DNA from: Loktanella sp. PT4BL
GTDB taxonomy: Bacteria; Pseudomonadota; Alphaproteobacteria; Rhodobacterales; Rhodobacteraceae
Reading direction: 5' to 3'
NCBI RefSeq assembly: GCF_003201935.1
Contig: NZ_QJJL01000002.1
Coordinates: 310,001 to 374,000, forward strand
DNA length: 64,000 nucleotides
Numbering within the stretch: position 1 is the stretch's first letter; each line of letters starts with the position of its first letter. A program made the translations under genes and the position numbers. Below the pieces are notes generated by a model that did not search any database, was not told the origin of the DNA, and saw only the letters and a program-made list of their open reading frames with translations. This document shows positions 1 to 64,000 of the stretch, in pieces.

Positions 1-116
1 AGTTCCGCCTGACGCGGATCATCCGCCGGCAAATCCGGCTGCGGGGCAATTGCAGCGGTCTGATCGCAGGCGGCCAGCAGGAAAAGAGCAAAAAACGCGG
101 GTTTGAAAGCAGGCAA
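1..116 (-). CDS. Lipoprotein, 5' part only (gene runs off the left edge)
   Basis: The reading frame starts at a TTG (116-114) preceded by GAGGAG about 7 nt upstream. It encodes a typical short lipoprotein signal: MPAFKP, a hydrophobic stretch, then the lipobox LLAAC with the lipidation Cys near residue 17. The mature part begins DQTAAIAPQ and stays open to the window edge. Only 38 codons are visible, so no family can be assigned. The short signal with a Cys directly after LAA is what supports a lipid-anchored envelope protein. The start is inferred, since no ATG lies in frame upstream near a ribosome site. Confidence 0.6.
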   Translation of the reverse strand, partial: MPAFKPAFFALFLLAACDQTAAIAPQPDLPADDPRQAE

Positions 117-185
117 GACGGGCTCCTCTGTTCGATATTGCCGACCCAGCATAACCTGCCAATCAGCGATTCCAAGAGGCAGGGA

Positions 186-1019
186 TCACAGTTCTTGGGT
201 CAGCATAAAGCGCGACGAAGCCAGACCGAGCGCACGTGAAATATCGTCGAACATCCCATTGAACGCCTCAAAGAGCGCGTCCGTCATATCCTGCCCTGCG
301 TCACTGCGTGAAAAGGCAAGATAGGCCTCCAACTCATCATCCGAGAGCGGCTGATAGGCCATAAGCAGGAACGAATAGAGCCACTCGGTTGTGTCAGCCC
401 GCACGGTTGGTTCCTGCGCCCAGACGTCCTGCAGCGCGGTTTCAAGCGTCACGCCAGCAGGCAGAGCACCCCCGTCAATCAGCCCCGAGTAAAACGCGTA
501 GGTGGAATTCAGCGATCCGATGACATTGGCCTCGATTAAATCGTTGGCATCAATAAAATCCTGCACCATCTGAAAACGGGGCGTCTCATCCATCATGGCA
601 AGTGCGGCGTTCTCTTTACTGGCCTCTTCGACCGCATCATCGAGCAAAGCGCGGCGGGCGCTGACCTCGAGCCCGACAATACGCGCGCCCTGCTCAGAGG
701 TGAAAAACGCCAGCATGGCATCGACATCGTCGCCTTCAAGCGCCTCGCCCAGCACACCGCGGACCTCCTCGGTCATCATCTCGACATCATAAATCGCAGA
801 GACCGCCATAGACCATTCCGCAGACGTCCCGCCGGGCAGCATATCGCTGGCCAGCGTCTCGCCATATGCAAGCCCCTCTTCACGCATGATCTCGATCATC
901 TCGGGCATGCCAAGCGCATCAAACAGCTGATCGACTGCATCGGCATCTTTATCTTGCGCCCAAAGCGGTGCGACAGTGAGGGTCGCGGCGAAAGCGAAGG
1001 GGGCTGCGAAGCGGAACAT
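186..1019 (-). CDS. DUF2059 domain-containing secreted protein
   Basis: A 277-residue protein with an N-terminal signal peptide (MFRFAAPFAFAATLTVAPLWA, cleavage near AQA/DKD). The rest is mostly helical, with repeats such as ALGMPEMIEIMREE and a C-terminal segment MTDALFEAFNGMFDDISRAL typical of the DUF2059 family of periplasmic proteins of unknown function. I chose the ATG at 1019 rather than the ATG two codons upstream (1025), because the AGGA motif sits 7 nt before it. It is transcribed toward the lipoprotein gene at the left edge and may share its transcript. Base composition is that of the host chromosome, unlike the island that follows. Confidence 0.7.
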   Translation of the reverse strand: MFRFAAPFAFAATLTVAPLWAQDKDADAVDQLFDALGMPEMIEIMREEGLAYGETLASDMLPGGTSAEWSMAVSAIYDVEMMTEEVRGVLGEALEGDDVDAMLAFFTSEQGARIVGLEVSARRALLDDAVEEASKENAALAMMDETPRFQMVQDFIDANDLIEANVIGSLNSTYAFYSGLIDGGALPAGVTLETALQDVWAQEPTVRADTTEWLYSFLLMAYQPLSDDELEAYLAFSRSDAGQDMTDALFEAFNGMFDDISRALGLASSRFMLTQEL

Positions 1020-1167
1020 GCACATATCCTATCAATACAAAACCTGTAGGGAAAGTTATGCACCCTGACCGCTCTTTGCCAAGGCCCCCCACGGAAATGT
1101 CAGTTATCCGTGCTTTGGGTCTTGCACGGGCGCGCGCGCCACAGTAACACCCCGCTCTGACCCCCGC

Positions 1168-1257
1168 GGAGAGGTGCCGGAGTGGTCGAACGGGGCGGTC
1201 TCGAAAACCGTTGTGGGTGCAAGCCTACCCAGGGTTCGAATCCCTGTCTCTCCGCCA
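1168..1257 (+). tRNA. tRNA-Ser (anticodon CGA), carries the island 1 integration site
   Basis: A 90-nt class II tRNA: acceptor GGAGAGG pairing with the 3' TCTCTCC, long variable arm, anticodon loop CTCGAAA giving CGA, T-loop TTCGAAT, encoded CCA. Its last 17 nt (1241-1257) are repeated at 12160-12176. The island therefore entered at the 3' end and left a functional tRNA at the left junction. Confidence 0.97.
1241..1257 (+). repeat. attL core of island 1
   Basis: The 17-bp core TCCCTGTCTCTCCGCCA is the 3' end of tRNA-Ser(CGA) including CCA. It is identical to the copy at 12160-12176, and the flanking bases differ on both sides. Confidence 0.92.
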
Positions 1258-1307
1258 ATAGGCTCCATCCCCCTTTTTCCTTTATTTGTTGGCACATAGA
1301 CCCTAAG

Positions 1308-2738
1308 ATGGAACCTACTTTGGAACCTAGTCTAGGGCTGAAAATGGACCGTAAAGCATTCGAGAAGCGACCTACCTACCTCCCCTCAAGCTGTACTTTA
1401 CGGAAAGGGAAATACTATGTTTCGGCCACTGTACCGCATGAGATTAGTGGTCTGTTCAACACAAAGCAGATTAGGCGATCCACAGGAACAAGCGATAGGT
1501 CACTGGCAAAGCAAAAGCAGCATAGCCTGACTACAGAAATTTACAGGTACATGGATGAAGTGTGGGAAGCTGCTTTCAAGAAGTGGACAGGTACACTCAA
1601 AGACGAATGGTCTGAGGATGCGATAAGGCTTGCCAAGTCACTTGGCCTCTACCGTGAGAACTACGAACCTGAACGCTATCGACGCTTCCTAGATGAAGAA
1701 GTCCAAGCCCTCCTCACAGATCACCACAAGAACAAAAGCAACAGTGTGACCCAAGAGCAGGTTGATGCCGCTACTGAATACCTCACTTGGGAGAGCTTTG
1801 ATGATAAGGAATGGGATAAGCTACAAGCCAGAGAGCTGCCCACTGATAAAATTAAGGCTACAGACGGTGAGACCATCCTAGGAACGCTAGAGACCTACCT
1901 AGAGCGCCGCAACTGGACCAGAGAGAAGAGTAAGGACACTGCTAGGCGTCAGATCAAGCGATTTACTGATATGGTAGGCAATCTAAAGCTGACCGAGCTA
2001 GAAAAAATCCACGCCTACAAGTACGCTCAGGCCATGAACGACGCAGGATATGCACACAAGACGATCCGTAGTTCCGTCAGTGCTGTAGCTTCTATGCTGG
2101 ATCACTTCGAACAATGGGGCTTCTTGAAAATCAGTCCTTTTGTGAACCTTAAACTGTCAAACTACGGTACAGCCTCACAAAGCTACCTACCCCTAGAAAG
2201 GCAGGAACTGCACCAACTCTTCAAGCAGGATATGGACGTCCAAGAGCGCCTATTGCTGAGTATCCTTATCACGACTGGCATGAGACTAGATGAAGCCGCC
2301 CTACTCACGTGGGAAAGAGTAAAAGAGATAGACGGGATCAGGTTCTTTTCTCTTATTCAGAGCGGGTCAGAGGAAGTGATCGTGAAGAACTCACAGTCTA
2401 GACGACTAGTTGCCCTTCCTGACTGCCTGATACTTCCTGAGAGAGCCACAGGACGCCTGTTTGACTACAAGCTGGACAAAGATGGTAAGGCTGAGAATGC
2501 AGCTTCTAGGGCGCTTATGAAGGCTGTCAGGCGTGTTACTACAGATAAGCTGAAAGCGGTACACTCGCTCAGGGGCAATCTAAAGGACTTGCTACGGGAT
2601 GCTGGTATACCGAAAGAGATTAATGACTTCATAACGGGTCATAGTCAGGGTGGTGATGCTGGTAAGTACGGATCAGGTCCAAGCCTAGAGACAAAGTATA
2701 AAGCTGTTAATTCTGTAGCTCACCCTTGGTTAGCCTAA
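1308..2738 (+). CDS. Tyrosine recombinase (integrase) of island 1
   Basis: This phage-type integrase catalyses site-specific strand exchange between the tRNA-Ser target and the element. The N-terminal part (about residues 15-60, KGKYYVSATVPHEI) resembles an arm-binding domain, the middle (about 185-275) a helical core-binding domain, and the C-terminal third the catalytic domain. Visible catalytic elements are Arg in TTGMRLDEAALL, the His-x-x-Arg box HSLRG, GHSQGG, and the terminal Tyr in GKYGSG. The open frame runs back into the tRNA, so the start is a choice between ATG 1308 (MEPTLEP) and ATG 1344 (MDRKAFEKRP). The first overlaps the candidate arm sites. CTAG occurs about 14 times in this gene, which is foreign to the host. 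Confidence 0.9.
   Translation: MEPTLEPSLGLKMDRKAFEKRPTYLPSSCTLRKGKYYVSATVPHEISGLFNTKQIRRSTGTSDRSLAKQKQHSLTTEIYRYMDEVWEAAFKKWTGTLKDEWSEDAIRLAKSLGLYRENYEPERYRRFLDEEVQALLTDHHKNKSNSVTQEQVDAATEYLTWESFDDKEWDKLQARELPTDKIKATDGETILGTLETYLERRNWTREKSKDTARRQIKRFTDMVGNLKLTELEKIHAYKYAQAMNDAGYAHKTIRSSVSAVASMLDHFEQWGFLKISPFVNLKLSNYGTASQSYLPLERQELHQLFKQDMDVQERLLLSILITTGMRLDEAALLTWERVKEIDGIRFFSLIQSGSEEVIVKNSQSRRLVALPDCLILPERATGRLFDYKLDKDGKAENAASRALMKAVRRVTTDKLKAVHSLRGNLKDLLRDAGIPKEINDFITGHSQGGDAGKYGSGPSLETKYKAVNSVAHPWLA
1310..1329 (+). promoter_or_regulatory. Candidate left arm-type integrase sites (GGAACCTA x2)
   Basis: GGAACCTA occurs at 1310-1317 and 1322-1329, 12 bp apart and 53 bp from the attL core. The same octamer, with the same 12-bp step, occurs near the right end (12078, 12090, and GGACCCTA at 12102), about 50 bp from attR. 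The matching pattern at both ends suggests arm sites bound by the integrase N-terminal domain. They overlap the first integrase start codon. Confidence 0.6.
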
Positions 2739-2845
2739 ATAATTGGCAATAATTCCAAGATTATACCTAACCTAAATTTTGGTTGTGAATTTCTATGGGT
2801 GTACCAAGCCCCCGTGAAACCTTAGCGGGTGATTACTAGGGTCCC

Positions 2846-2892
2846 ACAACCTTGTAGTGTACCACCTAAAGCATGCGACGTCGCAAGGTTGT
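2846..2892. terminator. Inverted repeat between convergent integrase and resolvase genes
   Basis: ACAACCTTG (2846-2854) and CAAGGTTGT (2884-2892) form a perfect 9-bp stem. It lies between the ends of the integrase and the convergently transcribed resolvase, with the palindrome GCGACGTCGC in the loop. The position suits a shared terminator, but there is no strong T-run. Confidence 0.4.
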
Positions 2893-2894
2893 AG

Positions 2895-3428
2895 CTACAA
2901 AAGTCTGTAGACTGATGAACGAGCGATACCCAACTGCTTGGCAATAGCTGACGGTGACAAACCTTCTGAGCGTAGCTGCTTCACCTGATCTACTGGGATG
3001 CTAGGCTTACGACCTGTGTACTTACCGTCGTCCTTAGCCTTCTGGATACCCTCCATCTGACGCTCTTTCCTTAGGCTGGTCTCAAACTCGGAGAACACAC
3101 CAAGCATCTGCAAGAAAGCCTTACCTGCTGGGGTAGATGTGTCCACAGGTTGTTCAGTAGCCTTAAGATCAACACCCTTAGACTGTAGCTGCTCAACGAT
3201 AACAGACAGGTCCAACAGACTGCGGGCCAATCTATCAAGGCGTGTGACTACAAGCGTATCCCCTTGGCGTAGGAACTCTAGCAGGGTCTCAAGTTCAGAC
3301 CTGCCTTTCATGCTTGTGCCAGATACCTTCTCACTCCTGACCACATCACAACCAGCGTTCTTCAACATCTCAGTTTGAATAGAGAGGTCCTGTGAGGTGC
3401 TGCTAACACGCGCGTAACCATATTTCAT
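2895..3428 (-). CDS. Serine recombinase / resolvase (Tn3-type small resolvase)
   Basis: A 177-residue resolvase-family protein. The N-terminus YGYARVSSTSQDLSIQ holds the catalytic Ser in VSS. Further core motifs are LLEFLRQGDTLVVTRLDRLARS and FSEFETSLRKERQ; the C-terminus has a helix-turn-helix (LSPSAIAKQLGIARSSVYRLL). The family resolves cointegrates or inverts DNA between res/inv sites. I chose ATG 3428, which begins the MKYGYARVS motif; the frame opens further upstream but lacks a family match there. The AAAGGA ribosome site overlaps one of the candidate res half-sites, suggesting autoregulation. A resolvase inside an integrase-mobilised element suggests multimer resolution of a circular, replicating form (inference). 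Confidence 0.88.
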   Translation of the reverse strand: MKYGYARVSSTSQDLSIQTEMLKNAGCDVVRSEKVSGTSMKGRSELETLLEFLRQGDTLVVTRLDRLARSLLDLSVIVEQLQSKGVDLKATEQPVDTSTPAGKAFLQMLGVFSEFETSLRKERQMEGIQKAKDDGKYTGRKPSIPVDQVKQLRSEGLSPSAIAKQLGIARSSVYRLL

Positions 3429-3436
3429 ATCAATAG

Positions 3437-3554
3437 TGTCCTTTATGATTCTAGACCCTCTCAATATAGTGTCCGATATAACCAAATACAACCCTAATAA
3501 GACGCCAATAGTGTCCGATAGAACCGCTCTGCTACGGTATACCTCAGTCGGACA
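3437..3554. promoter_or_regulatory. Candidate res site upstream of the resolvase
   Basis: TGTCCGATA occurs at 3470-3478 and 3512-3520, exactly 42 bp apart. A related TGTCCTTTA lies at 3437 and an inverted TCGGACA at 3548-3554. Tn3/gamma-delta resolvase half-sites have a TGTC-start consensus and several subsites just upstream of the resolvase gene, which is the arrangement seen. The assignment to subsites I-III is not possible by eye. Confidence 0.6.
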
Positions 3555-3721
3555 CCTTTTGGGGTACTGGTGAGAAGTCCCGTTGGCGGGACCTTGGGTA
3601 GTTCAAGACTTTTTGACTTCGAGCTGGCGATCTAGGCTACCAACAAAAGCTGATCCCTTTGGTGTAGCTACCCAAGTTAGCTGAAGGGCGTAGTCCTGAC
3701 TACTAGGCTAACGCCACTACA

Positions 3722-3990
3722 GCGGAAATAGCCCTAGGTGGAAATCAAGGGACGTAGGGATTTAGAGGGGCGGTGGAAATTAACGGACAAGGGAATTTTG
3801 GGCAACTACACCCCTAGGTGGAAATACAGCAAGAGGAAATTGCTCACCATAGTGCCTACCTACAGGTAGAAATTGCTTATGTTTTGACCAAGTATTTTGA
3901 GTTGGTCGCAGAGCAACCAGTGGCCATCAAACCTGTGATTCGCCCTTATTTACAAGGGGATACCTACAAAAATAAATATAAATAAATGCA
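3722..3990. repeat. Iteron-like repeats plus AT-rich tract (candidate origin of island 1)
   Basis: Three perfect GGTGGAAAT copies (3737, 3772, 3817) and three near copies (GCGGAAAT 3722, GAGGAAAT 3833, GGTAGAAAT 3865) lie in one orientation. They are followed by a strongly AT-rich tract around 3968-3988 (AAAATAAATATAAATAAATG). Iterons beside an AT-rich segment, in gene-free DNA next to a resolvase, are the usual look of a replication origin. The initiator is not identified; the helicase at 9673 is a candidate. Confidence 0.45.
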
Positions 3991-4779
3991 CTTTTCTCGA
4001 AGAAAATACTTGACAGAGGATTCCGATGGCGCAGCAACCTAAGGTAATTCCCTATGATGCTGAATAATGCCTGTGTATCATATTACACTATTGGAATGTA
4101 TAGGGAATTTAGGGGAATTTGCCTAGGCCACCATCCTTTGTAATCATTCTGTCTATAGTACCATTTTGTCAGAGTACTCAAAGAACATTTTAGACTTCCT
4201 GTTCTCTAATAAATATCTGTAGGAAACCGGAACTTCAAAGTGTTCTGATCTTAAGTGTCGGGCTACCGCCCTCTATAGAGAGCGAAGCTGTCGCTTCTTG
4301 TACCTACAACAATGAGGATTATTAACCAGAAGCGTGAGCTTCGCCCACTACACTAACAAGTAATCAATTCTTAAAGTCTTACTTCTTTTTGTAGTTATAC
4401 AGATTGAGTGTTCAATCCTTAAGAGGGTAGACCAAGAGTACCCTGACAAACTGGAAGTACATCTTAGGCCCTATACTAGAAGGGTAAGAGTATAGAATAT
4501 CTCTTGAGTCATTCTGACAATTCGGGAGTCTCTCTGAGCATTAGGAATATCCCCCTACACAAGCAGTATATATGTACAGAAGAACCTGATTGATAGTCAG
4601 GGCCCAAAGAGCTGGTTACTCTTATGGTGGTAGGGATTTTCATGTTTCACCTACTACCGTCTCCTCCCGTGACAAATCCTAACAACGGTAGTCCTCCCCC
4701 TTATGCTTAGTACTGTTGTTAGCAGTGGCATGGTCAGGTTCTTCACCTTTTTCCTCCTAAAATTATAGGCCCGCCCCCC
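3991..4779. other. Gene-free regulatory DNA in island 1
   Basis: No convincing ORF on either strand. It is AT-rich with many GGAATTT and CTAGG words. Near its right end an inverted repeat CTAACAACGGTA (4679-4690) / TACTGTTGTTAG (4711-4722), one mismatch, precedes the first gene of the rightward cluster. A weaker pair GGTGGTAGG/CCTACTACC lies around 4626-4658. These may be operators or hairpins for the rightward transcript. Confidence 0.4.
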
Positions 4780-4938
4780 ATGAACCCCCTCAAAGATTAT
4801 AACGCTCACCAGAGGGACAACCTCCCCGAAGGGATCAGCTATGCTAATGGCCGCTATTGGTTTGGTGAGTATCGTAGCCTTTCCCTAGAGGGCATCCTCT
4901 GGCTGAAGAGCTACCTAGAAAGAACATCCCCACAATGA
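4780..4938 (+). CDS. Small protein, 52 aa, coupled to the next gene
   Basis: ATG 4780 to TGA 4938 encodes MNPLKDYNAHQRDNLPEGIS and then NGRYWFGEYRSLSLEGILWL, ending SYLERTSPQ. The stop overlaps the start of the 294-residue gene by ATGA (4935-4938), a standard translational-coupling junction. The overlap and the island-like codon use (CTA, GAG, AGG) support it as real. I recognise no family. It is the first gene of the rightward cluster, just after the inverted repeat at 4679-4722. Confidence 0.5.
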   Translation: MNPLKDYNAHQRDNLPEGISYANGRYWFGEYRSLSLEGILWLKSYLERTSPQ

Positions 4939-5819
4939 ATAAAGATTACCCAAGCTATCCATTCCTTAAGGACATTCCCTACCTCCCTGCGGATGTCACA
5001 ACCACCGAAGTGGTCAAAGATTTTGTAGCTACCTGCGATGGTCGCGCCGCTTGCAATAAAGAAGACCTACAGGGCATCATCTGTGCCATTCTTGGGATGC
5101 GTGACCTTAAGGCTTTCAAGCTACTCAAGTCCCATGACAAGGTGAACTTCACCAAAGGGCAAAAAGTAGCCATAGATCAGGTACTGCGCCACCTCATGGG
5201 TGACTTGTTGGTAGGCATCACCGGTGAAAAGAACCTCTACCGTGTATCTGACAAGATCAAGAAACCCACTAAAGTGCGGCCTGATCTACCCAATGAATTC
5301 AAGTTTCGTGTGACTGGTGAATATGTAAACTACCCCTCCGCTAAGGCTGTCCCTTGCCCTGAGGCTGTAAGTCTTATCTCAGGTAATCGTGCCTGCACCG
5401 TTACACTCCCCGATGTTGCGACCACCTTCCAATACATCTTAAACGGCCAAGACCTACCCCCACGATTGGGTAAGCTAGAGCCTCTGGATGATATCGCCGG
5501 TGGTAAGGACTTCACCAAAGAATTTCGTCAGGTCGTACACAAGGAACTGACCCGCTCCGGTTATATGGGCCTACTGATAGATGACGATAGCGACACAGCC
5601 CTTACGTTCGTTGTGTGCAGTCAATGGGCTAAAGACTTCCCCACCTTCCTTGAGCAGATCACACGTCCGTGGTTCCGCCATTGGAAACTAGACCTTGTTA
5701 AATTCTATGCTGAGATTGAAGACCATTTTGGTTCTGTAGCTACAGTAACAGGTCAGCCCACGATGCAGCTACTACGCCAGAGCGCAGGTCTAGTGGACCG
5801 CCCTAAAGACACATTATAA
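4935..5819 (+). CDS. Hypothetical protein, 294 aa
   Basis: A soluble protein with no signal peptide or membrane segment and no family I recognise. It begins MNKDYPSYPFLKDIPYLPAD; a Cys pair lies at CDGRAACNKED. A basic central segment (LYRVSDKIKKPTKVRPDLP) could contact nucleic acid, and an aromatic-rich region follows near the C-terminus (RPWFRHWKLDLVKFYAEIED). Coupled by ATGA to the 52-aa ORF upstream. It converges with the secreted-protein gene, with 6 nt of overlapping ends. It contains the palindrome CTGTAGCTACAG at 5734-5745. Composition matches the rest of island 1. Confidence 0.6.
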   Translation: MNKDYPSYPFLKDIPYLPADVTTTEVVKDFVATCDGRAACNKEDLQGIICAILGMRDLKAFKLLKSHDKVNFTKGQKVAIDQVLRHLMGDLLVGITGEKNLYRVSDKIKKPTKVRPDLPNEFKFRVTGEYVNYPSAKAVPCPEAVSLISGNRACTVTLPDVATTFQYILNGQDLPPRLGKLEPLDDIAGGKDFTKEFRQVVHKELTRSGYMGLLIDDDSDTALTFVVCSQWAKDFPTFLEQITRPWFRHWKLDLVKFYAEIEDHFGSVATVTGQPTMQLLRQSAGLVDRPKDTL

Positions 5820-6404
5820 TCCGCCTTGGTCTTGGTTGTCTCTAATCCGAATGCATTCGTCCATGTTGTCAAATTCGTACCCGAGCAAGATATAAGCCAA
5901 GTCGCTGGAGAGCGCAGATACCGATAAAGATACGCCTTCCAGTCCCTCTGGCAGCTCAGATTGTTGGTCCTCAGTCCAAAAAGTGGCAAGGTGGCGTTCG
6001 TTCTGACGTAGAGCCATCACCCATTCTTCAGGTCCGTCCCACAGTGCTCCATTTTTGATAAAATCATAGTTCTTGCTCGCACCATAAATGCCCGTGAGTG
6101 CACTACTAAGGTCCGCGAATGCGCTTTTTACAGATGAACCGTACCTATCATTATCATGGTCTTTGCCAATGCCGATTACTTGGCAAACACCTACTTCAGG
6201 GGCCGCAAACACTGTATACGATTCAAATTCTGAATGAGGTTTTGGAACAATAACGCTGAACTCAAACTCAGATATTTCTCTCACGACTTCGAGGTTTTCA
6301 ATCGGAGTTCCCTTCTCGATCCCGAATGCCTGTGCAGATGCCCCTGTGGCTGAAACAAAAAGCAAGATTGTTGCTGCTGTAGTAATTAGTTTCGTTTTGA
6401 ACAT
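5814..6404 (-). CDS. Secreted hypothetical protein (island cargo)
   Basis: A 196-residue protein with a clear signal peptide (MFKTKLITTAATILLFVSATGASA, cleavage at ASA/QAF), so it is exported to the periplasm or surface. The mature part has a single Cys in GVCQVIG and a second in DECIRIR, which could form one disulfide. No family recognised. ATG 6404 was chosen because the signal peptide begins there and TAGGA lies upstream; the frame opens 18 codons earlier. It is the only leftward gene besides the resolvase, is transcribed against its neighbours, and has less extreme codon use. This is the pattern of a moron or cargo gene acquired separately. Confidence 0.6.
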   Translation of the reverse strand: MFKTKLITTAATILLFVSATGASAQAFGIEKGTPIENLEVVREISEFEFSVIVPKPHSEFESYTVFAAPEVGVCQVIGIGKDHDNDRYGSSVKSAFADLSSALTGIYGASKNYDFIKNGALWDGPEEWVMALRQNERHLATFWTEDQQSELPEGLEGVSLSVSALSSDLAYILLGYEFDNMDECIRIRDNQDQGGL

Positions 6405-6492
6405 AACTGCGTGATTCCTATCCGTTGTATGAGCGTCAACCACCGTAATCACGATCATCTATGTGTCAATCTGTTGGCATCCAAATGGCACG

Positions 6493-6690
6493 ATGACGCA
6501 CTTCAAAAGCACCCACCCCCACATGACACCCACTTCCCTTAAACAATGCACCACAGTTGCCTGTAGTAATCCTGTCTATTTTGACGGTGAGTTGAACCCG
6601 TTCCACGTTCTGAAGCACAGCCACCTTTGTCTTAGGTGCATGTTCGCAAATAGAGATACCTTAAATGATAAACCTACCCACCCCGTATGA
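6493..6690 (+). CDS. Small Cys/His-rich protein (possible zinc-binding)
   Basis: An open frame from ATG 6493 (alternative ATG 6523) encodes about 65 residues with C-x4-C in QCTTVACSNP and C-x2-C in LCLRCMF, plus neighbouring His residues. This is compatible with one small zinc finger. It overlaps the start of the next ORF by 26 nt in another frame. No good ribosome site is visible, so reality and start are uncertain. Confidence 0.35.
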   Translation: MTHFKSTHPHMTPTSLKQCTTVACSNPVYFDGELNPFHVLKHSHLCLRCMFANRDTLNDKPTHPV

Positions 6691-6835
6691 TGTGAGAGAA
6701 CTAGCAGACGCTCAATGGCTTGTAAGTCAACTCGAGGCATTTTGCTTAGAGCATGGCCACACCCAAGAGCAGGTTAATGCGTGGATTATCCAACAGCTAA
6801 TGAACGATACAAAGGACACCCAAGATAATGACTGA
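6665..6835 (+). CDS. Small protein, 56 aa, coupled to the next gene
   Basis: ATG 6665 to TGA 6835 encodes MINLPTPYDVRELADAQWLV, an acidic helical peptide ending NDTKDTQDND. Its last 8 nt overlap the start of the 117-aa gene (ATG 6828). Uses CTA/GTA codons like the island. No family recognised. The close overlap on both sides is the main support. Confidence 0.45.
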   Translation: MINLPTPYDVRELADAQWLVSQLEAFCLEHGHTQEQVNAWIIQQLMNDTKDTQDND

Positions 6836-7181
6836 ACAACACTCCTCACAAAGCCGGAAGCAATCCAAAGAAGAATGGGATGCCTTGGTCAAGATGGCCG
6901 ATCTCCAAGGCGACTTCCAAGTAGCGTTTAAGCAGTGGATCACAGATAAATCAAAGTCCCAAGATGTTGTAGCTATCGGTAAGCAATTGATGGAATTACA
7001 GAACCAGACTGGTAAGAGCGGTGGTCGTCTATCATCCTCTCAGGTGTACCATCGTATCTGTGAAGCTGAAGATTGTATCAACAAAGGTCTAGATCAACCC
7101 GTAGCCAAGAAAGACCTTAGCAGTGGTAAGCTGATCCGTAAGACAGCCGACGGTGGCACTACTTGGGTGCTCAAGCTGTAG
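6828..7181 (+). CDS. Hypothetical protein, 117 aa
   Basis: A charged soluble protein (MTEQHSSQSRKQSKEEWDAL at the N-terminus) with alternating Lys/Gln/Asp-rich helices and a C-terminal KLIRKTADGGTTWVLKL strand. The composition suggests a small DNA- or protein-binding factor, but no HTH is clear. Translation is probably coupled to the 56-aa ORF, whose end it overlaps. No family recognised. Confidence 0.55.
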   Translation: MTEQHSSQSRKQSKEEWDALVKMADLQGDFQVAFKQWITDKSKSQDVVAIGKQLMELQNQTGKSGGRLSSSQVYHRICEAEDCINKGLDQPVAKKDLSSGKLIRKTADGGTTWVLKL

Positions 7182-7528
7182 GTACAGGGCGTGCTAACGC
7201 ACACTAAGCTAGGGACTAGCGCCTCTACACCCCAGAGATAACCCTATATGGCAACCCCAAGCCCAAACTTTCTATCGTTATATTTCAAACAGTTATAAAA
7301 TAATATTTCCTGACCCTTGTATTTTGGCCCCAAAAGGGATGTGTATATACATGAGGGCGGAAAAAATATCGGCTGGTGGCAACGCTGGCCTTTTTCTTTC
7401 CCCAAGCCTTCTAAACCTCGAACTTTACATCGCTAGCCTGCTCTAACCCGCAGGTACGTCACAGTGGCTAACTGGTGGCGCTATTGGCATGTCCGCAGTT
7501 CAAAAACCAAAGGAGAGAAAGAGAGAAG
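7182..7528. other. Intergenic region before the DUF3102-like gene
   Basis: 347 bp without a convincing ORF. It contains the short inverted pair GCGTGCTAACGCAC (7189-7202) just after the 117-aa gene, then AT-rich DNA (7270-7310) that could hold a promoter for the downstream gene. Nothing else is supported. Confidence 0.4.
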
Positions 7529-8446
7529 ATGATCGGACATAATTCAAACCCCAAGCTGGTAGCCGCCGCCAGTGAAATCAACACCGAGCATAAGGGGATG
7601 CTTGCAGCGATAGAGGACAGTGAAACCCGCGCACGGCGTATTGGTCAGGTTCTGATTGATCTAAAACCAGTGTTGAAAGAGACAGGGGTGAACCTGACGG
7701 ACTTCTGCAAAGAGCATCTGCCATTTGGTAAAACTGCCGCCTATGAGTTTATCAGTATCGCCAAAGGCAAGGTCACTCTTCAGGAATTGAACGCTCGGAA
7801 ATATTCCGCGCCTGCGGAAAAACTTACTGCCCACAATAACAGCCAATACCGTGGCCCTTCTGAGGAGATGGCTCAGGCTATCCGTGATCTGGCGGGCTGT
7901 GGTGACGATATGGAGCCCGTATTGGAAGCTATCACGGACATCATCTTTGACCCTGAGAACACCAAATTCCGCGAGGCCAGAGTCCATGAATGGCTTGAGA
8001 AAGCATTTGATGGTGATGACAATGGTATGATCGCTGAACTCAACTTCCTGAATGAGAATAAGGATGACTGGATTGTTGAGGAGGAAGCCAAAAGTAGGGC
8101 AGACCAGATACGTGAAGACCTCAGTAAACTCACGCCTGATGAACAGTTGGAATACTTAGGTGGGCCACAGAAGTTCGTGGATCAGGAGAAGCTGGACAAT
8201 AAACTTGAGGAAAACTTCGTCCCGTACAATGCAGCACTCACGGTACTCAATAGTTTGAACCGACTTCGTATCTACGGCGGCAAGGCTGCAATCATCGAAC
8301 ACGTCCGTCACGCTCTTGATACTTCCGTCAGGTTTCAGCCGTATGAAGCTGAGGCTCTTGTTCTCTTGGCTGAGGCCATCATGGAAACAAAGGATGAGCT
8401 TCAGGCGATGTATCAAACCAAGCCCGACCTAAACAAACTCAACTGA
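7529..8446 (+). CDS. DUF3102-like / phage-type helical DNA-associated protein, 305 aa
   Basis: Begins MIGHNSNPKLVAAASEINTE, a start seen in many alphaproteobacterial phage and plasmid proteins. Residues 15-90 (HKGMLAAIEDSETRARRIGQ, then FCKEHLPFGKTAAYEFISIAKGK) resemble the DUF3102 type, in which a helical region precedes an HTH-like segment (LPFGKTAAYEF). The rest is acidic and helical. ATG 7529 follows AGGAGAGAAAG-type purine-rich DNA. A role in replication, partition or regulation of the element is likely by association only. Its gene composition is nearer the host than the other island genes. Confidence 0.5.
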   Translation: MIGHNSNPKLVAAASEINTEHKGMLAAIEDSETRARRIGQVLIDLKPVLKETGVNLTDFCKEHLPFGKTAAYEFISIAKGKVTLQELNARKYSAPAEKLTAHNNSQYRGPSEEMAQAIRDLAGCGDDMEPVLEAITDIIFDPENTKFREARVHEWLEKAFDGDDNGMIAELNFLNENKDDWIVEEEAKSRADQIREDLSKLTPDEQLEYLGGPQKFVDQEKLDNKLEENFVPYNAALTVLNSLNRLRIYGGKAAIIEHVRHALDTSVRFQPYEAEALVLLAEAIMETKDELQAMYQTKPDLNKLN

Positions 8447-8487
8447 ACAATCATAAAACCCAACATTCCCTAGAAAGGAACATAAAA

Positions 8488-8724
8488 ATGGCACGCACCG
8501 CCAGTTACCCCGTTAAACTACGCCGCGATCATATCGCCCTCTACTGTGAACAGAACCACCCGTGTACCTTCAAACAGGTATTACAATTCGCCCAAGAGAA
8601 GCCATTGCCAGCAATGCCTGATGCGCTCTCAAAGCAAATCCATACAGTACGCAGTGACCTACACAAACTTAGGCAGGACGGATCAATCAAACCTGAGTGG
8701 CTAATTGTGAAGAACGATTGGTGA
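8488..8724 (+). CDS. Small DNA-binding-like protein, 78 aa
   Basis: Begins MARTASYPVKLRRDHIALYC; basic, with helices FKQVLQFAQEK and IHTVRSDLHKLRQDGSIKP followed by a short strand pair (EWLIV). The overall shape resembles a winged-helix fold: helix, helix, recognition helix, wing. This could be the repressor or excisionase of the element, but no family match is recalled. ATG 8488 follows AAAGGAACATAAAA. It lies 42 nt after the DUF3102-like gene and just before the paired palindromes at 8770-8827. Confidence 0.5.
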   Translation: MARTASYPVKLRRDHIALYCEQNHPCTFKQVLQFAQEKPLPAMPDALSKQIHTVRSDLHKLRQDGSIKPEWLIVKNDW

Positions 8725-8769
8725 GCAAACGTAAGAACCTCACGTCGGCGTGACATTTCAAAGAACCCA

Positions 8770-8827
8770 GGTAGAATTCTCCCTAGGTAAAATACCCACG
8801 ACAAAGAGCAATAGGGAGAATTCTCCC
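8770..8827. promoter_or_regulatory. Paired operator-like palindromes
   Basis: GGTAGAATTCTCCC (8770-8783) and the perfect palindrome GGGAGAATTCTCCC (8814-8827) lie 44 bp apart start to start, about four helical turns. They are in gene-free DNA upstream of the leader-peptide/sigma-like/helicase cluster. The arrangement suits a dimeric repressor that loops or binds cooperatively; the 78-aa protein just upstream is a candidate binder. Confidence 0.5.
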
Positions 8828-8982
8828 GATAGCTTCAAATAAGCCCATAGAGAGCCGTTAACACTCCCAGGCTACCCATATAACCAAAATACAGAGATGG
8901 GCCTATAAGGGGCCTCACAGCGCCTCTACGGGGCATCTGGGGGCCTCCCTATGCCTCCTTTAACCTACAGGAAGAGAAAAAC

Positions 8983-9054
8983 ATGACGATATTTATCACA
9001 ACCCCAATCTTAGTCGCAATGGTCCAAATCTATGCAGGTTGGGAAATTCTATGA
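8983..9054 (+). CDS. 23-aa hydrophobic leader peptide
   Basis: ATG 8983, preceded by AGGAAGAG, encodes MTIFITTPILVAMVQIYAGW-EIL, a single predicted membrane-spanning peptide. Its TGA overlaps the ATG of the sigma-like gene by ATGA (9051-9054). The strong ribosome site belongs to this ORF rather than to the next, so it probably governs translation of the downstream gene. It could also be a short membrane toxin or a leader peptide. Confidence 0.5.
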   Translation: MTIFITTPILVAMVQIYAGWEIL

Positions 9055-9671
9055 GGGACTTTAGAAGCGAGCGCTTCGCCCTCTATAGTGATGTTAAACC
9101 ACGGCAAGACCAATTCGTAACCCAATACTACAAAGTCCTAAACAGTACGATCTATTCCAATCTTGGTAGGTATCACGGTCCTGATAAGGAAGAATTGGCC
9201 GCTCAGGTTTGGATTCTCCTAGTCGAGAAAATAACTGAGAAGGCGTACATCGACGAAGGTTGGCAAGGTGACATTGATTGCTTGAGACAGGCAAAGACCA
9301 AGATCAGCTACCTAGCCCTAGATGTGATGCGCAAGACTATCGCAGAGCAACAGGTAGTCACCGAAAGCTACGATAAACTCATTAGCGACCAAGATGAAGG
9401 TCTAAGCCTGCCGTCAGGGTTCTTTGAGGCTACCACTAATGAAGAAGACCTAAACCCTGAGCGGATACTACAGCGTAAGCAGTTGGCCCAAGCGATCAGG
9501 TCTTTTGCCACCAGTGAGTATGAAAATGCGATCTTAGATTGGGTCATGGGTGAGTGTATGGCCAAGCATATTATCGCTGAGTTCTCCGTAGGTAAAAACA
9601 ACCTCACCAAAGACAGAAACGAACTCCTAGCCAAGATCAGGTCAGAACTCATTTTTGAGGATTATATTTGA
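9051..9671 (+). CDS. Sigma-70-like (ECF-like) factor, tentative
   Basis: A 206-residue protein with a two-part layout like small sigma factors. Residues 25-95 (VTQYYKVLNSTIYSNLGRY, DKEELAAQVWILLVEKI, LALDVMRKTIAEQ) resemble region 2. After an acidic linker, residues 145-200 (EYENAILDWVMGECMAKHII then FSVGKNNLTKDRNELLAKIR) resemble the region 4 HTH. If correct, the island would redirect RNA polymerase to its own promoters. The match is by pattern only, and an alternative is a phage-type transcription regulator. ATG 9051 was chosen because it is coupled to the leader peptide; a TTG four codons upstream also opens the frame. It is followed 1 nt later by the helicase gene. Confidence 0.4.
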   Translation: MRDFRSERFALYSDVKPRQDQFVTQYYKVLNSTIYSNLGRYHGPDKEELAAQVWILLVEKITEKAYIDEGWQGDIDCLRQAKTKISYLALDVMRKTIAEQQVVTESYDKLISDQDEGLSLPSGFFEATTNEEDLNPERILQRKQLAQAIRSFATSEYENAILDWVMGECMAKHIIAEFSVGKNNLTKDRNELLAKIRSELIFEDYI

Positions 9672-9672
9672 G

Positions 9673-11412
9673 ATGCATACCAGTAAAGTAACAGAAGAAA
9701 CCAAAGCTAAAGTTGCTACCCTACTTAACAAGGTTGTAGCTACAGACCAGAATGGGACTTGGTTCTTTCGGTCGGACACAGGCACAGGTAAGACGACTGG
9801 TTTCATTGAAGCTGTAGAGAACTACGGTCTGGATGTAGCTATCGCTGTGCCTACCACTGAGGATGTGGATAACGTCTACAAAGCCTTTATTGATATGGGC
9901 CACCCTGCCGTTATGAAATGGTATGTGGGTAGCGGTACAGTCAAAGAGGACGCCAAGTTTAGTAAGGTTGTGATCGGTACACATAAGTGGCTCTTGGGCG
10001 ATGCTAACCCTACAGGCCACACAGGTAAGAACCGTCTACTGATTATTGATGAAGTCCCAAACGATATTACTGCGATTGATCTTAAAGGTTCGGATGTAAT
10101 ACGCGCTAGGGAGGTAGCAGAAGCCTACAATCTTAAGTCTGTAGGTAGCTTCCTAAAGCTAGAGGATTGGGTGCAGGATCAACTAGCCTCTGATGATGTA
10201 CGCCCTTCTTATGAAAAGATGGAATACCGCCCCAGCAAGAGCAGTACTTCCCTAGCTGATGTAGAGAAAGAAATTCTCAAGAAGGTAGACCGAGAGGAAG
10301 ACAAGAAGGCTATCAGAAAGGTAACTACACTACTTGAGGCGGCTAAAGATGGTCGTGCTTACAAGTGTAAGGTTCGTAATACCTCTACAGGTGGCTTTCA
10401 GGTACTATTTGCCTGCTTCAAGTTTTGTAATCAGTGGTTCGATAAGCAGGTTATCTTTAGTGCCACATCTCACTTGGACGGGTTCCAATTCCATAAGGAC
10501 AAAGACAGGCTATTGGACGTTGACGGTGTTCTGGTAGATTATAGCAACCTAAAGTTCACTCATGTCCCTTGGCCTAAGTTGGATAAGTACATCCCTAAGA
10601 TCGTCGGTAATCGGGCTATGCGTCAGCTTGCTACAGACCACATCAAGAGCATGTTTGACCTAGGTTCTGGTACTACTCTTGTGGTCGTTCCTAAACTAAT
10701 CAAGACCGATGTAGCCTACAGCCTGAATGCTTCACAAGAGGACGGTCAGGGCGCACATGAGGGTATGTTCCAAGGTCGTAAGGTGTATGTCACCAATTGG
10801 GGCAGAGACGTCGGTAGTAACGCTTACAGGGAGTGTGAGACAGTCATACTCTGGTCTAATCTGTATAAACCTAAGCACACCACTTTCTCAGAACTCTTAG
10901 CTAGGAATGAAGAGCGGGTTAATGACCACAACCTAAGTGAAGTTGAAGGTGGTAGGTTCACAGGTAGACCTAAGGGGCTACAACAAGGCCAACTCCTAGC
11001 TGGTATTAAACAGATGGGCTGTAGGGGGACTGCACGTAACGTAGACGACAATGGTATCTGCGCACCTATGCACCTTATCATGTCTTGGGATGGTCTTGAG
11101 GAAGCACAGCTAAAGGGCATCTTTCCTAATCTGCAATACAGGACACACACACCTACAGAAGACCGCCTCAAGCCTAGGGTGACTAGCAAACAACCAGTCC
11201 CTCAGAAGGTCCTACATACCCTCAAAGAAAAGTATCACGACAGGGTAGAAGTAAGTCTACAGGAAGTCTGCACATGGATTCCTAACGCCAAGAAGCACAC
11301 CAAGAAGTTTGCCGAATGTAACGATATGTTCAAAATGCATGGGTGGGAGTTCATACCGACAGTAAAGGGCCGATATGGTGAACCTGCCAAGTTTGTAGGT
11401 AAGGGGTTCTAA
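9673..11412 (+). CDS. DEAD-like SF2 helicase / origin-binding-type ATPase, 579 aa
   Basis: Walker A SDTGTGKTT lies at about residues 34-42, the DEAD-box equivalent IIDEVP at 125-129, the motif III-like VIFSATSHLDG near 260, and a motif VI-like QMGCRGTAR about residue 450. The order is that of a superfamily 2 helicase. The C-terminal 100 residues (PVPQKVLHTLKEKYHDRVEV onward) are basic and may bind DNA. There is no primase or nuclease motif. It starts 1 nt after the sigma-like gene stop, with TGAGGA just upstream. As the only ATPase of the island it is the best candidate for initiating or driving its replication. It carries the palindrome TGTAGCTACA at 9735-9744 inside the coding sequence. Confidence 0.7.
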   Translation: MHTSKVTEETKAKVATLLNKVVATDQNGTWFFRSDTGTGKTTGFIEAVENYGLDVAIAVPTTEDVDNVYKAFIDMGHPAVMKWYVGSGTVKEDAKFSKVVIGTHKWLLGDANPTGHTGKNRLLIIDEVPNDITAIDLKGSDVIRAREVAEAYNLKSVGSFLKLEDWVQDQLASDDVRPSYEKMEYRPSKSSTSLADVEKEILKKVDREEDKKAIRKVTTLLEAAKDGRAYKCKVRNTSTGGFQVLFACFKFCNQWFDKQVIFSATSHLDGFQFHKDKDRLLDVDGVLVDYSNLKFTHVPWPKLDKYIPKIVGNRAMRQLATDHIKSMFDLGSGTTLVVVPKLIKTDVAYSLNASQEDGQGAHEGMFQGRKVYVTNWGRDVGSNAYRECETVILWSNLYKPKHTTFSELLARNEERVNDHNLSEVEGGRFTGRPKGLQQGQLLAGIKQMGCRGTARNVDDNGICAPMHLIMSWDGLEEAQLKGIFPNLQYRTHTPTEDRLKPRVTSKQPVPQKVLHTLKEKYHDRVEVSLQEVCTWIPNAKKHTKKFAECNDMFKMHGWEFIPTVKGRYGEPAKFVGKGF

Positions 11413-11826
11413 ACTCTTAGGGGTATTTCAATAAGTGGCAACTTATGGGTTGGCGATAGCCAGCTATCTAGGGGCTGGTCTTAAGTGACTGGTCCCTTTC
11501 TTTTTGACTAGAACATTATGAGAACATAGCTGTACTATTGCGTCATGCGGGATTGGGTAGAGCGCAGTAAAAAGAATGCCCCCCAAGCATTACACTAGGG
11601 GGGCATCACCTGAGGCAGGTACCGAAATTGGAGCAACGGCGAGTGCAGCATTGCGAGACGCACTCTAAAAAGCGAAGTATCTAACGTTTTTATTTTCTAT
11701 CGGATGATCAGATTCCACAAATTATCTTGCAAATATCAGCGGGGAATACAGTCAAATCTGCCCTCAAGATGTCCACTATCGTTGGTGGACACTTTCGACA
11801 CACTCTATGACATTCAGGGTGAAAGC
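11413..11826. other. Intergenic region after the helicase
   Basis: 414 bp with no convincing ORF. It holds a strong hairpin (11576-11606) and, further right, the inverted repeat TGTCCACTA/TGGTGGACA (11770-11778 / 11783-11791, one mismatch). The latter lies 36 nt before the zinc-ribbon gene and is a possible operator. Confidence 0.5.
11576..11606 (+). terminator. Strong hairpin downstream of the helicase cluster
   Basis: ATGCCCCCC (11576-11584) pairs perfectly with GGGGGGCAT (11598-11606) across a 13-nt loop. There is no T-run on the plus strand, so it may be a transcript-end stabiliser or a weak bidirectional terminator. Confidence 0.5.
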
Positions 11827-12033
11827 ATGACAAAGCTATCCGTTATAACAGGGCATAAGATTTACCTTCTCTGCCACTGTGGTCACCAAGCCAGCTTGCC
11901 TGTGTCTGACCTCTTGGAACGCCTACCAGACACCACAACGGTCGATCAAGTCACCAGAGCAGCCAAGTGCAAAGCATGTGGTCAGAAGGGCAATGTCAAA
12001 GCTATGCGGATCGTGTTTGCTACGCCTATCTAG
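11827..12033 (+). CDS. Zinc-ribbon small protein, 68 aa
   Basis: Starts MTKLSVITGHKIYLLCHCGH and has the pairs CHC near residue 16 and CKAC near residue 49, with a helical insert (SDLLERLPDTTTVDQVTRAA) between them. This is a compact zinc-ribbon layout. ATG 11827 has GGGTGAAAG upstream; an open frame upstream of it lacks coding character. Last gene before the right end, transcribed toward attR. Such end-proximal zinc-ribbon proteins are common in mobile elements, but the function is unknown. Confidence 0.55.
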   Translation: MTKLSVITGHKIYLLCHCGHQASLPVSDLLERLPDTTTVDQVTRAAKCKACGQKGNVKAMRIVFATPI

Positions 12034-12077
12034 ATGCCATGGGGACGTTTCTTTTGACCTACGCAACTTCGGCAAAT

Positions 12078-12109
12078 GGAACCTAAATTGGAACCTAAGC
12101 TGGACCCTA
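12078..12109 (+). promoter_or_regulatory. Candidate right arm-type integrase sites (GGAACCTA x2, GGACCCTA)
   Basis: Three octamers step by 12 bp at 12078, 12090 and 12102 and end 50 bp before the attR core. The first two are identical to the pair beside attL. They are read as integrase or excisionase arm sites by analogy with lambda-type elements. Confidence 0.6.
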
Positions 12110-12159
12110 TGCAGTTTGTAAAGTATTGATATTGCTAATTATTTATAAGATTTGTAGAG

Positions 12160-12176
12160 TCCCTGTCTCTCCGCCA
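12160..12176 (+). repeat. attR core of island 1
   Basis: Second copy of the 17-bp tRNA-Ser 3' end. No tRNA body lies upstream of it, as expected for the distal junction of an element inserted into a tRNA gene. The DNA beyond it returns to GC-rich host-like or older-island sequence. Confidence 0.92.
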
Positions 12177-12319
12177 TTTTGGGCTCCACGCGACCCTTCC
12201 CAACACACTGATAGTAGGGCGAAAATCGGCGCTTGCGCGCTGATGGCGGTGTTTGGTCCGCTTGATTTTCTGCACATTTTGCACCGCAATTTGCTGCACA
12301 AACGGGGGATTTCTCCGCC

Positions 12320-13588
12320 ATGAGCATCGCGAAACGAGGCCGCCTTTACCACCTCCGCCGCCGCGTCCCGCGCCGGTACCGGTGGATCGAGCGGCGCGAA
12401 ACCGTCTGGATCAGCCTGCATACCGACTCGGAGATGATCGCGCGCAGCAAGGTGGATCGCGCGTGGTCCCAGATGATTGAGGCTTGGGAGGCCCGTCTGG
12501 CCGGGAATAGCGCGGACGCGTAAGCGCGCTACGAAGCCGCGCGTGATTTGGCGCGGGCGCGAGGCTTTCGCTATCTGGACGCGGGGGCCGTCGCCAAGCT
12601 GTCCGTGGAGTACGTGGTCGAGCGCGTCGAGGCGATCCCGGCCCCTGCCAACCAGCCCGATGCCATCGAGGCCGTCTCTCTTCTCGGCACCGTTCCTGAC
12701 CCCCGGATCTCGGTCACCAAGGCACTGGAGCTCTATTGGGGCCTGGCCAAGGAAAAGACCCTCGGCAAGAGCGAAGAACAGCTGCGCCGCTGGGAAGCGC
12801 CCCGCAAGAAGGCGGTGAAGAACTTCTTCGCGGTCGTCGGCAACAAGGAGATCGCCAACATCACCCGCGACGACATGCTCGACTTCCGCCAGCACTGGCT
12901 CGACCGGATCGAAGCGGGAGAGGTCACCGCGAACTCCGCCAATAAGTATCTGATCCACCTGGGCGACGTGTTGAAGACCGTGAACACGATGAAGCGTCTG
13001 GGCCTGGCGCTGCCGTTGGGCGAGTTGTCCTTCAAGGAGGGCGAGAAGCAGACGCGCCCGCCCTTCGGCGACGACTGGATCAGGACGCGCCTGCTCGCCC
13101 CAGGCGCGCTGGACGGGTTGAACGGTCAGGCCCGCGCCCTGCTGCTCGGGATGATCAACACGGGCTACCGGCCCTCCGAAGGTGCAGCGCTCACGGCGGA
13201 GACGATCCGGCTCAATGGTGACGTGCCACACATCTCGATCGAACCCGAGGGGCGGCAATTGAAGTCGCACTATGCCCGCCGCATGATCCCGCTCACCGGC
13301 GTCTCCCTCGAGGCTTTCAAGCAGTACCCTCAAGGATTCCCGCGTTACCGCAACCGTGCCACCCTCAGCGCGGTCGTGAACAAGTTTCTCCGCGCCAATG
13401 GCCTGCTCGAGACGCCGCGCCACTCGATGTATTCCCTGAGCCATTCCTTCGAGGACCGGATGCTCGCCGCCGGGATCGACGACCGTATTCGCCGCGACCT
13501 CTTCGGTCACCGGCTCGACCGCGAACGATACGGCAAGGGCGCATCGCTGGAACACGTCGCAGAACTTGTTGCCCGCATCGCTTTCTGA
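12320..13588 (+). pseudogene. Tyrosine integrase pseudogene of an older element at the same tRNA
   Basis: A Rhodobacterales-type integrase beginning MSIAKRGRLYHLRRRVPRRY. The frame is interrupted by an in-frame TAA at 12521-12523, after LAGNSADA, and resumes in the same frame (RYEAARDLARARGFRYLDAG) to 13588. The catalytic Arg I is present (TGYRPSEGAA), and the C-terminal DLFGHRLDRERYGKG with Tyr is intact. The second Arg of the His-x-x-Arg box has become Ser (YSLSHSFEDRML, AGC for an expected CGC). Both changes argue for an inactive relic. It is GC-rich like the host and unlike island 1, and it sits directly after attR. It therefore marks an earlier insertion at tRNA-Ser(CGA), later displaced by island 1. 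Confidence 0.85.
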
Positions 13589-13803
13589 GCCAGCAGCGCC
13601 CGCGCCCGGCGCTGCGCCTCCGACAGCCGCTTCTCTTTCTTCACGGCCGCGGCCAGCTCTGTCTCCAACCGCTCGAAGATCGGCGCGAAGGCCGGGTCAA
13701 CGGAAACCAGCGCAGCCACCTTCAGAAGCGCCGCCTCTATCCGTGCAGTATCGACCGGCTGCGCCGGTTCGGTGCGTGTTGCTGATGGGCGTGACGGTGC
13801 CAT
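13507..13803 (-). CDS. Small helical protein convergent with the integrase relic
   Basis: A 98-residue frame (MAPSRPSATRTEPAQPVDTA) with a helical middle (RIEAALLKVAALVSVDPAFA, then ELAAAVKKEKRLSEAQRRAR). The C-terminal 27 codons overlap the end of the integrase relic on the other strand. From memory, similar short proteins accompany such integrases in Rhodobacterales. No clear ribosome site is seen, and the end is low complexity (SSATCSSDAP). It may be a remnant. Confidence 0.4.
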   Translation of the reverse strand: MAPSRPSATRTEPAQPVDTARIEAALLKVAALVSVDPAFAPIFERLETELAAAVKKEKRLSEAQRRARALLAQKAMRATSSATCSSDAPLPYRSRSSR

Positions 13804-14700
13804 GTCGAGCAGCATGAGGCGGCGCGTGCGTCATGTGCAGAGTAAGCGAACGCGCTGCGCAAAGCGGCCTGTCAGAGCGTGCAAATCGGATGGGGAGCCT
13901 TCCAAACGCGCGGCTCAAATCGAAGCACCGAAGTGAGCATCTTGGCGGTCGCGCCCGGCCCCCGACTCATGCGTCTGAGAGCGTCGTCCGAGCCTGCATT
14001 CTTGGGGCTTTGAACGCCGCCAAGAGCTGATTTCGGAGGGCAGCGGAAGACAACAGGAAGAAGGGCTAGATAAAAGCGCCTGCCACGAATGCCGCAAGTC
14101 ACTGACGTGACTACCGTTTTCGCGTGCATGCAAATCGGTCGTGTGCAGGTTTCCTGCAATTTCGCAGTGTTTTCAGACCGCTGGTATGCACAATGAGGAA
14201 ACCTGCTCTTGGCAGCTACTCCGTAGACGAGGCGACGAGTCCGAGCATCGAGCATCGAGCATCGAGCATCGAGCATCGAGCATCGAGCATCGAGCATCGA
14301 GCATCGAGCATCGAGCATCGAGCATCGAGCATCGAGCGTCGAGCGATGGTATCTCGCGCCCAACAATGGGAGCGCAAGATAAAAGAGGTGCGGCAACACG
14401 TGCCTAGGTGTCTGATATTGATGAACAAATCGCATGGCAACCCTCCAACCCTTGCCGCTCAAGGGCACCCAAATATCTGATTTTGCGTTGAATTTGACGC
14501 CGCAAAAAGCGCCCATGGGGAATGTGCTGCTGAATTATTGCCTCAAAGTCAGTGCGTTACCTGTATTGTCGCCGCATCACGTAAAGGGGTGCGGCTGAAT
14601 AAAGTCCGTCACCACAACCGGTTGCCTGCCGAATGCGGCAACCCTTTTATCTCGCGCTCCATTGATGCGCTGCTTTCAGGCCATGTCTCGTCAAAACAAT
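13804..14700. other. Gene-free scar between the old integrase and the DUF3883 gene
   Basis: About 900 bp without a supported gene. Frames that cross it are driven by the heptamer repeat at 14242-14346. I searched by eye for another copy of the tRNA-Ser 3' end that would mark the distal junction of the older element and found none. This suggests deletion or divergence of that end. Confidence 0.5.
14242..14346 (+). repeat. Heptamer tandem repeat (CGAGCAT), 15 units
   Basis: Thirteen perfect tandem copies of CGAGCAT (14242-14332) are followed by two variants, CGAGCGT and CGAGCGA. A period of 7 reads in a shifting frame, giving spurious repetitive ORFs on both strands. It lies in gene-free DNA and is a likely length-variable locus by slippage. 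Confidence 0.95.
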
Positions 14701-15537
14701 TCAGTGAAAGCTAGCTTGAAAGCTGGTCGCCGTGAGCGACACATGTGCATCAAGCGGCGGGCGCAACTCGAAAGCCTTGGGCGTCCGCGCGAAGTTCCAT
14801 AGGCGGAACAAGCACCATTCCTCGCGCCGTTCTTCTGCTACGGCCAACTCGTTGCGCGAGATATGGAACGGTGTGCGTTCCCACCCGTTTGTGGTCTTCA
14901 CCTCGATGAGACGCTGCCGTCCGTCTGCATCGAAACTGGCAATATCATAGCCCGCGCCATCCCCGTCTTCTTCGGAAACCCATCGGATTTTCTGCGCCAA
15001 GTCCTCCCGGCCCGCTGCAGTCAGAGTGTCGTGCTCGTGTTTCAAGACGCGCTTTTCTCCAGCCTTGCCAAGGGCGCGGTTGCGTTCATCCCGCGCGGCC
15101 ACGTCGAACTTTCGGGCGATGTGGAGCATCTGCTCAAGCTCGTCCGGCGGCGGTTGGTTGGTCAAGGTCGGTGCAGGCCCGACCCAGATTTGCGCCGTCT
15201 CGGCCATGCCTTCCATCAGCCGGGAAGAAAGGGTGCGCTGCGTCCAGCCGGGGTTCATCGCCAACCATCGTGCGACGGCGTCGACCAAGCTGGTCTGGAA
15301 GTTGAACGCCGGTTTGTACCCGGTGATCCAGACCTCACCGAGACCCTTGAGCACAGCGCTGATGTTCTGATGTTTGAACTCGACCGACCCGTCGGAGCGG
15401 TCGTTAAGGCGCGGTAGAAGCTGCCGCCGATGCTCGGCCTTGTTGTAGGGACGGCCCGCCACATCGTCAGCCAGCATCGCGAAGTAATCCGCGACGATCA
15501 GGTCATTTTCAGCATCTGTCCACGCTTGGCTCGACAT
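14701..15537 (-). CDS. DUF3883 domain protein, PD-(D/E)XK-like nuclease fold
   Basis: A 278-residue protein. The N-terminal half (WTDAENDLIVADYFAMLADD, then DGSVEFKHQNISAVLKGLG) resembles a domain found ahead of DUF3883 in restriction-type proteins. The C-terminal half is DUF3883: GKAGEKRVL with Glu161, GYDIASFDADG with Asp198, and the catalytic-type IEVKTT with Glu212-x-Lys214. That spacing is typical of PD-(D/E)XK nucleases. The domain is associated with restriction and other anti-phage loci, but here it stands without a methylase or helicase. It could be an orphan nuclease or the remnant of a defence system beside the tRNA-Ser hotspot. Start ATG 15537; no strong ribosome site noted. Confidence 0.7.
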   Translation of the reverse strand: MSSQAWTDAENDLIVADYFAMLADDVAGRPYNKAEHRRQLLPRLNDRSDGSVEFKHQNISAVLKGLGEVWITGYKPAFNFQTSLVDAVARWLAMNPGWTQRTLSSRLMEGMAETAQIWVGPAPTLTNQPPPDELEQMLHIARKFDVAARDERNRALGKAGEKRVLKHEHDTLTAAGREDLAQKIRWVSEEDGDGAGYDIASFDADGRQRLIEVKTTNGWERTPFHISRNELAVAEERREEWCLFRLWNFARTPKAFELRPPLDAHVSLTATSFQASFH

Positions 15538-15675
15538 TGCGCCAGGCTAGGGGAAGGTTCGGAGTTTGTCACGAAAGCACGGGTTGCGGACTTTCGGCGT
15601 GGTCCGCGTCAAAGTCCGCAACGCGGGACCAAGTTGCCATTCGCTGCATCCGCGCCAATATCCGCTTTTACACTT

Positions 15676-18072
15676 TCACGATGGCAAAAGGGTCTTCCAA
15701 GCCGCAGATGGCGAGCGGCCGCCTGTCGTCAGTTCGCTGACAGATTCAGCAAGCGAGTGGCGATCGATGCGGAAGTGGCGGTAGAGGTCATTTATCGTGC
15801 CGGTTTGGCCGAAGTGTTCAACGCCGTGTGGGATGGTTTTGTGGCCTGCGACGGCCCCAAGCCATGACAGCGTTGCAGGGTGGCCGTCGATCACGGTGAC
15901 GATTGTGCAGGTGTTTGGCAGTGTATTCAGCAGCGTCTCAACATGGCTCACGGCCTCTGGATTGCCCCGCGCAAGTTCGCGTTGGGCCGCCGTCCAACCG
16001 GCATTCAGACGGTCTGCGGACGTGACGGCCAGCACACCGACGTCGCGGCGGTATTCGCTGATGATACCCGCTGCGGCGATGGCTTCGGGGGCGACGGCCC
16101 CTTGGTACGCGAATACGATTGCGCAGTTTGGACCGGGTTTGCGCAGCCAGTACGCCCCGTCAATCGCACCTTGGCGAAAGCCATCGTCAACCCGCTTGCC
16201 CGGTTGTTCAATCGGGTTGGTTGTCAGCCGCAGATAGACTGACCCGCCGGTTTCATCGCGCAGCCATGTGCGCTCGTCAGGGTCGCCATCGCCACTGCGT
16301 TGCATGTAATCAAAAGCCCATTCCATGATGACCGAAAGCTCATCCACGAATGCAGGTTCAAACGCGGCCAGCCCGTCCTGTGACATGCCGATCAGGGGCG
16401 GGGCGATGGATTGGTGCGCCCCGCCTTCGGGGGCCAACGTGACGCCGGACGGGGTGCCCACCAACATGAACCGCGCGTCTTGGTAGCAGGCGTAGTTCAA
16501 CGCATCGAGGCCGCGGGACACGAAGGGATCATAGACCGTGCCAATCGGGATCAAGCGTTTGCCAAACAGCGAATGCGACAGCCCCGCAGCGCCCAAGAGC
16601 AGCATCAGGTTCATCTCGGCGATGCCAAGCTCGATATGCTGGCCTGCGGGGTCGAATTCCCATTTCGCGGTTGACGGGATTTTGTGGTCTTTGAAGGTGT
16701 CAGCCTGCGCTTTGCGTGCGAACAGCTTGCGCCGGTTGACCCATGGGCCAAGGTTCGTCGTGCCGGTGACATCGGGCGACGTGGTGACGATCCGTGACGC
16801 CAATTCGCTGTCGCCTTTTGACAGATCATCAAGGATTTTGCCAAACCCCATTTGGGTTGAGATTTCACGGTCACTGGCAATGTCGATCTTGGGTAAGCTG
16901 ATCGCATCGTCAGTAAATCGGCGCGAACCCTTGGCGAAAAACGGAACCGTCTTGAGGTATTTTTGGAACGCGGCGGGGTCGCTCACAGTCGCCAACGGCT
17001 CCCACTCATCGCCCGCATCCACACCCATATCCGCCTGCCAATCGGCCATCTGCGCCTTGCTCATCAGGCCGCCGTGGTTGTCTTTGTGGCCTGCAATCGG
17101 CGTGCCCCAGCCTTTGATCGTATAGGCGAGGAAACAGACGGGGCGGTCATGGTCAATGGCGGCGAATGTTTCGGCCATTGTGTCCACGCAGTTGCCGCCG
17201 AGGTTTTCCATCAAAGCGGCAAGGTCGTCATCGTTGCGTGCATCCAGCAACGCCGTGACATCACCTTGATCGCCCAGATCGTCCATCAATTGTTTGCGCC
17301 AAACGGCCCCGCCCATATAGGTCAGCGCGGAATAAAGCTGGTTGGGGCAATCATCGATCCATGCCTGCAATTTGTCGCCACCGGGTTCGGCAAAAGCGGC
17401 CCGTTGCAAGGTGCCGTATTTTACCCGCACCACATCCCAGCCGAAGGCATCAAAGACCTTCTCGGCCCTCTCGAACAACCCTTCGCGCACGATCCCGTCG
17501 AGCGATTGGCGGTTGTAATCGATTACCCACCACGTATTGCGCAGATTGTTTTTCCAGCCCTCTTGCAGGCATTCATAGATGTTGCCTTCGTCCAGTTCGG
17601 CGTCGCCCATTAGCGCGATCATGCGGCCAAGCGGCAGGTCTTTACCCCACGATTTGGCCTGCACATAATCCTGTATCATCGACGCAAAGGACGTAATTGC
17701 CACCCCAAGCCCGACAGAACCGGTCGAAAAATCCACATCATCAATGTCCTTGGTGCGCGACGGATAGCTTTGCACACCGCCAAGCCCGCGAAAGTTCTCC
17801 ATCTTCTCGCGTGTCATGTTGCCCATGAGGTACTGCATGGCGTGGAAAATGGGCGAGGCATGGGGTTTGACCGCCACGCGGTCTTCGGGCCGCAGCACGC
17901 CAAAATAAAGCGCGGTCATGATCGACACCATGGATGCAGACGACGCCTGATGCCCGCCAACCTTGATCCCGTCCGCCTTGGGGCGGATGTGGTTGGCATG
18001 GTGGATCATCCAGTGGGACAGCCACAGCAGGCGTTGTTCCACGGTTTTCAGGTGGGTGTTTTGGTCAGTCAT
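15676..18072 (-). CDS. AceE-like 2-oxoacid dehydrogenase E1 / transketolase-family protein
   Basis: A 798-residue thiamine-diphosphate enzyme. The N-terminal half carries HQASSASMVSIMTALYFGVL and the TPP/Mg motif GDAELDEGNIYECLQEGWKN followed by VIDYNRQSLDG, close in layout to homodimeric pyruvate dehydrogenase E1 (AceE). The pyrimidine domain holds GQHIELGIAEMNLMLLLGAA and PIGTVYDPFVSRGLDAL. At about 800 residues it is a little shorter than AceE (about 890). It lies 63 nt downstream of the ACC deaminase gene on the same strand, with a hairpin between them. ACC deaminase yields 2-oxobutyrate, so oxidative decarboxylation of that keto acid is a reasonable inferred role. Pyruvate is an alternative substrate. 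No E2/E3 genes are adjacent, so it must share partners encoded elsewhere. Confidence 0.72.
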   Translation of the reverse strand: MTDQNTHLKTVEQRLLWLSHWMIHHANHIRPKADGIKVGGHQASSASMVSIMTALYFGVLRPEDRVAVKPHASPIFHAMQYLMGNMTREKMENFRGLGGVQSYPSRTKDIDDVDFSTGSVGLGVAITSFASMIQDYVQAKSWGKDLPLGRMIALMGDAELDEGNIYECLQEGWKNNLRNTWWVIDYNRQSLDGIVREGLFERAEKVFDAFGWDVVRVKYGTLQRAAFAEPGGDKLQAWIDDCPNQLYSALTYMGGAVWRKQLMDDLGDQGDVTALLDARNDDDLAALMENLGGNCVDTMAETFAAIDHDRPVCFLAYTIKGWGTPIAGHKDNHGGLMSKAQMADWQADMGVDAGDEWEPLATVSDPAAFQKYLKTVPFFAKGSRRFTDDAISLPKIDIASDREISTQMGFGKILDDLSKGDSELASRIVTTSPDVTGTTNLGPWVNRRKLFARKAQADTFKDHKIPSTAKWEFDPAGQHIELGIAEMNLMLLLGAAGLSHSLFGKRLIPIGTVYDPFVSRGLDALNYACYQDARFMLVGTPSGVTLAPEGGAHQSIAPPLIGMSQDGLAAFEPAFVDELSVIMEWAFDYMQRSGDGDPDERTWLRDETGGSVYLRLTTNPIEQPGKRVDDGFRQGAIDGAYWLRKPGPNCAIVFAYQGAVAPEAIAAAGIISEYRRDVGVLAVTSADRLNAGWTAAQRELARGNPEAVSHVETLLNTLPNTCTIVTVIDGHPATLSWLGAVAGHKTIPHGVEHFGQTGTINDLYRHFRIDRHSLAESVSELTTGGRSPSAAWKTLLPS

Positions 18073-18135
18073 GTGAAACGCCTCGCGGGGAAATTGGATC
18101 GCCGCGCCGCCCGTTCAGCGGCGCAGCAGGTGGGA

Positions 18136-19149
18136 TCAGCCGTTACGGTAGGTGTAGCTGTAGCCGTTCAACGCAGGCTGACCGCCCAGATGCGCGTAGA
18201 GCACTTTGGATCCGTCGGGGAAGAAGCCCTTCTTAATCAGGTCGATCATCCCCTGCATGGATTTGCCTTCATAGACAGGGTCCGTGATCATCGCCTCTGT
18301 GCGAGCGGCCAGACGGATCGCATCATTGGTCTCGGCGCTTGGCACGCCGTAAGCCGGATAGGCGTAGTCGGGGTTGATATGAATGTCCTCGTCTTCAATC
18401 GAATAGCCGCACTCGATCAAATCGCAGGTCTTATTGGCAATCTCTTTGACCTGCGCGCGTGTCTGATCAACCGTGCCTGACGCATCGATGCCGATCACAC
18501 GATCCGCGCGACCATCTTTTTTAAAGCCGACGATCATGCCGCCTTGGGTCGATCCGGTAACAACACAAACCACGATGTAGTCGAACTTGAACCCAAGCTC
18601 TGCCTCTTGTTCGCGGACTTCTTCGGCAAAGCCTACATAGCCAAGGCAACCATACGGATGCACAGACGCACCGGCGGGGATGCCGTAGGGCTTGCCCCCT
18701 TCCTTCTTCACATCCTCAATGGCTTTTTCATAGCTGGTCCGGATGCCGATATCGAAGCCATCGTCCACCAAACGGCTGTCCGCGCCCATCAGGCGGGTCA
18801 TCATAATGTTGCCGACACGGTCATAGACCGCATCATCATGAGGCACCCACGCCTCTTGCACCAACCGGCATTTCATCCCAATCTTGGCCGCCGTCGCCGC
18901 AACCATGCGCGTATGGTTGGATTGAACGCCGCCAATAGACACCAGTGTATCCGCCCCCGACGCAATTGCATCTGGCACGATGTATTCGAGCTTGCGCAGC
19001 TTGTTGCCGCCTTGGGCGAGGCCCGAGTTGCAATCCTCACGCTTGGCGTAAATCTCGACTTTGCCGCCGAGGGTCTGGGTCAGACGGGGAAGATGCTCAA
19101 TCGGCGTTTTACCAAAAGTGAGAGGATAGCGTTCAAATTTTTCCAGCAT
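18136..19149 (-). CDS. acdS: 1-aminocyclopropane-1-carboxylate deaminase
   Basis: A PLP enzyme (337 aa, family length about 338) that opens the ACC ring to give 2-oxobutyrate and ammonia in the cytoplasm. The PLP Lys is K50 in [10 protein letters not shown]. The residues used to tell true ACC deaminases from D-cysteine desulfhydrases are both of the deaminase type: Glu294 in VYEGKS and Leu321 in YAHLGG (E295/L322 in the Pseudomonas enzyme). Start ATG 19149 follows AAAGGAGCACACC. Divergent from an Lrp-type gene, as in the classical acdR-acdS arrangement, and upstream of the E1-like gene on the same strand. Function is likely use of ACC or a related cyclopropyl or D-amino acid from algae or plants as a nitrogen and carbon source. 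Confidence 0.9.
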
Positions 19150-19215
19150 GGTGTGCTCCTTTTTTCTACTGTCGAGAGTAACAAAGGTCGCGTGAGGGGT
19201 GCTTTCAAAGTTGTA

Positions 19216-19227
19216 TCAAAAATTTGA
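19216..19227. promoter_or_regulatory. Candidate AcdR/Lrp operator between acdS and its regulator
   Basis: TCAAAAATTTGA is an interrupted palindrome (TCAAA-AA-TTTGA) in the 153-bp divergent intergenic region, within an AT-rich tract about 70 bp upstream of acdS. The position and symmetry suit an Lrp-family site. Confidence 0.4.
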
Positions 19228-19302
19228 CAAAAAGATTATTGGACCGGAGAATTCAGCGTGATAAGTCTGCCATCGAGCCCGATAACGGAAGAATATTTCA
19301 CC

Positions 19303-19761
19303 ATGCCCCTGGATCGAATCGACAAACGGATGCTTCGCTTGCTGCAAGCGGACGGCAGGATGAGCAACGCAGACCTTGCTATGGCAGTGAACGTCAGCCC
19401 TGCGACGTGCCATAGGCGCACCCAAAGGCTGTTTGATGATGGTTATATTCAAACCGTTCGGGCGGTTGTTAACCCTGAAAGCGTGGGGCTGGGCGCGATT
19501 GCGATGGTTGGTGTTGTGCTGGATCGCTCAACGCCCGAGAGTTTTGCCAAATTCGAGGCAGCAGTCCTTGATCTGCCAATGATCCTCGATTGTCACCTCG
19601 TCGCCGGTGACTTCGACTACCTGTTGAAAATCCGAGTAGCCGACATGGCAGACTTTAATAGGTTCCACGGAAAGGTCCTAATTGCGTTGCCAGAAGTCAG
19701 ACAGGCTCGAACGTTTTTTGTCATGAAGGAAGTGAAGGACGGTGCTCCGCTAGATTTCTGA
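19303..19761 (+). CDS. acdR: Lrp/AsnC-family regulator (AcdR-like)
   Basis: A 152-residue regulator. The N-terminal HTH (LDRIDKRMLRLLQADGRMSN, LAMAVNVSPATCHRRTQRL) is followed by the RAM/AsnC sensor domain (SVGLGAIAMVGVVLDRS, LVAGDFDYLLKIRVADMADF), ending with a MKEVKDGAPLDF tail. Divergent from acdS. In Pseudomonas and Azospirillum a divergent Lrp-type AcdR activates acdS, so the same role is inferred. ATG 19303 begins the family core; a GTG 15 codons upstream (19258) keeps the frame open and cannot be excluded. Confidence 0.8.
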   Translation: MPLDRIDKRMLRLLQADGRMSNADLAMAVNVSPATCHRRTQRLFDDGYIQTVRAVVNPESVGLGAIAMVGVVLDRSTPESFAKFEAAVLDLPMILDCHLVAGDFDYLLKIRVADMADFNRFHGKVLIALPEVRQARTFFVMKEVKDGAPLDF

Positions 19762-20181
19762 AATTCCCAAAGCGGACGTTCGTGTAAGGCGCAGCATCGG
19801 TCATCTTGGGCTCAAAGCAGACTTTCGCTGCGGCACGGTTGAATGGCTGGTATGCCCCACATTTAAGCTGATTGGTTCATTGCCAGCGACTGTTTTTCTG
19901 GCTTGAATGTCACATGATGACGATCTACCGGATTTTTTGCTGCACAAAACGCAACACTGCAGAAATGCATTTCTCGCAATATCAAAGATTTAAGCCCTTG
20001 ATGCGTATGCATTTTCGGACTGTCTCTCTGCCATCCGGTTCCTTGATTAATCAGGCCGGACCTGCTCAATCACAATCGGCGCACCCAAAGCCTCGGGCGC
20101 TCAGCGTTACGGGGTAGCATTGTCAGCCGGATACAGGCAAAGACTATCACCACAACGCAAGACACAAGCCGCTTGCTGCAC
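19762..20181. other. Intergenic region, nothing identified
   Basis: 420 bp between the convergent acdR and GNAT genes. No ORF with coding character, no tRNA and no clear hairpin with a T-run. It is more AT-rich than its neighbours in 19910-20000. Confidence 0.5.
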
Positions 20182-20709
20182 TCACAGGTCTTTCGCGAAA
20201 TAATGTAGATGCGGGCGCAGCATGGGCTGGTCCTTATAGGTCGTGGTCTCGATAGGTTCGTCCAATTCCACAAACCCAAGCTTGGGATAAAGACTGCGCA
20301 TCTCGACATTGGGTGTGAGCGTATCTGCCACCAGACGCTTTAACCCCATGTTGCGCGCCGCTTGTTCCCGCGCCACGATCAATGCTCTGCCGGTGCCGGT
20401 TCCCCGCGCATCCCGGGTGACAAAAACCCGTTTCAGCTCGCCTGTTTCGTGATCGAGGCGCTTCATCATACCACAGCCAACGATCTGTCCATCCCCTTTA
20501 CGCGCAACCACAAGACAGCCGTTCGGAGGCAAATAATCGTCCGCATGCGCCCAGAACTCGGCAAGCGCACTCTTTGGCGCAGCGGGATCAATTTCAAACC
20601 CCATCTCCCGCATCCGGACCACGATAAGCGCATAGTACTGGGACAAAATGTCATCGAGTTCGTCCTTGGGCGGCAGGCTCTCGCATAGTGCGATCGTGAT
20701 ATCGTGCAT
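20182..20709 (-). CDS. GNAT-family N-acetyltransferase
   Basis: A 175-residue acetyl-CoA-dependent transferase. Motif A is visible as LKRVFVTRDARGTGTGRALI (R/Q-x-x-G-x-G/A type, here RGTGTG), and motif B as RLVADTLTPNVEMRSLYPKLGFVEL. These define the GNAT fold; the substrate is unknown. It converges with acdR and is separated by a hairpin region from the glycine cleavage operon, so it is probably its own unit. Confidence 0.82.
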   Translation of the reverse strand: MHDITIALCESLPPKDELDDILSQYYALIVVRMREMGFEIDPAAPKSALAEFWAHADDYLPPNGCLVVARKGDGQIVGCGMMKRLDHETGELKRVFVTRDARGTGTGRALIVAREQAARNMGLKRLVADTLTPNVEMRSLYPKLGFVELDEPIETTTYKDQPMLRPHLHYFAKDL

Positions 20710-20812
20710 TGCAGTGCTCCATCTTCAGCCGAACACGTTTGGCGGCGCCGGCTGTCCCTGCAATGTGATCCAACGCAGGGATTCCAGCAAGGCTGTTGCA
20801 CAAACCTGCCCG

Positions 20813-20850
20813 AAAGCGCCGGCCCACCATCCGTTGGCTGCCGGCGCTTT
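20813..20850 (-). terminator. Hairpin downstream of gcvP
   Basis: AAAGCGCCGGC (20813-20823) and GCCGGCGCTTT (20840-20850) form a perfect 11-bp stem starting 26 nt past the gcvP stop. No T-run follows in the leftward direction. It fits an operon-end terminator or an RNA-stabilising hairpin. Confidence 0.6.
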
Positions 20851-20876
20851 ACGGCTATGCTGTCCTGATGCCGCCC

Positions 20877-23720
20877 CTACTCTGCCGCTTCCAGATAGTC
20901 TGTCATCGGCGGGCAGGTGCAGGTCAGGTTGCGGTCGCCCCAGACATTGTCGACGCGGTTCACGGGCGGCCAGTATTTGTCGATCCGGAACGCACCGGGC
21001 GGGAAGCACCCTACTTCGCGCGAATAAGGGCGGTCCCAATCCAGCACGAGGTCTTCCATTGTGTGCGGGGCGTTCTTGAGCGGGTTATTGACCGCGTCGA
21101 TCTGGCCGTTTTCGATCTGGGCAATCTCGGCGCGGATTGCCAGCATCGCATCGCAGAACCGGTCAAGCTCGGCCTTGGTTTCGGACTCTGTGGGTTCCAC
21201 CATCAGCGTTCCGGCCACAGGCCAGCTCATCGTGGGGGCGTGAAAACCGTTGTCGATCAGGCGCTTGGCGATATCATCTACTGTCACACCTGCACTATCC
21301 GCAAAGGGGCGTGTGTCGATGATACATTCATGCGCCACGCGGCCGGTTGGCCCTTTGTAGAGCACATCAAAGGCCCCTTCGAGCCGCTTGGCGATATAAT
21401 TGGCGTTCAGGATCGCAACGCGCGTCGCCTGTGTCAGCCCTTCACCGCCCATCATCAGGCAATAGGCCCAAGAGATCGGCAAGAGCGAGGGCGAGCCGTA
21501 GGCCGCCGCCGACACCGCCCCTGTCCCGCCATTGGGATCACCGGGCAGATGCGGGATCAGATGGGATTTCACACCGATCGGTCCCATGCCGGGGCCACCG
21601 CCGCCATGGGGAATGCAGAAGGTCTTGTGCAGGTTCAGGTGGCTGACATCGCCCCCCAGATCACCGGGGCGCGACAGGCCGACCATAGCGTTCATATTGG
21701 CCCCGTCGATATAGACCTGGCCACCATGGTCATGGGTAATCTTGCAAACCTCGATCACGGTTTCCTCGAACACACCATGGGTCGAGGGATAGGTGATCAT
21801 GCAGCCTGCGAGGTTGTCGGCGTGCTGTGCGGCTTTGGCGCGGAAATCGTCCAGATCAATATCACCGTTCGCAGCTGATTTGATCGGCACCACAGTCCAG
21901 CCGACCATCTGCGCCGAGGCTGGGTTCGTGCCATGCGCGGACATCGGGATCAGGCAGATATTGCGGTGCCCCTGCCCCTGCTCAGCGTGATAGCGCGCAA
22001 TCGTCAAAAGCCCCGCATATTCGCCCTGCGCGCCGGAATTGGGCTGCATCGAGATCGCGTCATAGCCGGTCACATCACAGAGTTTCGCGGACAGATCGTC
22101 GATCATTTCGTGATAGCCTTCGGCCTGATCGCGGGGCGCATAGGGGTGCAGCAGCGCGAATTCGTCCCAGGAGACTGGCATCATCTCGGCGGCGGAATTC
22201 AGCTTCATCGTGCACGACCCCAGCGGGATCATGGCGCGGTCCAGCGCCAGGTCACGATCCGCAAGGCGGCGCATATAGCGCATCATTTCCGTCTCGGCGC
22301 GGTTCATGTGGAACACAGGATGCGTCAGATAGTCGGACGTGCGGATCAGCTTTTCGGGCATGTGATAATGCGGCGTATAATCCTTGTCCGCCCGCGTGAT
22401 GCCAAACGCGCGCCAGACGGCCTCGATTGTCTCGGGCCGTGTGCGTTCATCCAGCGTGATCCCCACCTGGGTTTTGCCCACCGCGCGCAGGTTGATCCCT
22501 TCGTTCACCGCCGCGGCCATGACGGCCGCCTGCAAGGGCCCCACATCGACCGACACCGTGTCAAAGAAGGTTGCGGGGCGCACGTCAAAGCCCGCGTCTT
22601 TCAGCCCCTCAACCAGCCGCGCGGTTTTGCGGTGAATGCGTTGGGCAATGGCTTTCAACCCCTCGGGGCCATGGAAAACGGCATAAAACCCGGCCATCAC
22701 CGCCAAAAGCGCTTGTGCCGTGCACACGTTGGACGTCGCCTTTTCGCGGCGGATATGCTGTTCGCGCGTCTGCAAGGACAGCCGGTATGCGCGGTTGCCG
22801 TGGCTGTCGATCGACACACCCACAATGCGGCCGGGCATGGAGCGGGCATAGGCCTTTTTCGTCGCCATATAGGCCGCGTGCGGGCCGCCATAGCCAATGG
22901 GCACGCCAAACCGCTGGGTGCTGCCGACGGCGATATCGGCGCCCATTGCACCGGGTTCTTTGAATAGGGTCAGTGACAGCGGATCAGCCGCAATCACACC
23001 AATGGCGTTTTCGGCATGCAGGGCCGCAATCTGGTCGGTGAAGTCACGCAAATGCCCGTGGGTCCCGGGAAACTGGAAGATCCCGCCAAAGACCGCCGCG
23101 GCATCCAATGTGTCCGGATCACCCACGATCACCTCGATCCCCAAAGGTGCGGCGCGGGTCTGGATGACAGCGATGTTTTGGGGGTGGCAGTTTTCGTCAA
23201 CAAAGAACGCCTTGGCTTTGCTCTTGGCGACACGCTGCGCCATGGTCATCGCCTCGGCGCAGGCGGTTGCCTCGTCCAACAGGGACGCGTTGGCAATCTC
23301 CAGTCCAGTCAGGTCGGAGACCATGGTCTGGAAGTTCAACAATGCCTCAAGCCGGCCTTGTGAAATCTCGGGCTGATAGGGCGTATAGGCGGTGTACCAC
23401 GCCGGATTTTCGAAAATATTGCGCTGGATTGCGGGGGGCGTGACCGTGCCATGATACCCCTGCCCGATCAAGGAGGTCAGCACCTTGTTCTTTTGGGCCG
23501 TCTTTTTCATGCGGCGCAGCAACTCTGCCTCGGACAGCGGCTTGCCGAAATCCAGCGGGTCTTTCTGCCGGATCGCAGCGGGCAATGTGTCGTCAATCAG
23601 CGCATCAAGGTCCTTCGCCCCGACCACTTCCAGCATCTGCGCCATTTCGGTCTGCGAGGGTCCGATATGGCGGCGGTTGGCAAAGTCATAGGGCAGATAA
23701 TCGGTCGGGGTAAAAGGCAT
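20877..23720 (-). CDS. gcvP: Glycine dehydrogenase (decarboxylating), P protein
   Basis: A 947-residue PLP enzyme, full length for the single-chain P protein. It decarboxylates glycine and passes the aminomethyl group to lipoyl-GcvH. The N-terminal half begins [15 protein letters not shown]. The C-terminal half holds the PLP Lys in [18 protein letters not shown], preceded by [10 protein letters not shown]. It is the last gene of gcvT-gcvH-gcvP, 18 nt after gcvH, and is controlled through the glycine riboswitch upstream of gcvT. No truncation or missing motif seen. Confidence 0.97.
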
Positions 23721-23738
23721 GTCAGGCTCCGCGCGTGT

Positions 23739-24098
23739 TCAGGCGATCATTGCGTTATAGGCTGCTTCGTCCATGTATTCGTCCATCTGTGACGGGTCGG
23801 ACGGCTTGATCTTGAAGAACCAGCCATCCCCGATGGCGTCCTCGTTGGCGAGGGAGGGATTATCGGCAAGGGCTGTGTTCACTTCAACGATTTCACCGTC
23901 CAGTGGCGCAAGGATATCAGAAGCCGCCTTGACGCTTTCGATGACAACAATCTCGTCGTCCTTGGTCACGGTCGCGCCGACTTCGGGCAATTCGACAAAA
24001 ACGATATCGCCCAGTTGGGTTGTGGCGTGCTCGGTGATGCCCACAACGATCAGGTCGTCTTCGGGGCGCAGCCATTCATGTTCTTCGGTGTATTTCAT
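23739..24098 (-). CDS. gcvH: Glycine cleavage system H protein
   Basis: A 119-residue lipoyl carrier. The attachment Lys is K57 in VVIESVKAASDILAPLDGEI, the standard context. It shuttles the aminomethyl and reducing groups between P, T and L proteins in the cytoplasm. Starts MKYTEEHEWL with GAGAG upstream, 15 nt after gcvT. Full length for the family. Confidence 0.97.
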   Translation of the reverse strand: MKYTEEHEWLRPEDDLIVVGITEHATTQLGDIVFVELPEVGATVTKDDEIVVIESVKAASDILAPLDGEIVEVNTALADNPSLANEDAIGDGWFFKIKPSDPSQMDEYMDEAAYNAMIA

Positions 24099-24113
24099 CG
24101 GGGCTCTCCAGAG

Positions 24114-25235
24114 TTAACGTTTGAAATTGGCAGGGGTAAAAGGCATCGCGGCAACAGTCAGCGGCAGCCGTTTGCCGCGCAATTCGCCCCAGACGGTGGT
24201 GCCGGTGGCAGAAAGGTCCGTGGGCAGATAGCCCATCGCGACAGGTGCGCCGACGGTCGGGCCGAAACCGCCCGATGTGATCGTGCCAACCGGAGTGGCA
24301 GCGTCCTCGCTGGCAAAAAGCGGCACACCTTCGCGCATCGGCGCGCGGCCTTGCGGGAGCAGGCCCACACGTTTGCGCGCAACACCCTCTGAAAGGGCGG
24401 GCAAAATGACTTCCGCGCCGACAAACCCGCCAGCGCGTGCGCCGCCTGCGCGGCGGACCTTCTGGATCGCCCACCCAAGGGCGGCCTCGGCAGGGTTTGT
24501 TCCTGCGTCGATATCATGTCCGTAAAGGCAAAGACCCGCTTCAAGGCGCAGACTGTCGCGCGCGCCCAACCCGATGGGGGCCACATCGTCATGTGCCAAT
24601 AGCGCCTCTGCCAAGGCCACCGCCTCATCCGCAGGAACCGAGATTTCATAGCCGTCCTCGCCGGTATAGCCCGACCGCGAGACCCAGCATTCCGCACCTG
24701 CGAGTGTCAGCGTCGCAACATCCATAAAGCGCATATCAGCGGCGCGCGGATCGAGGGTGGACAGCACAGCCTCTGCCGCCGGACCTTGCAGCGCCAAAAG
24801 CGCGCGGTCGGTGATTTCGGTCACGGACACATCGGTCAGTTCGGCTTGCATATAGGCAATATCGTCTGCTTTGCAGGCGGCGTTCACAACGATGAATGCA
24901 TGATCGCCACGGTTCGCCAGCATCAGATCATCGCGGATGCCGCCCGCCGCATTGGTGAAAAACCCATAGCGCTGACGGTTTTCGGCCAGATCCAGAATGT
25001 CCACTGGGATCAGCCGCTCCAGTGCCGCCGCAGCACTTGTGTAATCGGCACCCGTTACACGCACCTGCCCCATGTGGCTGACATCAAACAGGCCTGCCTT
25101 TGTCCGCGTGTGCTGATGTTCCTGCAGCACGCCCATCGGATATTGGACAGGCATATCATAACCGGCAAAGGGCACCATTTTTGCCCCCAGCGAAAGGTGA
25201 AGCGCATGTAGCGGGGTTTGGTGCAGATCAGACAT
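24114..25235 (-). CDS. gcvT: Aminomethyltransferase, glycine cleavage T protein
   Basis: A 373-residue tetrahydrofolate-dependent enzyme that releases ammonia and makes 5,10-methylene-THF from the H-bound intermediate. Motifs: GAKMVPFAGYDMPVQYP, GLFDVSHMGQ, then SRSGYTGEDGYEIS, GLGARDSLRLEAGL and GFVGAEV. The open frame extends 111 codons upstream, but that stretch is the riboswitch leader. ATG 25235 (MSDLHQTPLHALHLSLGAKM) is the family start. First gene of the operon. Confidence 0.96.
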   Translation of the reverse strand: MSDLHQTPLHALHLSLGAKMVPFAGYDMPVQYPMGVLQEHQHTRTKAGLFDVSHMGQVRVTGADYTSAAAALERLIPVDILDLAENRQRYGFFTNAAGGIRDDLMLANRGDHAFIVVNAACKADDIAYMQAELTDVSVTEITDRALLALQGPAAEAVLSTLDPRAADMRFMDVATLTLAGAECWVSRSGYTGEDGYEISVPADEAVALAEALLAHDDVAPIGLGARDSLRLEAGLCLYGHDIDAGTNPAEAALGWAIQKVRRAGGARAGGFVGAEVILPALSEGVARKRVGLLPQGRAPMREGVPLFASEDAATPVGTITSGGFGPTVGAPVAMGYLPTDLSATGTTVWGELRGKRLPLTVAAMPFTPANFKR

Positions 25236-25319
25236 TGCCAAGCCGTTCCTTCTTTCCGGCCGACACGATCTCGCGATCAAACGGCACCACGTGGGCACGG
25301 CAGCGGATGCCGACGTGCG

Positions 25320-25482
25320 TGATGCCCCCTCTGTCCTGATGCCTGAGATTGCTATCCCTTCGGCGGGCAGCGACCTGCCACTCTCCAGAGTTTTCTTGCC
25401 TACGTCGGTCCTGTGGCCTGAGAGTTTCCGGGGCGGTTGCTCCTTCGGCACCAACTGGGTTGGTTCTCCCGACGTCGATTGC
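25320..25482 (-). ncRNA. Tandem glycine riboswitch upstream of gcvT
   Basis: Read on the minus strand, two aptamers follow each other. The first has GGGAGAACC, GCCGAAGGAGCAACCGCC and AAACTCTCAGGCCACAGGAC (about 25482-25405). The second has CTGGAGAGTGG, GCCGAAGGGATAGCAATCTC and CAGGCATCAGGACAG (about 25395-25320). The GCCGAAGG-GCAA and CTCAGG-CA-AGGAC blocks are the conserved core of the glycine (gcvT) riboswitch. Both aptamers precede gcvT by about 85 nt. In this class glycine binding normally turns the operon on. Confidence 0.93.
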
Positions 25483-25539
25483 GACGCAACTTGCCCCGTT
25501 CCCGACCTGCGCGCAAGAGATTCGATACACGCGAAACCT

Positions 25540-26694
25540 CTAAATGATCGGCAGTTCCGGCGCGGCACGGGTCGTCAGCAAACGCCCCCCTTCGGGTGTC
25601 ACCACGATGTTCTCTTCATGCACCATCATCAGCCCGTCACCGTAAGACACAGAGGGTTCCAATGTAATGACCATATTCTCTTGCAAGACCGTCGCATCAA
25701 AGCCCGCGAGCGAGGGTTGTTCGGTCAGTTGCAGTCCCAATCCGTGCCCCAAACGACCGATGTCACCCCCGCTGTCCTGTATCTCGGCGATCACTGCGTT
25801 CATTGCGGCACAAAGGGCCTGACAGGTGGTTCCGGGGCGCGCTGCGGCGATCCCTGCTTCTGTTGCGCGCCAGAGTACGTCATAGGCAAGTTTGGCCATG
25901 TCATCGGCCCGCCCGATTGCCCAGTTGCGATCAAAATCGCAATAATAGCCGTCGCAGACCATGCCACTGTCCAGCATCAGGATATCGCCCTTGGCAAGCG
26001 GTGTGCCGTCCGGCGGCGAGATGACATCCGCATAGCCCCCCTGTGCCGCCGCCCCCACCACATAGGGCGCGCCGTCGGCACCCTGTGCCAATGCGGCGCG
26101 CCGAAACTCGCGGAACACAGCATCGAGCGGCGTGCCTTCTTGTGCAAACGCGGGCACCTGCGCAAAGGTCGCCGACCCGATCGCGCAGACATGCGCAAGT
26201 TTCGCAATCTCGGCGTCAGATTTCACCATGCGCAGGCCTTGCACCAGCGGCCCCGCATCGGAGACCTGAATGCCCGGCAATCCCGCCATCAACCTGTTCC
26301 AATCTGCCAAAGGCATGCGCAGATGTGTCTCGTGGCCCAGCATGACCCCGATCTTTGTGCAAGGCGCCAACAGCTCAGTCAGCAAGCTGATCCCGTCATC
26401 CGCAGGACAAGGCGCGCACCACGTGCGGATGTCATCCACCCATGTCTGACGCATAAGAGCAGCGCCGATTTCAGGGATGATCGCGACGGGCTTGCCGGCT
26501 TGCGGCACAAAAACAAACCATGGCCGTGTCGGGCTTTGCCAGAACAGAGTTTGGAAGCCGGTGAAATAGGTGACCTCTGCTTCGGTCATCAGCAACAGGC
26601 CATCAAGTCCCTGCTCCGCCATCTTTTCCTGCGCGCGCGTTGTACGCGTGCGATATTCAGCCTCCGGAAACCCGCGTGTCGATGGTGCCGTCAT
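25540..26694 (-). CDS. M24-family Xaa-Pro-type peptidase / hydrolase
   Basis: A 384-residue pita-bread-fold metalloenzyme. All five metal ligands can be placed: Asp in MLDSGMVCDG, Asp in YYCDFDRNW, His in LGHGLGLQ, Glu in ITLEPSVS and Glu in VHEENIVV. The N-terminal creatinase-like domain (GFPEAEYRTRTTRAQEKMAE) is present. The real substrate is open: related roseobacter proteins include ectoine hydrolase (DoeA) and creatinase-like enzymes. It overlaps by 4 nt with the maleate-isomerase-family gene upstream and probably shares the TctABC operon, which suggests catabolism of an imported acid or amide (inference). Confidence 0.78.
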   Translation of the reverse strand: MTAPSTRGFPEAEYRTRTTRAQEKMAEQGLDGLLLMTEAEVTYFTGFQTLFWQSPTRPWFVFVPQAGKPVAIIPEIGAALMRQTWVDDIRTWCAPCPADDGISLLTELLAPCTKIGVMLGHETHLRMPLADWNRLMAGLPGIQVSDAGPLVQGLRMVKSDAEIAKLAHVCAIGSATFAQVPAFAQEGTPLDAVFREFRRAALAQGADGAPYVVGAAAQGGYADVISPPDGTPLAKGDILMLDSGMVCDGYYCDFDRNWAIGRADDMAKLAYDVLWRATEAGIAAARPGTTCQALCAAMNAVIAEIQDSGGDIGRLGHGLGLQLTEQPSLAGFDATVLQENMVITLEPSVSYGDGLMMVHEENIVVTPEGGRLLTTRAAPELPII

Positions 26695-27473
26695 CTGGGC
26701 ACCGTGCCTGATATCGCGCGCCCGCTGTGTTTGAAAATCTGGCCGAACCCCTGCAGGTCATCCATGATCCCTGCCCTGCGCAAACACGACCAGAATTGCG
26801 CCTGATTTGAGGTAATGACCGGCTTACCCACGATCTGTTCGATCTCGTCGACGACCTCAAGCGCGCGGATGCCGCTGCAGGACAGAAAAATCGCATCCGC
26901 ATCCGGGCGGTCGAGGTCCAGCGCAAACTGCTTCCAGTAATCGGGTGTGACACGGCCAAATTCAATGCCCGTTGCCAGTTGCAAACCCTGAATATCCAGC
27001 ACGTCAAAACCCGCTTGTGCCAGATAAGCGGCCTCGGCGGTGTTGATCTCGTCCAGATAGGGCGTGCCGACGACGATCTTTTGCGCGCCCACTTCACGCA
27101 ACGCATCCATCACACCGGTGACGATGCACATAGGCTGGGCCCATGGCGCACCTTTGCGGATTTCGCGAAAGACGCTTTGCTCGCCGCAGATAATCGAGCC
27201 GGAGGTACAGCAATAGCTGATCACCTCGGGGCGCATATCGGGCTGCAGGCGCGAGGCGGCATCGGCCATATCGTCGATGTGTCGCGCCAGCGTTTCATTG
27301 GTGGTGTGATCATCCGTTTTCAAACGGGTGAAATGGACGGCCACACCATCGGGGGCCATATCCATGCAATCGGCCTCGCAGGCCAGATCAGTGGACATCA
27401 GGATAAATCCCAGCCGCGCGCGATGGTGGCGGCCTGCGTCCATTTCGGGTGTACGGGGTTTGGACAGGATCAT
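26691..27473 (-). CDS. Maleate cis-trans isomerase / arylmalonate decarboxylase family (Asp/Glu racemase fold)
   Basis: A 260-residue protein with the two Cys-containing motifs of this superfamily: ISYCCTSGSIICGEQS (first catalytic Cys) and AIFLSCSGIRALEVVDE (second Cys). KIVVGTPYLDEINTAEAAYL fits the maleate isomerase branch. It likely isomerises or decarboxylates a small dicarboxylic acid. ATG 27473 was chosen over the TTG two codons upstream. The gene lies between TctA and the M24 hydrolase and overlaps the latter, so transport and processing of one substrate are probably linked. Confidence 0.78.
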   Translation of the reverse strand: MILSKPRTPEMDAGRHHRARLGFILMSTDLACEADCMDMAPDGVAVHFTRLKTDDHTTNETLARHIDDMADAASRLQPDMRPEVISYCCTSGSIICGEQSVFREIRKGAPWAQPMCIVTGVMDALREVGAQKIVVGTPYLDEINTAEAAYLAQAGFDVLDIQGLQLATGIEFGRVTPDYWKQFALDLDRPDADAIFLSCSGIRALEVVDEIEQIVGKPVITSNQAQFWSCLRRAGIMDDLQGFGQIFKHSGRAISGTVPR

Positions 27474-27532
27474 GCCCAAGTGTTAGGTCGCCACGCGCAG
27501 ATTCCAAAACGAAATCTGCGCGCCTGCTATAA

Positions 27533-29056
27533 TCAATCGCCGTCGGCGACACCTTCCGCCCGCTTGCGCGCACGGCGTGCACGGTAACTTGGCAAAAGCA
27601 CCAGCAGAAGGGCCAAAACCAGCAGGCCCAATGTCATCGGACGCTCAAGGATAAAGCCAAGCCCCTGATAAAGCTGCATGGAGCGCGCAAAGTTGTCTTC
27701 CAGCATCGTGCCAAGGATGAACCCGATCAAAAGCGGTGCCAGCGGATAATCCGCAAACCGCAGGATCGTGGCGACCACACCAAAGCCCACAAGGATCAAG
27801 AGCTCGGTCGCGTTATTCTGCCCGATATAGGCCCCCATCAGCGTAAAAAACAGAATGAAGGGGATCAGGTAGTTGCGCGGGATCGAGAGGATCTTGGCGA
27901 TATAGGGGATCAGCGGCAGGTTCAGCACCAAGAGCACCAGATTGCCGATGAACATCGAGATAATGACAGCCCAGAAAATCTCGGGCGTGTCCGTCATCAG
28001 ACGCGGACCGGGGGTGACATTCAATGCAATCAGCGCGCCCAGCAGGATCGCTGTGGTTCCCGACCCCGGAATACCCAAGGTCAACAGCGGCACAAATGAT
28101 CCGGTACAGGCCGCGTTATTGGCTGTTTCCGGCGCAGCGAGGCCTTTGATCGACCCTTTGCCGAATTCGGCCTGCTCTTCGCCTTTGGCAAGGTTGCGTT
28201 CCACAGCATAGCCGAGGAAAGACGCAATCGTCGCCCCTGCACCGGGCAAAACGCCGATGAAAAAGCCTTGGACAGACTGACGCCCGATCACCGGCAACAT
28301 TGCCCGCCCTTCGGCGCGCGAAAAGCGCAGATTGGTGATCTTGTTGCTACCGCCTTCGGCATTGCTGGCCCCGCGTGCGGGGTTCAGCACAAGAAAAAGC
28401 GCCTCTGGCAGGGCAAACATCGCCATCGCCAGTGTGATAAAGCTGATGCCGGACTGCAGGTCCATCATGCCCATGGTAAAGCGCGGCATGCTGAACAATG
28501 CGCCCTCGCCCACGGTGGCAAGGATCAGACCCAGCAGGGTCATCATCAGCGCCTTACCCACTTGCCCTGTGCCGGCGAAGGCTGCGATGGCCGACAGACC
28601 AACGACCATCAGCGCAAAATACTCGGCCGAATGGAACAAGAGCGCAACGGATGAAAGCGCGGGTGCAAAAACCATCAAAAGGATCGCCCCGATCGTACCG
28701 CCCGCAAAGCTACTGACGGCCGCGATGGTCAGCGCCTTGCCAGCCTGCCCCTTGCGCGCCATCGGATAGCCGTCAAAGCTGGTGGCGACGGTCCCTGCCA
28801 CGCCGGGCGCATTCAGCAGGATCGACGAGGTCGAGCCGCCAAAGATCGCACCGTAATAGACGCCGGCCAACAGGATCAGCGCCGCGGCCGGATCACCCAA
28901 GGTAATCGCCACCGGGATCATGATGGCGATAATCGACATCGGCCCCAGACCCGGCAACATGCCGATGAATGTTCCGATCAGACAACCGAACACCACCATA
29001 AGGATGTTCTGCACGGAAAAGGCCGCTTCAAGGCCAATCAAAATTCCTTCAAGCAT
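27533..29056 (-). CDS. tctA: Tripartite tricarboxylate transporter, large membrane subunit TctA
   Basis: A 507-residue inner-membrane protein with about 10-12 hydrophobic helices. Signature blocks include GTFIGMLPGLGPMSIIAIMI and, in the second repeat, GFFIGVLPGAGATIASFLGY, typical of the inverted-repeat TctA family, followed by NNAACTGSFVPLLTLGIPGS. It forms the sodium-coupled channel with TctB and receives substrate from TctC. It lies 3 nt downstream of tctB. A charged cytoplasmic C-terminal tail (YRARRARKRAEG) ends the protein. Confidence 0.95.
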   Translation of the reverse strand: MLEGILIGLEAAFSVQNILMVVFGCLIGTFIGMLPGLGPMSIIAIMIPVAITLGDPAAALILLAGVYYGAIFGGSTSSILLNAPGVAGTVATSFDGYPMARKGQAGKALTIAAVSSFAGGTIGAILLMVFAPALSSVALLFHSAEYFALMVVGLSAIAAFAGTGQVGKALMMTLLGLILATVGEGALFSMPRFTMGMMDLQSGISFITLAMAMFALPEALFLVLNPARGASNAEGGSNKITNLRFSRAEGRAMLPVIGRQSVQGFFIGVLPGAGATIASFLGYAVERNLAKGEEQAEFGKGSIKGLAAPETANNAACTGSFVPLLTLGIPGSGTTAILLGALIALNVTPGPRLMTDTPEIFWAVIISMFIGNLVLLVLNLPLIPYIAKILSIPRNYLIPFILFFTLMGAYIGQNNATELLILVGFGVVATILRFADYPLAPLLIGFILGTMLEDNFARSMQLYQGLGFILERPMTLGLLVLALLLVLLPSYRARRARKRAEGVADGD

Positions 29057-29059
29057 TGC

Positions 29060-29557
29060 CTACATCCCCATGAAAAACGGAAAGGGCCGCAAGAAGATGC
29101 CAAGCACCTCTTGGACCAGATACCACACAAAACCTGTGGCGAAGACCGCAACGGGGATCATGATGTGAAACTTGCGCTCACCCAGGATCGCGCTGCCGGC
29201 CACCAGAAAGACGGTGGTCGAGATCAGAAAACCCGCAGGCCGCAGCATCAGCGCGTAAAGCACCATCAGCGCCAGCAGCATCAGCGCCTGACCGAGTTTG
29301 TATTCATGCAAACGGCGATAGTTGATTTCAGTGGCCGAGGGGCCCGCGTCGCTGTCGTCGGTCTTTTCCAGACCCAAAAGCACAACCAGACCAACGATAA
29401 TCCCGAGAACGGCCAGCACCTTTGGAAAGGTCGAGGGCCACACAGGGTTACGTTGCATAAAGGGGGGAAGAAGCTGATCCATCGTAAAGAATGCGGCATA
29501 GCCATAAACGCAGCAAAATAAGACAAAGATCAGCGCGATCCAACGATCCAGCGCCAT
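29060..29557 (-). CDS. tctB: Tripartite tricarboxylate transporter, small membrane subunit TctB
   Basis: A 165-residue protein with four hydrophobic segments (about 8-26, 42-60, 95-130 and 140-162), the TctB topology. It associates with TctA in the inner membrane. The N-terminus is MALDRWIALIFVLFCCVYGY. Positioned between tctC (79 nt) and tctA (3 nt). It is poorly conserved in sequence, as usual for TctB, so the call rests on topology and neighbours. Confidence 0.88.
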   Translation of the reverse strand: MALDRWIALIFVLFCCVYGYAAFFTMDQLLPPFMQRNPVWPSTFPKVLAVLGIIVGLVVLLGLEKTDDSDAGPSATEINYRRLHEYKLGQALMLLALMVLYALMLRPAGFLISTTVFLVAGSAILGERKFHIMIPVAVFATGFVWYLVQEVLGIFLRPFPFFMGM

Positions 29558-29635
29558 GAATTCCCCTCCCTGAAAATTCGTGTAGTGAAACCGTCCCGCA
29601 TGATCGCGGGACGGTAAGGTATTGCGGCTTAGTTC

Positions 29636-30619
29636 TTAGAGAAAGCCGAGTGTCCGCATCAGGTCACCGATTTCCTTTTCCTGGTTGTCCAGGAATGCGC
29701 GGAAGTCTTCACCGTTGTTGTAGATGTTGACCCAGCCGTTACGCGCGCGGACTTCTTCCCACTCGGGTGTGTCGTACATCGCAGCAATGGCGGCCTGCAT
29801 TTTCGCAACCTGTTCGTCCGCCAAACCGGGTGCAGCAAAGAAGCCGCGCCAGTTGATGAATGTGGTATCGAGACCCTGCTCGACCATTGTGGGCGCGCTG
29901 TCATAGGCAGGTACACGCTCGGGGGATGTCACGCCGAGAATGCGGACTTCGCCCTGGTCGGCCAGCGCAATCGCCTCGGAAAAACCGGTTGAGAGCGCCT
30001 GGATTTCACCGGACAGCAGACCTGCCATGGCAGCGCCACCAGCGTCATATGGAATGTAGTTGAACGCTGTGGGGTCTTCGCCAGCGGCCTGCATTACAGA
30101 TGCCGCAACTAGGTGGTCAAGCCCGCCGGGCACAGACCCACCACCAACGGCGAAGCCCATGCCGTCTTCACGGTACGCAGCCAGCAGATCATCCATCGAC
30201 TGGATCGGGCTGTCGATGCTGACAACAATCGCCGCATAGTCACCAACGGTGCCGGCGATCAGTGTCAGGTCACGATAGCTTTGTGGAAACACGCCTGTGA
30301 GCGAGCGGATGATGATCGGTGTGGAATTCACCATCATGGTGTTCTGCAGTGATTCCGCATTTTCGATCAGGTGGGCAATCGCAACACCGCCCCCGCCACC
30401 GGACATGTTCTCGTAAGATGCGGTGCCGACAAGGCCGGAAGCAGTCAACGCCTCACCAGTGCCACGGGCAGTGCCATCCCAACCACCACCAGCGCCGCCG
30501 GGGATCAGGAAATTAATCTCGTCCATCACCTGATGGCCGCCAGCGGTTGCTGGGTTTGTAAAAGCGAGTGTGACGGCCGCAGCGGCCATCACGACCCGGC
30601 GGGTCATGTTCAATGTCAT
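29636..30619 (-). CDS. tctC: Tripartite tricarboxylate transporter substrate-binding protein TctC
   Basis: A 327-residue periplasmic protein with a signal peptide (cleavage near NPATAG). Family motifs: EINFLIPGGAGGGWDGTARG, GFAVGGGSVPGGLDHLVAAS, and NWRGFFAAPGLADEQVAKMQ. It captures a carboxylate for TctAB. ATG 30619 has GGGAGGAATACAG upstream; the frame opens five codons earlier. It is the first gene of the operon and divergent from tctD, whose product probably activates it. Confidence 0.95.
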   Translation of the reverse strand: MTLNMTRRVVMAAAAVTLAFTNPATAGGHQVMDEINFLIPGGAGGGWDGTARGTGEALTASGLVGTASYENMSGGGGGVAIAHLIENAESLQNTMMVNSTPIIIRSLTGVFPQSYRDLTLIAGTVGDYAAIVVSIDSPIQSMDDLLAAYREDGMGFAVGGGSVPGGLDHLVAASVMQAAGEDPTAFNYIPYDAGGAAMAGLLSGEIQALSTGFSEAIALADQGEVRILGVTSPERVPAYDSAPTMVEQGLDTTFINWRGFFAAPGLADEQVAKMQAAIAAMYDTPEWEEVRARNGWVNIYNNGEDFRAFLDNQEKEIGDLMRTLGFL

Positions 30620-30761
30620 CTGTATTCCTCCCATTTGACAGGCGCGGTTTCCCCGCCCATGCTAAATAACCGCATGCGAAGCTGACACGAGCCTGACACC
30701 AGATGAATTAATTCACGCACGTCCCGATTTGGGGCTGTGCGGACCGAGGAGAAACCGATCA

Positions 30762-31424
30762 ATGCGCTTTTTGCTCGTTGAGGATAACGAAGAACTGGGG
30801 GAGGCCGTGATCGCGCGCTTGTCGCTTGACGGACATGCTGTGGATCATGCCATGACATTGGCCGAGGCCGAGGAATGGCTGGCCATTGCGGACTATGACC
30901 TGATGCTGCTTGATGTGATGCTGCCCGATGGTGACGGTCGTGAATTTTTGCGCAAAACACGGACAGTCGAGCGACTTCCGGTGATTGTGCTCACCGCGCG
31001 CAGCCAAGTGTCCGACCGCGTGGATACGCTTGATATGGGCGCTGATGACTATATCACAAAACCATTTGATTTCGGTGAGTTAGAAGCCAGATGTCGTGCA
31101 GTTCTGCGCCGTCGCGGCACGCCGACACCCGCACTTATTCCGCTTGGCACGGCGCTCTTTGACCCGTCAGGCGGGACCCTGCAGCAAAACGGCGACACAA
31201 AGCCCCTGCGCAACCGCGAACTGCGCCTGCTCGAAGTCTTTGCGCGCAACAAGGGGCAAATCCTGTCCAAGACCCAACTGCTTGACCGCCTGTTCTCGCA
31301 GGATGCCGAAGTGAGCGAAAACGCAATCGAGGTTTATGTCGGCCGCCTGCGCAAGCGGCTTCAAGAGGCCGGGGTCGAGATCGAAACAGTGCGCGGTATC
31401 GGATACCGGATGACATGGCCATGA
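30762..31424 (+). CDS. tctD: OmpR-family response regulator (TctD-like)
   Basis: A 220-residue regulator with a receiver domain (MRFLLVEDNEELGEAVIARL, phospho-acceptor D51 in LMLLDVMLPDGDG, Lys in DYITKPFDFGE) and a winged-helix output domain (LRNRELRLLEVFARNKGQIL, AIEVYVGRLRKRLQ). The start has GAGGAGAAACC upstream. Divergent from tctC, and it overlaps the sensor-kinase gene by 10 nt. By analogy with TctDE it should activate tctCBA when the substrate is present. Confidence 0.92.
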   Translation: MRFLLVEDNEELGEAVIARLSLDGHAVDHAMTLAEAEEWLAIADYDLMLLDVMLPDGDGREFLRKTRTVERLPVIVLTARSQVSDRVDTLDMGADDYITKPFDFGELEARCRAVLRRRGTPTPALIPLGTALFDPSGGTLQQNGDTKPLRNRELRLLEVFARNKGQILSKTQLLDRLFSQDAEVSENAIEVYVGRLRKRLQEAGVEIETVRGIGYRMTWP

Positions 31425-32821
31425 GTACCATCAATTCGCTGCCGTTCTGGTGGCGCTCCATCGGCCAACGCCTGACGATCCTGCTTGCGGGTGTCGCGGC
31501 TGTGCTGGCTATCCTGTCATGGTGGACCGTTACGACCTTCGCACGCGAAGCGGCCGAACAGACCCAAGACAACGTGCTTGTCGCCTCGGCCACCACGATC
31601 GCCGAGGCGTTGCGCAGTGAACAGGGCACGATTCTGCTGGAACTGCCCTATTCAGCCTTTGCGATGCTGGATGCGATCGGTCAGGACCGCGTGTTCTACC
31701 GCGTGTCTGCTGAGGGTGTGACGCTGACCGGCTATGATGATCTGGCCGAACCCGTTAATCCGGTCGGCCGGCCCGGGGCTGCGACTGTCCGCACGATGAA
31801 TTATCGCGATGACATGGTCCGTGCGGTCACCGTCCAACGCACGGTTCTGGCAGGCCAACAGCCAGTCCCCGTTCTGGTCACTGTCGCTCAGACGCGTACA
31901 GGAGTAGAGGCGATTGGCTCTGAACTTTCACAAACAGCCGCAGGGCTTTCCGTGGCGCTCTTTGTGCTTGCCGTGGGGCTCGGGGCCGTTGCAGCGAGCA
32001 ACGCATTGAAGCCGCTTAACAGCTTTGCACAGGCCGTATCACGGCGCGGCCCGGCCGATTTGCGACCCTTGCGCCGCCAGGTTCCCGCGGAACTGTCACC
32101 ACTTTTGATTGCCCTCAACCGTCTGATGGAGCGGTTGGGACAATCCATCCGGCGGTCCGAGGAGTTTATTGCCGAAGCTGCGCACCGCGTCCGCACGCCC
32201 TTGGCGACGGTACGGGTGCAGGCAGAACTGGCGCTGCATACAGTTGAAAAAGAAGAAGAAAAACAAATGTTGCGACGGATTATCCGTGCAGTCGATGAAA
32301 GCTCACGCTCCGCCAGCCAGCTTCTGGATCATGCCACGGTCAGCTTTCGTGCCGATGCGCTGGCGCAGGACCACGTTGATCTGGCGGAACTGGCAGCGCG
32401 TGTGTCGGACGGGCTTGCACCGACCGCCGACATGAAAGACATCGCGATCATCCTGAATTGCCGCGGCCCCGCTGATGTGCGCGGTGATGCGATTTTGCTG
32501 GAAAGCGCGCTGCGCAATGTTCTGGACAACTCTGTCAAATATTCGCCTGCGGAAACCGACATCAATGTCACCCTTGACCGCATGGACGACAAATTCTGGC
32601 GCCTGACGGTGCGCGATCATGGGCGCGGGTTTTCCGCGCCCTCCTTACCGGATCTGACCGCGCGCTTTCAGCGCGGCACCAACGTCGATCAGGTGGTCGG
32701 ATCCGGCCTTGGGCTCACCATCGCAAAAGAAGTGCTTGATGCCCATGGTGGCCGTATCGAACTGACAATTCCCGAAGATGGAGCAGGCGCATGCGTTTCC
32801 CTGATCTTGCCCGCAGCCTGA
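31415..32821 (+). CDS. tctE: Sensor histidine kinase (TctE-like)
   Basis: A 468-residue inner-membrane kinase. TM1 lies at about 17-40 and TM2 at about 175-200, bracketing a periplasmic domain. This is followed by a HAMP-like linker and the DHp box AEAAHRVRTPLATVRVQAEL, where His is the phospho-site. The ATPase has the N box LRNVLDNSVKYSP and the G boxes DHGRGF and GSGLGLTIAKEV. It pairs with the regulator directly upstream. The end overlaps the periplasmic binding-protein gene by 31 nt, suggesting a three-gene sensing unit. Either ATG 31415 or ATG 31421 could start it. Confidence 0.92.
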   Translation: MAMSTINSLPFWWRSIGQRLTILLAGVAAVLAILSWWTVTTFAREAAEQTQDNVLVASATTIAEALRSEQGTILLELPYSAFAMLDAIGQDRVFYRVSAEGVTLTGYDDLAEPVNPVGRPGAATVRTMNYRDDMVRAVTVQRTVLAGQQPVPVLVTVAQTRTGVEAIGSELSQTAAGLSVALFVLAVGLGAVAASNALKPLNSFAQAVSRRGPADLRPLRRQVPAELSPLLIALNRLMERLGQSIRRSEEFIAEAAHRVRTPLATVRVQAELALHTVEKEEEKQMLRRIIRAVDESSRSASQLLDHATVSFRADALAQDHVDLAELAARVSDGLAPTADMKDIAIILNCRGPADVRGDAILLESALRNVLDNSVKYSPAETDINVTLDRMDDKFWRLTVRDHGRGFSAPSLPDLTARFQRGTNVDQVVGSGLGLTIAKEVLDAHGGRIELTIPEDGAGACVSLILPAA

Positions 32822-33843
32822 TTGCGGCAGCACTCTTGCACTGTCTGGGCGGGCCACTGGCCGCCTTGGAACTTGAAGACCAGAAATTCTACCCCGGCAC
32901 GGGTGAGGTTGTCCTCAAAGTGATCTCGACCGGTGACCTGGAGGTTTTCGAGCCCTTCATTCTGGCATTTCAGGCCGAAAACCCCACGATCGGTATCGAC
33001 TATTCGGTGACCTCAAGCGCCGAGTTGCATCGCGCCCTTACGCAGGGTGCGGTGTTTGATGTCGCCATTTCTTCGGCGATGGACCTGCAATTCCAACTGG
33101 CCAATGATGGTGCGGCACAGGCCTATACATCCCCCGTGACGCAGGCCCTGCCCGTCTGGGCACAATGGCGCAATCAGGTCTTTGCCTTCACTGCAGAACC
33201 CGCCGTCGCGGTCATCTCGCGCGAGACTTTCGCAGGTATCGAACGCCCAACAACACGCCAAGACCTGATCGCGCTGCTGCGCCAGAACCCCGAGATTTTT
33301 CAGGATGCGATTGGCACCTATGATGTCCGAAGTAGCGGTCTGGGGTATCTTTTCGCGACCCAAGAGGCCCGCAATTCCGATACCTACTGGCGGCTGTCCG
33401 AACTGATGGGTTTGCGGGGTGCAGCACTCTACTGCTGTTCGGCGCAGATGATCGATGATGTGGCCGCAGGCCGGTTGTCATTGGCCTATAACGTGCTGGG
33501 GTCCTATGCAGCCGAACGGATCGCACGTGATGACCGGTTGGAAATTCTGGACCTGCAGGATTATGCCACGGTCATGCTGCGTACAGCACTCATCCCTGCA
33601 ACGGCGACGGAGACGGCTAGCGCGGGGCTCTTTATCGACCGCCTTTTGCAGGAAGGGATGCGCGACGAGTCGCGCGTTTGGGCCCTGCCGCCTTTGGGCG
33701 CCGCCGAGACACCCGAAGCCCGCGCCTATGGCCCGATCCGGCTTGGCCCCGCACTCCTGGTTTATCTTGATCGGCTGAACAGAAACGCGTTTCTGAGCGC
33801 GTGGAGCGATGCCATGCTGCAGGACGCTGCGGACAATCCCTAG
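32791..33843 (+). CDS. Periplasmic binding protein co-transcribed with TctDE (putative sensing partner)
   Basis: A 350-residue type 2 periplasmic binding protein with a signal peptide (cleavage near ALA/LEL). Motifs: EVVLKVISTGDLEVFEPFIL, FDVAISSAMDLQFQLANDG, and RLSLAYNVLGSYAAERIARD. It resembles iron(III)-type extracellular solute-binding proteins, but no permease or ATPase lies near. It overlaps the kinase gene, so it is more likely an accessory that presents ligand to the TctE-like sensor than a transport component (inference). Its stop overlaps the convergent kinase gene by 4 nt (CTAG). Confidence 0.75.
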   Translation: MRFPDLARSLIAAALLHCLGGPLAALELEDQKFYPGTGEVVLKVISTGDLEVFEPFILAFQAENPTIGIDYSVTSSAELHRALTQGAVFDVAISSAMDLQFQLANDGAAQAYTSPVTQALPVWAQWRNQVFAFTAEPAVAVISRETFAGIERPTTRQDLIALLRQNPEIFQDAIGTYDVRSSGLGYLFATQEARNSDTYWRLSELMGLRGAALYCCSAQMIDDVAAGRLSLAYNVLGSYAAERIARDDRLEILDLQDYATVMLRTALIPATATETASAGLFIDRLLQEGMRDESRVWALPPLGAAETPEARAYGPIRLGPALLVYLDRLNRNAFLSAWSDAMLQDAADNP

Positions 33844-35159
33844 CGCGCCAGAACCAACTCGGCCTTTAACCCGCCGAGCCTTTCGCTCACCCCCAAGCGC
33901 AGGACCCCCCCATGGGTACGCGCGATATCGGCGACAATCGACAGGCCAAGGCCGACACCGCTGCCCTTGTCCTGATTGCGCGCCGGATCAAGGCGGACGA
34001 AGGGGCTCAGCGCCTCGTCATAGCGCTCTGGCGGAATGCCGGGACCGTCATCCTCAACCCAGAACCGGACCGCCCGATCCGTCACACTGACCCCGATTTC
34101 GGCCCGTGTGCCATAGCGCAGTGCATTGCCCACCAGATTGTCCATTGCACGGCGGATGGCCAATGGGCGAAGACTGACTTCTTCCTCCGCGCCCTCGATC
34201 CCCCCCAGCGTCACATTCTGCTGCATCCGCGTTGCATCAGCCAAGACGTCCTCGATAATGCGGCCCGGGATCGTTGGTTCAAGACTGTCGCCGGCATCGG
34301 TGCGGGCAAAATCCAGAAATGCGTCCAAGAGCCGCTCCATATCATCCACGTCATGCGTTAGCGGCGCTGCGTCCTCGGGGTCCAGCATCGAAAGCCCCAA
34401 CCGCAGGCGGGTCAGCGGTGTGCGCAGATCATGGCTGACCCCTGACAGCATCATTGTGCGGCTTTGGGTCTGGCGCTCGAGGCGGTTGCGCATATCGAGA
34501 AACGCCATTCCGGCAGCACGGACCTCAATTGCGCCGGTTGGTGTAAACGGGGTGATCCGGCCCTTGCCGTAATCCGTGGCAGCACGGGCCATGCGTTTGA
34601 TCGGACGGAGCTGGTTGCGCAAAAAGACATAGGCAATCGCCGTCATGATACCGCCCAATACGACCATGATCACCAGCAGTTGATGCGGATTTGAAGCAGA
34701 CACGCGCGCGCGCCGCAAATCCATGCGCAAGGGCCCGTGCCGGGTATCCACCCAAACCACCACCCTGCTACGCTGTTCCAGCGAGACAGCCAGAATACCA
34801 TTCACACCCGCGCGCAGCGTTTCAATGACCGTGCCGCCGGTGAGGTCTACAAAGGGAAGAATATCCTGCGTGATCAGATCATCCGCCGGCAAAACAGTGT
34901 CGATTTCCAAGGGCCCATCAATCCGCGCGAGGGCTGTGCGTGCGTCTGCAACTGTTGTCTCGGTATTTGCCGTATCCACCAAAAAGCGCAGTTCAATGTT
35001 GACGGCACTTGTCATCAGGCGGGTGACACCTTCAAAGTGGCGCTGGATAAAGACAACAGAGACAAGCAATTGCAGCAGCAGAATTGGCATAACCAAAATC
35101 AGCGCCGCGCGCGCGTAAATGCCTCTCGGCATGTATTTTTTGAGCCAACCAAAGAACAT
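33840..35159 (-). CDS. EnvZ-like sensor histidine kinase, orphan here
   Basis: A 439-residue kinase with TM1 at about 17-38, a periplasmic domain, TM2 near 160-180, HAMP (RNQLRPIKRMARAATDYGKG), the H box MLSGVSHDLRTPLTRLRLGL, the N box DNLVGNALRYGT, and G boxes VEDDGPGIP and GVGLGLSIVADIAR. This arrangement and the motif SHDLRTPLTRLRL are typical of EnvZ. No OmpR-type gene adjoins it: it converges with the binding-protein gene and is divergent from the hydrolase gene. The partner is therefore elsewhere, or is the TctD-like regulator (unlikely). Start MFFGWLKKYMPRGIYARAAL. Confidence 0.85.
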   Translation of the reverse strand: MFFGWLKKYMPRGIYARAALILVMPILLLQLLVSVVFIQRHFEGVTRLMTSAVNIELRFLVDTANTETTVADARTALARIDGPLEIDTVLPADDLITQDILPFVDLTGGTVIETLRAGVNGILAVSLEQRSRVVVWVDTRHGPLRMDLRRARVSASNPHQLLVIMVVLGGIMTAIAYVFLRNQLRPIKRMARAATDYGKGRITPFTPTGAIEVRAAGMAFLDMRNRLERQTQSRTMMLSGVSHDLRTPLTRLRLGLSMLDPEDAAPLTHDVDDMERLLDAFLDFARTDAGDSLEPTIPGRIIEDVLADATRMQQNVTLGGIEGAEEEVSLRPLAIRRAMDNLVGNALRYGTRAEIGVSVTDRAVRFWVEDDGPGIPPERYDEALSPFVRLDPARNQDKGSGVGLGLSIVADIARTHGGVLRLGVSERLGGLKAELVLAR

Positions 35160-35203
35160 TTTGCCACGCTAGCGTGCCATGGACGAAACGGAAAGCGGTT
35201 GTG

Positions 35204-36106
35204 ATGGCAGAATTTTCTCCCGTTGCAGGCAAGCCGCTGGATCTGTCCGACGACTTGCAACTGGTGCTGGCACCAAACCCTTCGCCCATGACCTATCTGG
35301 GAACCAACACATTTCTCCTGGGAAGGCAGACGCTTGCCATCATTGATCCGGGGCCTGACGATTCGGCACATTTGGCGGCGCTGGAAGCAGCTATTGCGGG
35401 GCGTCCGGTCTCACATATCCTGCTCACGCACAGCCATCTGGACCATTCTCCACTTGCCGCAACTTTGCGTGAGAAACTGGGCGCGCCGACCTATGCGTTT
35501 GGCGACAGTCGCGCAGGGCGCAGTGCCGTGATGCAGCAACTGGCCGCAGAAGGGCTTGCCGGAGGCGGCGAAGGCATTGACCATGCGTTTTCGCCTGACC
35601 GTACACTCAGTGACGGCGAAATGCTGTCTGGTGCCTGGGGCGACATCACCGCCCTGCACACGCCAGGGCATATCGGGAACCACCTTTGTTTTGTCTGGAA
35701 CGACGCGATCTTTACCGGCGATCACGTCATGGGCTGGGCCAGTTCGCTGGTCTCTCCGCCCGATGGGGACCTGAGCGATTTTATGTCCTCCTGCGCAAAG
35801 CTCCAGAGCCACGATGCGCGTGTCTATTATCCCGGGCATGGTGCGCCGGTCACGCAACCGGCGGCGCGGCTCGCGTGGTTGATCGCGCACCGCAAAATGC
35901 GTGAGGCGCAAATCCTTGCAACACTCGCCAACACACCTGCAACCCCCGCCATGATCACGTCAGCCATCTATGAGAACCTTACAGCTGGCCTGGCAACAGC
36001 GGCAGAGCGTAACGTCTTTGCGCATTTGGTCGACCTTTACAAACGCGGCAAAGTCAGTGCCGCACCGCAGCTCGCAACAGGTGCAATATTCACCTTGCGC
36101 GCGTAG
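35204..36106 (+). CDS. Metallo-beta-lactamase-fold hydrolase (LACTB2-like)
   Basis: A 300-residue protein with the zinc signature THSHLDHS (His-x-His-x-Asp-His), further ligands in HTPGHIGNH and FTGDHVMGW, and a last His in YYPGHGAPV. The C-terminal winged helix-like segment (AMITSAIYENLTAGLATAAE) matches the LACTB2-type RNase/hydrolase branch. Cytoplasmic; substrate unknown, possibly RNA or a thioester. ATG 35204 begins the conserved core (MAEFSPVAGKPLDL); the frame opens ten codons earlier. It is divergent from the EnvZ-like kinase with only about 44 nt between starts. Confidence 0.82.
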   Translation: MAEFSPVAGKPLDLSDDLQLVLAPNPSPMTYLGTNTFLLGRQTLAIIDPGPDDSAHLAALEAAIAGRPVSHILLTHSHLDHSPLAATLREKLGAPTYAFGDSRAGRSAVMQQLAAEGLAGGGEGIDHAFSPDRTLSDGEMLSGAWGDITALHTPGHIGNHLCFVWNDAIFTGDHVMGWASSLVSPPDGDLSDFMSSCAKLQSHDARVYYPGHGAPVTQPAARLAWLIAHRKMREAQILATLANTPATPAMITSAIYENLTAGLATAAERNVFAHLVDLYKRGKVSAAPQLATGAIFTLRA

Positions 36107-36466
36107 GGTCAGGACCCGTTCACGCCAGAGCAACAGTCTGCCGGATTTCGCGCTGACATGGTGCAAGATCGCAGCAAGATCAGGGAAAGGACCTCACTGT
36201 TTCCACGCTTTGCAAAGCAATCCGAGACCCGTCTGCGCCAAGCCCGTAAGCCGTGATTTTCATATGATTCCAGCAACTTTGGCCGCTGTGACATAAAGCG
36301 ACTATCGCAACCACTCCCCAAGCCATGGATGTTTTTTCAAAATCGCGCTGACGCCGTGTTTTAATGGGTCAAAACGCGCGCAACGGATGCATTTGAAAAG
36401 TTTCGCAAAAACACCACAAAACCCTCTGGACGTCTCGGAATCGCATTGCTATATGGGCCCGAGTGT
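36107..36466. other. Intergenic region before tRNA-Asn, nothing identified
   Basis: 360 bp with no supported ORF. It presumably contains the tRNA-Asn promoter; the stretch 36380-36460 is moderately AT-rich. No repeats or att-like duplications of the tRNA 3' end were found nearby. Confidence 0.5.
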
Positions 36467-36541
36467 TCCGACGTAGCTCAGCGGTAGAGCAGTTGACTGT
36501 TAATCAATTGGTCGTAGGTTCGATCCCTACCGTCGGAGCCA
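36467..36541 (+). tRNA. tRNA-Asn (anticodon GTT)
   Basis: A 75-nt cloverleaf: acceptor TCCGACG pairing with CGTCGGA, D-loop AGCGGTAGAGC, anticodon loop CTGTTAAT giving GTT, T-loop TTCGATC, encoded CCA. No island follows it. Confidence 0.97.
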
Positions 36542-36666
36542 ATTCCCCATCTAAATGAAGATTTTTAGGGTCGTATTGGCCTTAAAACGCGTAACGGCAC
36601 GCCGATGCCGCGCGTCGTATTGCAACGCGCGGCAAATACCGTTTCATTAAGCGCGTTCAGGGCAAA

Positions 36667-39021
36667 TCAAAAGTCCTGCCAGATATCGTCACGGGGACTT
36701 CCCCCGCCAATGACCTTGGCCGCTGCAGGCCTTGCGTCATGATAGGAAGGCAAGTCGGGGGCATGCTGTGCCGGTTGCGGGACAAATTGCATGATATTGT
36801 CCTGAACGGCAGAACCACCGATTGCGGTTTCATCCAGGCGGAAATGCGTGACCAGTTCCTCAAGTTGCGCTGCGTCGCCATTCAACGCGTGGCTGCTGGC
36901 AGTTGCTTCTTCCACCATTGCCGCATTTTGCTGTGTCACCTTGTCAAGCTGGGTCACACCGATGTTGATCTCGCCAAGACCAATTGATTGTTCTTCCGCG
37001 CCTGATGCAATTTCGGCGACAAGATCAGAGATATGATTGATATGACTTGCAATTTTCGTCAGCACCTCGCCGGCTTGCCCGACAAGCGTGACACCGCGCT
37101 CGACCTGACCAGAGCTTTCACTGATCAGTGATTTGATCTGTTTGGCTGCATCCGAGGAACGCTGCGCAAGCGCACGCACCTCTGATGCGACAACGGCAAA
37201 GCCACGTCCCGCCTCGCCAGCGCGCGCCGCTTCGACGCCCGCGTTCAGCGCCAGCAGATTCGTCTGGAACGCAATATCGTCAATGACACCGATGATCTGT
37301 GATATTTCCTGTGAGGACCCTTCAATTTCCGTCATGGCATGCACAGCGTCTTTCACCACCGGCGCACTCTTATCCGCGTCATCACGTGCGCTGCCCACAA
37401 CCTCTTTGACCTGACGGGCACCATCGGCCGCAGATTTGACGCTGGCGGTCATCTGGTCCAGTGCCGCGGCTGTCTCTTCCAGTGTCGCGGCCTGATTCTC
37501 TGTGCGGCGAGACAAATCATCCGAGGCGCGGCTCATCCCGTCCGAACGCTGTCGGATCGCGCCAGAGCGGATGACAACAGACCCGATTGTCTTGTTCAGA
37601 TTGAGTACGGTGCGGTTGTAGTCCTGGCGCAGCTGATCATAGTCGCCATCAAATGGCGTTTCGATCCTATGTTGCAGATCACCATCGGCAAGTTTGGTGA
37701 GTGCGATACTCAACCTGTTGACGACCTCTGCCTGTTTCACCTGCAGTGTCTCGCGTTCTTCCTCTGCCAGGTCGGACGCGCGCAATTTTTCACGGAAATT
37801 ATCCAGACTAGTGAATAGGCTACCGATTTCATCACCACGTTTCTGATCCGACAGATCAACATCATAGTCTTTGTCTGAAACACGGCCCATCGCCTCACCA
37901 AGACGCGCCAGCGGCCCCACGACCGACCGCGCAGTGAGCCAGCCCAAGAACGCAGAAATACCGGCAACGAAGACAGTCACCAGAATCATCTTGTTGCGCG
38001 CCGCAATGACAGGGGCCTGGACTTCAGCAGAGGCAATCTCGCCGATGATCGCCCACGTCTGTCCGAAGACGTCAATCAAAGCGCCCTTGGAGAGCATATC
38101 ATCACCACTAATCCCGGTAGTCAGACCTTGAAACGTATCGCCACCGTTGAATATCGCATTGACTTGGGCAGCGTCCGACACATCCGAAAGACGCCCGACC
38201 CCGGTCTCAAAGCGCGGCGCATTACGTGTCCGCCTGTCAGGACCAATGGCATATATGCGTCCGGTCTCATCCAGTCCGAGCGGATCATTAAATATTTCAT
38301 CAATTTGACCTGTTGGCACCTGAACAGCCACAACCCCAAGCAGCTGATTGCTTTGATCGAAAACCGGTGTCGCCAGAAATGCTGCGGCATTGCCGGCGTC
38401 CGGCTCATATCCCGCAAAGTCAGCAAAATATATCTGGCCCTGCTCGCCGTCCCGCGCCGCAGTGAATGCCGATGCAAGGCCGCTATCGGCGTGGGGCCCG
38501 TCAGCGAAGTTTGTCGCATAATCCCCGTTTTTCTCGACCGAGTACATCAGATCGCCACGGCGATTGAACAAAAAGAAATCATAGTAGCCAGAGGTCTTCG
38601 CAATATCGCGGAAATACGGGTGAAAACGCCCGTGCTGGAAGTGGTAAGGAACAGATTCAGGCGCCTGATCAAACTGGTCACGCTCGCCGGCCGGATTGGG
38701 GTTATTCGTGATATAGGCATCACGCAAACCGGCGCTATCGATCATCAGATCATAAGAGCTGCCAAACGAGCCAAGGGCCGCGACGACCGTCGGATCATTT
38801 GCATAGCCTGCAACATTCCGTCCCATGTTTTCAAACCATGCAACCAAGCTGTTGCCACGGCTTTCCGTCAGGATACGGAAATTTTTGCGCGCATCCTGAA
38901 ACACAGCCTGTCGAAAATCCAGATAGCCAACAACGGCGATACTGACACTGGCAACCACGCAAAGCGCAGCGATGATTGACGGTAGTTTTCGCGATAGTGC
39001 GATTGAAGTCGAGAATCCCAT
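36667..39021 (-). CDS. Methyl-accepting chemotaxis protein with periplasmic Cache-type sensor
   Basis: A 784-residue chemoreceptor. TM1 is at about 9-33 and TM2 near 320-340; the large periplasmic loop between them (SGYYDFFLFNRRGDLMYSVE, GRIYAIGPDRRTR) resembles a double-Cache sensor. HAMP follows (RSVVGPLARLGEAMGRVSDK), then the signalling hairpin QTNLLALNAGVEAARAGEAG-RGFAVVASEVRALA. The C-terminus ends DIWQDF, fitting the xWxxF tether that recruits CheR/CheB. ATG 39021 was chosen for its GAGGGG ribosome site and because the TM1 helix follows; the frame opens 35 codons earlier. The ligand is unknown. No other chemotaxis genes are in the window. Confidence 0.92.
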   Translation of the reverse strand: MGFSTSIALSRKLPSIIAALCVVASVSIAVVGYLDFRQAVFQDARKNFRILTESRGNSLVAWFENMGRNVAGYANDPTVVAALGSFGSSYDLMIDSAGLRDAYITNNPNPAGERDQFDQAPESVPYHFQHGRFHPYFRDIAKTSGYYDFFLFNRRGDLMYSVEKNGDYATNFADGPHADSGLASAFTAARDGEQGQIYFADFAGYEPDAGNAAAFLATPVFDQSNQLLGVVAVQVPTGQIDEIFNDPLGLDETGRIYAIGPDRRTRNAPRFETGVGRLSDVSDAAQVNAIFNGGDTFQGLTTGISGDDMLSKGALIDVFGQTWAIIGEIASAEVQAPVIAARNKMILVTVFVAGISAFLGWLTARSVVGPLARLGEAMGRVSDKDYDVDLSDQKRGDEIGSLFTSLDNFREKLRASDLAEEERETLQVKQAEVVNRLSIALTKLADGDLQHRIETPFDGDYDQLRQDYNRTVLNLNKTIGSVVIRSGAIRQRSDGMSRASDDLSRRTENQAATLEETAAALDQMTASVKSAADGARQVKEVVGSARDDADKSAPVVKDAVHAMTEIEGSSQEISQIIGVIDDIAFQTNLLALNAGVEAARAGEAGRGFAVVASEVRALAQRSSDAAKQIKSLISESSGQVERGVTLVGQAGEVLTKIASHINHISDLVAEIASGAEEQSIGLGEINIGVTQLDKVTQQNAAMVEEATASSHALNGDAAQLEELVTHFRLDETAIGGSAVQDNIMQFVPQPAQHAPDLPSYHDARPAAAKVIGGGSPRDDIWQDF

Positions 39022-39271
39022 TAGCCCCTCACAGAATATGCAATGCTTGGCAGCGTTATGAACGATGGGGTTTAAGAACAGCTTAAGCCGGCTTTGACGC
39101 CTCCCGAGCGCCTGGGGCATGACCAATCAAGGCATCGCAATCATACGATACCGTTTGAAATCCATGCGCCATTATCAAATTTATCCGATAAGCCTTGTCT
39201 GACGATAGCGGGTGGTGTCTGATGCCTTGCAGCCCCATATTTCTATGCAATTACAACCGACAGGAGCCGAT

Positions 39272-40105
39272 ATGTCAGGCAAATATTACGCCCCTACCGG
39301 GGGACATCCAAGCCAGGACCAGCTCCTGACAGATCGCGCGATCTTTACAGAGGCCTATGCCGTCATACCGAAAGGGACGATGCGCGATATCGTGATCAGC
39401 TATCTGCCCTTTTGGGAAAATACCCGCCTTTGGGTGATCGCGCGTCCCCTCAGCGGTTTTGCCGAGACTTTTTCGCAATACATCATGGAGGTCGGGCCAG
39501 GCGGTGGTTCGGATCAGCCGGAGGCAGATGCCGGTGCCGAAGGCGTGCTCTTTATCGTCGAAGGCACAGCAACCCTGACTGTCGGAGGGCAAACATATCA
39601 AATGGTGCCGGGTGGATACGCCTATCTTCCGCCTGCTTCGGGATGGACCTTGCACAACACGACCGACGGGATGTTGCGGTTTCACTGGATCCGCAAGGCC
39701 TATGAACCGGTCCCCGGGCTTGATCTGCCGGAGGTCATCGTCACCAACGATCGTGATGTGCCCCCCACCGTGATGCCGGGGACTGACGGGAAATGGGCAA
39801 CGACGCGTTTTGTCGATCCCGCGGACCTGCGCCATGACATGCATGTGACCGTCGTCACGTTTGAACCGGGTGCGGTTATTCCGTTTCTGGAAACCCATGT
39901 GATGGAACATGGGCTCTATGTGCTGGAAGGCAAGGCTGTCTACCGGCTGAACAACGACTGGGTCGAGGTCGAGGCGGGTGATTACATGTGGCTGCGCGCT
40001 TTTTGCCCGCAGGCCTGTTATGCTGGTGGTCCGGGCAAATTCCGCTATCTGCTTTATAAGGATGTGAACCGGCACATGAACCTGCGCATTGGAGGTGCGC
40101 GATAG
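39272..40105 (+). CDS. allE: (S)-ureidoglycine aminohydrolase
   Basis: A 277-residue bicupin that converts ureidoglycine to ureidoglycolate plus ammonia, a late step of ureide breakdown. Two cupin domains are visible: the first with EGVLFIVEGTATLTVGGQTY and PGGYAYLPPASGW, the second with ETHVMEHGLYVLEGKAVYRL (His/Glu metal ligands) and EAGDYMWLRAFCPQACYAGG. N-terminus MSGKYYAPTGGHP. ATG 39272 has CAGGAG upstream. It leads into an ABC transporter cluster and lies near allA and puuE. The enzyme that feeds it, allantoate amidohydrolase, is not in the window. Confidence 0.92.
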   Translation: MSGKYYAPTGGHPSQDQLLTDRAIFTEAYAVIPKGTMRDIVISYLPFWENTRLWVIARPLSGFAETFSQYIMEVGPGGGSDQPEADAGAEGVLFIVEGTATLTVGGQTYQMVPGGYAYLPPASGWTLHNTTDGMLRFHWIRKAYEPVPGLDLPEVIVTNDRDVPPTVMPGTDGKWATTRFVDPADLRHDMHVTVVTFEPGAVIPFLETHVMEHGLYVLEGKAVYRLNNDWVEVEAGDYMWLRAFCPQACYAGGPGKFRYLLYKDVNRHMNLRIGGAR

Positions 40106-40280
40106 GCGCCGCAGCGCAAAAACTGCGTAGGAAGTTGGTCTGGCACAGGCCTCTTTGCCTATTTTTTGAGCAGCTATCTAAAGATCGTGCACTAAAAAGG
40201 TTTTAACACCTGTGATCCCTGTATTGCGTCGGCTCCCTTTGGTATTCCTTTGAAGGTTAACAATTTCACGGGACACGCCA

Positions 40281-41288
40281 ATGATTTTCGACAAAAAGAT
40301 GCTTGCGCTTGCTGCAAGCCTGCTCGCTTCACCTGCCATCGCGCAAACCGATATGCCTTTTGCGCTGGACTGGAAATTCGAAGGGCCAGCGGCACCCTAT
40401 TTCCACGCTCTTGACGCGGGCTATTTCGCGGATGCGGGCCTGACCGTCACCATCAGCGAAGGTGCGGGCTCGCTTGACGCCATTCCAAAGGTCGCGACGG
40501 GGGCGTTTCCTGTAGGTTTCGCCGATATAAACTCGCTCATGCGGTTTCTGGACCAGAACCCCGATGCACCGGTTACCGCCGTTATGATGGTCTATGACAA
40601 ACCACCGTTTGCCGTGGTTGGGCGCAAATCCCTGGGCGTTGAGGCACCCGCCGATCTGGAAGGCAAAGTGCTTGGCGCCCCGCCTCCTGACGGCGCATGG
40701 GCGCAGTTCCCGATCTTTGCCGCAGAGACCGGATTGGACGTCGATGCAATTACCGTCGAGCCGGTGGGCTTTCCGACCCGCGAACCGATGCTTGCCGAAG
40801 GCAATGTCGCGGCGATCACCGGCTTTTCATTCTCTTCCACACTGAACCTCAAGCGTCTGGGCATTCCCGAGGATGATATTTCGGTGCTGTTGATGGCCGA
40901 TTATGGTGTGGATCTTTACGGCAATGCGATCATCGTCAACACCGACTTTGCCGCAGCAAACCCTGAACTGGTGACCGGTTTTCTGACGGCCATCGCCAAA
41001 GGCTGGAAAGACGCAATTGCCACGCCTGACGCGGCCATTGCCGCCCTGATTGAACGCAACCCTGCTGCGGATGCCGCCCTTGAAACCGAACGCCTGCAAA
41101 TGGCGATCGACGCCAATGTTCTGACTGACTATGTCATCGCGAACGGCATGGGCGGAATTGATGACGCCCGCATGGCAAGCGCGATCGAGCAGACCAAATC
41201 GGTCTATGAGTTCGTAAACGCGCCCGATGCGTCGCTCTATTTTGATGGAAGCTATCTACCCACAGCGGATATGCTGATGTTGCAATAA
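40281..41288 (+). CDS. NMT1/THI5-type ABC transporter substrate-binding protein
   Basis: A 335-residue periplasmic binding protein with a signal peptide (cleavage at AIA/QTD). DMPFALDWKFEGPAAPYFHA and the following GYFADAGLTVTISEGAGSLD, plus VATGAFPVGFADINSLMRFL, are typical of NMT1-like proteins that bind pyrimidines, nitrate, taurine or related small nitrogen compounds. Genome context (ureidoglycine aminohydrolase upstream, urate genes downstream) suggests a purine, pyrimidine or ureide ligand (inference). It is followed by a terminator-like hairpin before the ATPase gene, so it is probably made in excess over ATPase and permease. Confidence 0.88.
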   Translation: MIFDKKMLALAASLLASPAIAQTDMPFALDWKFEGPAAPYFHALDAGYFADAGLTVTISEGAGSLDAIPKVATGAFPVGFADINSLMRFLDQNPDAPVTAVMMVYDKPPFAVVGRKSLGVEAPADLEGKVLGAPPPDGAWAQFPIFAAETGLDVDAITVEPVGFPTREPMLAEGNVAAITGFSFSSTLNLKRLGIPEDDISVLLMADYGVDLYGNAIIVNTDFAAANPELVTGFLTAIAKGWKDAIATPDAAIAALIERNPAADAALETERLQMAIDANVLTDYVIANGMGGIDDARMASAIEQTKSVYEFVNAPDASLYFDGSYLPTADMLMLQ

Positions 41289-41294
41289 ACAAAC

Positions 41295-41323
41295 GGGCCG
41301 CTGTACATTGCAGCGGCCCTTTT
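41295..41323 (+). terminator. Intrinsic terminator between binding protein and ATPase genes
   Basis: GGGCCGCTG (41295-41303) and CAGCGGCCC (41311-41319) pair perfectly over a 7-nt loop and are followed by TTTT. It lies 6 nt after the binding-protein stop. As an internal terminator it would attenuate the downstream ATPase and permease. Confidence 0.8.
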
Positions 41324-41341
41324 CCATCAAGGCTGAAGACC

Positions 41342-42127
41342 ATCGAAAACCTCATTGAAATCAAAGGCGTCAAGCACGCCTATAAGACCGTCCATGGCCC
41401 GCTTGAGGTTCTGGACGGTCTGGATGTGACCGTGCCTGAAGGCACGTTCGCCGCCGTCGTCGGCCCTTCGGGCTGCGGGAAATCCACGCTGACGCGGCTT
41501 GTTGCGGGCCTTATGACCCCTGATGAGGGCGAGGTCTGGCTGCACGGCGAACGTGTGAAAGGCCCGCGCAACACCGTGGGCATGGCGTTTCAGAACCCTG
41601 TCCTGCTGGAATGGCGTACGATCCTTGATAACGTCATTCTGCCGCTGGAAATCGTGGCCCCCCGTATGCCGCGCAAAGACCGGGAAGCGCGTGCGATGGA
41701 ACTGCTGGAAATGGTGGGGCTCGTCGGGTTCGAGAACAAACGCCCTTCGGAGCTCTCTGGGGGCATGCGCCAGCGCGCGTCGCTCTGCCGTTCGCTGGTG
41801 CATAAACCCGACGTTTTGATTATGGACGAACCCTTTGGCGCGCTTGATGCCTTCACGCGCGAGGACCTGTGGCAAACGATGCGTGATCTGCGCGCCGCAG
41901 AACCTTTCACGGCCGTTCTGATCACCCATGATCTGCGCGAAAGCGTGTTTCTGGGCGATCAGGTTATTGTGCTGTCTGGGCGCCCTGCCCGCACGCAATA
42001 TGTGATGGACGTGGACCTGCCCGCCGACCGCACGCTGGATGTGCTTTTCACCCCCAAGGCCGCCGATATGCTGCATGTGCTGCGCGACCAGATCAAGATC
42101 GCCCAAGGCCGCGAGGTTGACCACTGA
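41342..42127 (+). CDS. ABC transporter ATP-binding protein (nitrate/taurine/pyrimidine type), non-standard start
   Basis: Walker A VGPSGCGKST, Q-loop FQNPVLLEW, signature LSGGMRQRASLCRSLV, Walker B VLIMDEPFGALD and the H-loop ITHDLRE mark a complete NBD. The first ATG/GTG/TTG in frame is GTG 41426, which would remove the first beta-strands: homologues have about 30-40 residues before Walker A. In-frame upstream codons encode a normal NBD start (ENLIEIKGVKHAYKTVHGPL), but only CTG 41333 and ATC/ATT codons can begin it. AAGG at 41329 lies 9 nt before ATC 41342, so I propose that codon, with CTG 41333 as alternative. The stop overlaps the permease ATG by 1 nt. Confidence 0.8.
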   Translation: MENLIEIKGVKHAYKTVHGPLEVLDGLDVTVPEGTFAAVVGPSGCGKSTLTRLVAGLMTPDEGEVWLHGERVKGPRNTVGMAFQNPVLLEWRTILDNVILPLEIVAPRMPRKDREARAMELLEMVGLVGFENKRPSELSGGMRQRASLCRSLVHKPDVLIMDEPFGALDAFTREDLWQTMRDLRAAEPFTAVLITHDLRESVFLGDQVIVLSGRPARTQYVMDVDLPADRTLDVLFTPKAADMLHVLRDQIKIAQGREVDH

Positions 42128-42885
42128 TGTTCAGTAAAATCGCCACCCCGATCATCGCGATCATTGTCTTTCTGGGGCTGTGGGAGCTTCTTGTATGGGC
42201 CAATGGCTGGCCGAATTTCAAAATGGCCTCGCCGTCCGACCTGCCGCCGGCGTTCTGGAAGTACAGGGAATTGTTCCTTGAAATGGGCTGGCAGACGCTC
42301 TGGCGGACGGTTGTGGGCCTTTTCCTTGCCGTGATCGTCGGCACAGTCATCGGCATGATCATTGGCTTTTCACGGATCGCGCGTGATGCGCTTTATCCGC
42401 TTTTGATTGGCTTCAATGCGATCCCCAAAGCGACCCTCGTGCCAGTGATTTCCCTGCTGTTCATCGGGCAGCATGATTTCAACACCGTGCTGATGGCCTT
42501 TATGATCTCGTTCTTTCCCATCGCCGTGTCGGTCGGCATCGGGCTGTCTACCTTGGAGCCCGAATACCGCGATATCCTGCGCGCACTTGGCGCATCGAAA
42601 GCCACGATTTTCTGGAAAATCGCCCTGCCCAAGACATTGCCGGAGTTCTTTGGCGCGCTGAAGGTCTCGGCCACTTTGGCCTTTATCGGCACCAACCTTG
42701 TGGAGATCGTCAGCCCGCATGGTCGCGGCCTAGGCGCGTTATTCAAATCCGGCGAAACGAATGGCGACTACCCGCTGATGTTTGCCGTGCTGATCGCGCT
42801 CGCCTTCCTCGGGATCGTTCTCTACTACGCGGTGATCTTTCTGGAACGGATATTCGCAGGCTGGGCTGACCGCGAAGCGACCTAG
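42127..42885 (+). CDS. ABC transporter permease (nitrate/taurine/pyrimidine type)
   Basis: A 252-residue BPD-type permease with about six membrane helices. The EAA loop reads YRDILRALGASKATIFWKIA, where it contacts the ATPase. Other segments: LFLAVIVGTVIGMIIGFSRI, LIGFNAIPKATLVPVISLLF, and AFLGIVLYYAVIFLERIFAG. One permease per operon implies a homodimer. Translationally coupled to the ATPase. The operon ends at the bidirectional terminator at 42891-42916. Confidence 0.92.
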   Translation: MFSKIATPIIAIIVFLGLWELLVWANGWPNFKMASPSDLPPAFWKYRELFLEMGWQTLWRTVVGLFLAVIVGTVIGMIIGFSRIARDALYPLLIGFNAIPKATLVPVISLLFIGQHDFNTVLMAFMISFFPIAVSVGIGLSTLEPEYRDILRALGASKATIFWKIALPKTLPEFFGALKVSATLAFIGTNLVEIVSPHGRGLGALFKSGETNGDYPLMFAVLIALAFLGIVLYYAVIFLERIFAGWADREAT

Positions 42886-42890
42886 CAAAA

Positions 42891-42916
42891 AAGGCCCGGT
42901 CGGATGACCGGGCCTT
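42891..42916. terminator. Bidirectional intrinsic terminator
   Basis: AAGGCCCGGTC (42891-42901) pairs perfectly with GACCGGGCCTT (42906-42916) over a 4-nt loop, flanked by A-runs and a T-run. It separates the convergent ABC permease and nucleobase permease genes. Confidence 0.88.
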
Positions 42917-42937
42917 TCTGATTTTTGCCTGTTGCTT

Positions 42938-44371
42938 TTATGACTTTGGCAACGACCCGTGGCCATGTCCTGTCATACCGCCCGAGACTTCTTCGGTCGC
43001 TTCATCTGACAATTGCTCTGGCAAAATCAGGTTCAACACGATGGCAATCACCGCAGCGGGCAACAGACCCGATGTCATCAGAATGCGCAGCGTATCCGGC
43101 AGATACTGTACCGCCAGCGGGTCAAGCTGCAGGCCCAGACCGATAGACAGCGCAATCGCAAAGATCACCATGTTCCGGCGGTTCCAGTTCACATCCGACA
43201 GCATCGAAATACCCGCCGCAACAACCATGCCGAACATCACGATGACACCGCCACCCAAGACCTCAATCGGGACTGTATTGATCACAGCACCCACCTTGGG
43301 GATCAGACCACAAATGATCAGGAAGATCGCACCAATGGTCACCACATGGCGGCTCATCACGCCGGTCATGGCGATCAGGCCCACGTTCTGGCTAAAGGAC
43401 GTATTCGGAAAACCACCGAACACGCCAGCAACCGCTGTGCCGAAACCATCAGCATAGGTCGCACCTGTGATTTCCCTGTCGGTGGCTTCGCGTCCGGCGC
43501 CGCCTTTGGTGATCCCCGACACATCGCCCACGGTTTCCACCGCCGAGACGAAGGCCATCAGGCAGAACCCGATAATGGCGGCAAAGCTGAGTTCAAACCC
43601 ATATTTGAAGGGGCTGGGGAATGCGATAGGTGCAGCGCGGTTCCAGCTTGCGGCGATCCCTTCAACGGTCACCATCCCCATAAGCATCGCATAGAAATAG
43701 CCCACCAGAATACCGATCACTACAGCCGAAACAGCGAGCATCCCTTTGGCGTAGAACTTGAGCCCGAGAGTCACGAAAATCACGACCAGCGCCGCAGACC
43801 AGTTCAGTAGCGAGCCATACTCAGGCGAATTGATCGCAGGCACGCCACCGGCGGCATACTGGATGCCGACCTTGACCAAGGCCAGACCGATCATTGTGAC
43901 CACCAGGCCGGTGACCAGTGGCGGAAGCGCAAAGCGGATTTTGCCGATGAAGGTTGCAATAAGCATGTGAAACAGACCACCGATCATCACACCGCCGAAA
44001 AGCGCAGGCAGTGCATCCACGCCTTTGCCCGCCACAAGCGGGATCATGATGGGAATAAAGGCAAAACTGGTGCCCTGCACGATGGGCAGACGAGCACCCA
44101 CGGGGCCAAACCCGATGGTCTGGAACAATGTCGCGATACCGGCAAACAGCATCGACATCTGGATCAGATAGGTCATATCGGGAAACCCTTGGGCGCCTGC
44201 ATCTGATCCAAACCCGAAACCCGCCGCCCCTGCAATAATGATCGCAGGCGTGACGTTGGATACAAACATCGCCAGCACATGCTGGATACCGAGCGGAATG
44301 GCCCGATGAAGTGCCGGTGTATAGTTCGGATCGCGGAGCTGCTCCGGTGTTCCGATTGTGTTGTCAGCCAT
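42938..44371 (-). CDS. NCS2-family xanthine/urate (or uracil) permease
   Basis: A 477-residue transporter with 12-14 membrane segments. The NCS2 signature is seen in GFGPVGARLPIVQGTSFAFI, followed by the TM8 region FVSAVETVGDVSGITKG and the TM10 motif GVFGGFPNTSFSQNVGLIAM. The VQGTSF and PNTSFSQN forms fit the xanthine/urate branch rather than UraA, in agreement with its position behind allA and puuE. ATG 44371 (MADNTIGTPEQLRDP) has AGGGAGGGACAAT upstream; the frame opens 59 codons earlier inside allA. Probably the last gene of the puuE-allA operon. Confidence 0.9.
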   Translation of the reverse strand: MADNTIGTPEQLRDPNYTPALHRAIPLGIQHVLAMFVSNVTPAIIIAGAAGFGFGSDAGAQGFPDMTYLIQMSMLFAGIATLFQTIGFGPVGARLPIVQGTSFAFIPIMIPLVAGKGVDALPALFGGVMIGGLFHMLIATFIGKIRFALPPLVTGLVVTMIGLALVKVGIQYAAGGVPAINSPEYGSLLNWSAALVVIFVTLGLKFYAKGMLAVSAVVIGILVGYFYAMLMGMVTVEGIAASWNRAAPIAFPSPFKYGFELSFAAIIGFCLMAFVSAVETVGDVSGITKGGAGREATDREITGATYADGFGTAVAGVFGGFPNTSFSQNVGLIAMTGVMSRHVVTIGAIFLIICGLIPKVGAVINTVPIEVLGGGVIVMFGMVVAAGISMLSDVNWNRRNMVIFAIALSIGLGLQLDPLAVQYLPDTLRILMTSGLLPAAVIAIVLNLILPEQLSDEATEEVSGGMTGHGHGSLPKS

Positions 44372-44427
44372 AGTATTGTCCCTCCCTTTGGACGATCTTG
44401 CCAGTCTTCCCGCTGGCAAATTTCTTC

Positions 44428-44913
44428 TCACCCCAGAATGGTGAATGGTGTGTCGAACCAATGCTCTTGCAGGTTCGGACCCTCCCCGATCCGATCCACA
44501 ACAGCGAAAAGCCCGGGCACATGGATCGGCGTCAAAACCCCATGCCATGTCCCGCGTGCGAAATTGATGCCCTGCCCGGCGCTTGTCAGAAACGCGCGCG
44601 GCTGGCCTGGTCTGCCGCCCGCATCGGGCGCGACGACAACAACGAAAGGATCAAAACTCATCGGCAGAAAGGCCTGGCTGCCCTGCGGGTGACGTTCCAT
44701 CATATCGAGCGTGATCGGAAACTGCCGCGCCTCAGCCTTGAAAAGGCTGATCCCTGCGCGCCCGTCGACCATGTCGATATTTGCGCGGTCGTGATAGCGC
44801 CCGCAAAGCCCCTGATTGATGATCTTGTCCGGATCACCCGCCACATCCAGCACATCACCGAACGGTGCGAACGCCTCTTTCGTCAACGGTTCAAGATGCA
44901 ATTCCGTGCTCAT
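44428..44913 (-). CDS. allA: Ureidoglycolate lyase
   Basis: A 161-residue cupin-like enzyme that splits ureidoglycolate into glyoxylate and urea. Motifs: LTKEAFAPFGDVLDV at the start, MMERHPQGSQAFLPMSFDPF, and GQGINFARGTWHGVLTPI, characteristic of AllA. The start overlaps the puuE-uraD stop by ATGA, so it is coupled. Together with the aminohydrolase at 39272 it closes the ureide path in the cytoplasm. Confidence 0.93.
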   Translation of the reverse strand: MSTELHLEPLTKEAFAPFGDVLDVAGDPDKIINQGLCGRYHDRANIDMVDGRAGISLFKAEARQFPITLDMMERHPQGSQAFLPMSFDPFVVVVAPDAGGRPGQPRAFLTSAGQGINFARGTWHGVLTPIHVPGLFAVVDRIGEGPNLQEHWFDTPFTILG

Positions 44914-46322
44914 GCGCCCAGCTTTTCGATCAGGCGCAACTGCGCAATGCGTTCGACCTGACGGCAGGCCTCGGCGAATTCCGTGTCGCGATCGTTTTCG
45001 ATCCGGCGGTGAAATGCGGCAAGGATCGAGGCCTTGTCGTGATCCTTCACCGCGATGATGAAAGGGAAACCATGCCGCGCGACGTATTGCGCGTTGAGCG
45101 ACTGGAACGCCGCGCGTTCGTCGTCGGTCAGCAGGTCAAGCCCCGCCCCTGCCTGCTCGGCCGTGCTTTCCGCCGTCAGCTTGCCCGCCGCCGCCAGTTT
45201 ACCCGCCAGATCAGGGTGCGCTTTCAGCACATTCAGGCGCTGTTCTTCGGACGCAGAGCGGAACACCCGCGCCAGCGCGCTATGCACGCCAATGGCGGTG
45301 TCATGGGTTGGCCCCAATTCAAGCGCATGGGCGCCTTCGGCAATCCACGGGCTATGCTCGAAGATACCGCCAAAAGCCGCAACGAAAGTGTCGCGGTCCA
45401 TTTCAGAAGGGCGCACAGCGTTTGGCGCAGGATGCTGCGCCGCCCAATGATCCGCAATCTGTTCGCGGGTGGCGAACCAGACGTCATCGTGAGATTTGAA
45501 GTAGTCAATCACCCGCGCCAGTGCCGCCGCGCGGCCTGGACGCCCCATCAGACGGCAATGCAGACCAATGGATAGCATTTTGGGCGCACCTGCGGCACCT
45601 TCAGCGTAGAGCATATCGAAACTGTCGCGCAGATATCTTTCAAACTGGTCGCCATTCGTGAACCCCGCCTGAATACCAAAGCGCATATCGTTGCAGTCCA
45701 TTGTATAGGGGACGATCAACTGGTCAGTGCGGCCAAAGCGTGACCAATAGGGTAAATCATCGGCATAGCTATCGGCCACATAGGCGAACTGGCCAGTTTC
45801 AGCGACCAAACGCACCGTGTTGTTGGAACAGCGGCCCGTGTACCAGCCACGCGGCGCCGCACCTGTGACTTCGGTGTGCAGGCGGATCGCTTCGGCGATC
45901 TGCGCTCGCTCGACATCTTCGGGCATGTCCTTGTGTTCAACCCATTTCAAGCCGTGGCTGGCAATTTCCCAGCTTGCGGCCTGCATCGCGGCCACCTGTT
46001 CCGGCGCACGGGCCAAGGCGGTGGCAACGCCATAAATGGTAATCGGCAGATCGCACAGCAAACGGTGCAGACGCCAGAAACCGGCGCGTGACCCGTATTC
46101 ATAGATTGATTCCATGTTCCAGTGCCGCTGGCCGGGCCAAGGTGATGCACCGGTTATCTCGGACAGGAATGCCTCGGATGCAGCATCGCCGTGCAAGATA
46201 TTGTTTTCGCCGCCTTCTTCGTAATTCAGCACGATCTGCACAGCGATTTTTGCCCCGTTCGGCCAGTTGGCAGCGGGCGGGTTCGGTCCATATCCGGTCA
46301 TGTCGCGGGGGTAGCGGGTCAA
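44910..46322 (-). CDS. puuE-uraD: Bifunctional allantoinase (PuuE) - OHCU decarboxylase (UraD)
   Basis: A 470-residue fusion. Residues 1 to about 300 are the PuuE polysaccharide-deacetylase-like allantoinase (AVQIVLNYEEGGENNILHGD, WEIASHGLKWVEHKDM, LSIGLHCRLMGRPGRAAALA), which makes allantoate. Residues about 310-470 are OHCU decarboxylase (FVAAFGGIFEHSPWIAEGAH, LKAHPDLAGKL with the catalytic His, and RHGFPFIIAVKDHDK). It thus performs two steps from OHCU through (S)-allantoin to allantoate in one chain. The fusion is known in alphaproteobacteria. First gene of a leftward operon with allA and the permease; divergent from uraH. Confidence 0.95.
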   Translation of the reverse strand: MTRYPRDMTGYGPNPPAANWPNGAKIAVQIVLNYEEGGENNILHGDAASEAFLSEITGASPWPGQRHWNMESIYEYGSRAGFWRLHRLLCDLPITIYGVATALARAPEQVAAMQAASWEIASHGLKWVEHKDMPEDVERAQIAEAIRLHTEVTGAAPRGWYTGRCSNNTVRLVAETGQFAYVADSYADDLPYWSRFGRTDQLIVPYTMDCNDMRFGIQAGFTNGDQFERYLRDSFDMLYAEGAAGAPKMLSIGLHCRLMGRPGRAAALARVIDYFKSHDDVWFATREQIADHWAAQHPAPNAVRPSEMDRDTFVAAFGGIFEHSPWIAEGAHALELGPTHDTAIGVHSALARVFRSASEEQRLNVLKAHPDLAGKLAAAGKLTAESTAEQAGAGLDLLTDDERAAFQSLNAQYVARHGFPFIIAVKDHDKASILAAFHRRIENDRDTEFAEACRQVERIAQLRLIEKLGA

Positions 46323-46471
46323 GCCATGTTCCTCTTCAAAGTTAATTTCCTATAAAGCAAAGCAATGATTTTCTTTTTCAAAAAAAATGCGAAAGAGCCT
46401 CTTGTTTGCGTCGCTTTGCGCTTCATCTGCCTTTCTGGCACTAAGTGGAACAGCATCAAAGGAGCAGCGCA

Positions 46472-46825
46472 ATGAGCGGTTATCTGACAACACATGTTCT
46501 GGACACGGCGCGCGGTTGTCCGGCGCAAGGCCTCAAAATTGAGCTTTTTGCGATTGCGGGCGAGACGCGCAGCCTGCTCAAGACCTTGGTCACGAATGAT
46601 GACGGGCGCACGGATGAACAAATCCTGCCTGCGGATCAATTCGTAACCGGTACATATGAGTTGGTATTCCACGCAGGGGCCTATCTTGATGCTATCGGCA
46701 CCCCGCCCGAAGACCCGCGTTTTCTGGACATCATTCCGATCCGCTTTGGCATGTCGGAAGCATCGCATTATCATGTACCGCTGCTGCTGTCGCCCTTCGG
46801 CTATAGCACTTATCGCGGGTCCTGA
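46472..46825 (+). CDS. uraH: 5-hydroxyisourate hydrolase (transthyretin-like)
   Basis: A 117-residue protein starting [20 protein letters not shown], with the conserved N-terminal His, and ending with the family tetrapeptide motif YRGS ([14 protein letters not shown]). It hydrolyses 5-hydroxyisourate to OHCU, between PuuD and UraD. ATG 46472 has AAAGGAGC upstream. Divergent from puuE-uraD (149 bp apart), so a shared regulatory region is likely. Its end overlaps the convergent LysR gene by 16 nt. Confidence 0.95.
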
Positions 46826-47730
46826 TTACCGCGCACGACGGCGCTGATCCGGTCGATCACGAAATCCATAAACAGGCGCGTTTTGGGGTCTTGCCGCCGC
46901 CTATGCGTGAACAGACACGCCATCTGGATCGGCACGGGCGGCGTCTTGGTCGCAACAGGCACCAAACGGCCCGCTTTGATATGCTCGGCCACTTCGAAGA
47001 CAGGTTTCATCGCGATCCCGTTGCCCGATAGCGCCCAATCGGTCAGCACATCGCCATCATCGGATTCGTAGCGGCCCTGGACCCGAAACTTCTTTGGTCC
47101 CTCTTGCGTCATCAGACGCCATTGAAATTCCGACGCACCGGGAAAGCGCAGGTTCAGGCATTCATGGCGGTCCGCGATCAGATCGTCGCCCGAGGCAGGG
47201 GTTCCGCGCCTGGCAATATAGGCCGGTGCGGCGCACAATATCCGCTGCACATCAGCGATCTTGCGGATGCGCAGGTTGCTATCTTCCGGCTCACCCAGAA
47301 AGAACGCGAGGTCCAGACCTTCGGTCGTCAGGTCCACTTTGCGATCCGTCAGACGCAGGCGCAGGGTGATTTCGGGATAAAGTGCCAGAAAATCCGGCAC
47401 ATGTGGCGCAATCAAACGCCTGCCAACCCCTAACGGGGCCGCAACATAGAGTGCGCCCTTGGGGTTTTCGGTGATATTGACCACTTGGGTTTCGGCATTC
47501 GCCACGCTTTCCAGAATCTCGCAAGCGCCGCCATAAAACGCCCTGCCCTGTTCGGTCGGCGTCAGGCTCCGCGTGGTGCGCTGGAACAGACGCACGCTCA
47601 GATGCCCCTCAAGCTGGGAAATGCGCGCGGACGTGACCGCAGGCGAAATCCGCAGATCGCGCGCGGCGGCGGACATGCTGCCAAGCTCATAGACACGGAC
47701 GAATGTGCGGATATTGTCGAGATAAGACAT
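46810..47730 (-). CDS. LysR-family transcriptional regulator of the urate locus
   Basis: A 306-residue LTTR. The N-terminal HTH is [40 protein letters not shown]; the C-terminal effector domain follows ([20 protein letters not shown]). The [12 protein letters not shown] type belongs to the CrgA/AaeR-like group. Placed between uraH and puuD and divergent from puuD (101 bp between starts), it likely responds to urate or a breakdown product (inference). ATG 47730 is the family start; the frame opens 29 codons upstream. Confidence 0.9.
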
Positions 47731-47831
47731 TTGATTGTTTTTTTTGATGCTGTTTGGCCTCTGCAAGGAATAGCAGAACAATCCGCGCTCGCATAGGATG
47801 GGCTGAAGCCAACGCAAAACGGGGACACGCC

Positions 47832-49067
47832 ATGTATGATCTTGCTATTTTCTGGGACTGGATCGCTTTTTCGGTCCGCTGGCTGCATGTCATTACCGCC
47901 ATGGCGTGGATCGGCGCGTCGTTCTATTTCATCGCGCTTGATCTGATGCTGAAGCCCGCGCCAAACATGCCCGAGGGTGTGTCCGGCGAGGAATGGGAAG
48001 TCCACGGCGGCGGGTTTTATCATACCCAGAAATACATGGTCGCACCGCCACAGATGCCCGAGCATCTGACATGGCATAAATGGCAAAGCTATTCCACGTG
48101 GCTCTCGGGTGCTGCGCTTTTGATGATCGTCTACTGGGTCGGGGGTGAGCTTTACCTGCTGGATCCCACCAAGGCCGACCTGGCGCTCTGGCAAGGTATC
48201 CTGATCTCGGGTGGATCGCTGACAATCGGCTGGCTGGCCTATGACGCGATGTGCAAATCGAAACTGAGCGAACAGCCGACCCTGCTGATGTTGCTGCTGT
48301 TCGTCATCCTTGTGGCCATGTCATGGGGTTACAACCAGGTCTTCACGGGCCGCGCAGCGCTGCTGCATCTGGGCGCTTTCACCGCCACCATCATGACCGC
48401 AAATGTGTTTTTCCAGATCATGCCGAACCAGCGCATCGTGGTGGCTGACCTCAAGGCGGGCCGCACGCCCGATGCCAAATACGGCAAGATCGCCAAGGTG
48501 CGGTCTACCCACAACAACTATCTGACCTTGCCCGTCGTGTTCCTGATGCTGTCGAACCACTATCCGCTGGCCTTTGGCACAGAGTATTCCTGGATCATCG
48601 CAAGCCTGATCTTTCTGACTGGTGTCACGATCCGGCATTACTTCAACACGATGCACAAGACCGGCAAAGGGCCACATTGGACATGGGCGGTGACCGTGTT
48701 GCTGATGATCATCATCGCATGGCTGTCTACAGTGCGCACGGGCGACACATGGCAAGAGGCCGAAGCCCGCCCGCTGACCGCTTATGAGGAACGGTTCGCG
48801 TCGGCCGAAGGATTTGATGCGGCCTACAACACGGTCATCGGCAATTGTTCGATGTGCCACGCACGCGAACCCGTCTGGGGCAATATGCAATGGGCGCCCA
48901 AAGGTGTGTATCTGGAAACCCCCAGCGATGTGGCGCGCCATGCCAGCCAGATTTACCTGCAAGCAGGTGTCAGCCACGCCATGCCCCCGCCCAACGCCGT
49001 CCAGATGGACCCCGAGGCGCGCGCAACACTTGTTGCCTGGGTGCGTGAGGTACGCAACGGCAGCTAG
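47832..49067 (+). CDS. puuD: Membrane urate oxidase PuuD with C-terminal cytochrome c domain
   Basis: A 411-residue inner-membrane urate hydroxylase. The N-terminal 300 residues contain about eight membrane helices (WDWIAFSVRWLHVITAMAWI, MVAPPQMPEHLTWHKWQSYS, THNNYLTLPVVFLMLSNHYP) typical of PuuD. The C-terminal domain has the haem c motif CSMCH in NTVIGNCSMCHAREPVWG and a candidate Met ligand in SHAMPPPNAVQM. It oxidises urate to 5-hydroxyisourate and passes electrons to the respiratory chain instead of making peroxide. ATG 47832 follows GGGGACACGCC. Divergent from the LysR gene. Confidence 0.95.
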   Translation: MYDLAIFWDWIAFSVRWLHVITAMAWIGASFYFIALDLMLKPAPNMPEGVSGEEWEVHGGGFYHTQKYMVAPPQMPEHLTWHKWQSYSTWLSGAALLMIVYWVGGELYLLDPTKADLALWQGILISGGSLTIGWLAYDAMCKSKLSEQPTLLMLLLFVILVAMSWGYNQVFTGRAALLHLGAFTATIMTANVFFQIMPNQRIVVADLKAGRTPDAKYGKIAKVRSTHNNYLTLPVVFLMLSNHYPLAFGTEYSWIIASLIFLTGVTIRHYFNTMHKTGKGPHWTWAVTVLLMIIIAWLSTVRTGDTWQEAEARPLTAYEERFASAEGFDAAYNTVIGNCSMCHAREPVWGNMQWAPKGVYLETPSDVARHASQIYLQAGVSHAMPPPNAVQMDPEARATLVAWVREVRNGS

Positions 49068-49152
49068 GTTCATGCAGCAACGCAAAAGTATATGAAAATC
49101 AATGTCCTTGTCGTATGGTCCGGAGCAGACAGTGCCGGACGAAAGGGCAGAC

Positions 49153-49806
49153 ATGCGAAGGACAGTCTTTTGTCTCTCCCCAAGATTGTTTTGGGCCTGC
49201 GTGCTGGTGCCATTCCTCTGGTTCACGGCCGCATTCGCCCAAGCACCTGACAACGCCCCCGAAGATCAGTTCTGGGTGACGGATCAGGCCGGCATTTTGA
49301 GCATCTCGGCCATCAAGAGCCTGACCGACACGGCCAAAGCCTTCGAGGCGCAAACAACCGATCAGGTCGTGGTGGTGACCGTCAACACGCTTGCGGGCTG
49401 GACGGTCGAACGCTACGGGCGCTGGCTCGGGAATACATGGGGCATCGGGCAGGCAAATGCGGACAATGGTGTGTTGCTCCTGGTAGCCCCCAATGATCGC
49501 AGGGTGCGGATCGAGGTCGGGCGCGGGCTGGAAGACAGGTTGCCGGACCGGATTGCCCAAAGCATCATCGACAACGAAATCCTGCCGCGCTTCCGTGATG
49601 ACGACCTAGAAGGCGGCATCGTCGCGGGACATCAGGCAATTATTGCGGCGTTGGGTGGAGAATACCGCGAACCGACAAACTGGGAATCGTTTCTCTTCCT
49701 GTTGTTTCTGCCCTTCTTTGCCATCGGCCGTTTCTTCGGATTTGGCGGCGGTTTTTTGGGTGGTGGCGGCCTCTTTGGCGGCGGCGGCGCCTCGGGCAGT
49801 TGGTGA
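49153..49806 (+). CDS. TPM-domain protein, YgcG-like, membrane-anchored
   Basis: A 217-residue exported protein. A signal peptide is followed by a TPM domain (FWVTDQAGILSISAIKSLTD, TTDQVVVVTVNTLAGWTVER, NDRRVRIEVGRGLEDRLPDR). It then has a hydrophobic helix near 185-200 (FLFLLFLPFFAIGRFFGFGG) and a Gly-rich tail ending GGGGASGSW, the YgcG architecture. The domain binds metal and has been linked to phosphatase activity and photosystem repair elsewhere; the bacterial role is unclear. ATG 49153 starts the signal peptide. 9 nt separate it from a second TPM-like gene. Confidence 0.85.
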   Translation: MRRTVFCLSPRLFWACVLVPFLWFTAAFAQAPDNAPEDQFWVTDQAGILSISAIKSLTDTAKAFEAQTTDQVVVVTVNTLAGWTVERYGRWLGNTWGIGQANADNGVLLLVAPNDRRVRIEVGRGLEDRLPDRIAQSIIDNEILPRFRDDDLEGGIVAGHQAIIAALGGEYREPTNWESFLFLLFLPFFAIGRFFGFGGGFLGGGGLFGGGGASGSW

Positions 49807-49815
49807 GGACAAGAT

Positions 49816-50460
49816 ATGCGCAAGATTGATGCTGCCACCAAAACCCTGATCCAGAACCGGATCGCCGAGGTCGAAAAGATCTGTGACAGCGAACTGGTCT
49901 GCGTCGTGACCAAGCGGTCTGCGCGCTATGTGCTCTATCCCCTTTTGACAGCAGCAATTCTTGCGTTGATGCTGCCACTGGCGCAAGGGGTTGCGCAGCT
50001 CCTTGGGTTCTACGGATTTACTCTACAGTTTCAGCATCAGGCGGTCGTCTTTGCGATCCTCGCCGTCGCGTTTGCAGCGACGCCGCTCCGGCATCGGGTG
50101 ACACCTAAATGGCTCCAACAGCAAAACTGCGCGCGTTACAGCACGGAACAATTCTTCCGCCAGAACCTGCATGAAACCCCTGCCCGCAACGCAATCATGA
50201 TCTTTGTCTCGTGGGAGGAGCACTATGTCACGATCATTGCCGACAGGGGTATCAATGAACGGGTCCAGCAATCGGATTGGGACGATCTGATCGCAGGTTT
50301 TGTAACGGCAATCAAAGCCGACGACATGGAAAACGGGTTCTTGTCCATTATCGGCGGTGCGGGCGATTTGCTGATCAAACACTTTCCGCTCGATCGCCCG
50401 AAAACCAACGATTTACCCAATCACCTGATTGAACTGGACGACGCGCCATACGTCAGCTGA
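49816..50460 (+). CDS. TPM-domain protein, two-helix membrane form
   Basis: A 214-residue protein. It starts MRKIDAATKTLIQNRIAEVE-KICDSELVCVV, has two membrane helices (about 38-58 and 72-92), then a TPM-like second half (NAIMIFVSWEEHYVTIIADR, WDDLIAGFVTAIKADDMENG). The pair of a YgcG-type protein and a YgcG/YgcB-type two-helix protein is common in proteobacteria and is often found with LemA, which is absent here. Ends 40 bp before the attL of island 2, so it lies just outside the element. Confidence 0.78.
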   Translation: MRKIDAATKTLIQNRIAEVEKICDSELVCVVTKRSARYVLYPLLTAAILALMLPLAQGVAQLLGFYGFTLQFQHQAVVFAILAVAFAATPLRHRVTPKWLQQQNCARYSTEQFFRQNLHETPARNAIMIFVSWEEHYVTIIADRGINERVQQSDWDDLIAGFVTAIKADDMENGFLSIIGGAGDLLIKHFPLDRPKTNDLPNHLIELDDAPYVS

Positions 50461-50499
50461 ACAGCGGCGAACAAAGTAATCACGCAAACGGTGGGGGGA

Positions 50500-50518
50500 A
50501 GTGGCGGACAGACAGGGA
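50500..50518 (+). repeat. Left att core of island 2
   Basis: A 19-bp copy of the tRNA-Ser(GGA) 3' end plus one flanking base. No tRNA body is attached on this side, so this is the far junction relative to the tRNA gene. Confidence 0.92.
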
Positions 50519-50588
50519 GAGATACCCACCTTGTCAATATGAGATATATCCCCCCTACCCTACTGTAAAACAACAGTTATTGTATGTT

Positions 50589-50654
50589 TCTGTATCTGAG
50601 TGTTGCCTGCGGATTCTGTAAATGTCATACCCTTAGTGTATCCGTAGTGTATCC
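50589..50654 (+). promoter_or_regulatory. Candidate left arm-type sites of island 2
   Basis: TCTGTATCTG at 50589-50598 and AGTGTATCC at 50635 and 50646 (11 bp apart) lie between the att core and the integrase start. Both words recur at the right end (59564 and 59552). The shared words at both ends suggest integrase or AlpA-assisted binding sites. Confidence 0.5.
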
Positions 50655-50663
50655 ACAGAGGGC

Positions 50664-51926
50664 ATGATGACACTAGCAACAGATCTGGCAATTCGTAAGT
50701 GGAAGCCGACGAAGGATGGCGAGGCGATCGGCACGGGTGGCCGCACAGGCCTTTATGTTCGCGGCTGGAAAACTGGCACAAAGGCTTTTTACTTTCGGGC
50801 CAAGACTTGGATCAAGATGGGCGATTATCCTGACACATCACTTGCAATGGCACGTGAGTTGTCAACGGTTGCCAAGCGGCTGGCCCGCGAAGGCTTTGGC
50901 GTTGACGCACTGAGTCGTGGGTTTGCCAATGCGACCACAGCGACAGAGCTTGAAGCCGTTATCAGGGGCGAGGTGTTGGCCGGTTTTGCTGATGTGGGCG
51001 CGACCAACGCCCCGACCTACCATGACCTTTGGAGCGAGTGGTATGAAGGGCGCAAACACAAGCTGCAAGAAGGCCCAAGCCGCCGCCGCCCTGAGGCTAT
51101 CCACCTGCACCATATCAAGCCGGTTTTGGGCGATCGACCTATCACAGAAATCAGGCGGCGTGAAATTTTCAACCTGCTTGAACCTTTATTCCGCGAAAAG
51201 CCGGTCACCGCCGGCCATGCTTTGGGACACATCCAAGCGGTGTTTGATCGTGCTACGAATAAAGAGTTGATCGAGGCCGACCCAACGCCCCGCAAGTCGG
51301 CTTTCGCGGATGCCGTAGCGCGACGTGAGGTGAAGCACCACGGCACCTTGGCACCTGAGCGGATGCCAGAACTTTGGCATTGGCTGGGCACGACAGATGC
51401 AAGTGACACCGCCAAGCTGGCGATCCTGACGGCCATGACGACCGGCCACAGGATCGGTGTGATCGTTTACGCTGAATGGGCGCATATCGATGATGCAAGT
51501 GGTGTGTGGACCGTGCCAGCGCGCACAGACCGCACGACACAGGGGCGGATGAAGTCTGGCAGGGAATACGCCCTACGCCTACCTGAGTCGCTGCTAGAGC
51601 GTCTGAGAGTCCTTCGCAAAGATCCAGATCAGCAATATGTATTCGAAAGCCCGACAACGACAGGGCCAATATCGCCCAATGCTATCCGCAAAACGCTGAA
51701 ACGGTTTGACGCTGATCTAACGGCACACGGCTTTCGGAACGCGATCAAGGGATGGTGCAGGACCGCGAAGCCGCCTGTGCCGGATCACATCGCAGATGCG
51801 TTTTGTGACCATAGCTTGCGAGGGCTGGACGCAGCCTATCGTCGCGGTGACACTTCCACAGAACGCGCGGATCTTGCGGCGCGTTTGTGTGACTTTGTGA
51901 TGGGGGGTGATGATGAACAACGCTAA
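50664..51926 (+). CDS. Tyrosine recombinase (integrase) of island 2
   Basis: A 420-residue P4-type integrase. The N-terminal domain (RKWKPTKDGEAIGTGGRTGL, FYFRAKTWIKMGDYPDTSLA) is the DUF4102-like arm-binding region typical of P4/tRNA integrases. The catalytic domain has Arg in TTGHRIGVIVY, the His-x-x-Arg box AHGFRNAIKGW, then CDHSLRGLDAAYRRG with His and the nucleophilic Tyr. Two adjacent ATGs at 50664 and 50667 can start it; AGAGGG lies upstream. It sits next to the left att core and overlaps the following small ORF. Confidence 0.93.
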   Translation: MMTLATDLAIRKWKPTKDGEAIGTGGRTGLYVRGWKTGTKAFYFRAKTWIKMGDYPDTSLAMARELSTVAKRLAREGFGVDALSRGFANATTATELEAVIRGEVLAGFADVGATNAPTYHDLWSEWYEGRKHKLQEGPSRRRPEAIHLHHIKPVLGDRPITEIRRREIFNLLEPLFREKPVTAGHALGHIQAVFDRATNKELIEADPTPRKSAFADAVARREVKHHGTLAPERMPELWHWLGTTDASDTAKLAILTAMTTGHRIGVIVYAEWAHIDDASGVWTVPARTDRTTQGRMKSGREYALRLPESLLERLRVLRKDPDQQYVFESPTTTGPISPNAIRKTLKRFDADLTAHGFRNAIKGWCRTAKPPVPDHIADAFCDHSLRGLDAAYRRGDTSTERADLAARLCDFVMGGDDEQR

Positions 51927-52338
51927 TAAATCTGCCCGAGAAGAGTTTCTCGCCCTTTGGGAGCTTTACAAAATAAGTAAAAAGAACGGCAGAAAAAATG
52001 CCGCTATGCTTGCGGATATGATGGCGTCGAACGCTGAATTTTTTATGACCAAAGAAATTTGGCAGGAGCTGATCTCTATTTTGCGTGAGTTTGACAAGTT
52101 TCAGGACGGCGAAAACAAAACGACTACAAAGCGAAGAGAAGAAGGCTGGTTTTTTTGGCATCACTATAGAAATCTGCGGGATGGTTATGGCAAGACAGAG
52201 TCAAAGGAATTAATTGGTGCTCAATTTGGTGTATCGTTTGACCGTGTTCATAAGGTTATTGAAAGAAAATACGCCACAGTGTTGATAGACAGAGAAGCGG
52301 AATTCAATCAATTATACAATGAGTTGAATTCGAAATAG
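51910..52338 (+). CDS. Hypothetical protein, 142 aa, coupled to the integrase
   Basis: It overlaps the integrase end by 17 nt, with GGGGGGTG as ribosome site. Helical and charged throughout (NKSAREEFLALWELYKISKK), with a C-terminal helix-turn-helix-like segment (LIGAQFGVSFDRVHKVIERK) suggesting a DNA-binding factor. Composition is more AT-rich than its neighbours. No family recognised; a regulator or directionality factor is possible. Confidence 0.55.
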   Translation: MMNNANKSAREEFLALWELYKISKKNGRKNAAMLADMMASNAEFFMTKEIWQELISILREFDKFQDGENKTTTKRREEGWFFWHHYRNLRDGYGKTESKELIGAQFGVSFDRVHKVIERKYATVLIDREAEFNQLYNELNSK

Positions 52339-52416
52339 GACAAACCATAGTTTTGTCCTTTGAGCCGCTCGTACCCAAAAGCGTATCCAAGTGTCATAAG
52401 CAACCGGAGAGTTTCC

Positions 52417-52611
52417 ATGCCTGACACACAAACCACACAGCGTTGGCTAAATGCCGAGCAAGTCGCCGCACGTTATGGATGCGGTCGCGTCACAGTTTAC
52501 CGGATGGTCAAGCGCGGCCAGATACCGGCCCCTATCCAATTTTCTGGACGAATGAGCCGCTGGGACGTCAATGGGCTGAACGCAGCCGACGAAGCCCGCA
52601 CCGCACAGTAA
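52417..52611 (+). CDS. AlpA-family excisionase/regulator
   Basis: A 64-residue MerR-like HTH protein: RWLNAEQVAARYGCGRVTVY then RMVKRGQIPAPIQFSGRMSR-WDVNGLNA. These are the canonical AlpA blocks (Y-G-x-S/G-R-x-T-V/I-Y/W and W-x-x-x-x-V). AlpA proteins control integrase expression or act as excisionase in P4-like satellites. ATG 52417 has CCGGAGAG upstream. Located between the integrase and the primase, the standard satellite position. Confidence 0.85.
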   Translation: MPDTQTTQRWLNAEQVAARYGCGRVTVYRMVKRGQIPAPIQFSGRMSRWDVNGLNAADEARTAQ

Positions 52612-52712
52612 AAAACGCCACCGGTAGCAACGGCGGCGCTTTTAGGGATCTTTGAACTGTCCCAACCTTAGCACGCTTTGTGTACCGGTGCCAGTATGAA
52701 GGCATCGAGTTG

Positions 52713-55076
52713 ATGACACACGATATAAAAGAAACGGAGCAAGACCGCTCTGTTGTTTTGTTCAACGGAAGCAGGGATACGCGCATTCACGATCCGTCGG
52801 CTGAATATGCCACGATCACGCCGAAACAGATCGTTGCATTGTGCAAAGCCCCACGGGACAAGCCAAAAGCGGATGCACTGGCGATCATTCCTTCTACATA
52901 CCGCGCCTACAATGCCAGAGAACACGCAAAACAACGCGAACACGGCAGCTATCCATGGTCCTGCTTTGATATCGACACCGGCAATCTAACGCTGGCTGAA
53001 GTCAAAGCGGCGTTTCAGGCGGTGTTTGGCGAAGAAACCACCATGCTGATTTATTCAACATCGGGTTCAACCGCCGATAACCGCAAGTGGCGGGTGCTGA
53101 TACCGCTGGCCCAGCCAACGCGAGGTGCTGACTACACCGAACAGCAAGAAGCCTTGTGTGACCTGCTGGCCGAGCATGATCTTATCTGTGATCGTGCCCT
53201 CTGCCGCACAGGCCAGCCGGTGTTCTTACCGAACGTTCCACCGGACAAACGTGATGCCGACGGTATGCCGCTTTTTTATCAGCATGAGATCCACAAAGGG
53301 GCACGGTTCAACACAGCAGCGTCAGAGCCGCTACAGAGCCGCTTACAGGCGCGAGCAGAGGTCGAAGCGGCGTCGGCCGGACATGCCGAAATAGAGCGGC
53401 AGAAGGCCGCGCAAAGGCGCGCTGAGCGGGTGAAGGAATATGGGGAGGGCACATCCCCCGTCGACGCGTTCAACGCAGCCAACGCGTTGCCCGACCTGAT
53501 GCTGCTATACGGTTATGTGCACTCCCACAAGGATCACTGGATCAGCCCGAATAGCGAGAGCAAAGGCGCGTCTGTTCGATTGTATGGCGACCGCTGGTGC
53601 AGTCTCACCCAATCTGACGCTGGCATCGGGCGGGATGGTGCAGTCGGCAGATGGGGCGATGCCTTTGACTTGTACGTTCACTACGAACACGGTGACAAGT
53701 ACGCTGAAGCAGTAACTGCATATGCGCGGGAAGCAGGGTTAAACAGCCAGCGAGATGTATCGCTGGATGATTTTGATGAGGTGCCAAGTGAAACTTCGCG
53801 AAACGCGGCAAAACCGCCGGCGCCAGAGACAGACCCATATCAGCAGTATTTTGCAGTGGATAGCAGGGGCAACATCCCTTTCAACCACCATAACGCTATG
53901 GAGATTATCACAAAAGATGAAGCATGGCGTGACGTGTTCGCCTTCGACGAGTTTAGTCAGCGCAAAATGGTGATGACTATGCCACCTAATGTGGCCGGAA
54001 ATCGCAATTTCTTCAAACCACGCGAGATTAAAGACAGCGATTATGTGGACGTTTTGCGTTGGTTCAACCTCAATGGCTTTCTGCGGGCCAACAAGGCTAC
54101 GGTCTGTGATGTGGTAGATGCCGCTTGCATGGAAAACATCATATCACCTGTCAAACATTGGCTAGAGGGACTCGCCGAAAAACACCCGAAACCGGACATG
54201 AGTTTGCTCACTACGTGGGCCGTGACGGCGCTTGGCACTGATGTCGAGACAAGCGAGAAGCAGAATTATGTGGAGGCAGTCAGTCAGAAGTGGCTGATTG
54301 CAGCGGTCGCACGCGCGATCAAGCCCGGCTGCAAAGCCGACGCCGTGCTGATCCTCGAAGGCTCGCAAGGCGCAGGCAAGTCGACAGCGAGCCGGATCCT
54401 CGCTGGCGATGACTGGTTCGGTGACGCCCTGCCGCCGATGACCTCAAAGGACGCATCCGACTATCTGCGAGGCAAGTGGATCGTAGAACTGGCCGAACTG
54501 TCCAACATAAACAAAGCCGAGGTGGAGATTGTCAAAGCATTCGTCAGCCGCACCGAAGAACGGTTCCGCCCCGCCTATGGCCGCAGCGAAATATGCTACC
54601 CAAGATCTTGCGTATTCGTCGGCACCACAAACAAAACAGACTACTTGCGTGATGATACAGGCAACCGACGCTTCTGGCCGATTAAATGCGGTAAGATTGA
54701 TCTGGAATGGCTCAAAGAACATCGTGATGAACTGTTTGCAGCAGCCGTCGTAGCGTTCAAAAACGGTGAGCCGTGGTGGCTGAACGCCGACGAGGACGCA
54801 GCTGCGCGACAAGAGCAAGAACACCGCTACAGCGAGGACGCATGGGCCGACGCAATCCGAGAATGGGTCACGCGCGAAAACATCGAGACAACCTACATTC
54901 TGGAAGTAGCAGAGAAGGCGCTGGAATTTCAGACAAAAGATGTTAACCGCACCGTGCAGAACCGGATCAGCAGTATCCTGACAGAACTAGGCTTTACCAA
55001 AGCAGCCAAGCGGGGCAAAAGCGGACGCTTTCGTGACAAGACGATATTCACACGTGGCATGGATGATTTGTTCTGA
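52713..55076 (+). CDS. Primase-helicase: N-terminal primase-like domain fused to VirE/D5-type helicase
   Basis: A 787-residue replication protein. The N-terminal third contains WSCFDIDTGN and MLIYSTSGSTADNRKWRVLI-PL, resembling the bifunctional primase domains of phage and plasmid proteins. The middle holds a Toprim-free linker. The C-terminal half is a virulence-associated-protein-E (VirE)-type SF3/D5 ATPase: Walker A LEGSQGAGKSTA near residue 550, Walker B-like GKWIVELAELSN, and the sensor block GTTNKTDYLRDDTGNRRFWP. It would prime and unwind the element at its own origin; the inverted repeat 120 nt downstream is the candidate site. ATG 52713 has GAAGG upstream. Confidence 0.85.
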   Translation: MTHDIKETEQDRSVVLFNGSRDTRIHDPSAEYATITPKQIVALCKAPRDKPKADALAIIPSTYRAYNAREHAKQREHGSYPWSCFDIDTGNLTLAEVKAAFQAVFGEETTMLIYSTSGSTADNRKWRVLIPLAQPTRGADYTEQQEALCDLLAEHDLICDRALCRTGQPVFLPNVPPDKRDADGMPLFYQHEIHKGARFNTAASEPLQSRLQARAEVEAASAGHAEIERQKAAQRRAERVKEYGEGTSPVDAFNAANALPDLMLLYGYVHSHKDHWISPNSESKGASVRLYGDRWCSLTQSDAGIGRDGAVGRWGDAFDLYVHYEHGDKYAEAVTAYAREAGLNSQRDVSLDDFDEVPSETSRNAAKPPAPETDPYQQYFAVDSRGNIPFNHHNAMEIITKDEAWRDVFAFDEFSQRKMVMTMPPNVAGNRNFFKPREIKDSDYVDVLRWFNLNGFLRANKATVCDVVDAACMENIISPVKHWLEGLAEKHPKPDMSLLTTWAVTALGTDVETSEKQNYVEAVSQKWLIAAVARAIKPGCKADAVLILEGSQGAGKSTASRILAGDDWFGDALPPMTSKDASDYLRGKWIVELAELSNINKAEVEIVKAFVSRTEERFRPAYGRSEICYPRSCVFVGTTNKTDYLRDDTGNRRFWPIKCGKIDLEWLKEHRDELFAAAVVAFKNGEPWWLNADEDAAARQEQEHRYSEDAWADAIREWVTRENIETTYILEVAEKALEFQTKDVNRTVQNRISSILTELGFTKAAKRGKSGRFRDKTIFTRGMDDLF

Positions 55077-55198
55077 CCTGTATACGTGAATGAAAGTATC
55101 AAAAGGGGCGGTCTCACGACTGCCCCTTTGTCTTGCCAGCGGGGCGTGACTTTATGGAATGTCTTATTTTCATGCCCATTTTTCCCTATTTACCCAAA

Positions 55199-55350
55199 AT
55201 GGGCGCGACGGGCGCGACTTTCCCACATAACAAATGGGGTGAATGTAAGTATATGTAAACATTGTATTTTAATGCGTTAATAGGGATATAGAGCCCACAG
55301 GCCCATTATTAGTGGTAAGTTACGTAAGAAGTCGCGCCCGTCGCGCCCAT
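55199..55350. repeat. 22-bp perfect inverted repeats around an AT-rich core (candidate origin)
   Basis: The left arm 55199-55220 and right arm 55329-55350 are perfect reverse complements over 22 bp. Each arm contains two direct copies of GGGCGCGAC (2+2 facing inward). The 108 bp between them are AT-rich (TATATGTAAACATTGTATTT and TTAATGCGTTAATAGGGATA). It lies in the 376-bp gene-free space directly after the primase-helicase gene, and nothing else is visible there. GC-rich binding repeats around an AT-rich unwinding region suit an origin; a large regulatory hairpin is the alternative. Confidence 0.6.
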
Positions 55351-55452
55351 CGCTGGCGGTGGCTAAGTCCGCATCAGGTTAAAAACAACGACTAAGCCTG
55401 CTGGCTGCAATTATGGCGTGCGCGCGAGGGACGCGCCGGTGAGGTTATTGGT

Positions 55453-55701
55453 TCACGCCTGACGCCTAACGCCTACGCCGTCCTCGAATAGAAATTCGAT
55501 GCCGCGTTGCTCATAGAAAAGGGTGAGCAGCACAATAATTTTGGTTGATGGTTTGATCTGTTCATCGCGTTCCGCTCTGCGCAAGCTCGCGGTTGAAATG
55601 CCAATTTCATCACAAATCTGCCTTACATCTAAGCCGAGCAAGCTGCGTGCTGCTCTAAACTGCTCGGGAGTCACTTCATTATTTTGATTGTTATCGCTCA
55701 A
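55453..55701 (-). CDS. Xre-family repressor-like protein
   Basis: The core (TPEQFRAARSLLGLDVRQIC, DEIGISTASLRRAERDEQIK) is a lambda-type HTH of the Cro/C1/Xre class. With the TTG start at 55701 it has 82 residues; the open frame extends to 55791 but that part is hydrophobic and overlaps the divergent gene. The palindrome CTCAATTTGAG around 55697-55707 lies over the proposed start, a possible autoregulatory operator. It is the only leftward gene of the island, so it is likely the lysogeny-type repressor that keeps the rightward genes silent (inference). Confidence 0.7.
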   Translation of the reverse strand: MSDNNQNNEVTPEQFRAARSLLGLDVRQICDEIGISTASLRRAERDEQIKPSTKIIVLLTLFYEQRGIEFLFEDGVGVRRQA

Positions 55702-55749
55702 TTTGAGTGTTATCCCGTTAATGTGTGGCGTTAGTAGAAAGCAAAATAG

Positions 55750-55977
55750 ATGTACGACCAAACGAAAGCACAGGTAAAGATCGAAGAGCAATCATTTGTG
55801 GTCGCGGGTTTGATCGAAGCGCTGGTGCAATTATACCCCGATGTGAACGGGAGCGCGGATGATGACGCCTATTTAGCGGTGCTATCGCAGGCACAGGTGG
55901 CCGCTCAAGCCCTGCGCTGGCGCATTGAGCAGTTAGGCAACGATGAAGACATAACGCCGCTCAACATCATTGGTTAG
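55750..55977 (+). CDS. Small protein, 75 aa
   Basis: It begins MYDQTKAQVKIEEQSFVVAG and is acidic and helical (LIEALVQLYPDVNGSADDDA). Divergent from the repressor gene and just after the origin-like repeat, the place where satellites keep early regulators. The end overlaps the next ORF by 8 nt. No family recognised. Confidence 0.55.
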   Translation: MYDQTKAQVKIEEQSFVVAGLIEALVQLYPDVNGSADDDAYLAVLSQAQVAAQALRWRIEQLGNDEDITPLNIIG

Positions 55978-56194
55978 AAACATCCCCAAAAAACCAACGC
56001 ACAAGACCGCCACCACAGACATACTGGTGCGACGTGCCGTCGAGCGCGCGGTAGAAGGCGTCCTCGATCGGTGGGCGGCGGGCAACACCGCAGCGCAGAC
56101 TGAGATCTATGTCACCAAGCTACGCCTGACCGCTGCGCACCTACGCCAAGAGGCGCAGGCGATCGATGAGCTGGCGGACGAAGAGGCGCAATAG
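55970..56194 (+). CDS. Small basic protein, 74 aa, TTG start
   Basis: It starts at TTG 55970, overlapping the previous stop by 8 nt, and encodes VRNIPKKPTHKTATTDILVR then a helical part (RRAVERAVEGVLDRWAAGNT). A basic N-terminus followed by amphipathic helices suggests nucleic-acid binding. The start codon is unusual and rests on the overlap. No family recognised. Confidence 0.45.
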   Translation: MVRNIPKKPTHKTATTDILVRRAVERAVEGVLDRWAAGNTAAQTEIYVTKLRLTAAHLRQEAQAIDELADEEAQ

Positions 56195-56214
56195 CGGGTC
56201 CCGCCTGAGAGCGT

Positions 56215-56361
56215 GAAGGTGGGTACGCGTTATGCGATGATGTCCTGCCCATTCAGAATTTCCGGCAAGGTCTCGCACTAAGGCCCGCAGAATTTCTATC
56301 GACAGAACCGGCTGATGACGGGTCCTTTGGTGAGGATCCGAAGGCGGGTACGCGTTATGCG
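56215..56361 (+). repeat. Direct repeats in the gap before the capsid module
   Basis: GAAGGTGGGTACGCGTTATG (with CG following, 56215-56236) recurs at 56340-56361 with one mismatch (GAAGGC), 125 bp apart. CAGAATTTC also occurs twice between them. The 295-bp region has no supported gene and precedes the MerR-like ORF and capsid gene, so these may be regulator or packaging sites. Confidence 0.5.
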
Positions 56362-56488
56362 TTTATTGCACCCACTGTCCGCCAAAATTAGCGCAAATAC
56401 CATCATTTGAGTGATGCAGTAGTTTTGTCGCAGCACTGCATAATGTATAGTTATTACAAGGACCTAGATACCGAAAGCGAGGTTTCCA

Positions 56489-56920
56489 ATGCTATTTACA
56501 GCGCAAGATCTGGCGCAGACCGCCGGTTTCAAAACCGCAGCAAAATTGACGAACGAAATGCACCGGAATGGCCTACCGTTTGGCAAGGGTGTCCGCGTGG
56601 GCAACGCCAAGCGATATGGCACGGTGGATCTTGCCAAGGCGATCGTGATGTCCCGACTGAGGGCGTTCCGGATCCCAGTAGCACAGCACAAGGCCCTGAT
56701 CGACTTGATCGATGAAACCGCGCTGGCGTCTGCTTTGGATCAATTCGAGGCTGGCGAAGTCGCGTGTGTTCTAGTGGCGATCCCAAGCTGGGCAGAACTG
56801 GATGACTATTCTGGGGTGTTCACAAGCCGTGAGGCCGCGTTGGAAGCCCTGACTGAAGCCGACTTTATTTTGATTGATGTGGGCGAAGTCACGCAAGCCC
56901 ATCTGCAGGGGGTGATCTGA
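56489..56920 (+). CDS. MerR-like helix-turn-helix protein, 143 aa
   Basis: The N-terminal LFTAQDLAQTAGFKTAAKLT, followed by RVGNAKRYGTVDLAKAIVMS and RLRAFRIPVAQHKALIDLID, resembles the winged-helix region of MerR/AlpA-like regulators (x-R-Y-x-x-x-D-L, then Leu-Arg at a helix start). The C-terminal half (ACVLVAIPSWAELDDYSGVF) may be a small sensory or dimerisation domain. First of three genes joined by ATGA-type overlaps ending in the capsid gene, so it could control or belong to the morphogenesis module. Confidence 0.5.
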   Translation: MLFTAQDLAQTAGFKTAAKLTNEMHRNGLPFGKGVRVGNAKRYGTVDLAKAIVMSRLRAFRIPVAQHKALIDLIDETALASALDQFEAGEVACVLVAIPSWAELDDYSGVFTSREAALEALTEADFILIDVGEVTQAHLQGVI

Positions 56921-57291
56921 TGCAAGCTACCGCGAAATGGCTAACACCTGCAGAGGCCGCACAAACACGCAAGAACGGTGTCACAACCGCAATGGCAATG
57001 GTGCAGGCCGCTTTCCCTGAGTGGCCTGAGAGCCGCACAGACGCCCTGCTAGAGGCCTCGATGACTTTATGGGGGCGTGGGCCGCTTATCACGGCAAACA
57101 CGCTCGCACGGACCGCTGATCTTATCACGGAGGCTTGGGCGATGCGCGATCACATCGCTGGTGTGATGCTGGTGCGCCAAGGTGAAGGCTTTACCCCACT
57201 TTACCTGCACCGGCATTTGCTGGCGCTGAAAATGCAATCGCCCACTGCCCTATGGGTGCACTTTACACCTTTGAAGGAGGCCGACACATGA
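56920..57291 (+). CDS. Hypothetical protein, 123 aa, coupled upstream of capsid
   Basis: It starts at the last base of the previous stop region (TGATG) and ends overlapping the capsid-fusion start (ATGA 57288-57291). Helical, with LTPAEAAQTRKNGVTTAMAM and EAWAMRDHIAGVMLVRQGEG. Position just ahead of a capsid gene suggests a head-related or decoration/scaffold role, but this is inference. No family recognised. Confidence 0.5.
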   Translation: MQATAKWLTPAEAAQTRKNGVTTAMAMVQAAFPEWPESRTDALLEASMTLWGRGPLITANTLARTADLITEAWAMRDHIAGVMLVRQGEGFTPLYLHRHLLALKMQSPTALWVHFTPLKEADT

Positions 57292-58943
57292 CCGACCTGA
57301 GAGCAATGCCGACTGCTGGAAAGCGTCTGAGCGCAGCCGAGGCCGATGCGATCCGCGCGATGGCGACCCGCGATCTGGATAAGACCGCAACAGCGACCAC
57401 GATGGTCAGTTGTCTGGATCCGCATGAGACACCGCTGGCGACCAGTTACCGCGCAGCCCGCGCGAATGGCCGCGAGGCATATGAAATTACAGCACCGAGC
57501 AACACGGTGTTGGAAAGTGGGCAGGATAGCCCGCTGCCCATCCTGATTGACGGAAACACACGCGACCAAGTGGGCGCGGTGCAAGTCACGAAAGATGGGC
57601 GCGCAATCGTCACCTTTTCTCGATCGGAAAAGGGTCGCGAGGCTGGCAAGGCCTTTATGACAGGCGATCGAGCGTTGAATGTTGCTTATCTTAACCGAGG
57701 TAATAGCCGGATAGCTGCAGCCTTGAGTTTAAGAGCCGTTACGGACGGAAAACGCCATAAGGAGGCCGATATGTCCGACAATCTTGAAATTCTCGCACTG
57801 GGTGAGAAATACGACCGCACAGCACTGGCAGAGAAAGCAATCCGCGAGGGAAAGAGCATCTCTACCTTCCGCAGTGATCTGCTGAGTGCCATTGAAACCA
57901 AGCCGCTGGATGACAGCGATCTTGGGACGCCTGCATATCACAAGGGTGGCAACCGCACATTCAACGTCGCAAACATCCTGCGCGCTGAAGTGACCGGTGA
58001 CTATTCCCAAGCTGGTTTTGAGCGTGAGCAATCGCAGGAAGCTGCGCGCAATTATCCGTCTGCACCGCGCGGTGTTGTTGTGCCGACCGAGGCCATTCTG
58101 GGCCGCGCGTCGATCACATCGACAGGCAATGCGTCCGGAGCCGTGACAACGGATCTTAACGCGAGCATGTTTATCGATCGGTTGCGTCCGCAATCGTCGG
58201 TGATGGCCGCAGGCGCGACTGTCATGTCCGGAATGGACCGGAACTTTACCGTTCCGAAGCTGGTGACAGACACAGCTGGAGAATGGCTGGCAGAAGGCGC
58301 TGCAGTGACCGAAAGCGCGATGGACATTGGCAGCATCTCGATGTCGATGAAACGTGTGTCCGCGTCGCAATCTTTCACACGCGAGGCATTGCTGCAGGCA
58401 CAGCCAAATCTCGATGATCTGGTGCGCCGAAACCTTGGGATCGTTCTGAGCCAAGCGATCGATCTGGCAGGGCTGGAAGGCACTGGCGCGAACGGGCAAC
58501 CTACGGGGGTCCTGAACACGTCTGGTGTGAACACGCTCACCGCAGCTGGAAACACGCTCACCCGTGCAGAGGCGCTGACCGCGCTGGCAGCGATTGAGGC
58601 GGATAACATCGACACAACCGATGCCGTGTTCATCATGCACCCCAACGATTATGCGCGCATTGCGCAAACGGTGGTGGATACTGGATCCGGTAAGTTTGTG
58701 ATTGATGCGCCGAGCAACAGCATCTTGGGCCGTCGCGTTCTGCAGACCACAAAGGCAACCGAGAGCAACGTTTACCTTGGGATCTTTGAGCACCTACTGG
58801 TGGCAATGTTTGGCGGGGTCGATCTGGTGGTGGATCCCTACACAAACGCAGCGTCCGCGAAGATCGGGATCACATCGCACATGATGGCCGATGTGAACGT
58901 GCGTCACCCACAAGCGTTTAATGTGGTGTCACTGACCGTATAA
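57288..58943 (+). CDS. Prohead protease-like / HK97 major capsid fusion protein
   Basis: A 551-residue protein with AAGGAGG ribosome site. Residues about 45-140 resemble the prohead protease of known protease-capsid fusions (SPLPILIDGNTRDQVGAVQV, GRAIVTFSRSEKGREAGKAF). The expected catalytic His of the LL-x-DH motif is Gly (IDGN), and the Ser of the SVGY motif is missing (LNVAYL). A linker (LGEKYDRTALAEKAIREGKS) follows. Residues about 230-551 are an HK97-fold capsid subunit (VVVPTEAILGRASITSTG, MKRVSASQSFTREALLQAQP, FIMHPNDYARIAQTVVD, DSG-like VIDAPSNSILGRRVLQ). It would assemble heads; the dead protease domain may serve as a scaffold. No portal or terminase genes accompany it. Confidence 0.82.
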   Translation: MTDLRAMPTAGKRLSAAEADAIRAMATRDLDKTATATTMVSCLDPHETPLATSYRAARANGREAYEITAPSNTVLESGQDSPLPILIDGNTRDQVGAVQVTKDGRAIVTFSRSEKGREAGKAFMTGDRALNVAYLNRGNSRIAAALSLRAVTDGKRHKEADMSDNLEILALGEKYDRTALAEKAIREGKSISTFRSDLLSAIETKPLDDSDLGTPAYHKGGNRTFNVANILRAEVTGDYSQAGFEREQSQEAARNYPSAPRGVVVPTEAILGRASITSTGNASGAVTTDLNASMFIDRLRPQSSVMAAGATVMSGMDRNFTVPKLVTDTAGEWLAEGAAVTESAMDIGSISMSMKRVSASQSFTREALLQAQPNLDDLVRRNLGIVLSQAIDLAGLEGTGANGQPTGVLNTSGVNTLTAAGNTLTRAEALTALAAIEADNIDTTDAVFIMHPNDYARIAQTVVDTGSGKFVIDAPSNSILGRRVLQTTKATESNVYLGIFEHLLVAMFGGVDLVVDPYTNAASAKIGITSHMMADVNVRHPQAFNVVSLTV

Positions 58944-58959
58944 GCGAACACGGCTGAAT

Positions 58960-58978
58960 GGGTGCTGGTAGCGCACCC
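58960..58978 (+). terminator. Hairpin after the capsid gene
   Basis: GGGTGC (58960-58965) pairs with GCACCC (58973-58978) over a 7-nt loop, 17 nt after the capsid stop. No T-run, so it is a weak terminator or an RNA end signal. Confidence 0.4.
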
Positions 58979-59058
58979 TCGGGCAGCCGTTATCCCGCCC
59001 CTCTTAGCTAGGCCTTTACGGGTCGGGGGGCGGGAACCAACACAAAGGCAGACTGGCA

Positions 59059-59517
59059 ATGCTGAATCTAGACAAGGCCCCCCTAATTGCCCGCAGGCGG
59101 CACACCGAAGGCCTGACAAGGCGTCTGACCAAACTTTGCTTAGATGCCGCCCCCCATATCAAAGAAGCACTTGAGCCGTTCGCAGAATACTGGGGCGAAG
59201 CCGATGTCGAGATCTTTATTGGCGACAAGCCGAAGGCTACGCTGCGAGCATCGTTCCGACATAAAACGTGCAGAGGTGACCGTGCGGCCTTTGAAGCGAC
59301 CGTAAGGCTGGGCACCGATAACCGCGTGGATGTCGAAGCCTATGCAATGGGCTGGACCAGATTCGGGTCGATCAAGCGCGGTGCGGTCGATCAGGATCCG
59401 ACAGGACGCAGTGTTGCCAACGCCTATCTCACAGCCCTGAAACCCCGCATTGAAGCCGCGTTCGAGGCAGTTGTGCTGGGTGAAGAAGAACGGTTGCCGT
59501 CTATTCTGATCGACTGA
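59059..59517 (+). CDS. Hypothetical protein, 152 aa, last gene of island 2
   Basis: A soluble protein: N-terminal basic helices (RRRHTEGLTRRLTKLCLDAA), then strands (ADVEIFIGDKPKATLRASFR, NRVDVEAYAMGWTRFGSIKR) and a C-terminal helix (AFEAVVLGEEERLPSILID). It does not match head-completion or terminase families that I know. It lies after the capsid gene and 110 nt from the right att core. Could be a head-size or helper-interaction factor by position only. Confidence 0.5.
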   Translation: MLNLDKAPLIARRRHTEGLTRRLTKLCLDAAPHIKEALEPFAEYWGEADVEIFIGDKPKATLRASFRHKTCRGDRAAFEATVRLGTDNRVDVEAYAMGWTRFGSIKRGAVDQDPTGRSVANAYLTALKPRIEAAFEAVVLGEEERLPSILID

Positions 59518-59551
59518 GGCTGATTTTGAGCGGCCAACGCAAAAAATACAA

Positions 59552-59573
59552 AGTGTATCCGCGTCTGTATCTG
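59552..59573 (+). promoter_or_regulatory. Candidate right arm-type sites of island 2
   Basis: AGTGTATCC (59552-59560) and TCTGTATCTG (59564-59573), 54 bp before the right att core, repeat the words found next to the left core. Confidence 0.5.
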
Positions 59574-59626
59574 CAATCCATTGGCAGACCAATTTAGCTC
59601 TTATTTACAACATGTTATGGGGTTTT

Positions 59627-59645
59627 AGTGGCGGACAGACAGGGA
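59627..59645 (+). repeat. Right att core of island 2 (in tRNA-Ser 3' end)
   Basis: The identical 19-bp sequence, overlapping the CCA end and T-arm of tRNA-Ser(GGA) on the minus strand. Confidence 0.92.
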
Positions 59646-59718
59646 TTCGAACCCTGGAGACGGTCTCCCGCCTACACACTTTCCAGGCGTGCGCCTTCGA
59701 CCACTCGGCCACCTGTCC
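59629..59718 (-). tRNA. tRNA-Ser (anticodon GGA), carries the island 2 integration site
   Basis: A 90-nt class II tRNA on the minus strand: acceptor GGACAGG pairing with CTGTCC, long variable arm, anticodon loop CTGGAAA giving GGA, T-loop TTCGAAT, encoded CCA. Its 3' 17 nt are part of the 19-bp repeat that bounds island 2. Confidence 0.97.
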
Positions 59719-59847
59719 GTGGAGCGCGGTTTAGCCCTAACCCCACCCCTTTTGCAAGACCCTATACATATGTTTGTGATCCCCCTTTACCGCAGCCCTC
59801 CCCGACCCCTACAAATGAGAGGTTCGCGATAAGAGGCCACCCGACGT

Positions 59848-60993
59848 ATGCTGCATGATCCGCCCAAAACCGGCAAATCCGAACGGCCCAGCGAGACCGC
59901 ACGTCTGCAAACGGGTGCTTTGCTGATAATCGCCTTTGCTGTCGTGCTTTTCTTGCTTGTGCAAGCAAGGTTTGTCCTGATCTCGCTGGCCACGGCGATC
60001 ATTCTTTTCAGCCTGACAAGCGATGTCATCAATTTCATCGCCCGCCAGCGGATCGGCCCGTTCCGCGTGCCAAACACCCTCGCAAGCATCGCTGCCATGG
60101 TCTTGATTGCAGCAGCCCTGCTGACGCTGACCTCGATCCTGCTGGCGCAGATCAACACGGTGCTGGTCACAACGCTGTCTTATGCAGAACGCGCCCCATC
60201 CGCTGTCGCGTCACTTTTTGCATGGCTCGGTGAAGACAGTGAACTTGCGATCTTGAACGCCCTGCGATCCGTCGACATTTCAAACTACCTACGCGGCGCC
60301 GCCAGTCAGGCGAGCGGCGTCACCCAAGCCACTGTTCTGATCATTCTCTTCGTCGGTTTTCTTTTTGCCGAACGGATCTGGTTCGAAACCAAACTCCTGA
60401 GCCTTGTGGGCGACAAGGCGCAGGCCGAACGCGTGGGCAAAATCATTCAGTCCATCATCCACCGTGTGAACTATTACCTGCTGGTCAAGACCGTTATCAG
60501 CGCCATCACCGGTGCGATGATCTTTGTTCTCGCACAGGCCTTCGGTCTGGAGCTGGCGACCTCACTCGGGATCATCACCTTTGTGCTCAACTTCATCCCG
60601 AACATCGGGTCAATCGTGGCCACAGCGCTGATCGCGCTGGTCGCCCATGTCGAGATCGGAGACGCCACCACAACGCTGGCAGTCTTCAGTATTGCAGGTG
60701 TGATCCAGTTTGTGAACGGCAGCATCATCGACCCCATGCTGATGGGCCGCGCGCTGCGGCTGTCATCCTTCGGGATCATCCTGTCTCTGGCATTCTGGGG
60801 GGCTGTCTGGGGCATCCCCGGCATGTTCCTGTCGGTGCCCATCATGGTGATGTTACTGGTGGTCTGCAGCCACGTTCCCAAGCTGCGGCCATTCGCGGTA
60901 CTTTTGTCGCGTGAGGGGTTGCCGGAGTCCGAGAAAATGCTGGATCAGCCGATCGAGCGCGATCTTTTCGGACAGGACATCAAGCGCGACTAG
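59848..60993 (+). CDS. AI-2E-family transporter (PerM/YdiK-like permease)
   Basis: A 381-residue inner-membrane protein with about eight helices. Family features: the N-terminal pair of TMs, a helical cytoplasmic part (VGDKAQAERVGKIIQSIIHR), and the C-terminal core LATSLGIITFVLNFIPNIGS and NGSIIDPMLMGRALRLSSFG. Members export small molecules; autoinducer-2 is only one reported substrate, so the actual role is open. Its end overlaps the convergent metallopeptidase gene by 4 nt. Confidence 0.88.
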   Translation: MLHDPPKTGKSERPSETARLQTGALLIIAFAVVLFLLVQARFVLISLATAIILFSLTSDVINFIARQRIGPFRVPNTLASIAAMVLIAAALLTLTSILLAQINTVLVTTLSYAERAPSAVASLFAWLGEDSELAILNALRSVDISNYLRGAASQASGVTQATVLIILFVGFLFAERIWFETKLLSLVGDKAQAERVGKIIQSIIHRVNYYLLVKTVISAITGAMIFVLAQAFGLELATSLGIITFVLNFIPNIGSIVATALIALVAHVEIGDATTTLAVFSIAGVIQFVNGSIIDPMLMGRALRLSSFGIILSLAFWGAVWGIPGMFLSVPIMVMLLVVCSHVPKLRPFAVLLSREGLPESEKMLDQPIERDLFGQDIKRD

Positions 60994-61643
60994 CGGTCAG
61001 AACGCATCGCAGGGGGCGGTTTAACCCCGATGGGCTGACGCGCGTAATAGGTCACATCCTCGGTGAAATACTGATAGCTATCCGCATTCTCGATCGCGCG
61101 GCGCGCATCCCTCTGCGCCATCCGCGAACATTCGGTGCGCGAATAGCAATGGTCCTCGGTGTCTGCGACATGCAGGAAATGCGACACCTCATGCACGATC
61201 GTCCCCTCGCGCGTGCCGTTGTTCGAGCGGCGGTCGCCTGGCCGCAAGGCTGTCAGCGGCGGGAGTGTGAAAAATGACGGGCAAAGGTGCATCAGGTAAG
61301 GTTGGTTGGCAAAAACCCAGGCGTATTCACCCGCCCTGCACCCGTCATCCGTGGCCGCGTCACATTGTGCGGTCACAGCACCACCCCGCAACGCTGTCAC
61401 CACTGATTTCAAGCTGGCACGGACGCGCTCGGCGTTGGTCTGCGAATAGGTGCCGAACCAGCGTTGATAATCGGATGTGTCGCCCACCGCCACTGCGGCC
61501 TTGAGCGTGAGGTCCTTGGCGGTCGCAATGGCGGCATCAACGACTTTGGCCTGTTCCATCGTGCAGCCCGGATGGCGCGTTTCGGCCGCCGCTGGAAGGC
61601 CCGCGCAGAGCATCACGATCAAGAGGGGTATCACACGCAGCAA
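60990..61643 (-). CDS. M35-like zinc metallopeptidase, secreted
   Basis: A 217-residue exported protein with the zinc motif IVHEVSHFLHVADTEDH (HExxH plus downstream Asp). DSYQYFTEDVTYYARQPIG at the C-terminus is as in the deuterolysin/Lys-metalloendopeptidase (M35) group. Signal peptide LRVIPLLIVMLCAGLPAAA. The TTG start at 61643 is proposed because GGAG lies 7 nt upstream and the signal peptide begins there; the long in-frame extension lies inside alaX. It has several Cys for disulfides. Downstream of alaX by 4 nt, hence probably co-transcribed. Confidence 0.72.
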   Translation of the reverse strand: MLRVIPLLIVMLCAGLPAAAETRHPGCTMEQAKVVDAAIATAKDLTLKAAVAVGDTSDYQRWFGTYSQTNAERVRASLKSVVTALRGGAVTAQCDAATDDGCRAGEYAWVFANQPYLMHLCPSFFTLPPLTALRPGDRRSNNGTREGTIVHEVSHFLHVADTEDHCYSRTECSRMAQRDARRAIENADSYQYFTEDVTYYARQPIGVKPPPAMRSDR

Positions 61644-61647
61644 AGGC

Positions 61648-62364
61648 CTACTCCAGATGCAGATAGACACGCCGGTTCTGGCGGCCCTTCTTTTCGATCT
61701 TGCCGATCCGCACGCGCCCGATCTCTTCGGTGTTGGCGACATGGGTGCCACCGCAAGGCTGCAAATCGGCGGTTTCTTCGCCCACGCCGATCCGCACAAG
61801 GCGGATCTGTCCGCTACCGCGCGGTGGCTGAACAGACATAGTTTTCACCAGATCCGGCTGTGCATCAAGTTCCGCGTCGGTGATCCACTCATCGGTCACA
61901 TCCATATTGCAGGCGATCAGGCGATTCAGGTCTGCCTCGAGCGCCTCTTTGTCCTCTGGTGCCTCGGGCATATCGAAATCCAGACGGCCTTTATCCGTCC
62001 CGATAGACCCGCCCGAAACCGGCAGCGGGATCACGACAGACAGCAGATGCAGCGCGGTATGCACACGCATGTGACGCAGACGGCGGTCCCAGTTCAGGAC
62101 CTGCGTCACCTCCTGGCCAACGCCCGGCATACCGGCAGGTTCGGCGGGGATGAGCACAACATCATCACCGTCACCTTTGACAGTGGTGGCGATCTCGATC
62201 TCGCCGCCTCTCCAGCGCAGTGCCCCGCTATCCCCCGGCTGCCCACCCGAGGTGGGGTAAAAGAGTGTCCCATCCAGCACGATACCGCCTTCCGTCGTGA
62301 TGGCTTTGACCGTGCCAATCGCTTCGCGGGCATAGGCATCTTTACGGAACAGCAGTTCGGTCAT
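61648..62364 (-). CDS. alaX: Alanyl-tRNA editing protein AlaX
   Basis: A 238-residue free-standing editing domain that hydrolyses mis-charged Ser-tRNA(Ala). Zinc motifs HTALH (in RVHTALHLL) and CGGTH (in LQPCGGTHVANTEEIG) are intact. N-terminal TLFYPTSGGQPGDSGAL is the AlaRS second-domain-like part. ATG 62364 overlaps the mscS stop by ATGA; the frame opens 14 codons earlier. Confidence 0.92.
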   Translation of the reverse strand: MTELLFRKDAYAREAIGTVKAITTEGGIVLDGTLFYPTSGGQPGDSGALRWRGGEIEIATTVKGDGDDVVLIPAEPAGMPGVGQEVTQVLNWDRRLRHMRVHTALHLLSVVIPLPVSGGSIGTDKGRLDFDMPEAPEDKEALEADLNRLIACNMDVTDEWITDAELDAQPDLVKTMSVQPPRGSGQIRLVRIGVGEETADLQPCGGTHVANTEEIGRVRIGKIEKKGRQNRRVYLHLE

Positions 62365-63992
62365 GTTGTCTTGGTCTCCTTCAAAACTTCGGGGTTCCGC
62401 AGCCATATATCACGCTGGGCAAAGGGAATTTCGATGCCTTCTTCGGCAAAGGCCTTGGCAATCGCGTGGTTCATTTCAGATTTGACGACCACGACATAGT
62501 TTACGTCTCGCAGGATCGCACGGATCTCGAAATCAAGGGAGTCCGCACCGAAACCCATAAACAAGACGGCAGGTGGCGGTGTCATAATGACCTGAGGATG
62601 CGCCTCTGCGATGCCGCGCAGGATGTCCGACACTTTGTTAGTATCCGTGCCGTAGGCCACGCCGACAGGTACAATCACGCGCCCCACCAGATTGCCACGG
62701 GTCCAGTTCGTCACCTGCCCGCTGACCAGATCGGCATTGGGAATGATGACATCGGTCCGGTCGAATGTCTCGATCCGCGTAGACCGCACGGAAATCGACC
62801 GCACATAGCCCATTTGATTGCCGACCTCGATCCAGTCACCCTCACTGACAGGACGTTCAATCAGCAGGATAATTCCGGACACGAAATTCGACACGATATT
62901 CTGCAGGCCAAAACCGATCCCGACCGACAAGGCACCGGCCACAATCGCAAAATTCGACAGATCAATCCCCGCTGTAGAGATCGCCACAAGCGCCGCCAGC
63001 ATGATACCAACATACCCAAAACCGGCGACAATGGCGTTCTGCCCGCCGAGATCCAGCCGCGTGCGCGGCAATACCGTGCGCCGTAAAGTGCCTTGAATAA
63101 AGCGCGTCAACAGATAGCCCACCGCAAAAACAATCGCGAAGGTCAGGAAATCGGTTGGCGAAATGCGGGTCTCGCCAATCGCGAAACCTTCACGGAAACG
63201 GGCCCAAATCTCGATCAGGTCATCAACCCGCGCGCCCCAGATCAGCGCAAAAACAGGCAGGCTGAGCATATAGAGAACAAAACTCACCATGACGGGGATC
63301 AGCGCGTGAAGGCCACGCACATCTTCACCGTTATCGGGCGGTTGCGTCAGTTCGCTGACGATCTGTTGCAACAGAAACAGCAAGGAGACGAGTGCGACCG
63401 AAACTATCGAGGGTCCCAGAATAGCAATCGCGGCAGAAATATATCCGAACCCCGCGATTACAGGAGCGACAATCGCGACGATGGTTGCAAAACGCCCAAG
63501 CAGATTGCGCAAGCGCCCCGCCGACACGACAGTATCTTCCCTTTGTTCAGGTTTGGTCCGGATGACACGGCCAAGCCGCCAGAAAAGTAGGCCCAGAACA
63601 ACAAGCACGGGCCATGCGAAAGCTGCCGCGGCGCCCTGAGACATTTCCAAAGTCCGAAACCCCGCCTGCGCCAATGTCCCGAAAGCCATGACCCATGCAA
63701 GCGCGCTACTGGCCCGCCGTCCTGCGGCACGGGTTTGCGCATCATAGCCAAGATAACCCGGGTGTTCGCCCAAAGGGAAAACAAGGCGCGACAGCCACCA
63801 GCCAAAAATCACATAGAACCCGGCCTGCGGGATAGCCTCCAGAATATCTCCTCCGCGCAAGCCAAAGATATCAAGCGCCTGCAACGCTTCGGTCATTGCC
63901 AAAAGCCCCAGCATGGGCACCGCAATCTGGATCAGTGACGCCACAAATAGCGTCAGGGGACGCCAACGTCCCTGTCGTGTCGTCAAAGACAT
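62361..63992 (-). CDS. MscS-family mechanosensitive channel
   Basis: A 543-residue protein with about nine N-terminal membrane segments, larger than E. coli MscS and like the multi-TM MscK/YbdG-type members. The pore helix and beta domain read GALSVGIGFGLQNIVSNFVS, RPVSEGDWIEV and VRSTRIETFDRTDVIIPNA, diagnostic of MscS. The C-terminal alpha/beta domain (NYVVVVKSEMNHAIAKAFAE) is complete. It protects against hypo-osmotic shock. ATG 63992 is near the right edge, so the promoter is not seen. Coupled to alaX. Confidence 0.92.
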   Translation of the reverse strand: MSLTTRQGRWRPLTLFVASLIQIAVPMLGLLAMTEALQALDIFGLRGGDILEAIPQAGFYVIFGWWLSRLVFPLGEHPGYLGYDAQTRAAGRRASSALAWVMAFGTLAQAGFRTLEMSQGAAAAFAWPVLVVLGLLFWRLGRVIRTKPEQREDTVVSAGRLRNLLGRFATIVAIVAPVIAGFGYISAAIAILGPSIVSVALVSLLFLLQQIVSELTQPPDNGEDVRGLHALIPVMVSFVLYMLSLPVFALIWGARVDDLIEIWARFREGFAIGETRISPTDFLTFAIVFAVGYLLTRFIQGTLRRTVLPRTRLDLGGQNAIVAGFGYVGIMLAALVAISTAGIDLSNFAIVAGALSVGIGFGLQNIVSNFVSGIILLIERPVSEGDWIEVGNQMGYVRSISVRSTRIETFDRTDVIIPNADLVSGQVTNWTRGNLVGRVIVPVGVAYGTDTNKVSDILRGIAEAHPQVIMTPPPAVLFMGFGADSLDFEIRAILRDVNYVVVVKSEMNHAIAKAFAEEGIEIPFAQRDIWLRNPEVLKETKTT

Positions 63993-64000
63993 GCGCCAGC

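Follow-up and report, generated by a model that had tools for sequence, protein, structure and literature searches.

A 9.1-kb satellite-like island at tRNA-Ser(GGA) of Loktanella sp. PT4BL that encodes one capsid protein

Introduction

How few head genes allow a phage satellite to control the shell of its helper, and do the capsid homologs that satellites disseminate constitute lineages apart from phage capsids? Both questions become testable with an island of Loktanella sp. PT4BL that encodes one capsid protein. The window analyzed here comprises 64,000 nucleotides of contig NZ_QJJL01000002.1 (positions 310,001 to 374,000), and all coordinates refer to it. A first-pass annotation of the same DNA had described the island as a minimal capsid-carrying satellite. 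We asked whether the island is a satellite or the remainder of a prophage, and what its capsid gene might do.

Results

Boundaries and target site

The element is 9,127 bp long and flanked by perfect 19-bp direct repeats (AGTGGCGGACAGACAGGGA) at tRNA-Ser(GGA), as the first-pass annotation had stated. The left copy, attL, is located at 50500–50518; the right copy, attR, lies at 59627–59645 at the 3' end of the target tRNA gene (59629–59718, minus strand). A genome of the same genus (G402) contains the empty site with one copy of the repeat and flanks that are 92.7% and 93.4% identical. The motif TGTATC was found on the plus strand at 50591, 50637, and 50648 (50591–50653) and, close to the right end, at 59554 and 59566 (59554–59571); these are probable arm sites of the integrase. 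The left spacing of 46 and 11 bp is the same in the related element L045 (positions 563, 609, and 620) and mirrored in L137, and the right spacing of 12 bp recurs in L045 (9646 and 9658) and L034. The sequence supports a satellite-like island that has exact ends and encodes one capsid protein.

Integration and replication genes

The left part of the element encodes a tyrosine integrase (420 amino acids, 50664–51926, plus strand), identified by profile matches and 84%, 90%, and 83% identical to its relatives in L045, L137, and L138, respectively. Integrase relatives are also present in the genomes G026, G330, G224, and G323. The 3' end of int, at 51926, is overlapped by orf2 (51907–52338, plus strand), the reading frame of which opens at 51907; the overlap amounts to 14–20 nt depending on the choice of the start codon. 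The product of orf2 is 62% identical to its counterpart in L137 and had no match in Pfam, PHROG, or NCBIfam. The following genes on the plus strand encode an AlpA/excisionase-like HTH_17 protein of 64 amino acids (52417–52611; HTH_17, 3e-8; 84% and 86% identical in L045 and L137) and a VapE-type primase/helicase of 787 amino acids (52713–55076; PF05272, 1.2e-77), whose match to DUF5906 (1.7e-5) is just short of the family cut-off.

Downstream of the primase gene, a perfect 22-bp inverted repeat with GGGCGCGAC units (55199–55350) resembles a replication origin. Its arms (55199–55220 and 55329–55350) are separated by 108 bp, and the fold of the region (z = −6.2) surpasses that of all 200 shuffled sequences. 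An Xre/HTH_3-like gene on the minus strand (55453–55791) is a candidate for the repressor; the HTH_3 match is weak (7.6e-4, below the cut-off), and the true start is uncertain and probably located downstream of 55791. Profile and repeat searches recovered every component named for this part beforehand, namely integrase, AlpA/HTH_17 protein, VapE-type primase, origin-like repeat, and, weakly, the Xre-type protein.

Genes and repeats surrounding the capsid gene

Next on the plus strand, ahead of the capsid operon, are two small genes, orfA (75 amino acids, 55750–55977), an ORF call, and orfB (74 amino acids, 55970–56194), which is kept in L137 (80% identity over 45 amino acids) and L138 (60% over 43 amino acids). 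Two 27-bp direct repeats upstream of orfC (56215–56241 and 56340–56366, 89% identical) are candidates for a regulatory or packaging site. The idea that phages and the element use a 16-bp repeat before orfC as a common packaging signal was rejected. The repeat has two exact matches in viral contigs. The one in L202, a contig that encodes no element protein and gave a single weak tape-measure match, was judged to be due to chance; for the other contig (L203), a tblastn search yielded no match.

The capsid operon starts with orfC (143 amino acids, 56489–56920), homologs of which precede the capsid gene in L045 (31% identity) and L036 (36%, with an internal stop). The second gene, orfD (123 amino acids, 56920–57291, an ORF call), shares 1 nt with orfC and 4 nt with the capsid gene. 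It corresponds to a 33-amino-acid stub in L044 (73% identity), and showed no significant sequence match to the similarly sized gene in the same place in L045. Downstream of the capsid gene, orfE (152 amino acids, 59059–59517) has a homolog in L044 (59% identity, dN/dS 0.21). For orfA, none of the families searched in Pfam, PHROG, and NCBIfam gave a match; the sole family matches of orfB, orfC, orfD, and orfE were to PHROG at E 0.04–0.1. A promoter scan found 6 sites versus 5.6 expected. The gene list of the first-pass annotation holds for the core genes and the capsid gene; orf2 and orfE had been left out.

The same three profile collections revealed no large terminase, portal, connector, or tail gene in the element, in line with the earlier reading, and the PHROG search was strong for the large terminase (TerL) and portal of the elements L038 and L171. 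Regarding the small terminase, this earlier claim of absence is less secure. Marginal matches to small terminases were obtained for the AlpA-like (phrog_57, 0.033) and Xre-like (phrog_2538, 0.04) proteins, which we read as a shared helix-turn-helix, and a divergent small terminase or another small head protein might be among the products of orfA to orfE.

The capsid protein and its protease-like domain

The capsid gene (57288–58943, plus strand) encodes an HK97-fold major capsid protein of 551 amino acids (Phage_capsid, 1.3e-30; phrog_617, 1e-73; TIGR01554, 1e-29). The capsid fusion noted previously is borne out by these matches, but the fusion partner is a protease-like domain without catalytic motifs (approximately residues 45–140), located ahead of the predicted mature shell (residues 284–551). 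The assertion that a protease is absent is correct for the catalytic motifs only, because the domain itself is present and fused to the capsid. In an alignment, the His motif, the GY that belongs to the Ser motif, and the segment of the third motif are missing from all four capsids of the type found in the window (type A). All three motifs are retained in 27 of 27 aligned fused capsids outside type A and, in a motif test, in 89 of the 90 non-type-A ORFs of at least 540 amino acids in hand. The assignment of the catalytic residues is our assumption, based on knowledge of the S78 family and on conservation. Since the fused protease lacks its motifs, removal of the N-terminal part would require a protease acting in trans, from the helper (or the host), and maturation of the capsid probably needs the helper protease.

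The capsid gene is not a relic, because its dN/dS between the window and L044 is 0.086 (0.117 for the N-terminal part and 0.076 for the rest); the relaxed selection expected of a degenerate prophage was not observed. The extent of the mature part was deduced from gp6 of roseophage R4C, a 629-amino-acid fusion of which a 268-residue PDB chain (8GTA) covers residues 362–629. The start of this chain maps to residue 284 of the window capsid, leaving 268 residues as well. The shell domain looks complete given this identical length and an alignment over most of the chain, which would fit a reduced cf-PICI whose own capsid forms the entire shell while the helper gives portal, terminase, protease, and tail only. 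We regard this as quite unlikely: cf-PICIs are described as having a protease, portal, connectors, and terminase in addition to the capsid (PMC10690885), and the nearest precedent, the Ccm protein of SaPIbov5, cannot make capsids alone (PMC8569155).

Related elements and capsid phylogeny

L045 is the only other complete type A element found. Its gene order, att layout, and target are those of the window element: it likewise lies at tRNA-Ser(GGA) between 19-bp att repeats that match perfectly, and its capsid is 57% identical. Its replication gene encodes a DUF3987 protein instead of VapE. The other relatives (L034, L044, L035/L047, L036, L137, and L138) run off contig ends, are partial or interrupted, or have decayed. 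In L034 (genome G236), no further gene lies between the capsid gene and another tRNA-Ser. The same bacterial family contains small elements of three more architectures (types B–D), whose related capsids have kept the protease motifs intact. In the phylogenetic tree, the capsids of types A–D are placed on one side of a branch with 99/99 support and 19 portal-associated phage capsids on the opposite side; in a fuller tree, one true phage contig (L032) joins the satellite side on a very long branch.

A deleted prophage that is being lost, with the capsid gene as a leftover, is very improbable. Fragments are seen among the relatives: L035/L047 is reduced to 266 amino acids, L036 contains internal stops, and L044 has lost its left half, with what remains of a phage terminase and portal close by on the opposite strand. 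The first-pass annotation had named relatives with terminase and tail genes as the sign of a deleted prophage; the complete relative L045 presents the opposite. The low capsid dN/dS, this sister element, and the empty site in G402 disfavor the leftover, as do the loss of the same motifs in all type A capsids and the position of the capsid in the satellite-side clade.

Two capsid scans of IMG/VR yielded three loci in one and 291 relatives, 80 of which were kept, in the other; among these 80, gene content was determined for 11, each with a portal gene upstream of the capsid gene; it was also determined for the phage contig L032. IMG/VR scans with the integrase and with a two-row orfC alignment, patterns that reach mainly close relatives, gave no relative. 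Of 72,556 plasmid records, 10 matched the capsid, all partially and with less than 60% identity.

A tentative proposal, in our estimate slightly short of an even chance, is a guild of 8–9 kb islands in this bacterial family. Its members, of up to four architectures, would have one satellite-specific lineage of protease-capsid fusions in common and would steal nearly all other virion parts. In the branch that includes the window element, the protease would have been inactivated. With the protease inactivated and the protein still under selection, the shell could be matured by a helper protease only, making the capsid dependent on helper infection.

Discussion

The element joins a PICMI-like core (int, int-overlapping gene, AlpA, and primase) to an orfC–orfD–capsid module, the capsid gene of which is under purifying selection. 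We lean slightly toward a phage satellite whose capsid homolog enters the head assembly of a helper, resulting in heads that favor satellite DNA. Upon infection by the helper phage, the element would be de-repressed, excised by AlpA and integrase, and replicated by means of the primase. Expression of the operon would then allow the capsid homolog to join or replace the helper capsid protein; the heads formed would favor satellite DNA, with portal, terminase motor, and tail taken from the helper. The protease of the helper (or host) would cut off approximately 283 N-terminal residues in trans. By analogy with Ccm, redirection of helper head assembly is the most likely role of the capsid protein. 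The window capsid is only approximately 24–39% identical to the phage capsids found, which makes its co-assembly with a particular helper uncertain. A helper prophage resident in the host genome (G000) was dismissed after a capsid-only search, in which the window capsid was the sole Phage_capsid match; this is consistent with an external helper.

The loss of the protease motifs from a protein that is otherwise strongly constrained, even within the protease-like domain, would also suit a dominant-negative inhibitor. A protease-dead capsid might co-assemble with that of an infecting phage, stop maturation, and protect the host; the satellite itself, should it move at all, would then use ordinary helper heads like the PICMIs. 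We consider this reading unlikely. Apart from the capsid gene, no head gene was recognized in the element, and defense by blocking assembly is known from Tab (PMC10884400), as is protection of the host against other phages from PICMIs (PMC10803314). However, the capsid gene terminates an operon that is common to L045, the element possesses att sites and replication genes, and the intact protease motifs of types B–D suggest a building role for the group.

Regarding known systems, the redirecting satellite proposed here resembles the PICMIs of Vibrionaceae in the presence of int, an int-overlapping gene, an AlpA-type HTH, a DUF5906/DUF3987 primase, small size, and att repeats. The genes mandatory in the PICMI model as given in the source (int, AlpA, and primase; PMC10803314) are all present in the window. 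The position of orf2 is that of iolg, a gene with which int overlaps at its 3' end and which is present in 21 of 35 PICMI subfamilies (PMC10803314), and the overlap of 4 nt in L045, L137, L138, and L170 equals the commonest PICMI value. In contrast to the window element at tRNA-Ser(GGA), PICMIs integrate beside fis (optional in the broader model), have Vibrio hosts, which the window host is not, and typically, as far as the source describes them, lack a capsid-remodeling gene.

The capsid family and the domain order are those of the phrog_617 fusions of the phages ep3, Alexa, CRP-811, R4C, and phiHAP-1, which differ in having kept the protease motifs and in a portal gene directly upstream of the capsid gene. 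In ep3, this upstream gene is annotated as 'capsid protein' yet shares 63% identity with the portal of Alexa. An HK97-type capsid encoded by a satellite is also found in cf-PICIs, but these are described as encoding, besides the capsid, a protease, a portal, connectors, and the two subunits of the terminase (PMC10690885), whereas the window element has its own capsid protein without a recognized TerL, portal, or connector and without a protease of its own that retains the catalytic motifs. Elements resembling cf-PICIs exist in the same bacterial family: L038 and L171 possess TerL and portal genes beside unfused capsids, and L041 has a TerL match and a gene that, on visual inspection, resembles a portal gene.

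The closest outline is that of SaPIbov5, a small satellite with one phage-capsid homolog and no identified protease. Its Ccm protein, a homolog of the helper capsid protein, alters the head shape and has its N-terminal domain removed (PMC8569155), which is predicted for the window capsid, too. The window element also carries a single capsid homolog, which may correspond to the capsid protein of a helper. SaPIbov5 is an unrelated, cos-type SaPI of Staphylococcus, and the capsid of the window would have been recruited independently; for Ccm, the source describes no protease fusion and reports redirection of helper heads by experiment (PMC8569155), whereas redirection by the window capsid is a proposal. 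The 'unusual middle case' seen by the first-pass annotation is correct as to the single capsid gene, but has a precedent in Ccm and company in the three further related architectures. As far as the cited accounts go, known satellites have no capsid, a nearly complete head, or, with Ccm, one capsid homolog. Titles and abstracts among the literature matches listed reported no lone-capsid satellite from Rhodobacterales. The window element would mean that the one-capsid strategy arose a second time, independently, in a different phylum and on the basis of a PICMI-type core. Its maturation protease, conserved yet motif-less, would be an inherent clue to helper dependence.

Gene content and boundaries

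The element (50500–59645) is bounded by a perfect 19-bp repeat, confirming the att repeats that the first-pass annotation had placed at tRNA-Ser(GGA); the right copy lies at the 3' end of the tRNA gene (59629–59718, minus strand). G402, which belongs to the genus of the window, carries a single repeat copy between flanks 92.7% and 93.4% identical to those of the window, so that the insertion comprises 9,127 bp. Probable arm sites with the sequence TGTATC are located at 50591, 50637, and 50648 on the left and at 59554 and 59566 on the right; the element contains eight such hexamers compared with 2.9 expected from base composition. Their spacings of 46, 11, and 12 bp are identical in the related element L045; the locus L137 shares the integrase-side spacing, and the locus L034 that of the right end.

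The gene order is integrase, an overlapping orf2, AlpA/HTH_17, a VapE-type primase, a perfect inverted repeat, a weakly Xre-like gene (minus strand), orfA, orfB, two 27-bp repeats, orfC, orfD, the capsid gene, and orfE. Since orfC and orfD overlap by 1 nt and orfD and the capsid gene by 4 nt, the capsid is probably translated as a member of an operon. The inverted repeat (55199–55350), with GGGCGCGAC units, is located 3' of the primase gene and is a candidate replication origin; no counterpart was found in the searched region of L045. Beyond the capsid, head, packaging, and tail families gave no convincing match with Pfam, PHROGs, or NCBIfam, each applied to ten ORFs (Pfam without orfE, PHROGs without the Xre-like ORF, which was added in a later scan, and NCBIfam without orfB). 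Marginal packaging matches concerned HTH proteins only (AlpA against phrog_57, E 0.033; Xre-like protein against phrog_2538, E 0.04).

Type A relatives and exchange of the replication module

The window element and its relatives are referred to as type A. Capsid matches at E ≤ 1e-10 were detected in 45 of 394 family genomes (own genome counted), and among these 394 only G236 (56%), G224 (49%), and G390 (45% identity) were close; the copies in G224 and G390 are fragments. The capsid scan of a species-genome collection gave four loci, namely L044 from Yoonia sp. (88% capsid identity to the window), L045 (57%), and L046 and L047, which are the loci of G236 and G224, respectively. Within the genus of the window, matches at E ≤ 1e-20 occurred in 3 of 56 genomes (own, G294, and G414, whose capsid contig is that of L044).

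The search for the same gene order in relatives, proposed in the first-pass annotation, yielded the complete element L045, without large terminase or portal in the PHROG scan. Its 19-bp repeats (472–490 and 9719–9737) match its own tRNA-Ser variant. Integrase and AlpA are 84% identical to those of the window; the replication protein is a DUF3987 protein, and the cargo includes a restriction-endonuclease-like gene. The capsid side consists of orfC, an orfD-sized gene, and the capsid gene, followed by an unmatched ORF on the opposite strand. An integrase query matched 7 of 394 genomes at E ≤ 1e-60 (own counted). G237 and G390 have integrase, an orf2-type gene, AlpA, and orfB in common and encode a third kind of replication protein. 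The capsid is absent from their fetched integrase-side pieces, which run into transposase genes (G237) or the contig end (G390); orfC and a decayed capsid are located on a separate contig of G390. Because the relatives keep integrase and AlpA but differ in the replication protein, the replication module is swapped and the att/excision module retained among type A relatives.

L044 carries on its minus strand (2510–8900) small-terminase, large-terminase start, connector-like, and portal remnants, split by groES/groEL, which may represent a decayed prophage or a MAG misassembly. The portal and terminase remnants are on the opposite strand to the capsid, the nearest 1.1 kb away (tblastn).

Further capsid islands and the absence of large terminase and portal

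When 390 genomes of the order, a sample overlapping the 394-genome set, were searched with a profile, 18 genomes matched at E ≤ 1e-40 (own counted), all in the same family and including G641. The latter contains the type B island (L170:3272–12235, approximately 9 kb) at tRNA-Leu(GAG), with 14-bp repeats 8,950 bp apart. Its integrase gene shares 4 nt with an overlapping gene, and among other genes the island encodes a primase, a protease-intact capsid fusion, a small terminase (phrog_57, 2.9e-24), and a PLD-like protein (judged by eye); large terminase and portal were found neither in the PHROG scan nor by tblastn. Type C (G100, G170, and G477) has the capsid with an adjoining AlpA-like protein (75–77%) and integrase (70–83%) common to all three. 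The repeat test detected no att repeat, its single 13-bp match lying inside the L040 capsid gene, and signs of damage are a split upstream gene in G170 and a truncated capsid in G477. Type D (G026, G135, and G594; L037:6922–15554, L039:5887–14158, and L174:256–9231, in three genera) is located at tRNA-Cys and encodes a capsid fusion, a lone major tail protein (phrog_1407, 1.1e-24), Xre, and integrase. Perfect 47-bp repeats are 8,225 bp (G135) and 8,929 bp (G594) apart, and an interrupted pair is 8,586 bp apart in G026.

Proteins of approximately 340 aa with similar N-terminal sequence are encoded beside two different capsid islands (L037:7088–8131 and L173:7917–8927); they gave no PHROG match and are candidates for cargo or defence. 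The loci L038, L041, and L171 are cf-PICI-like islands: each has an integrase, a capsid, a portal, and TerL, and none shows an obvious tail gene. PHROGs confirmed TerL in all three and the portal in L038 and L171, in each case at E < 1e-90.

The first-pass annotation had described terminase and portal as absent, and PHROG scans indeed found no large terminase or portal in the window element, nor in L045, type B, the type D ORFs of L037 and L039, or chosen type C ORFs, covering part of the ORFs of types C and D. The tblastn queries comprised 24 proteins from four phages (terminase, portal, head, and tail), two capsids, and the small terminase of G641. They detected large terminase and portal in 11 of 20 loci of one set and in L175, and in no type A–D locus except L044. 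The same queries missed TerL and portal of L038 and L171 and TerL of L041, and gave zero matches in L191–L198, eight loci with distant capsids. This query set is thus insensitive, and the PHROG scans are the stronger evidence.

Loss of the protease motifs

The window capsid matches phrog_617, whose full-length major heads open with a prohead protease. Pfam detected Peptidase_S78 in five of five related fusions scanned (four above the cut-off, L093 slightly below) and not in the window capsid. We aligned 31 fused capsids of our choice. All 27 non-type-A sequences contain an xH motif, an S(V/I/C)GY motif, and a later segment with a PAD-like end, which we take to be the sites of the catalytic His, Ser, and acidic residue. 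In all four type A capsids, DG replaces His, NVAY, SVAY, or SVAT replaces SVGY, and the later segment is missing. Among listed capsid ORFs of at least 540 aa, with repeat fetches of a locus counted separately, 89 of 90 non-type-A ORFs have all three motifs (L121 fails the His pattern), compared with none of six type A rows, which represent four proteins. Owing to this loss, the type A capsid would need a protease from elsewhere. The fusion of roseophage R4C comprises 629 aa, and PDB chain 8GTA comprises 268 residues (R4C 362–629), whose start at residue 362 aligns with the window capsid from residue 284 onward. We infer processing in R4C from gene length versus chain length; the words "protease" and "cleave" are absent from the structure paper.

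Capsid phylogeny and selection

In a tree of the 31 capsids, type A forms one group (100/99), with L170 (89/91) and the capsids of types C and D as its neighbours; a true phage contig, L032, is also on the satellite side, on a very long branch. A second tree dropped L032 and the phages phiHAP-1 and R4C as long branches. Here, nine type A–D capsids stand opposite 19 others across a 99/99 branch; this tree still carries a long-branch warning from the program, and L170 pairs with type A at weak support (61/63). All 19 opposite capsids (11 viral contigs; L008, L012, L013, L014, and L018 via longer loci; phages ep3, Alexa, and CRP-811) adjoin a portal gene. A single satellite capsid lineage for types A–D is likely, but not proven, because the tree is unrooted.

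The capsid gene is under purifying selection, with a dN/dS (Nei–Gojobori, window versus L044) of 0.086 at a dS of 0.87 (N-terminal part 0.117, remainder 0.076). The value for orfE is 0.21, and three integrase comparisons gave 0.05–0.08. Capsid comparisons with L045 and L034 were left out because dS was near saturation.

Comparison with known satellites

Among cases understood by experiment, Ccm, the capsid homolog of SaPIbov5, is the nearest. According to PMC8569155, Ccm shares 24% identity with the capsid protein of its helper, fills pentamers, and renders heads isometric; it occurs cleaved, with no protease identified in the SaPIbov5 genome. Because of this precedent, we prefer the reading that the window capsid would redirect helper heads and be cleaved in trans. 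The sequences themselves establish the anatomy, att sites, empty site, relatives, selection, and loss of the protease motifs; the inferred steps would comprise induction, excision, replication, and packaging of the element as well as co-assembly and trans cleavage of the capsid. Alternatively, the capsid may act solely by interference with the phage, or the satellite capsid may build a full shell; Ccm alone is unable to form capsids (PMC8569155).

No published report of such an element was found in the literature searched, whose coverage excludes most subscription papers. According to PMC10803314, excision of PICMIs, the minimalist satellites of Vibrionaceae, requires alpA, int, and iolg (the gene overlapping int), and their replication requires prim. 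The window element resembles them in the arrangement of its excision and replication genes. It is not a PICMI as published, because it has a capsid and no fis site, nor a cf-PICI, because most head genes were not found. The element looks as if built to function as a PICMI plus Ccm.
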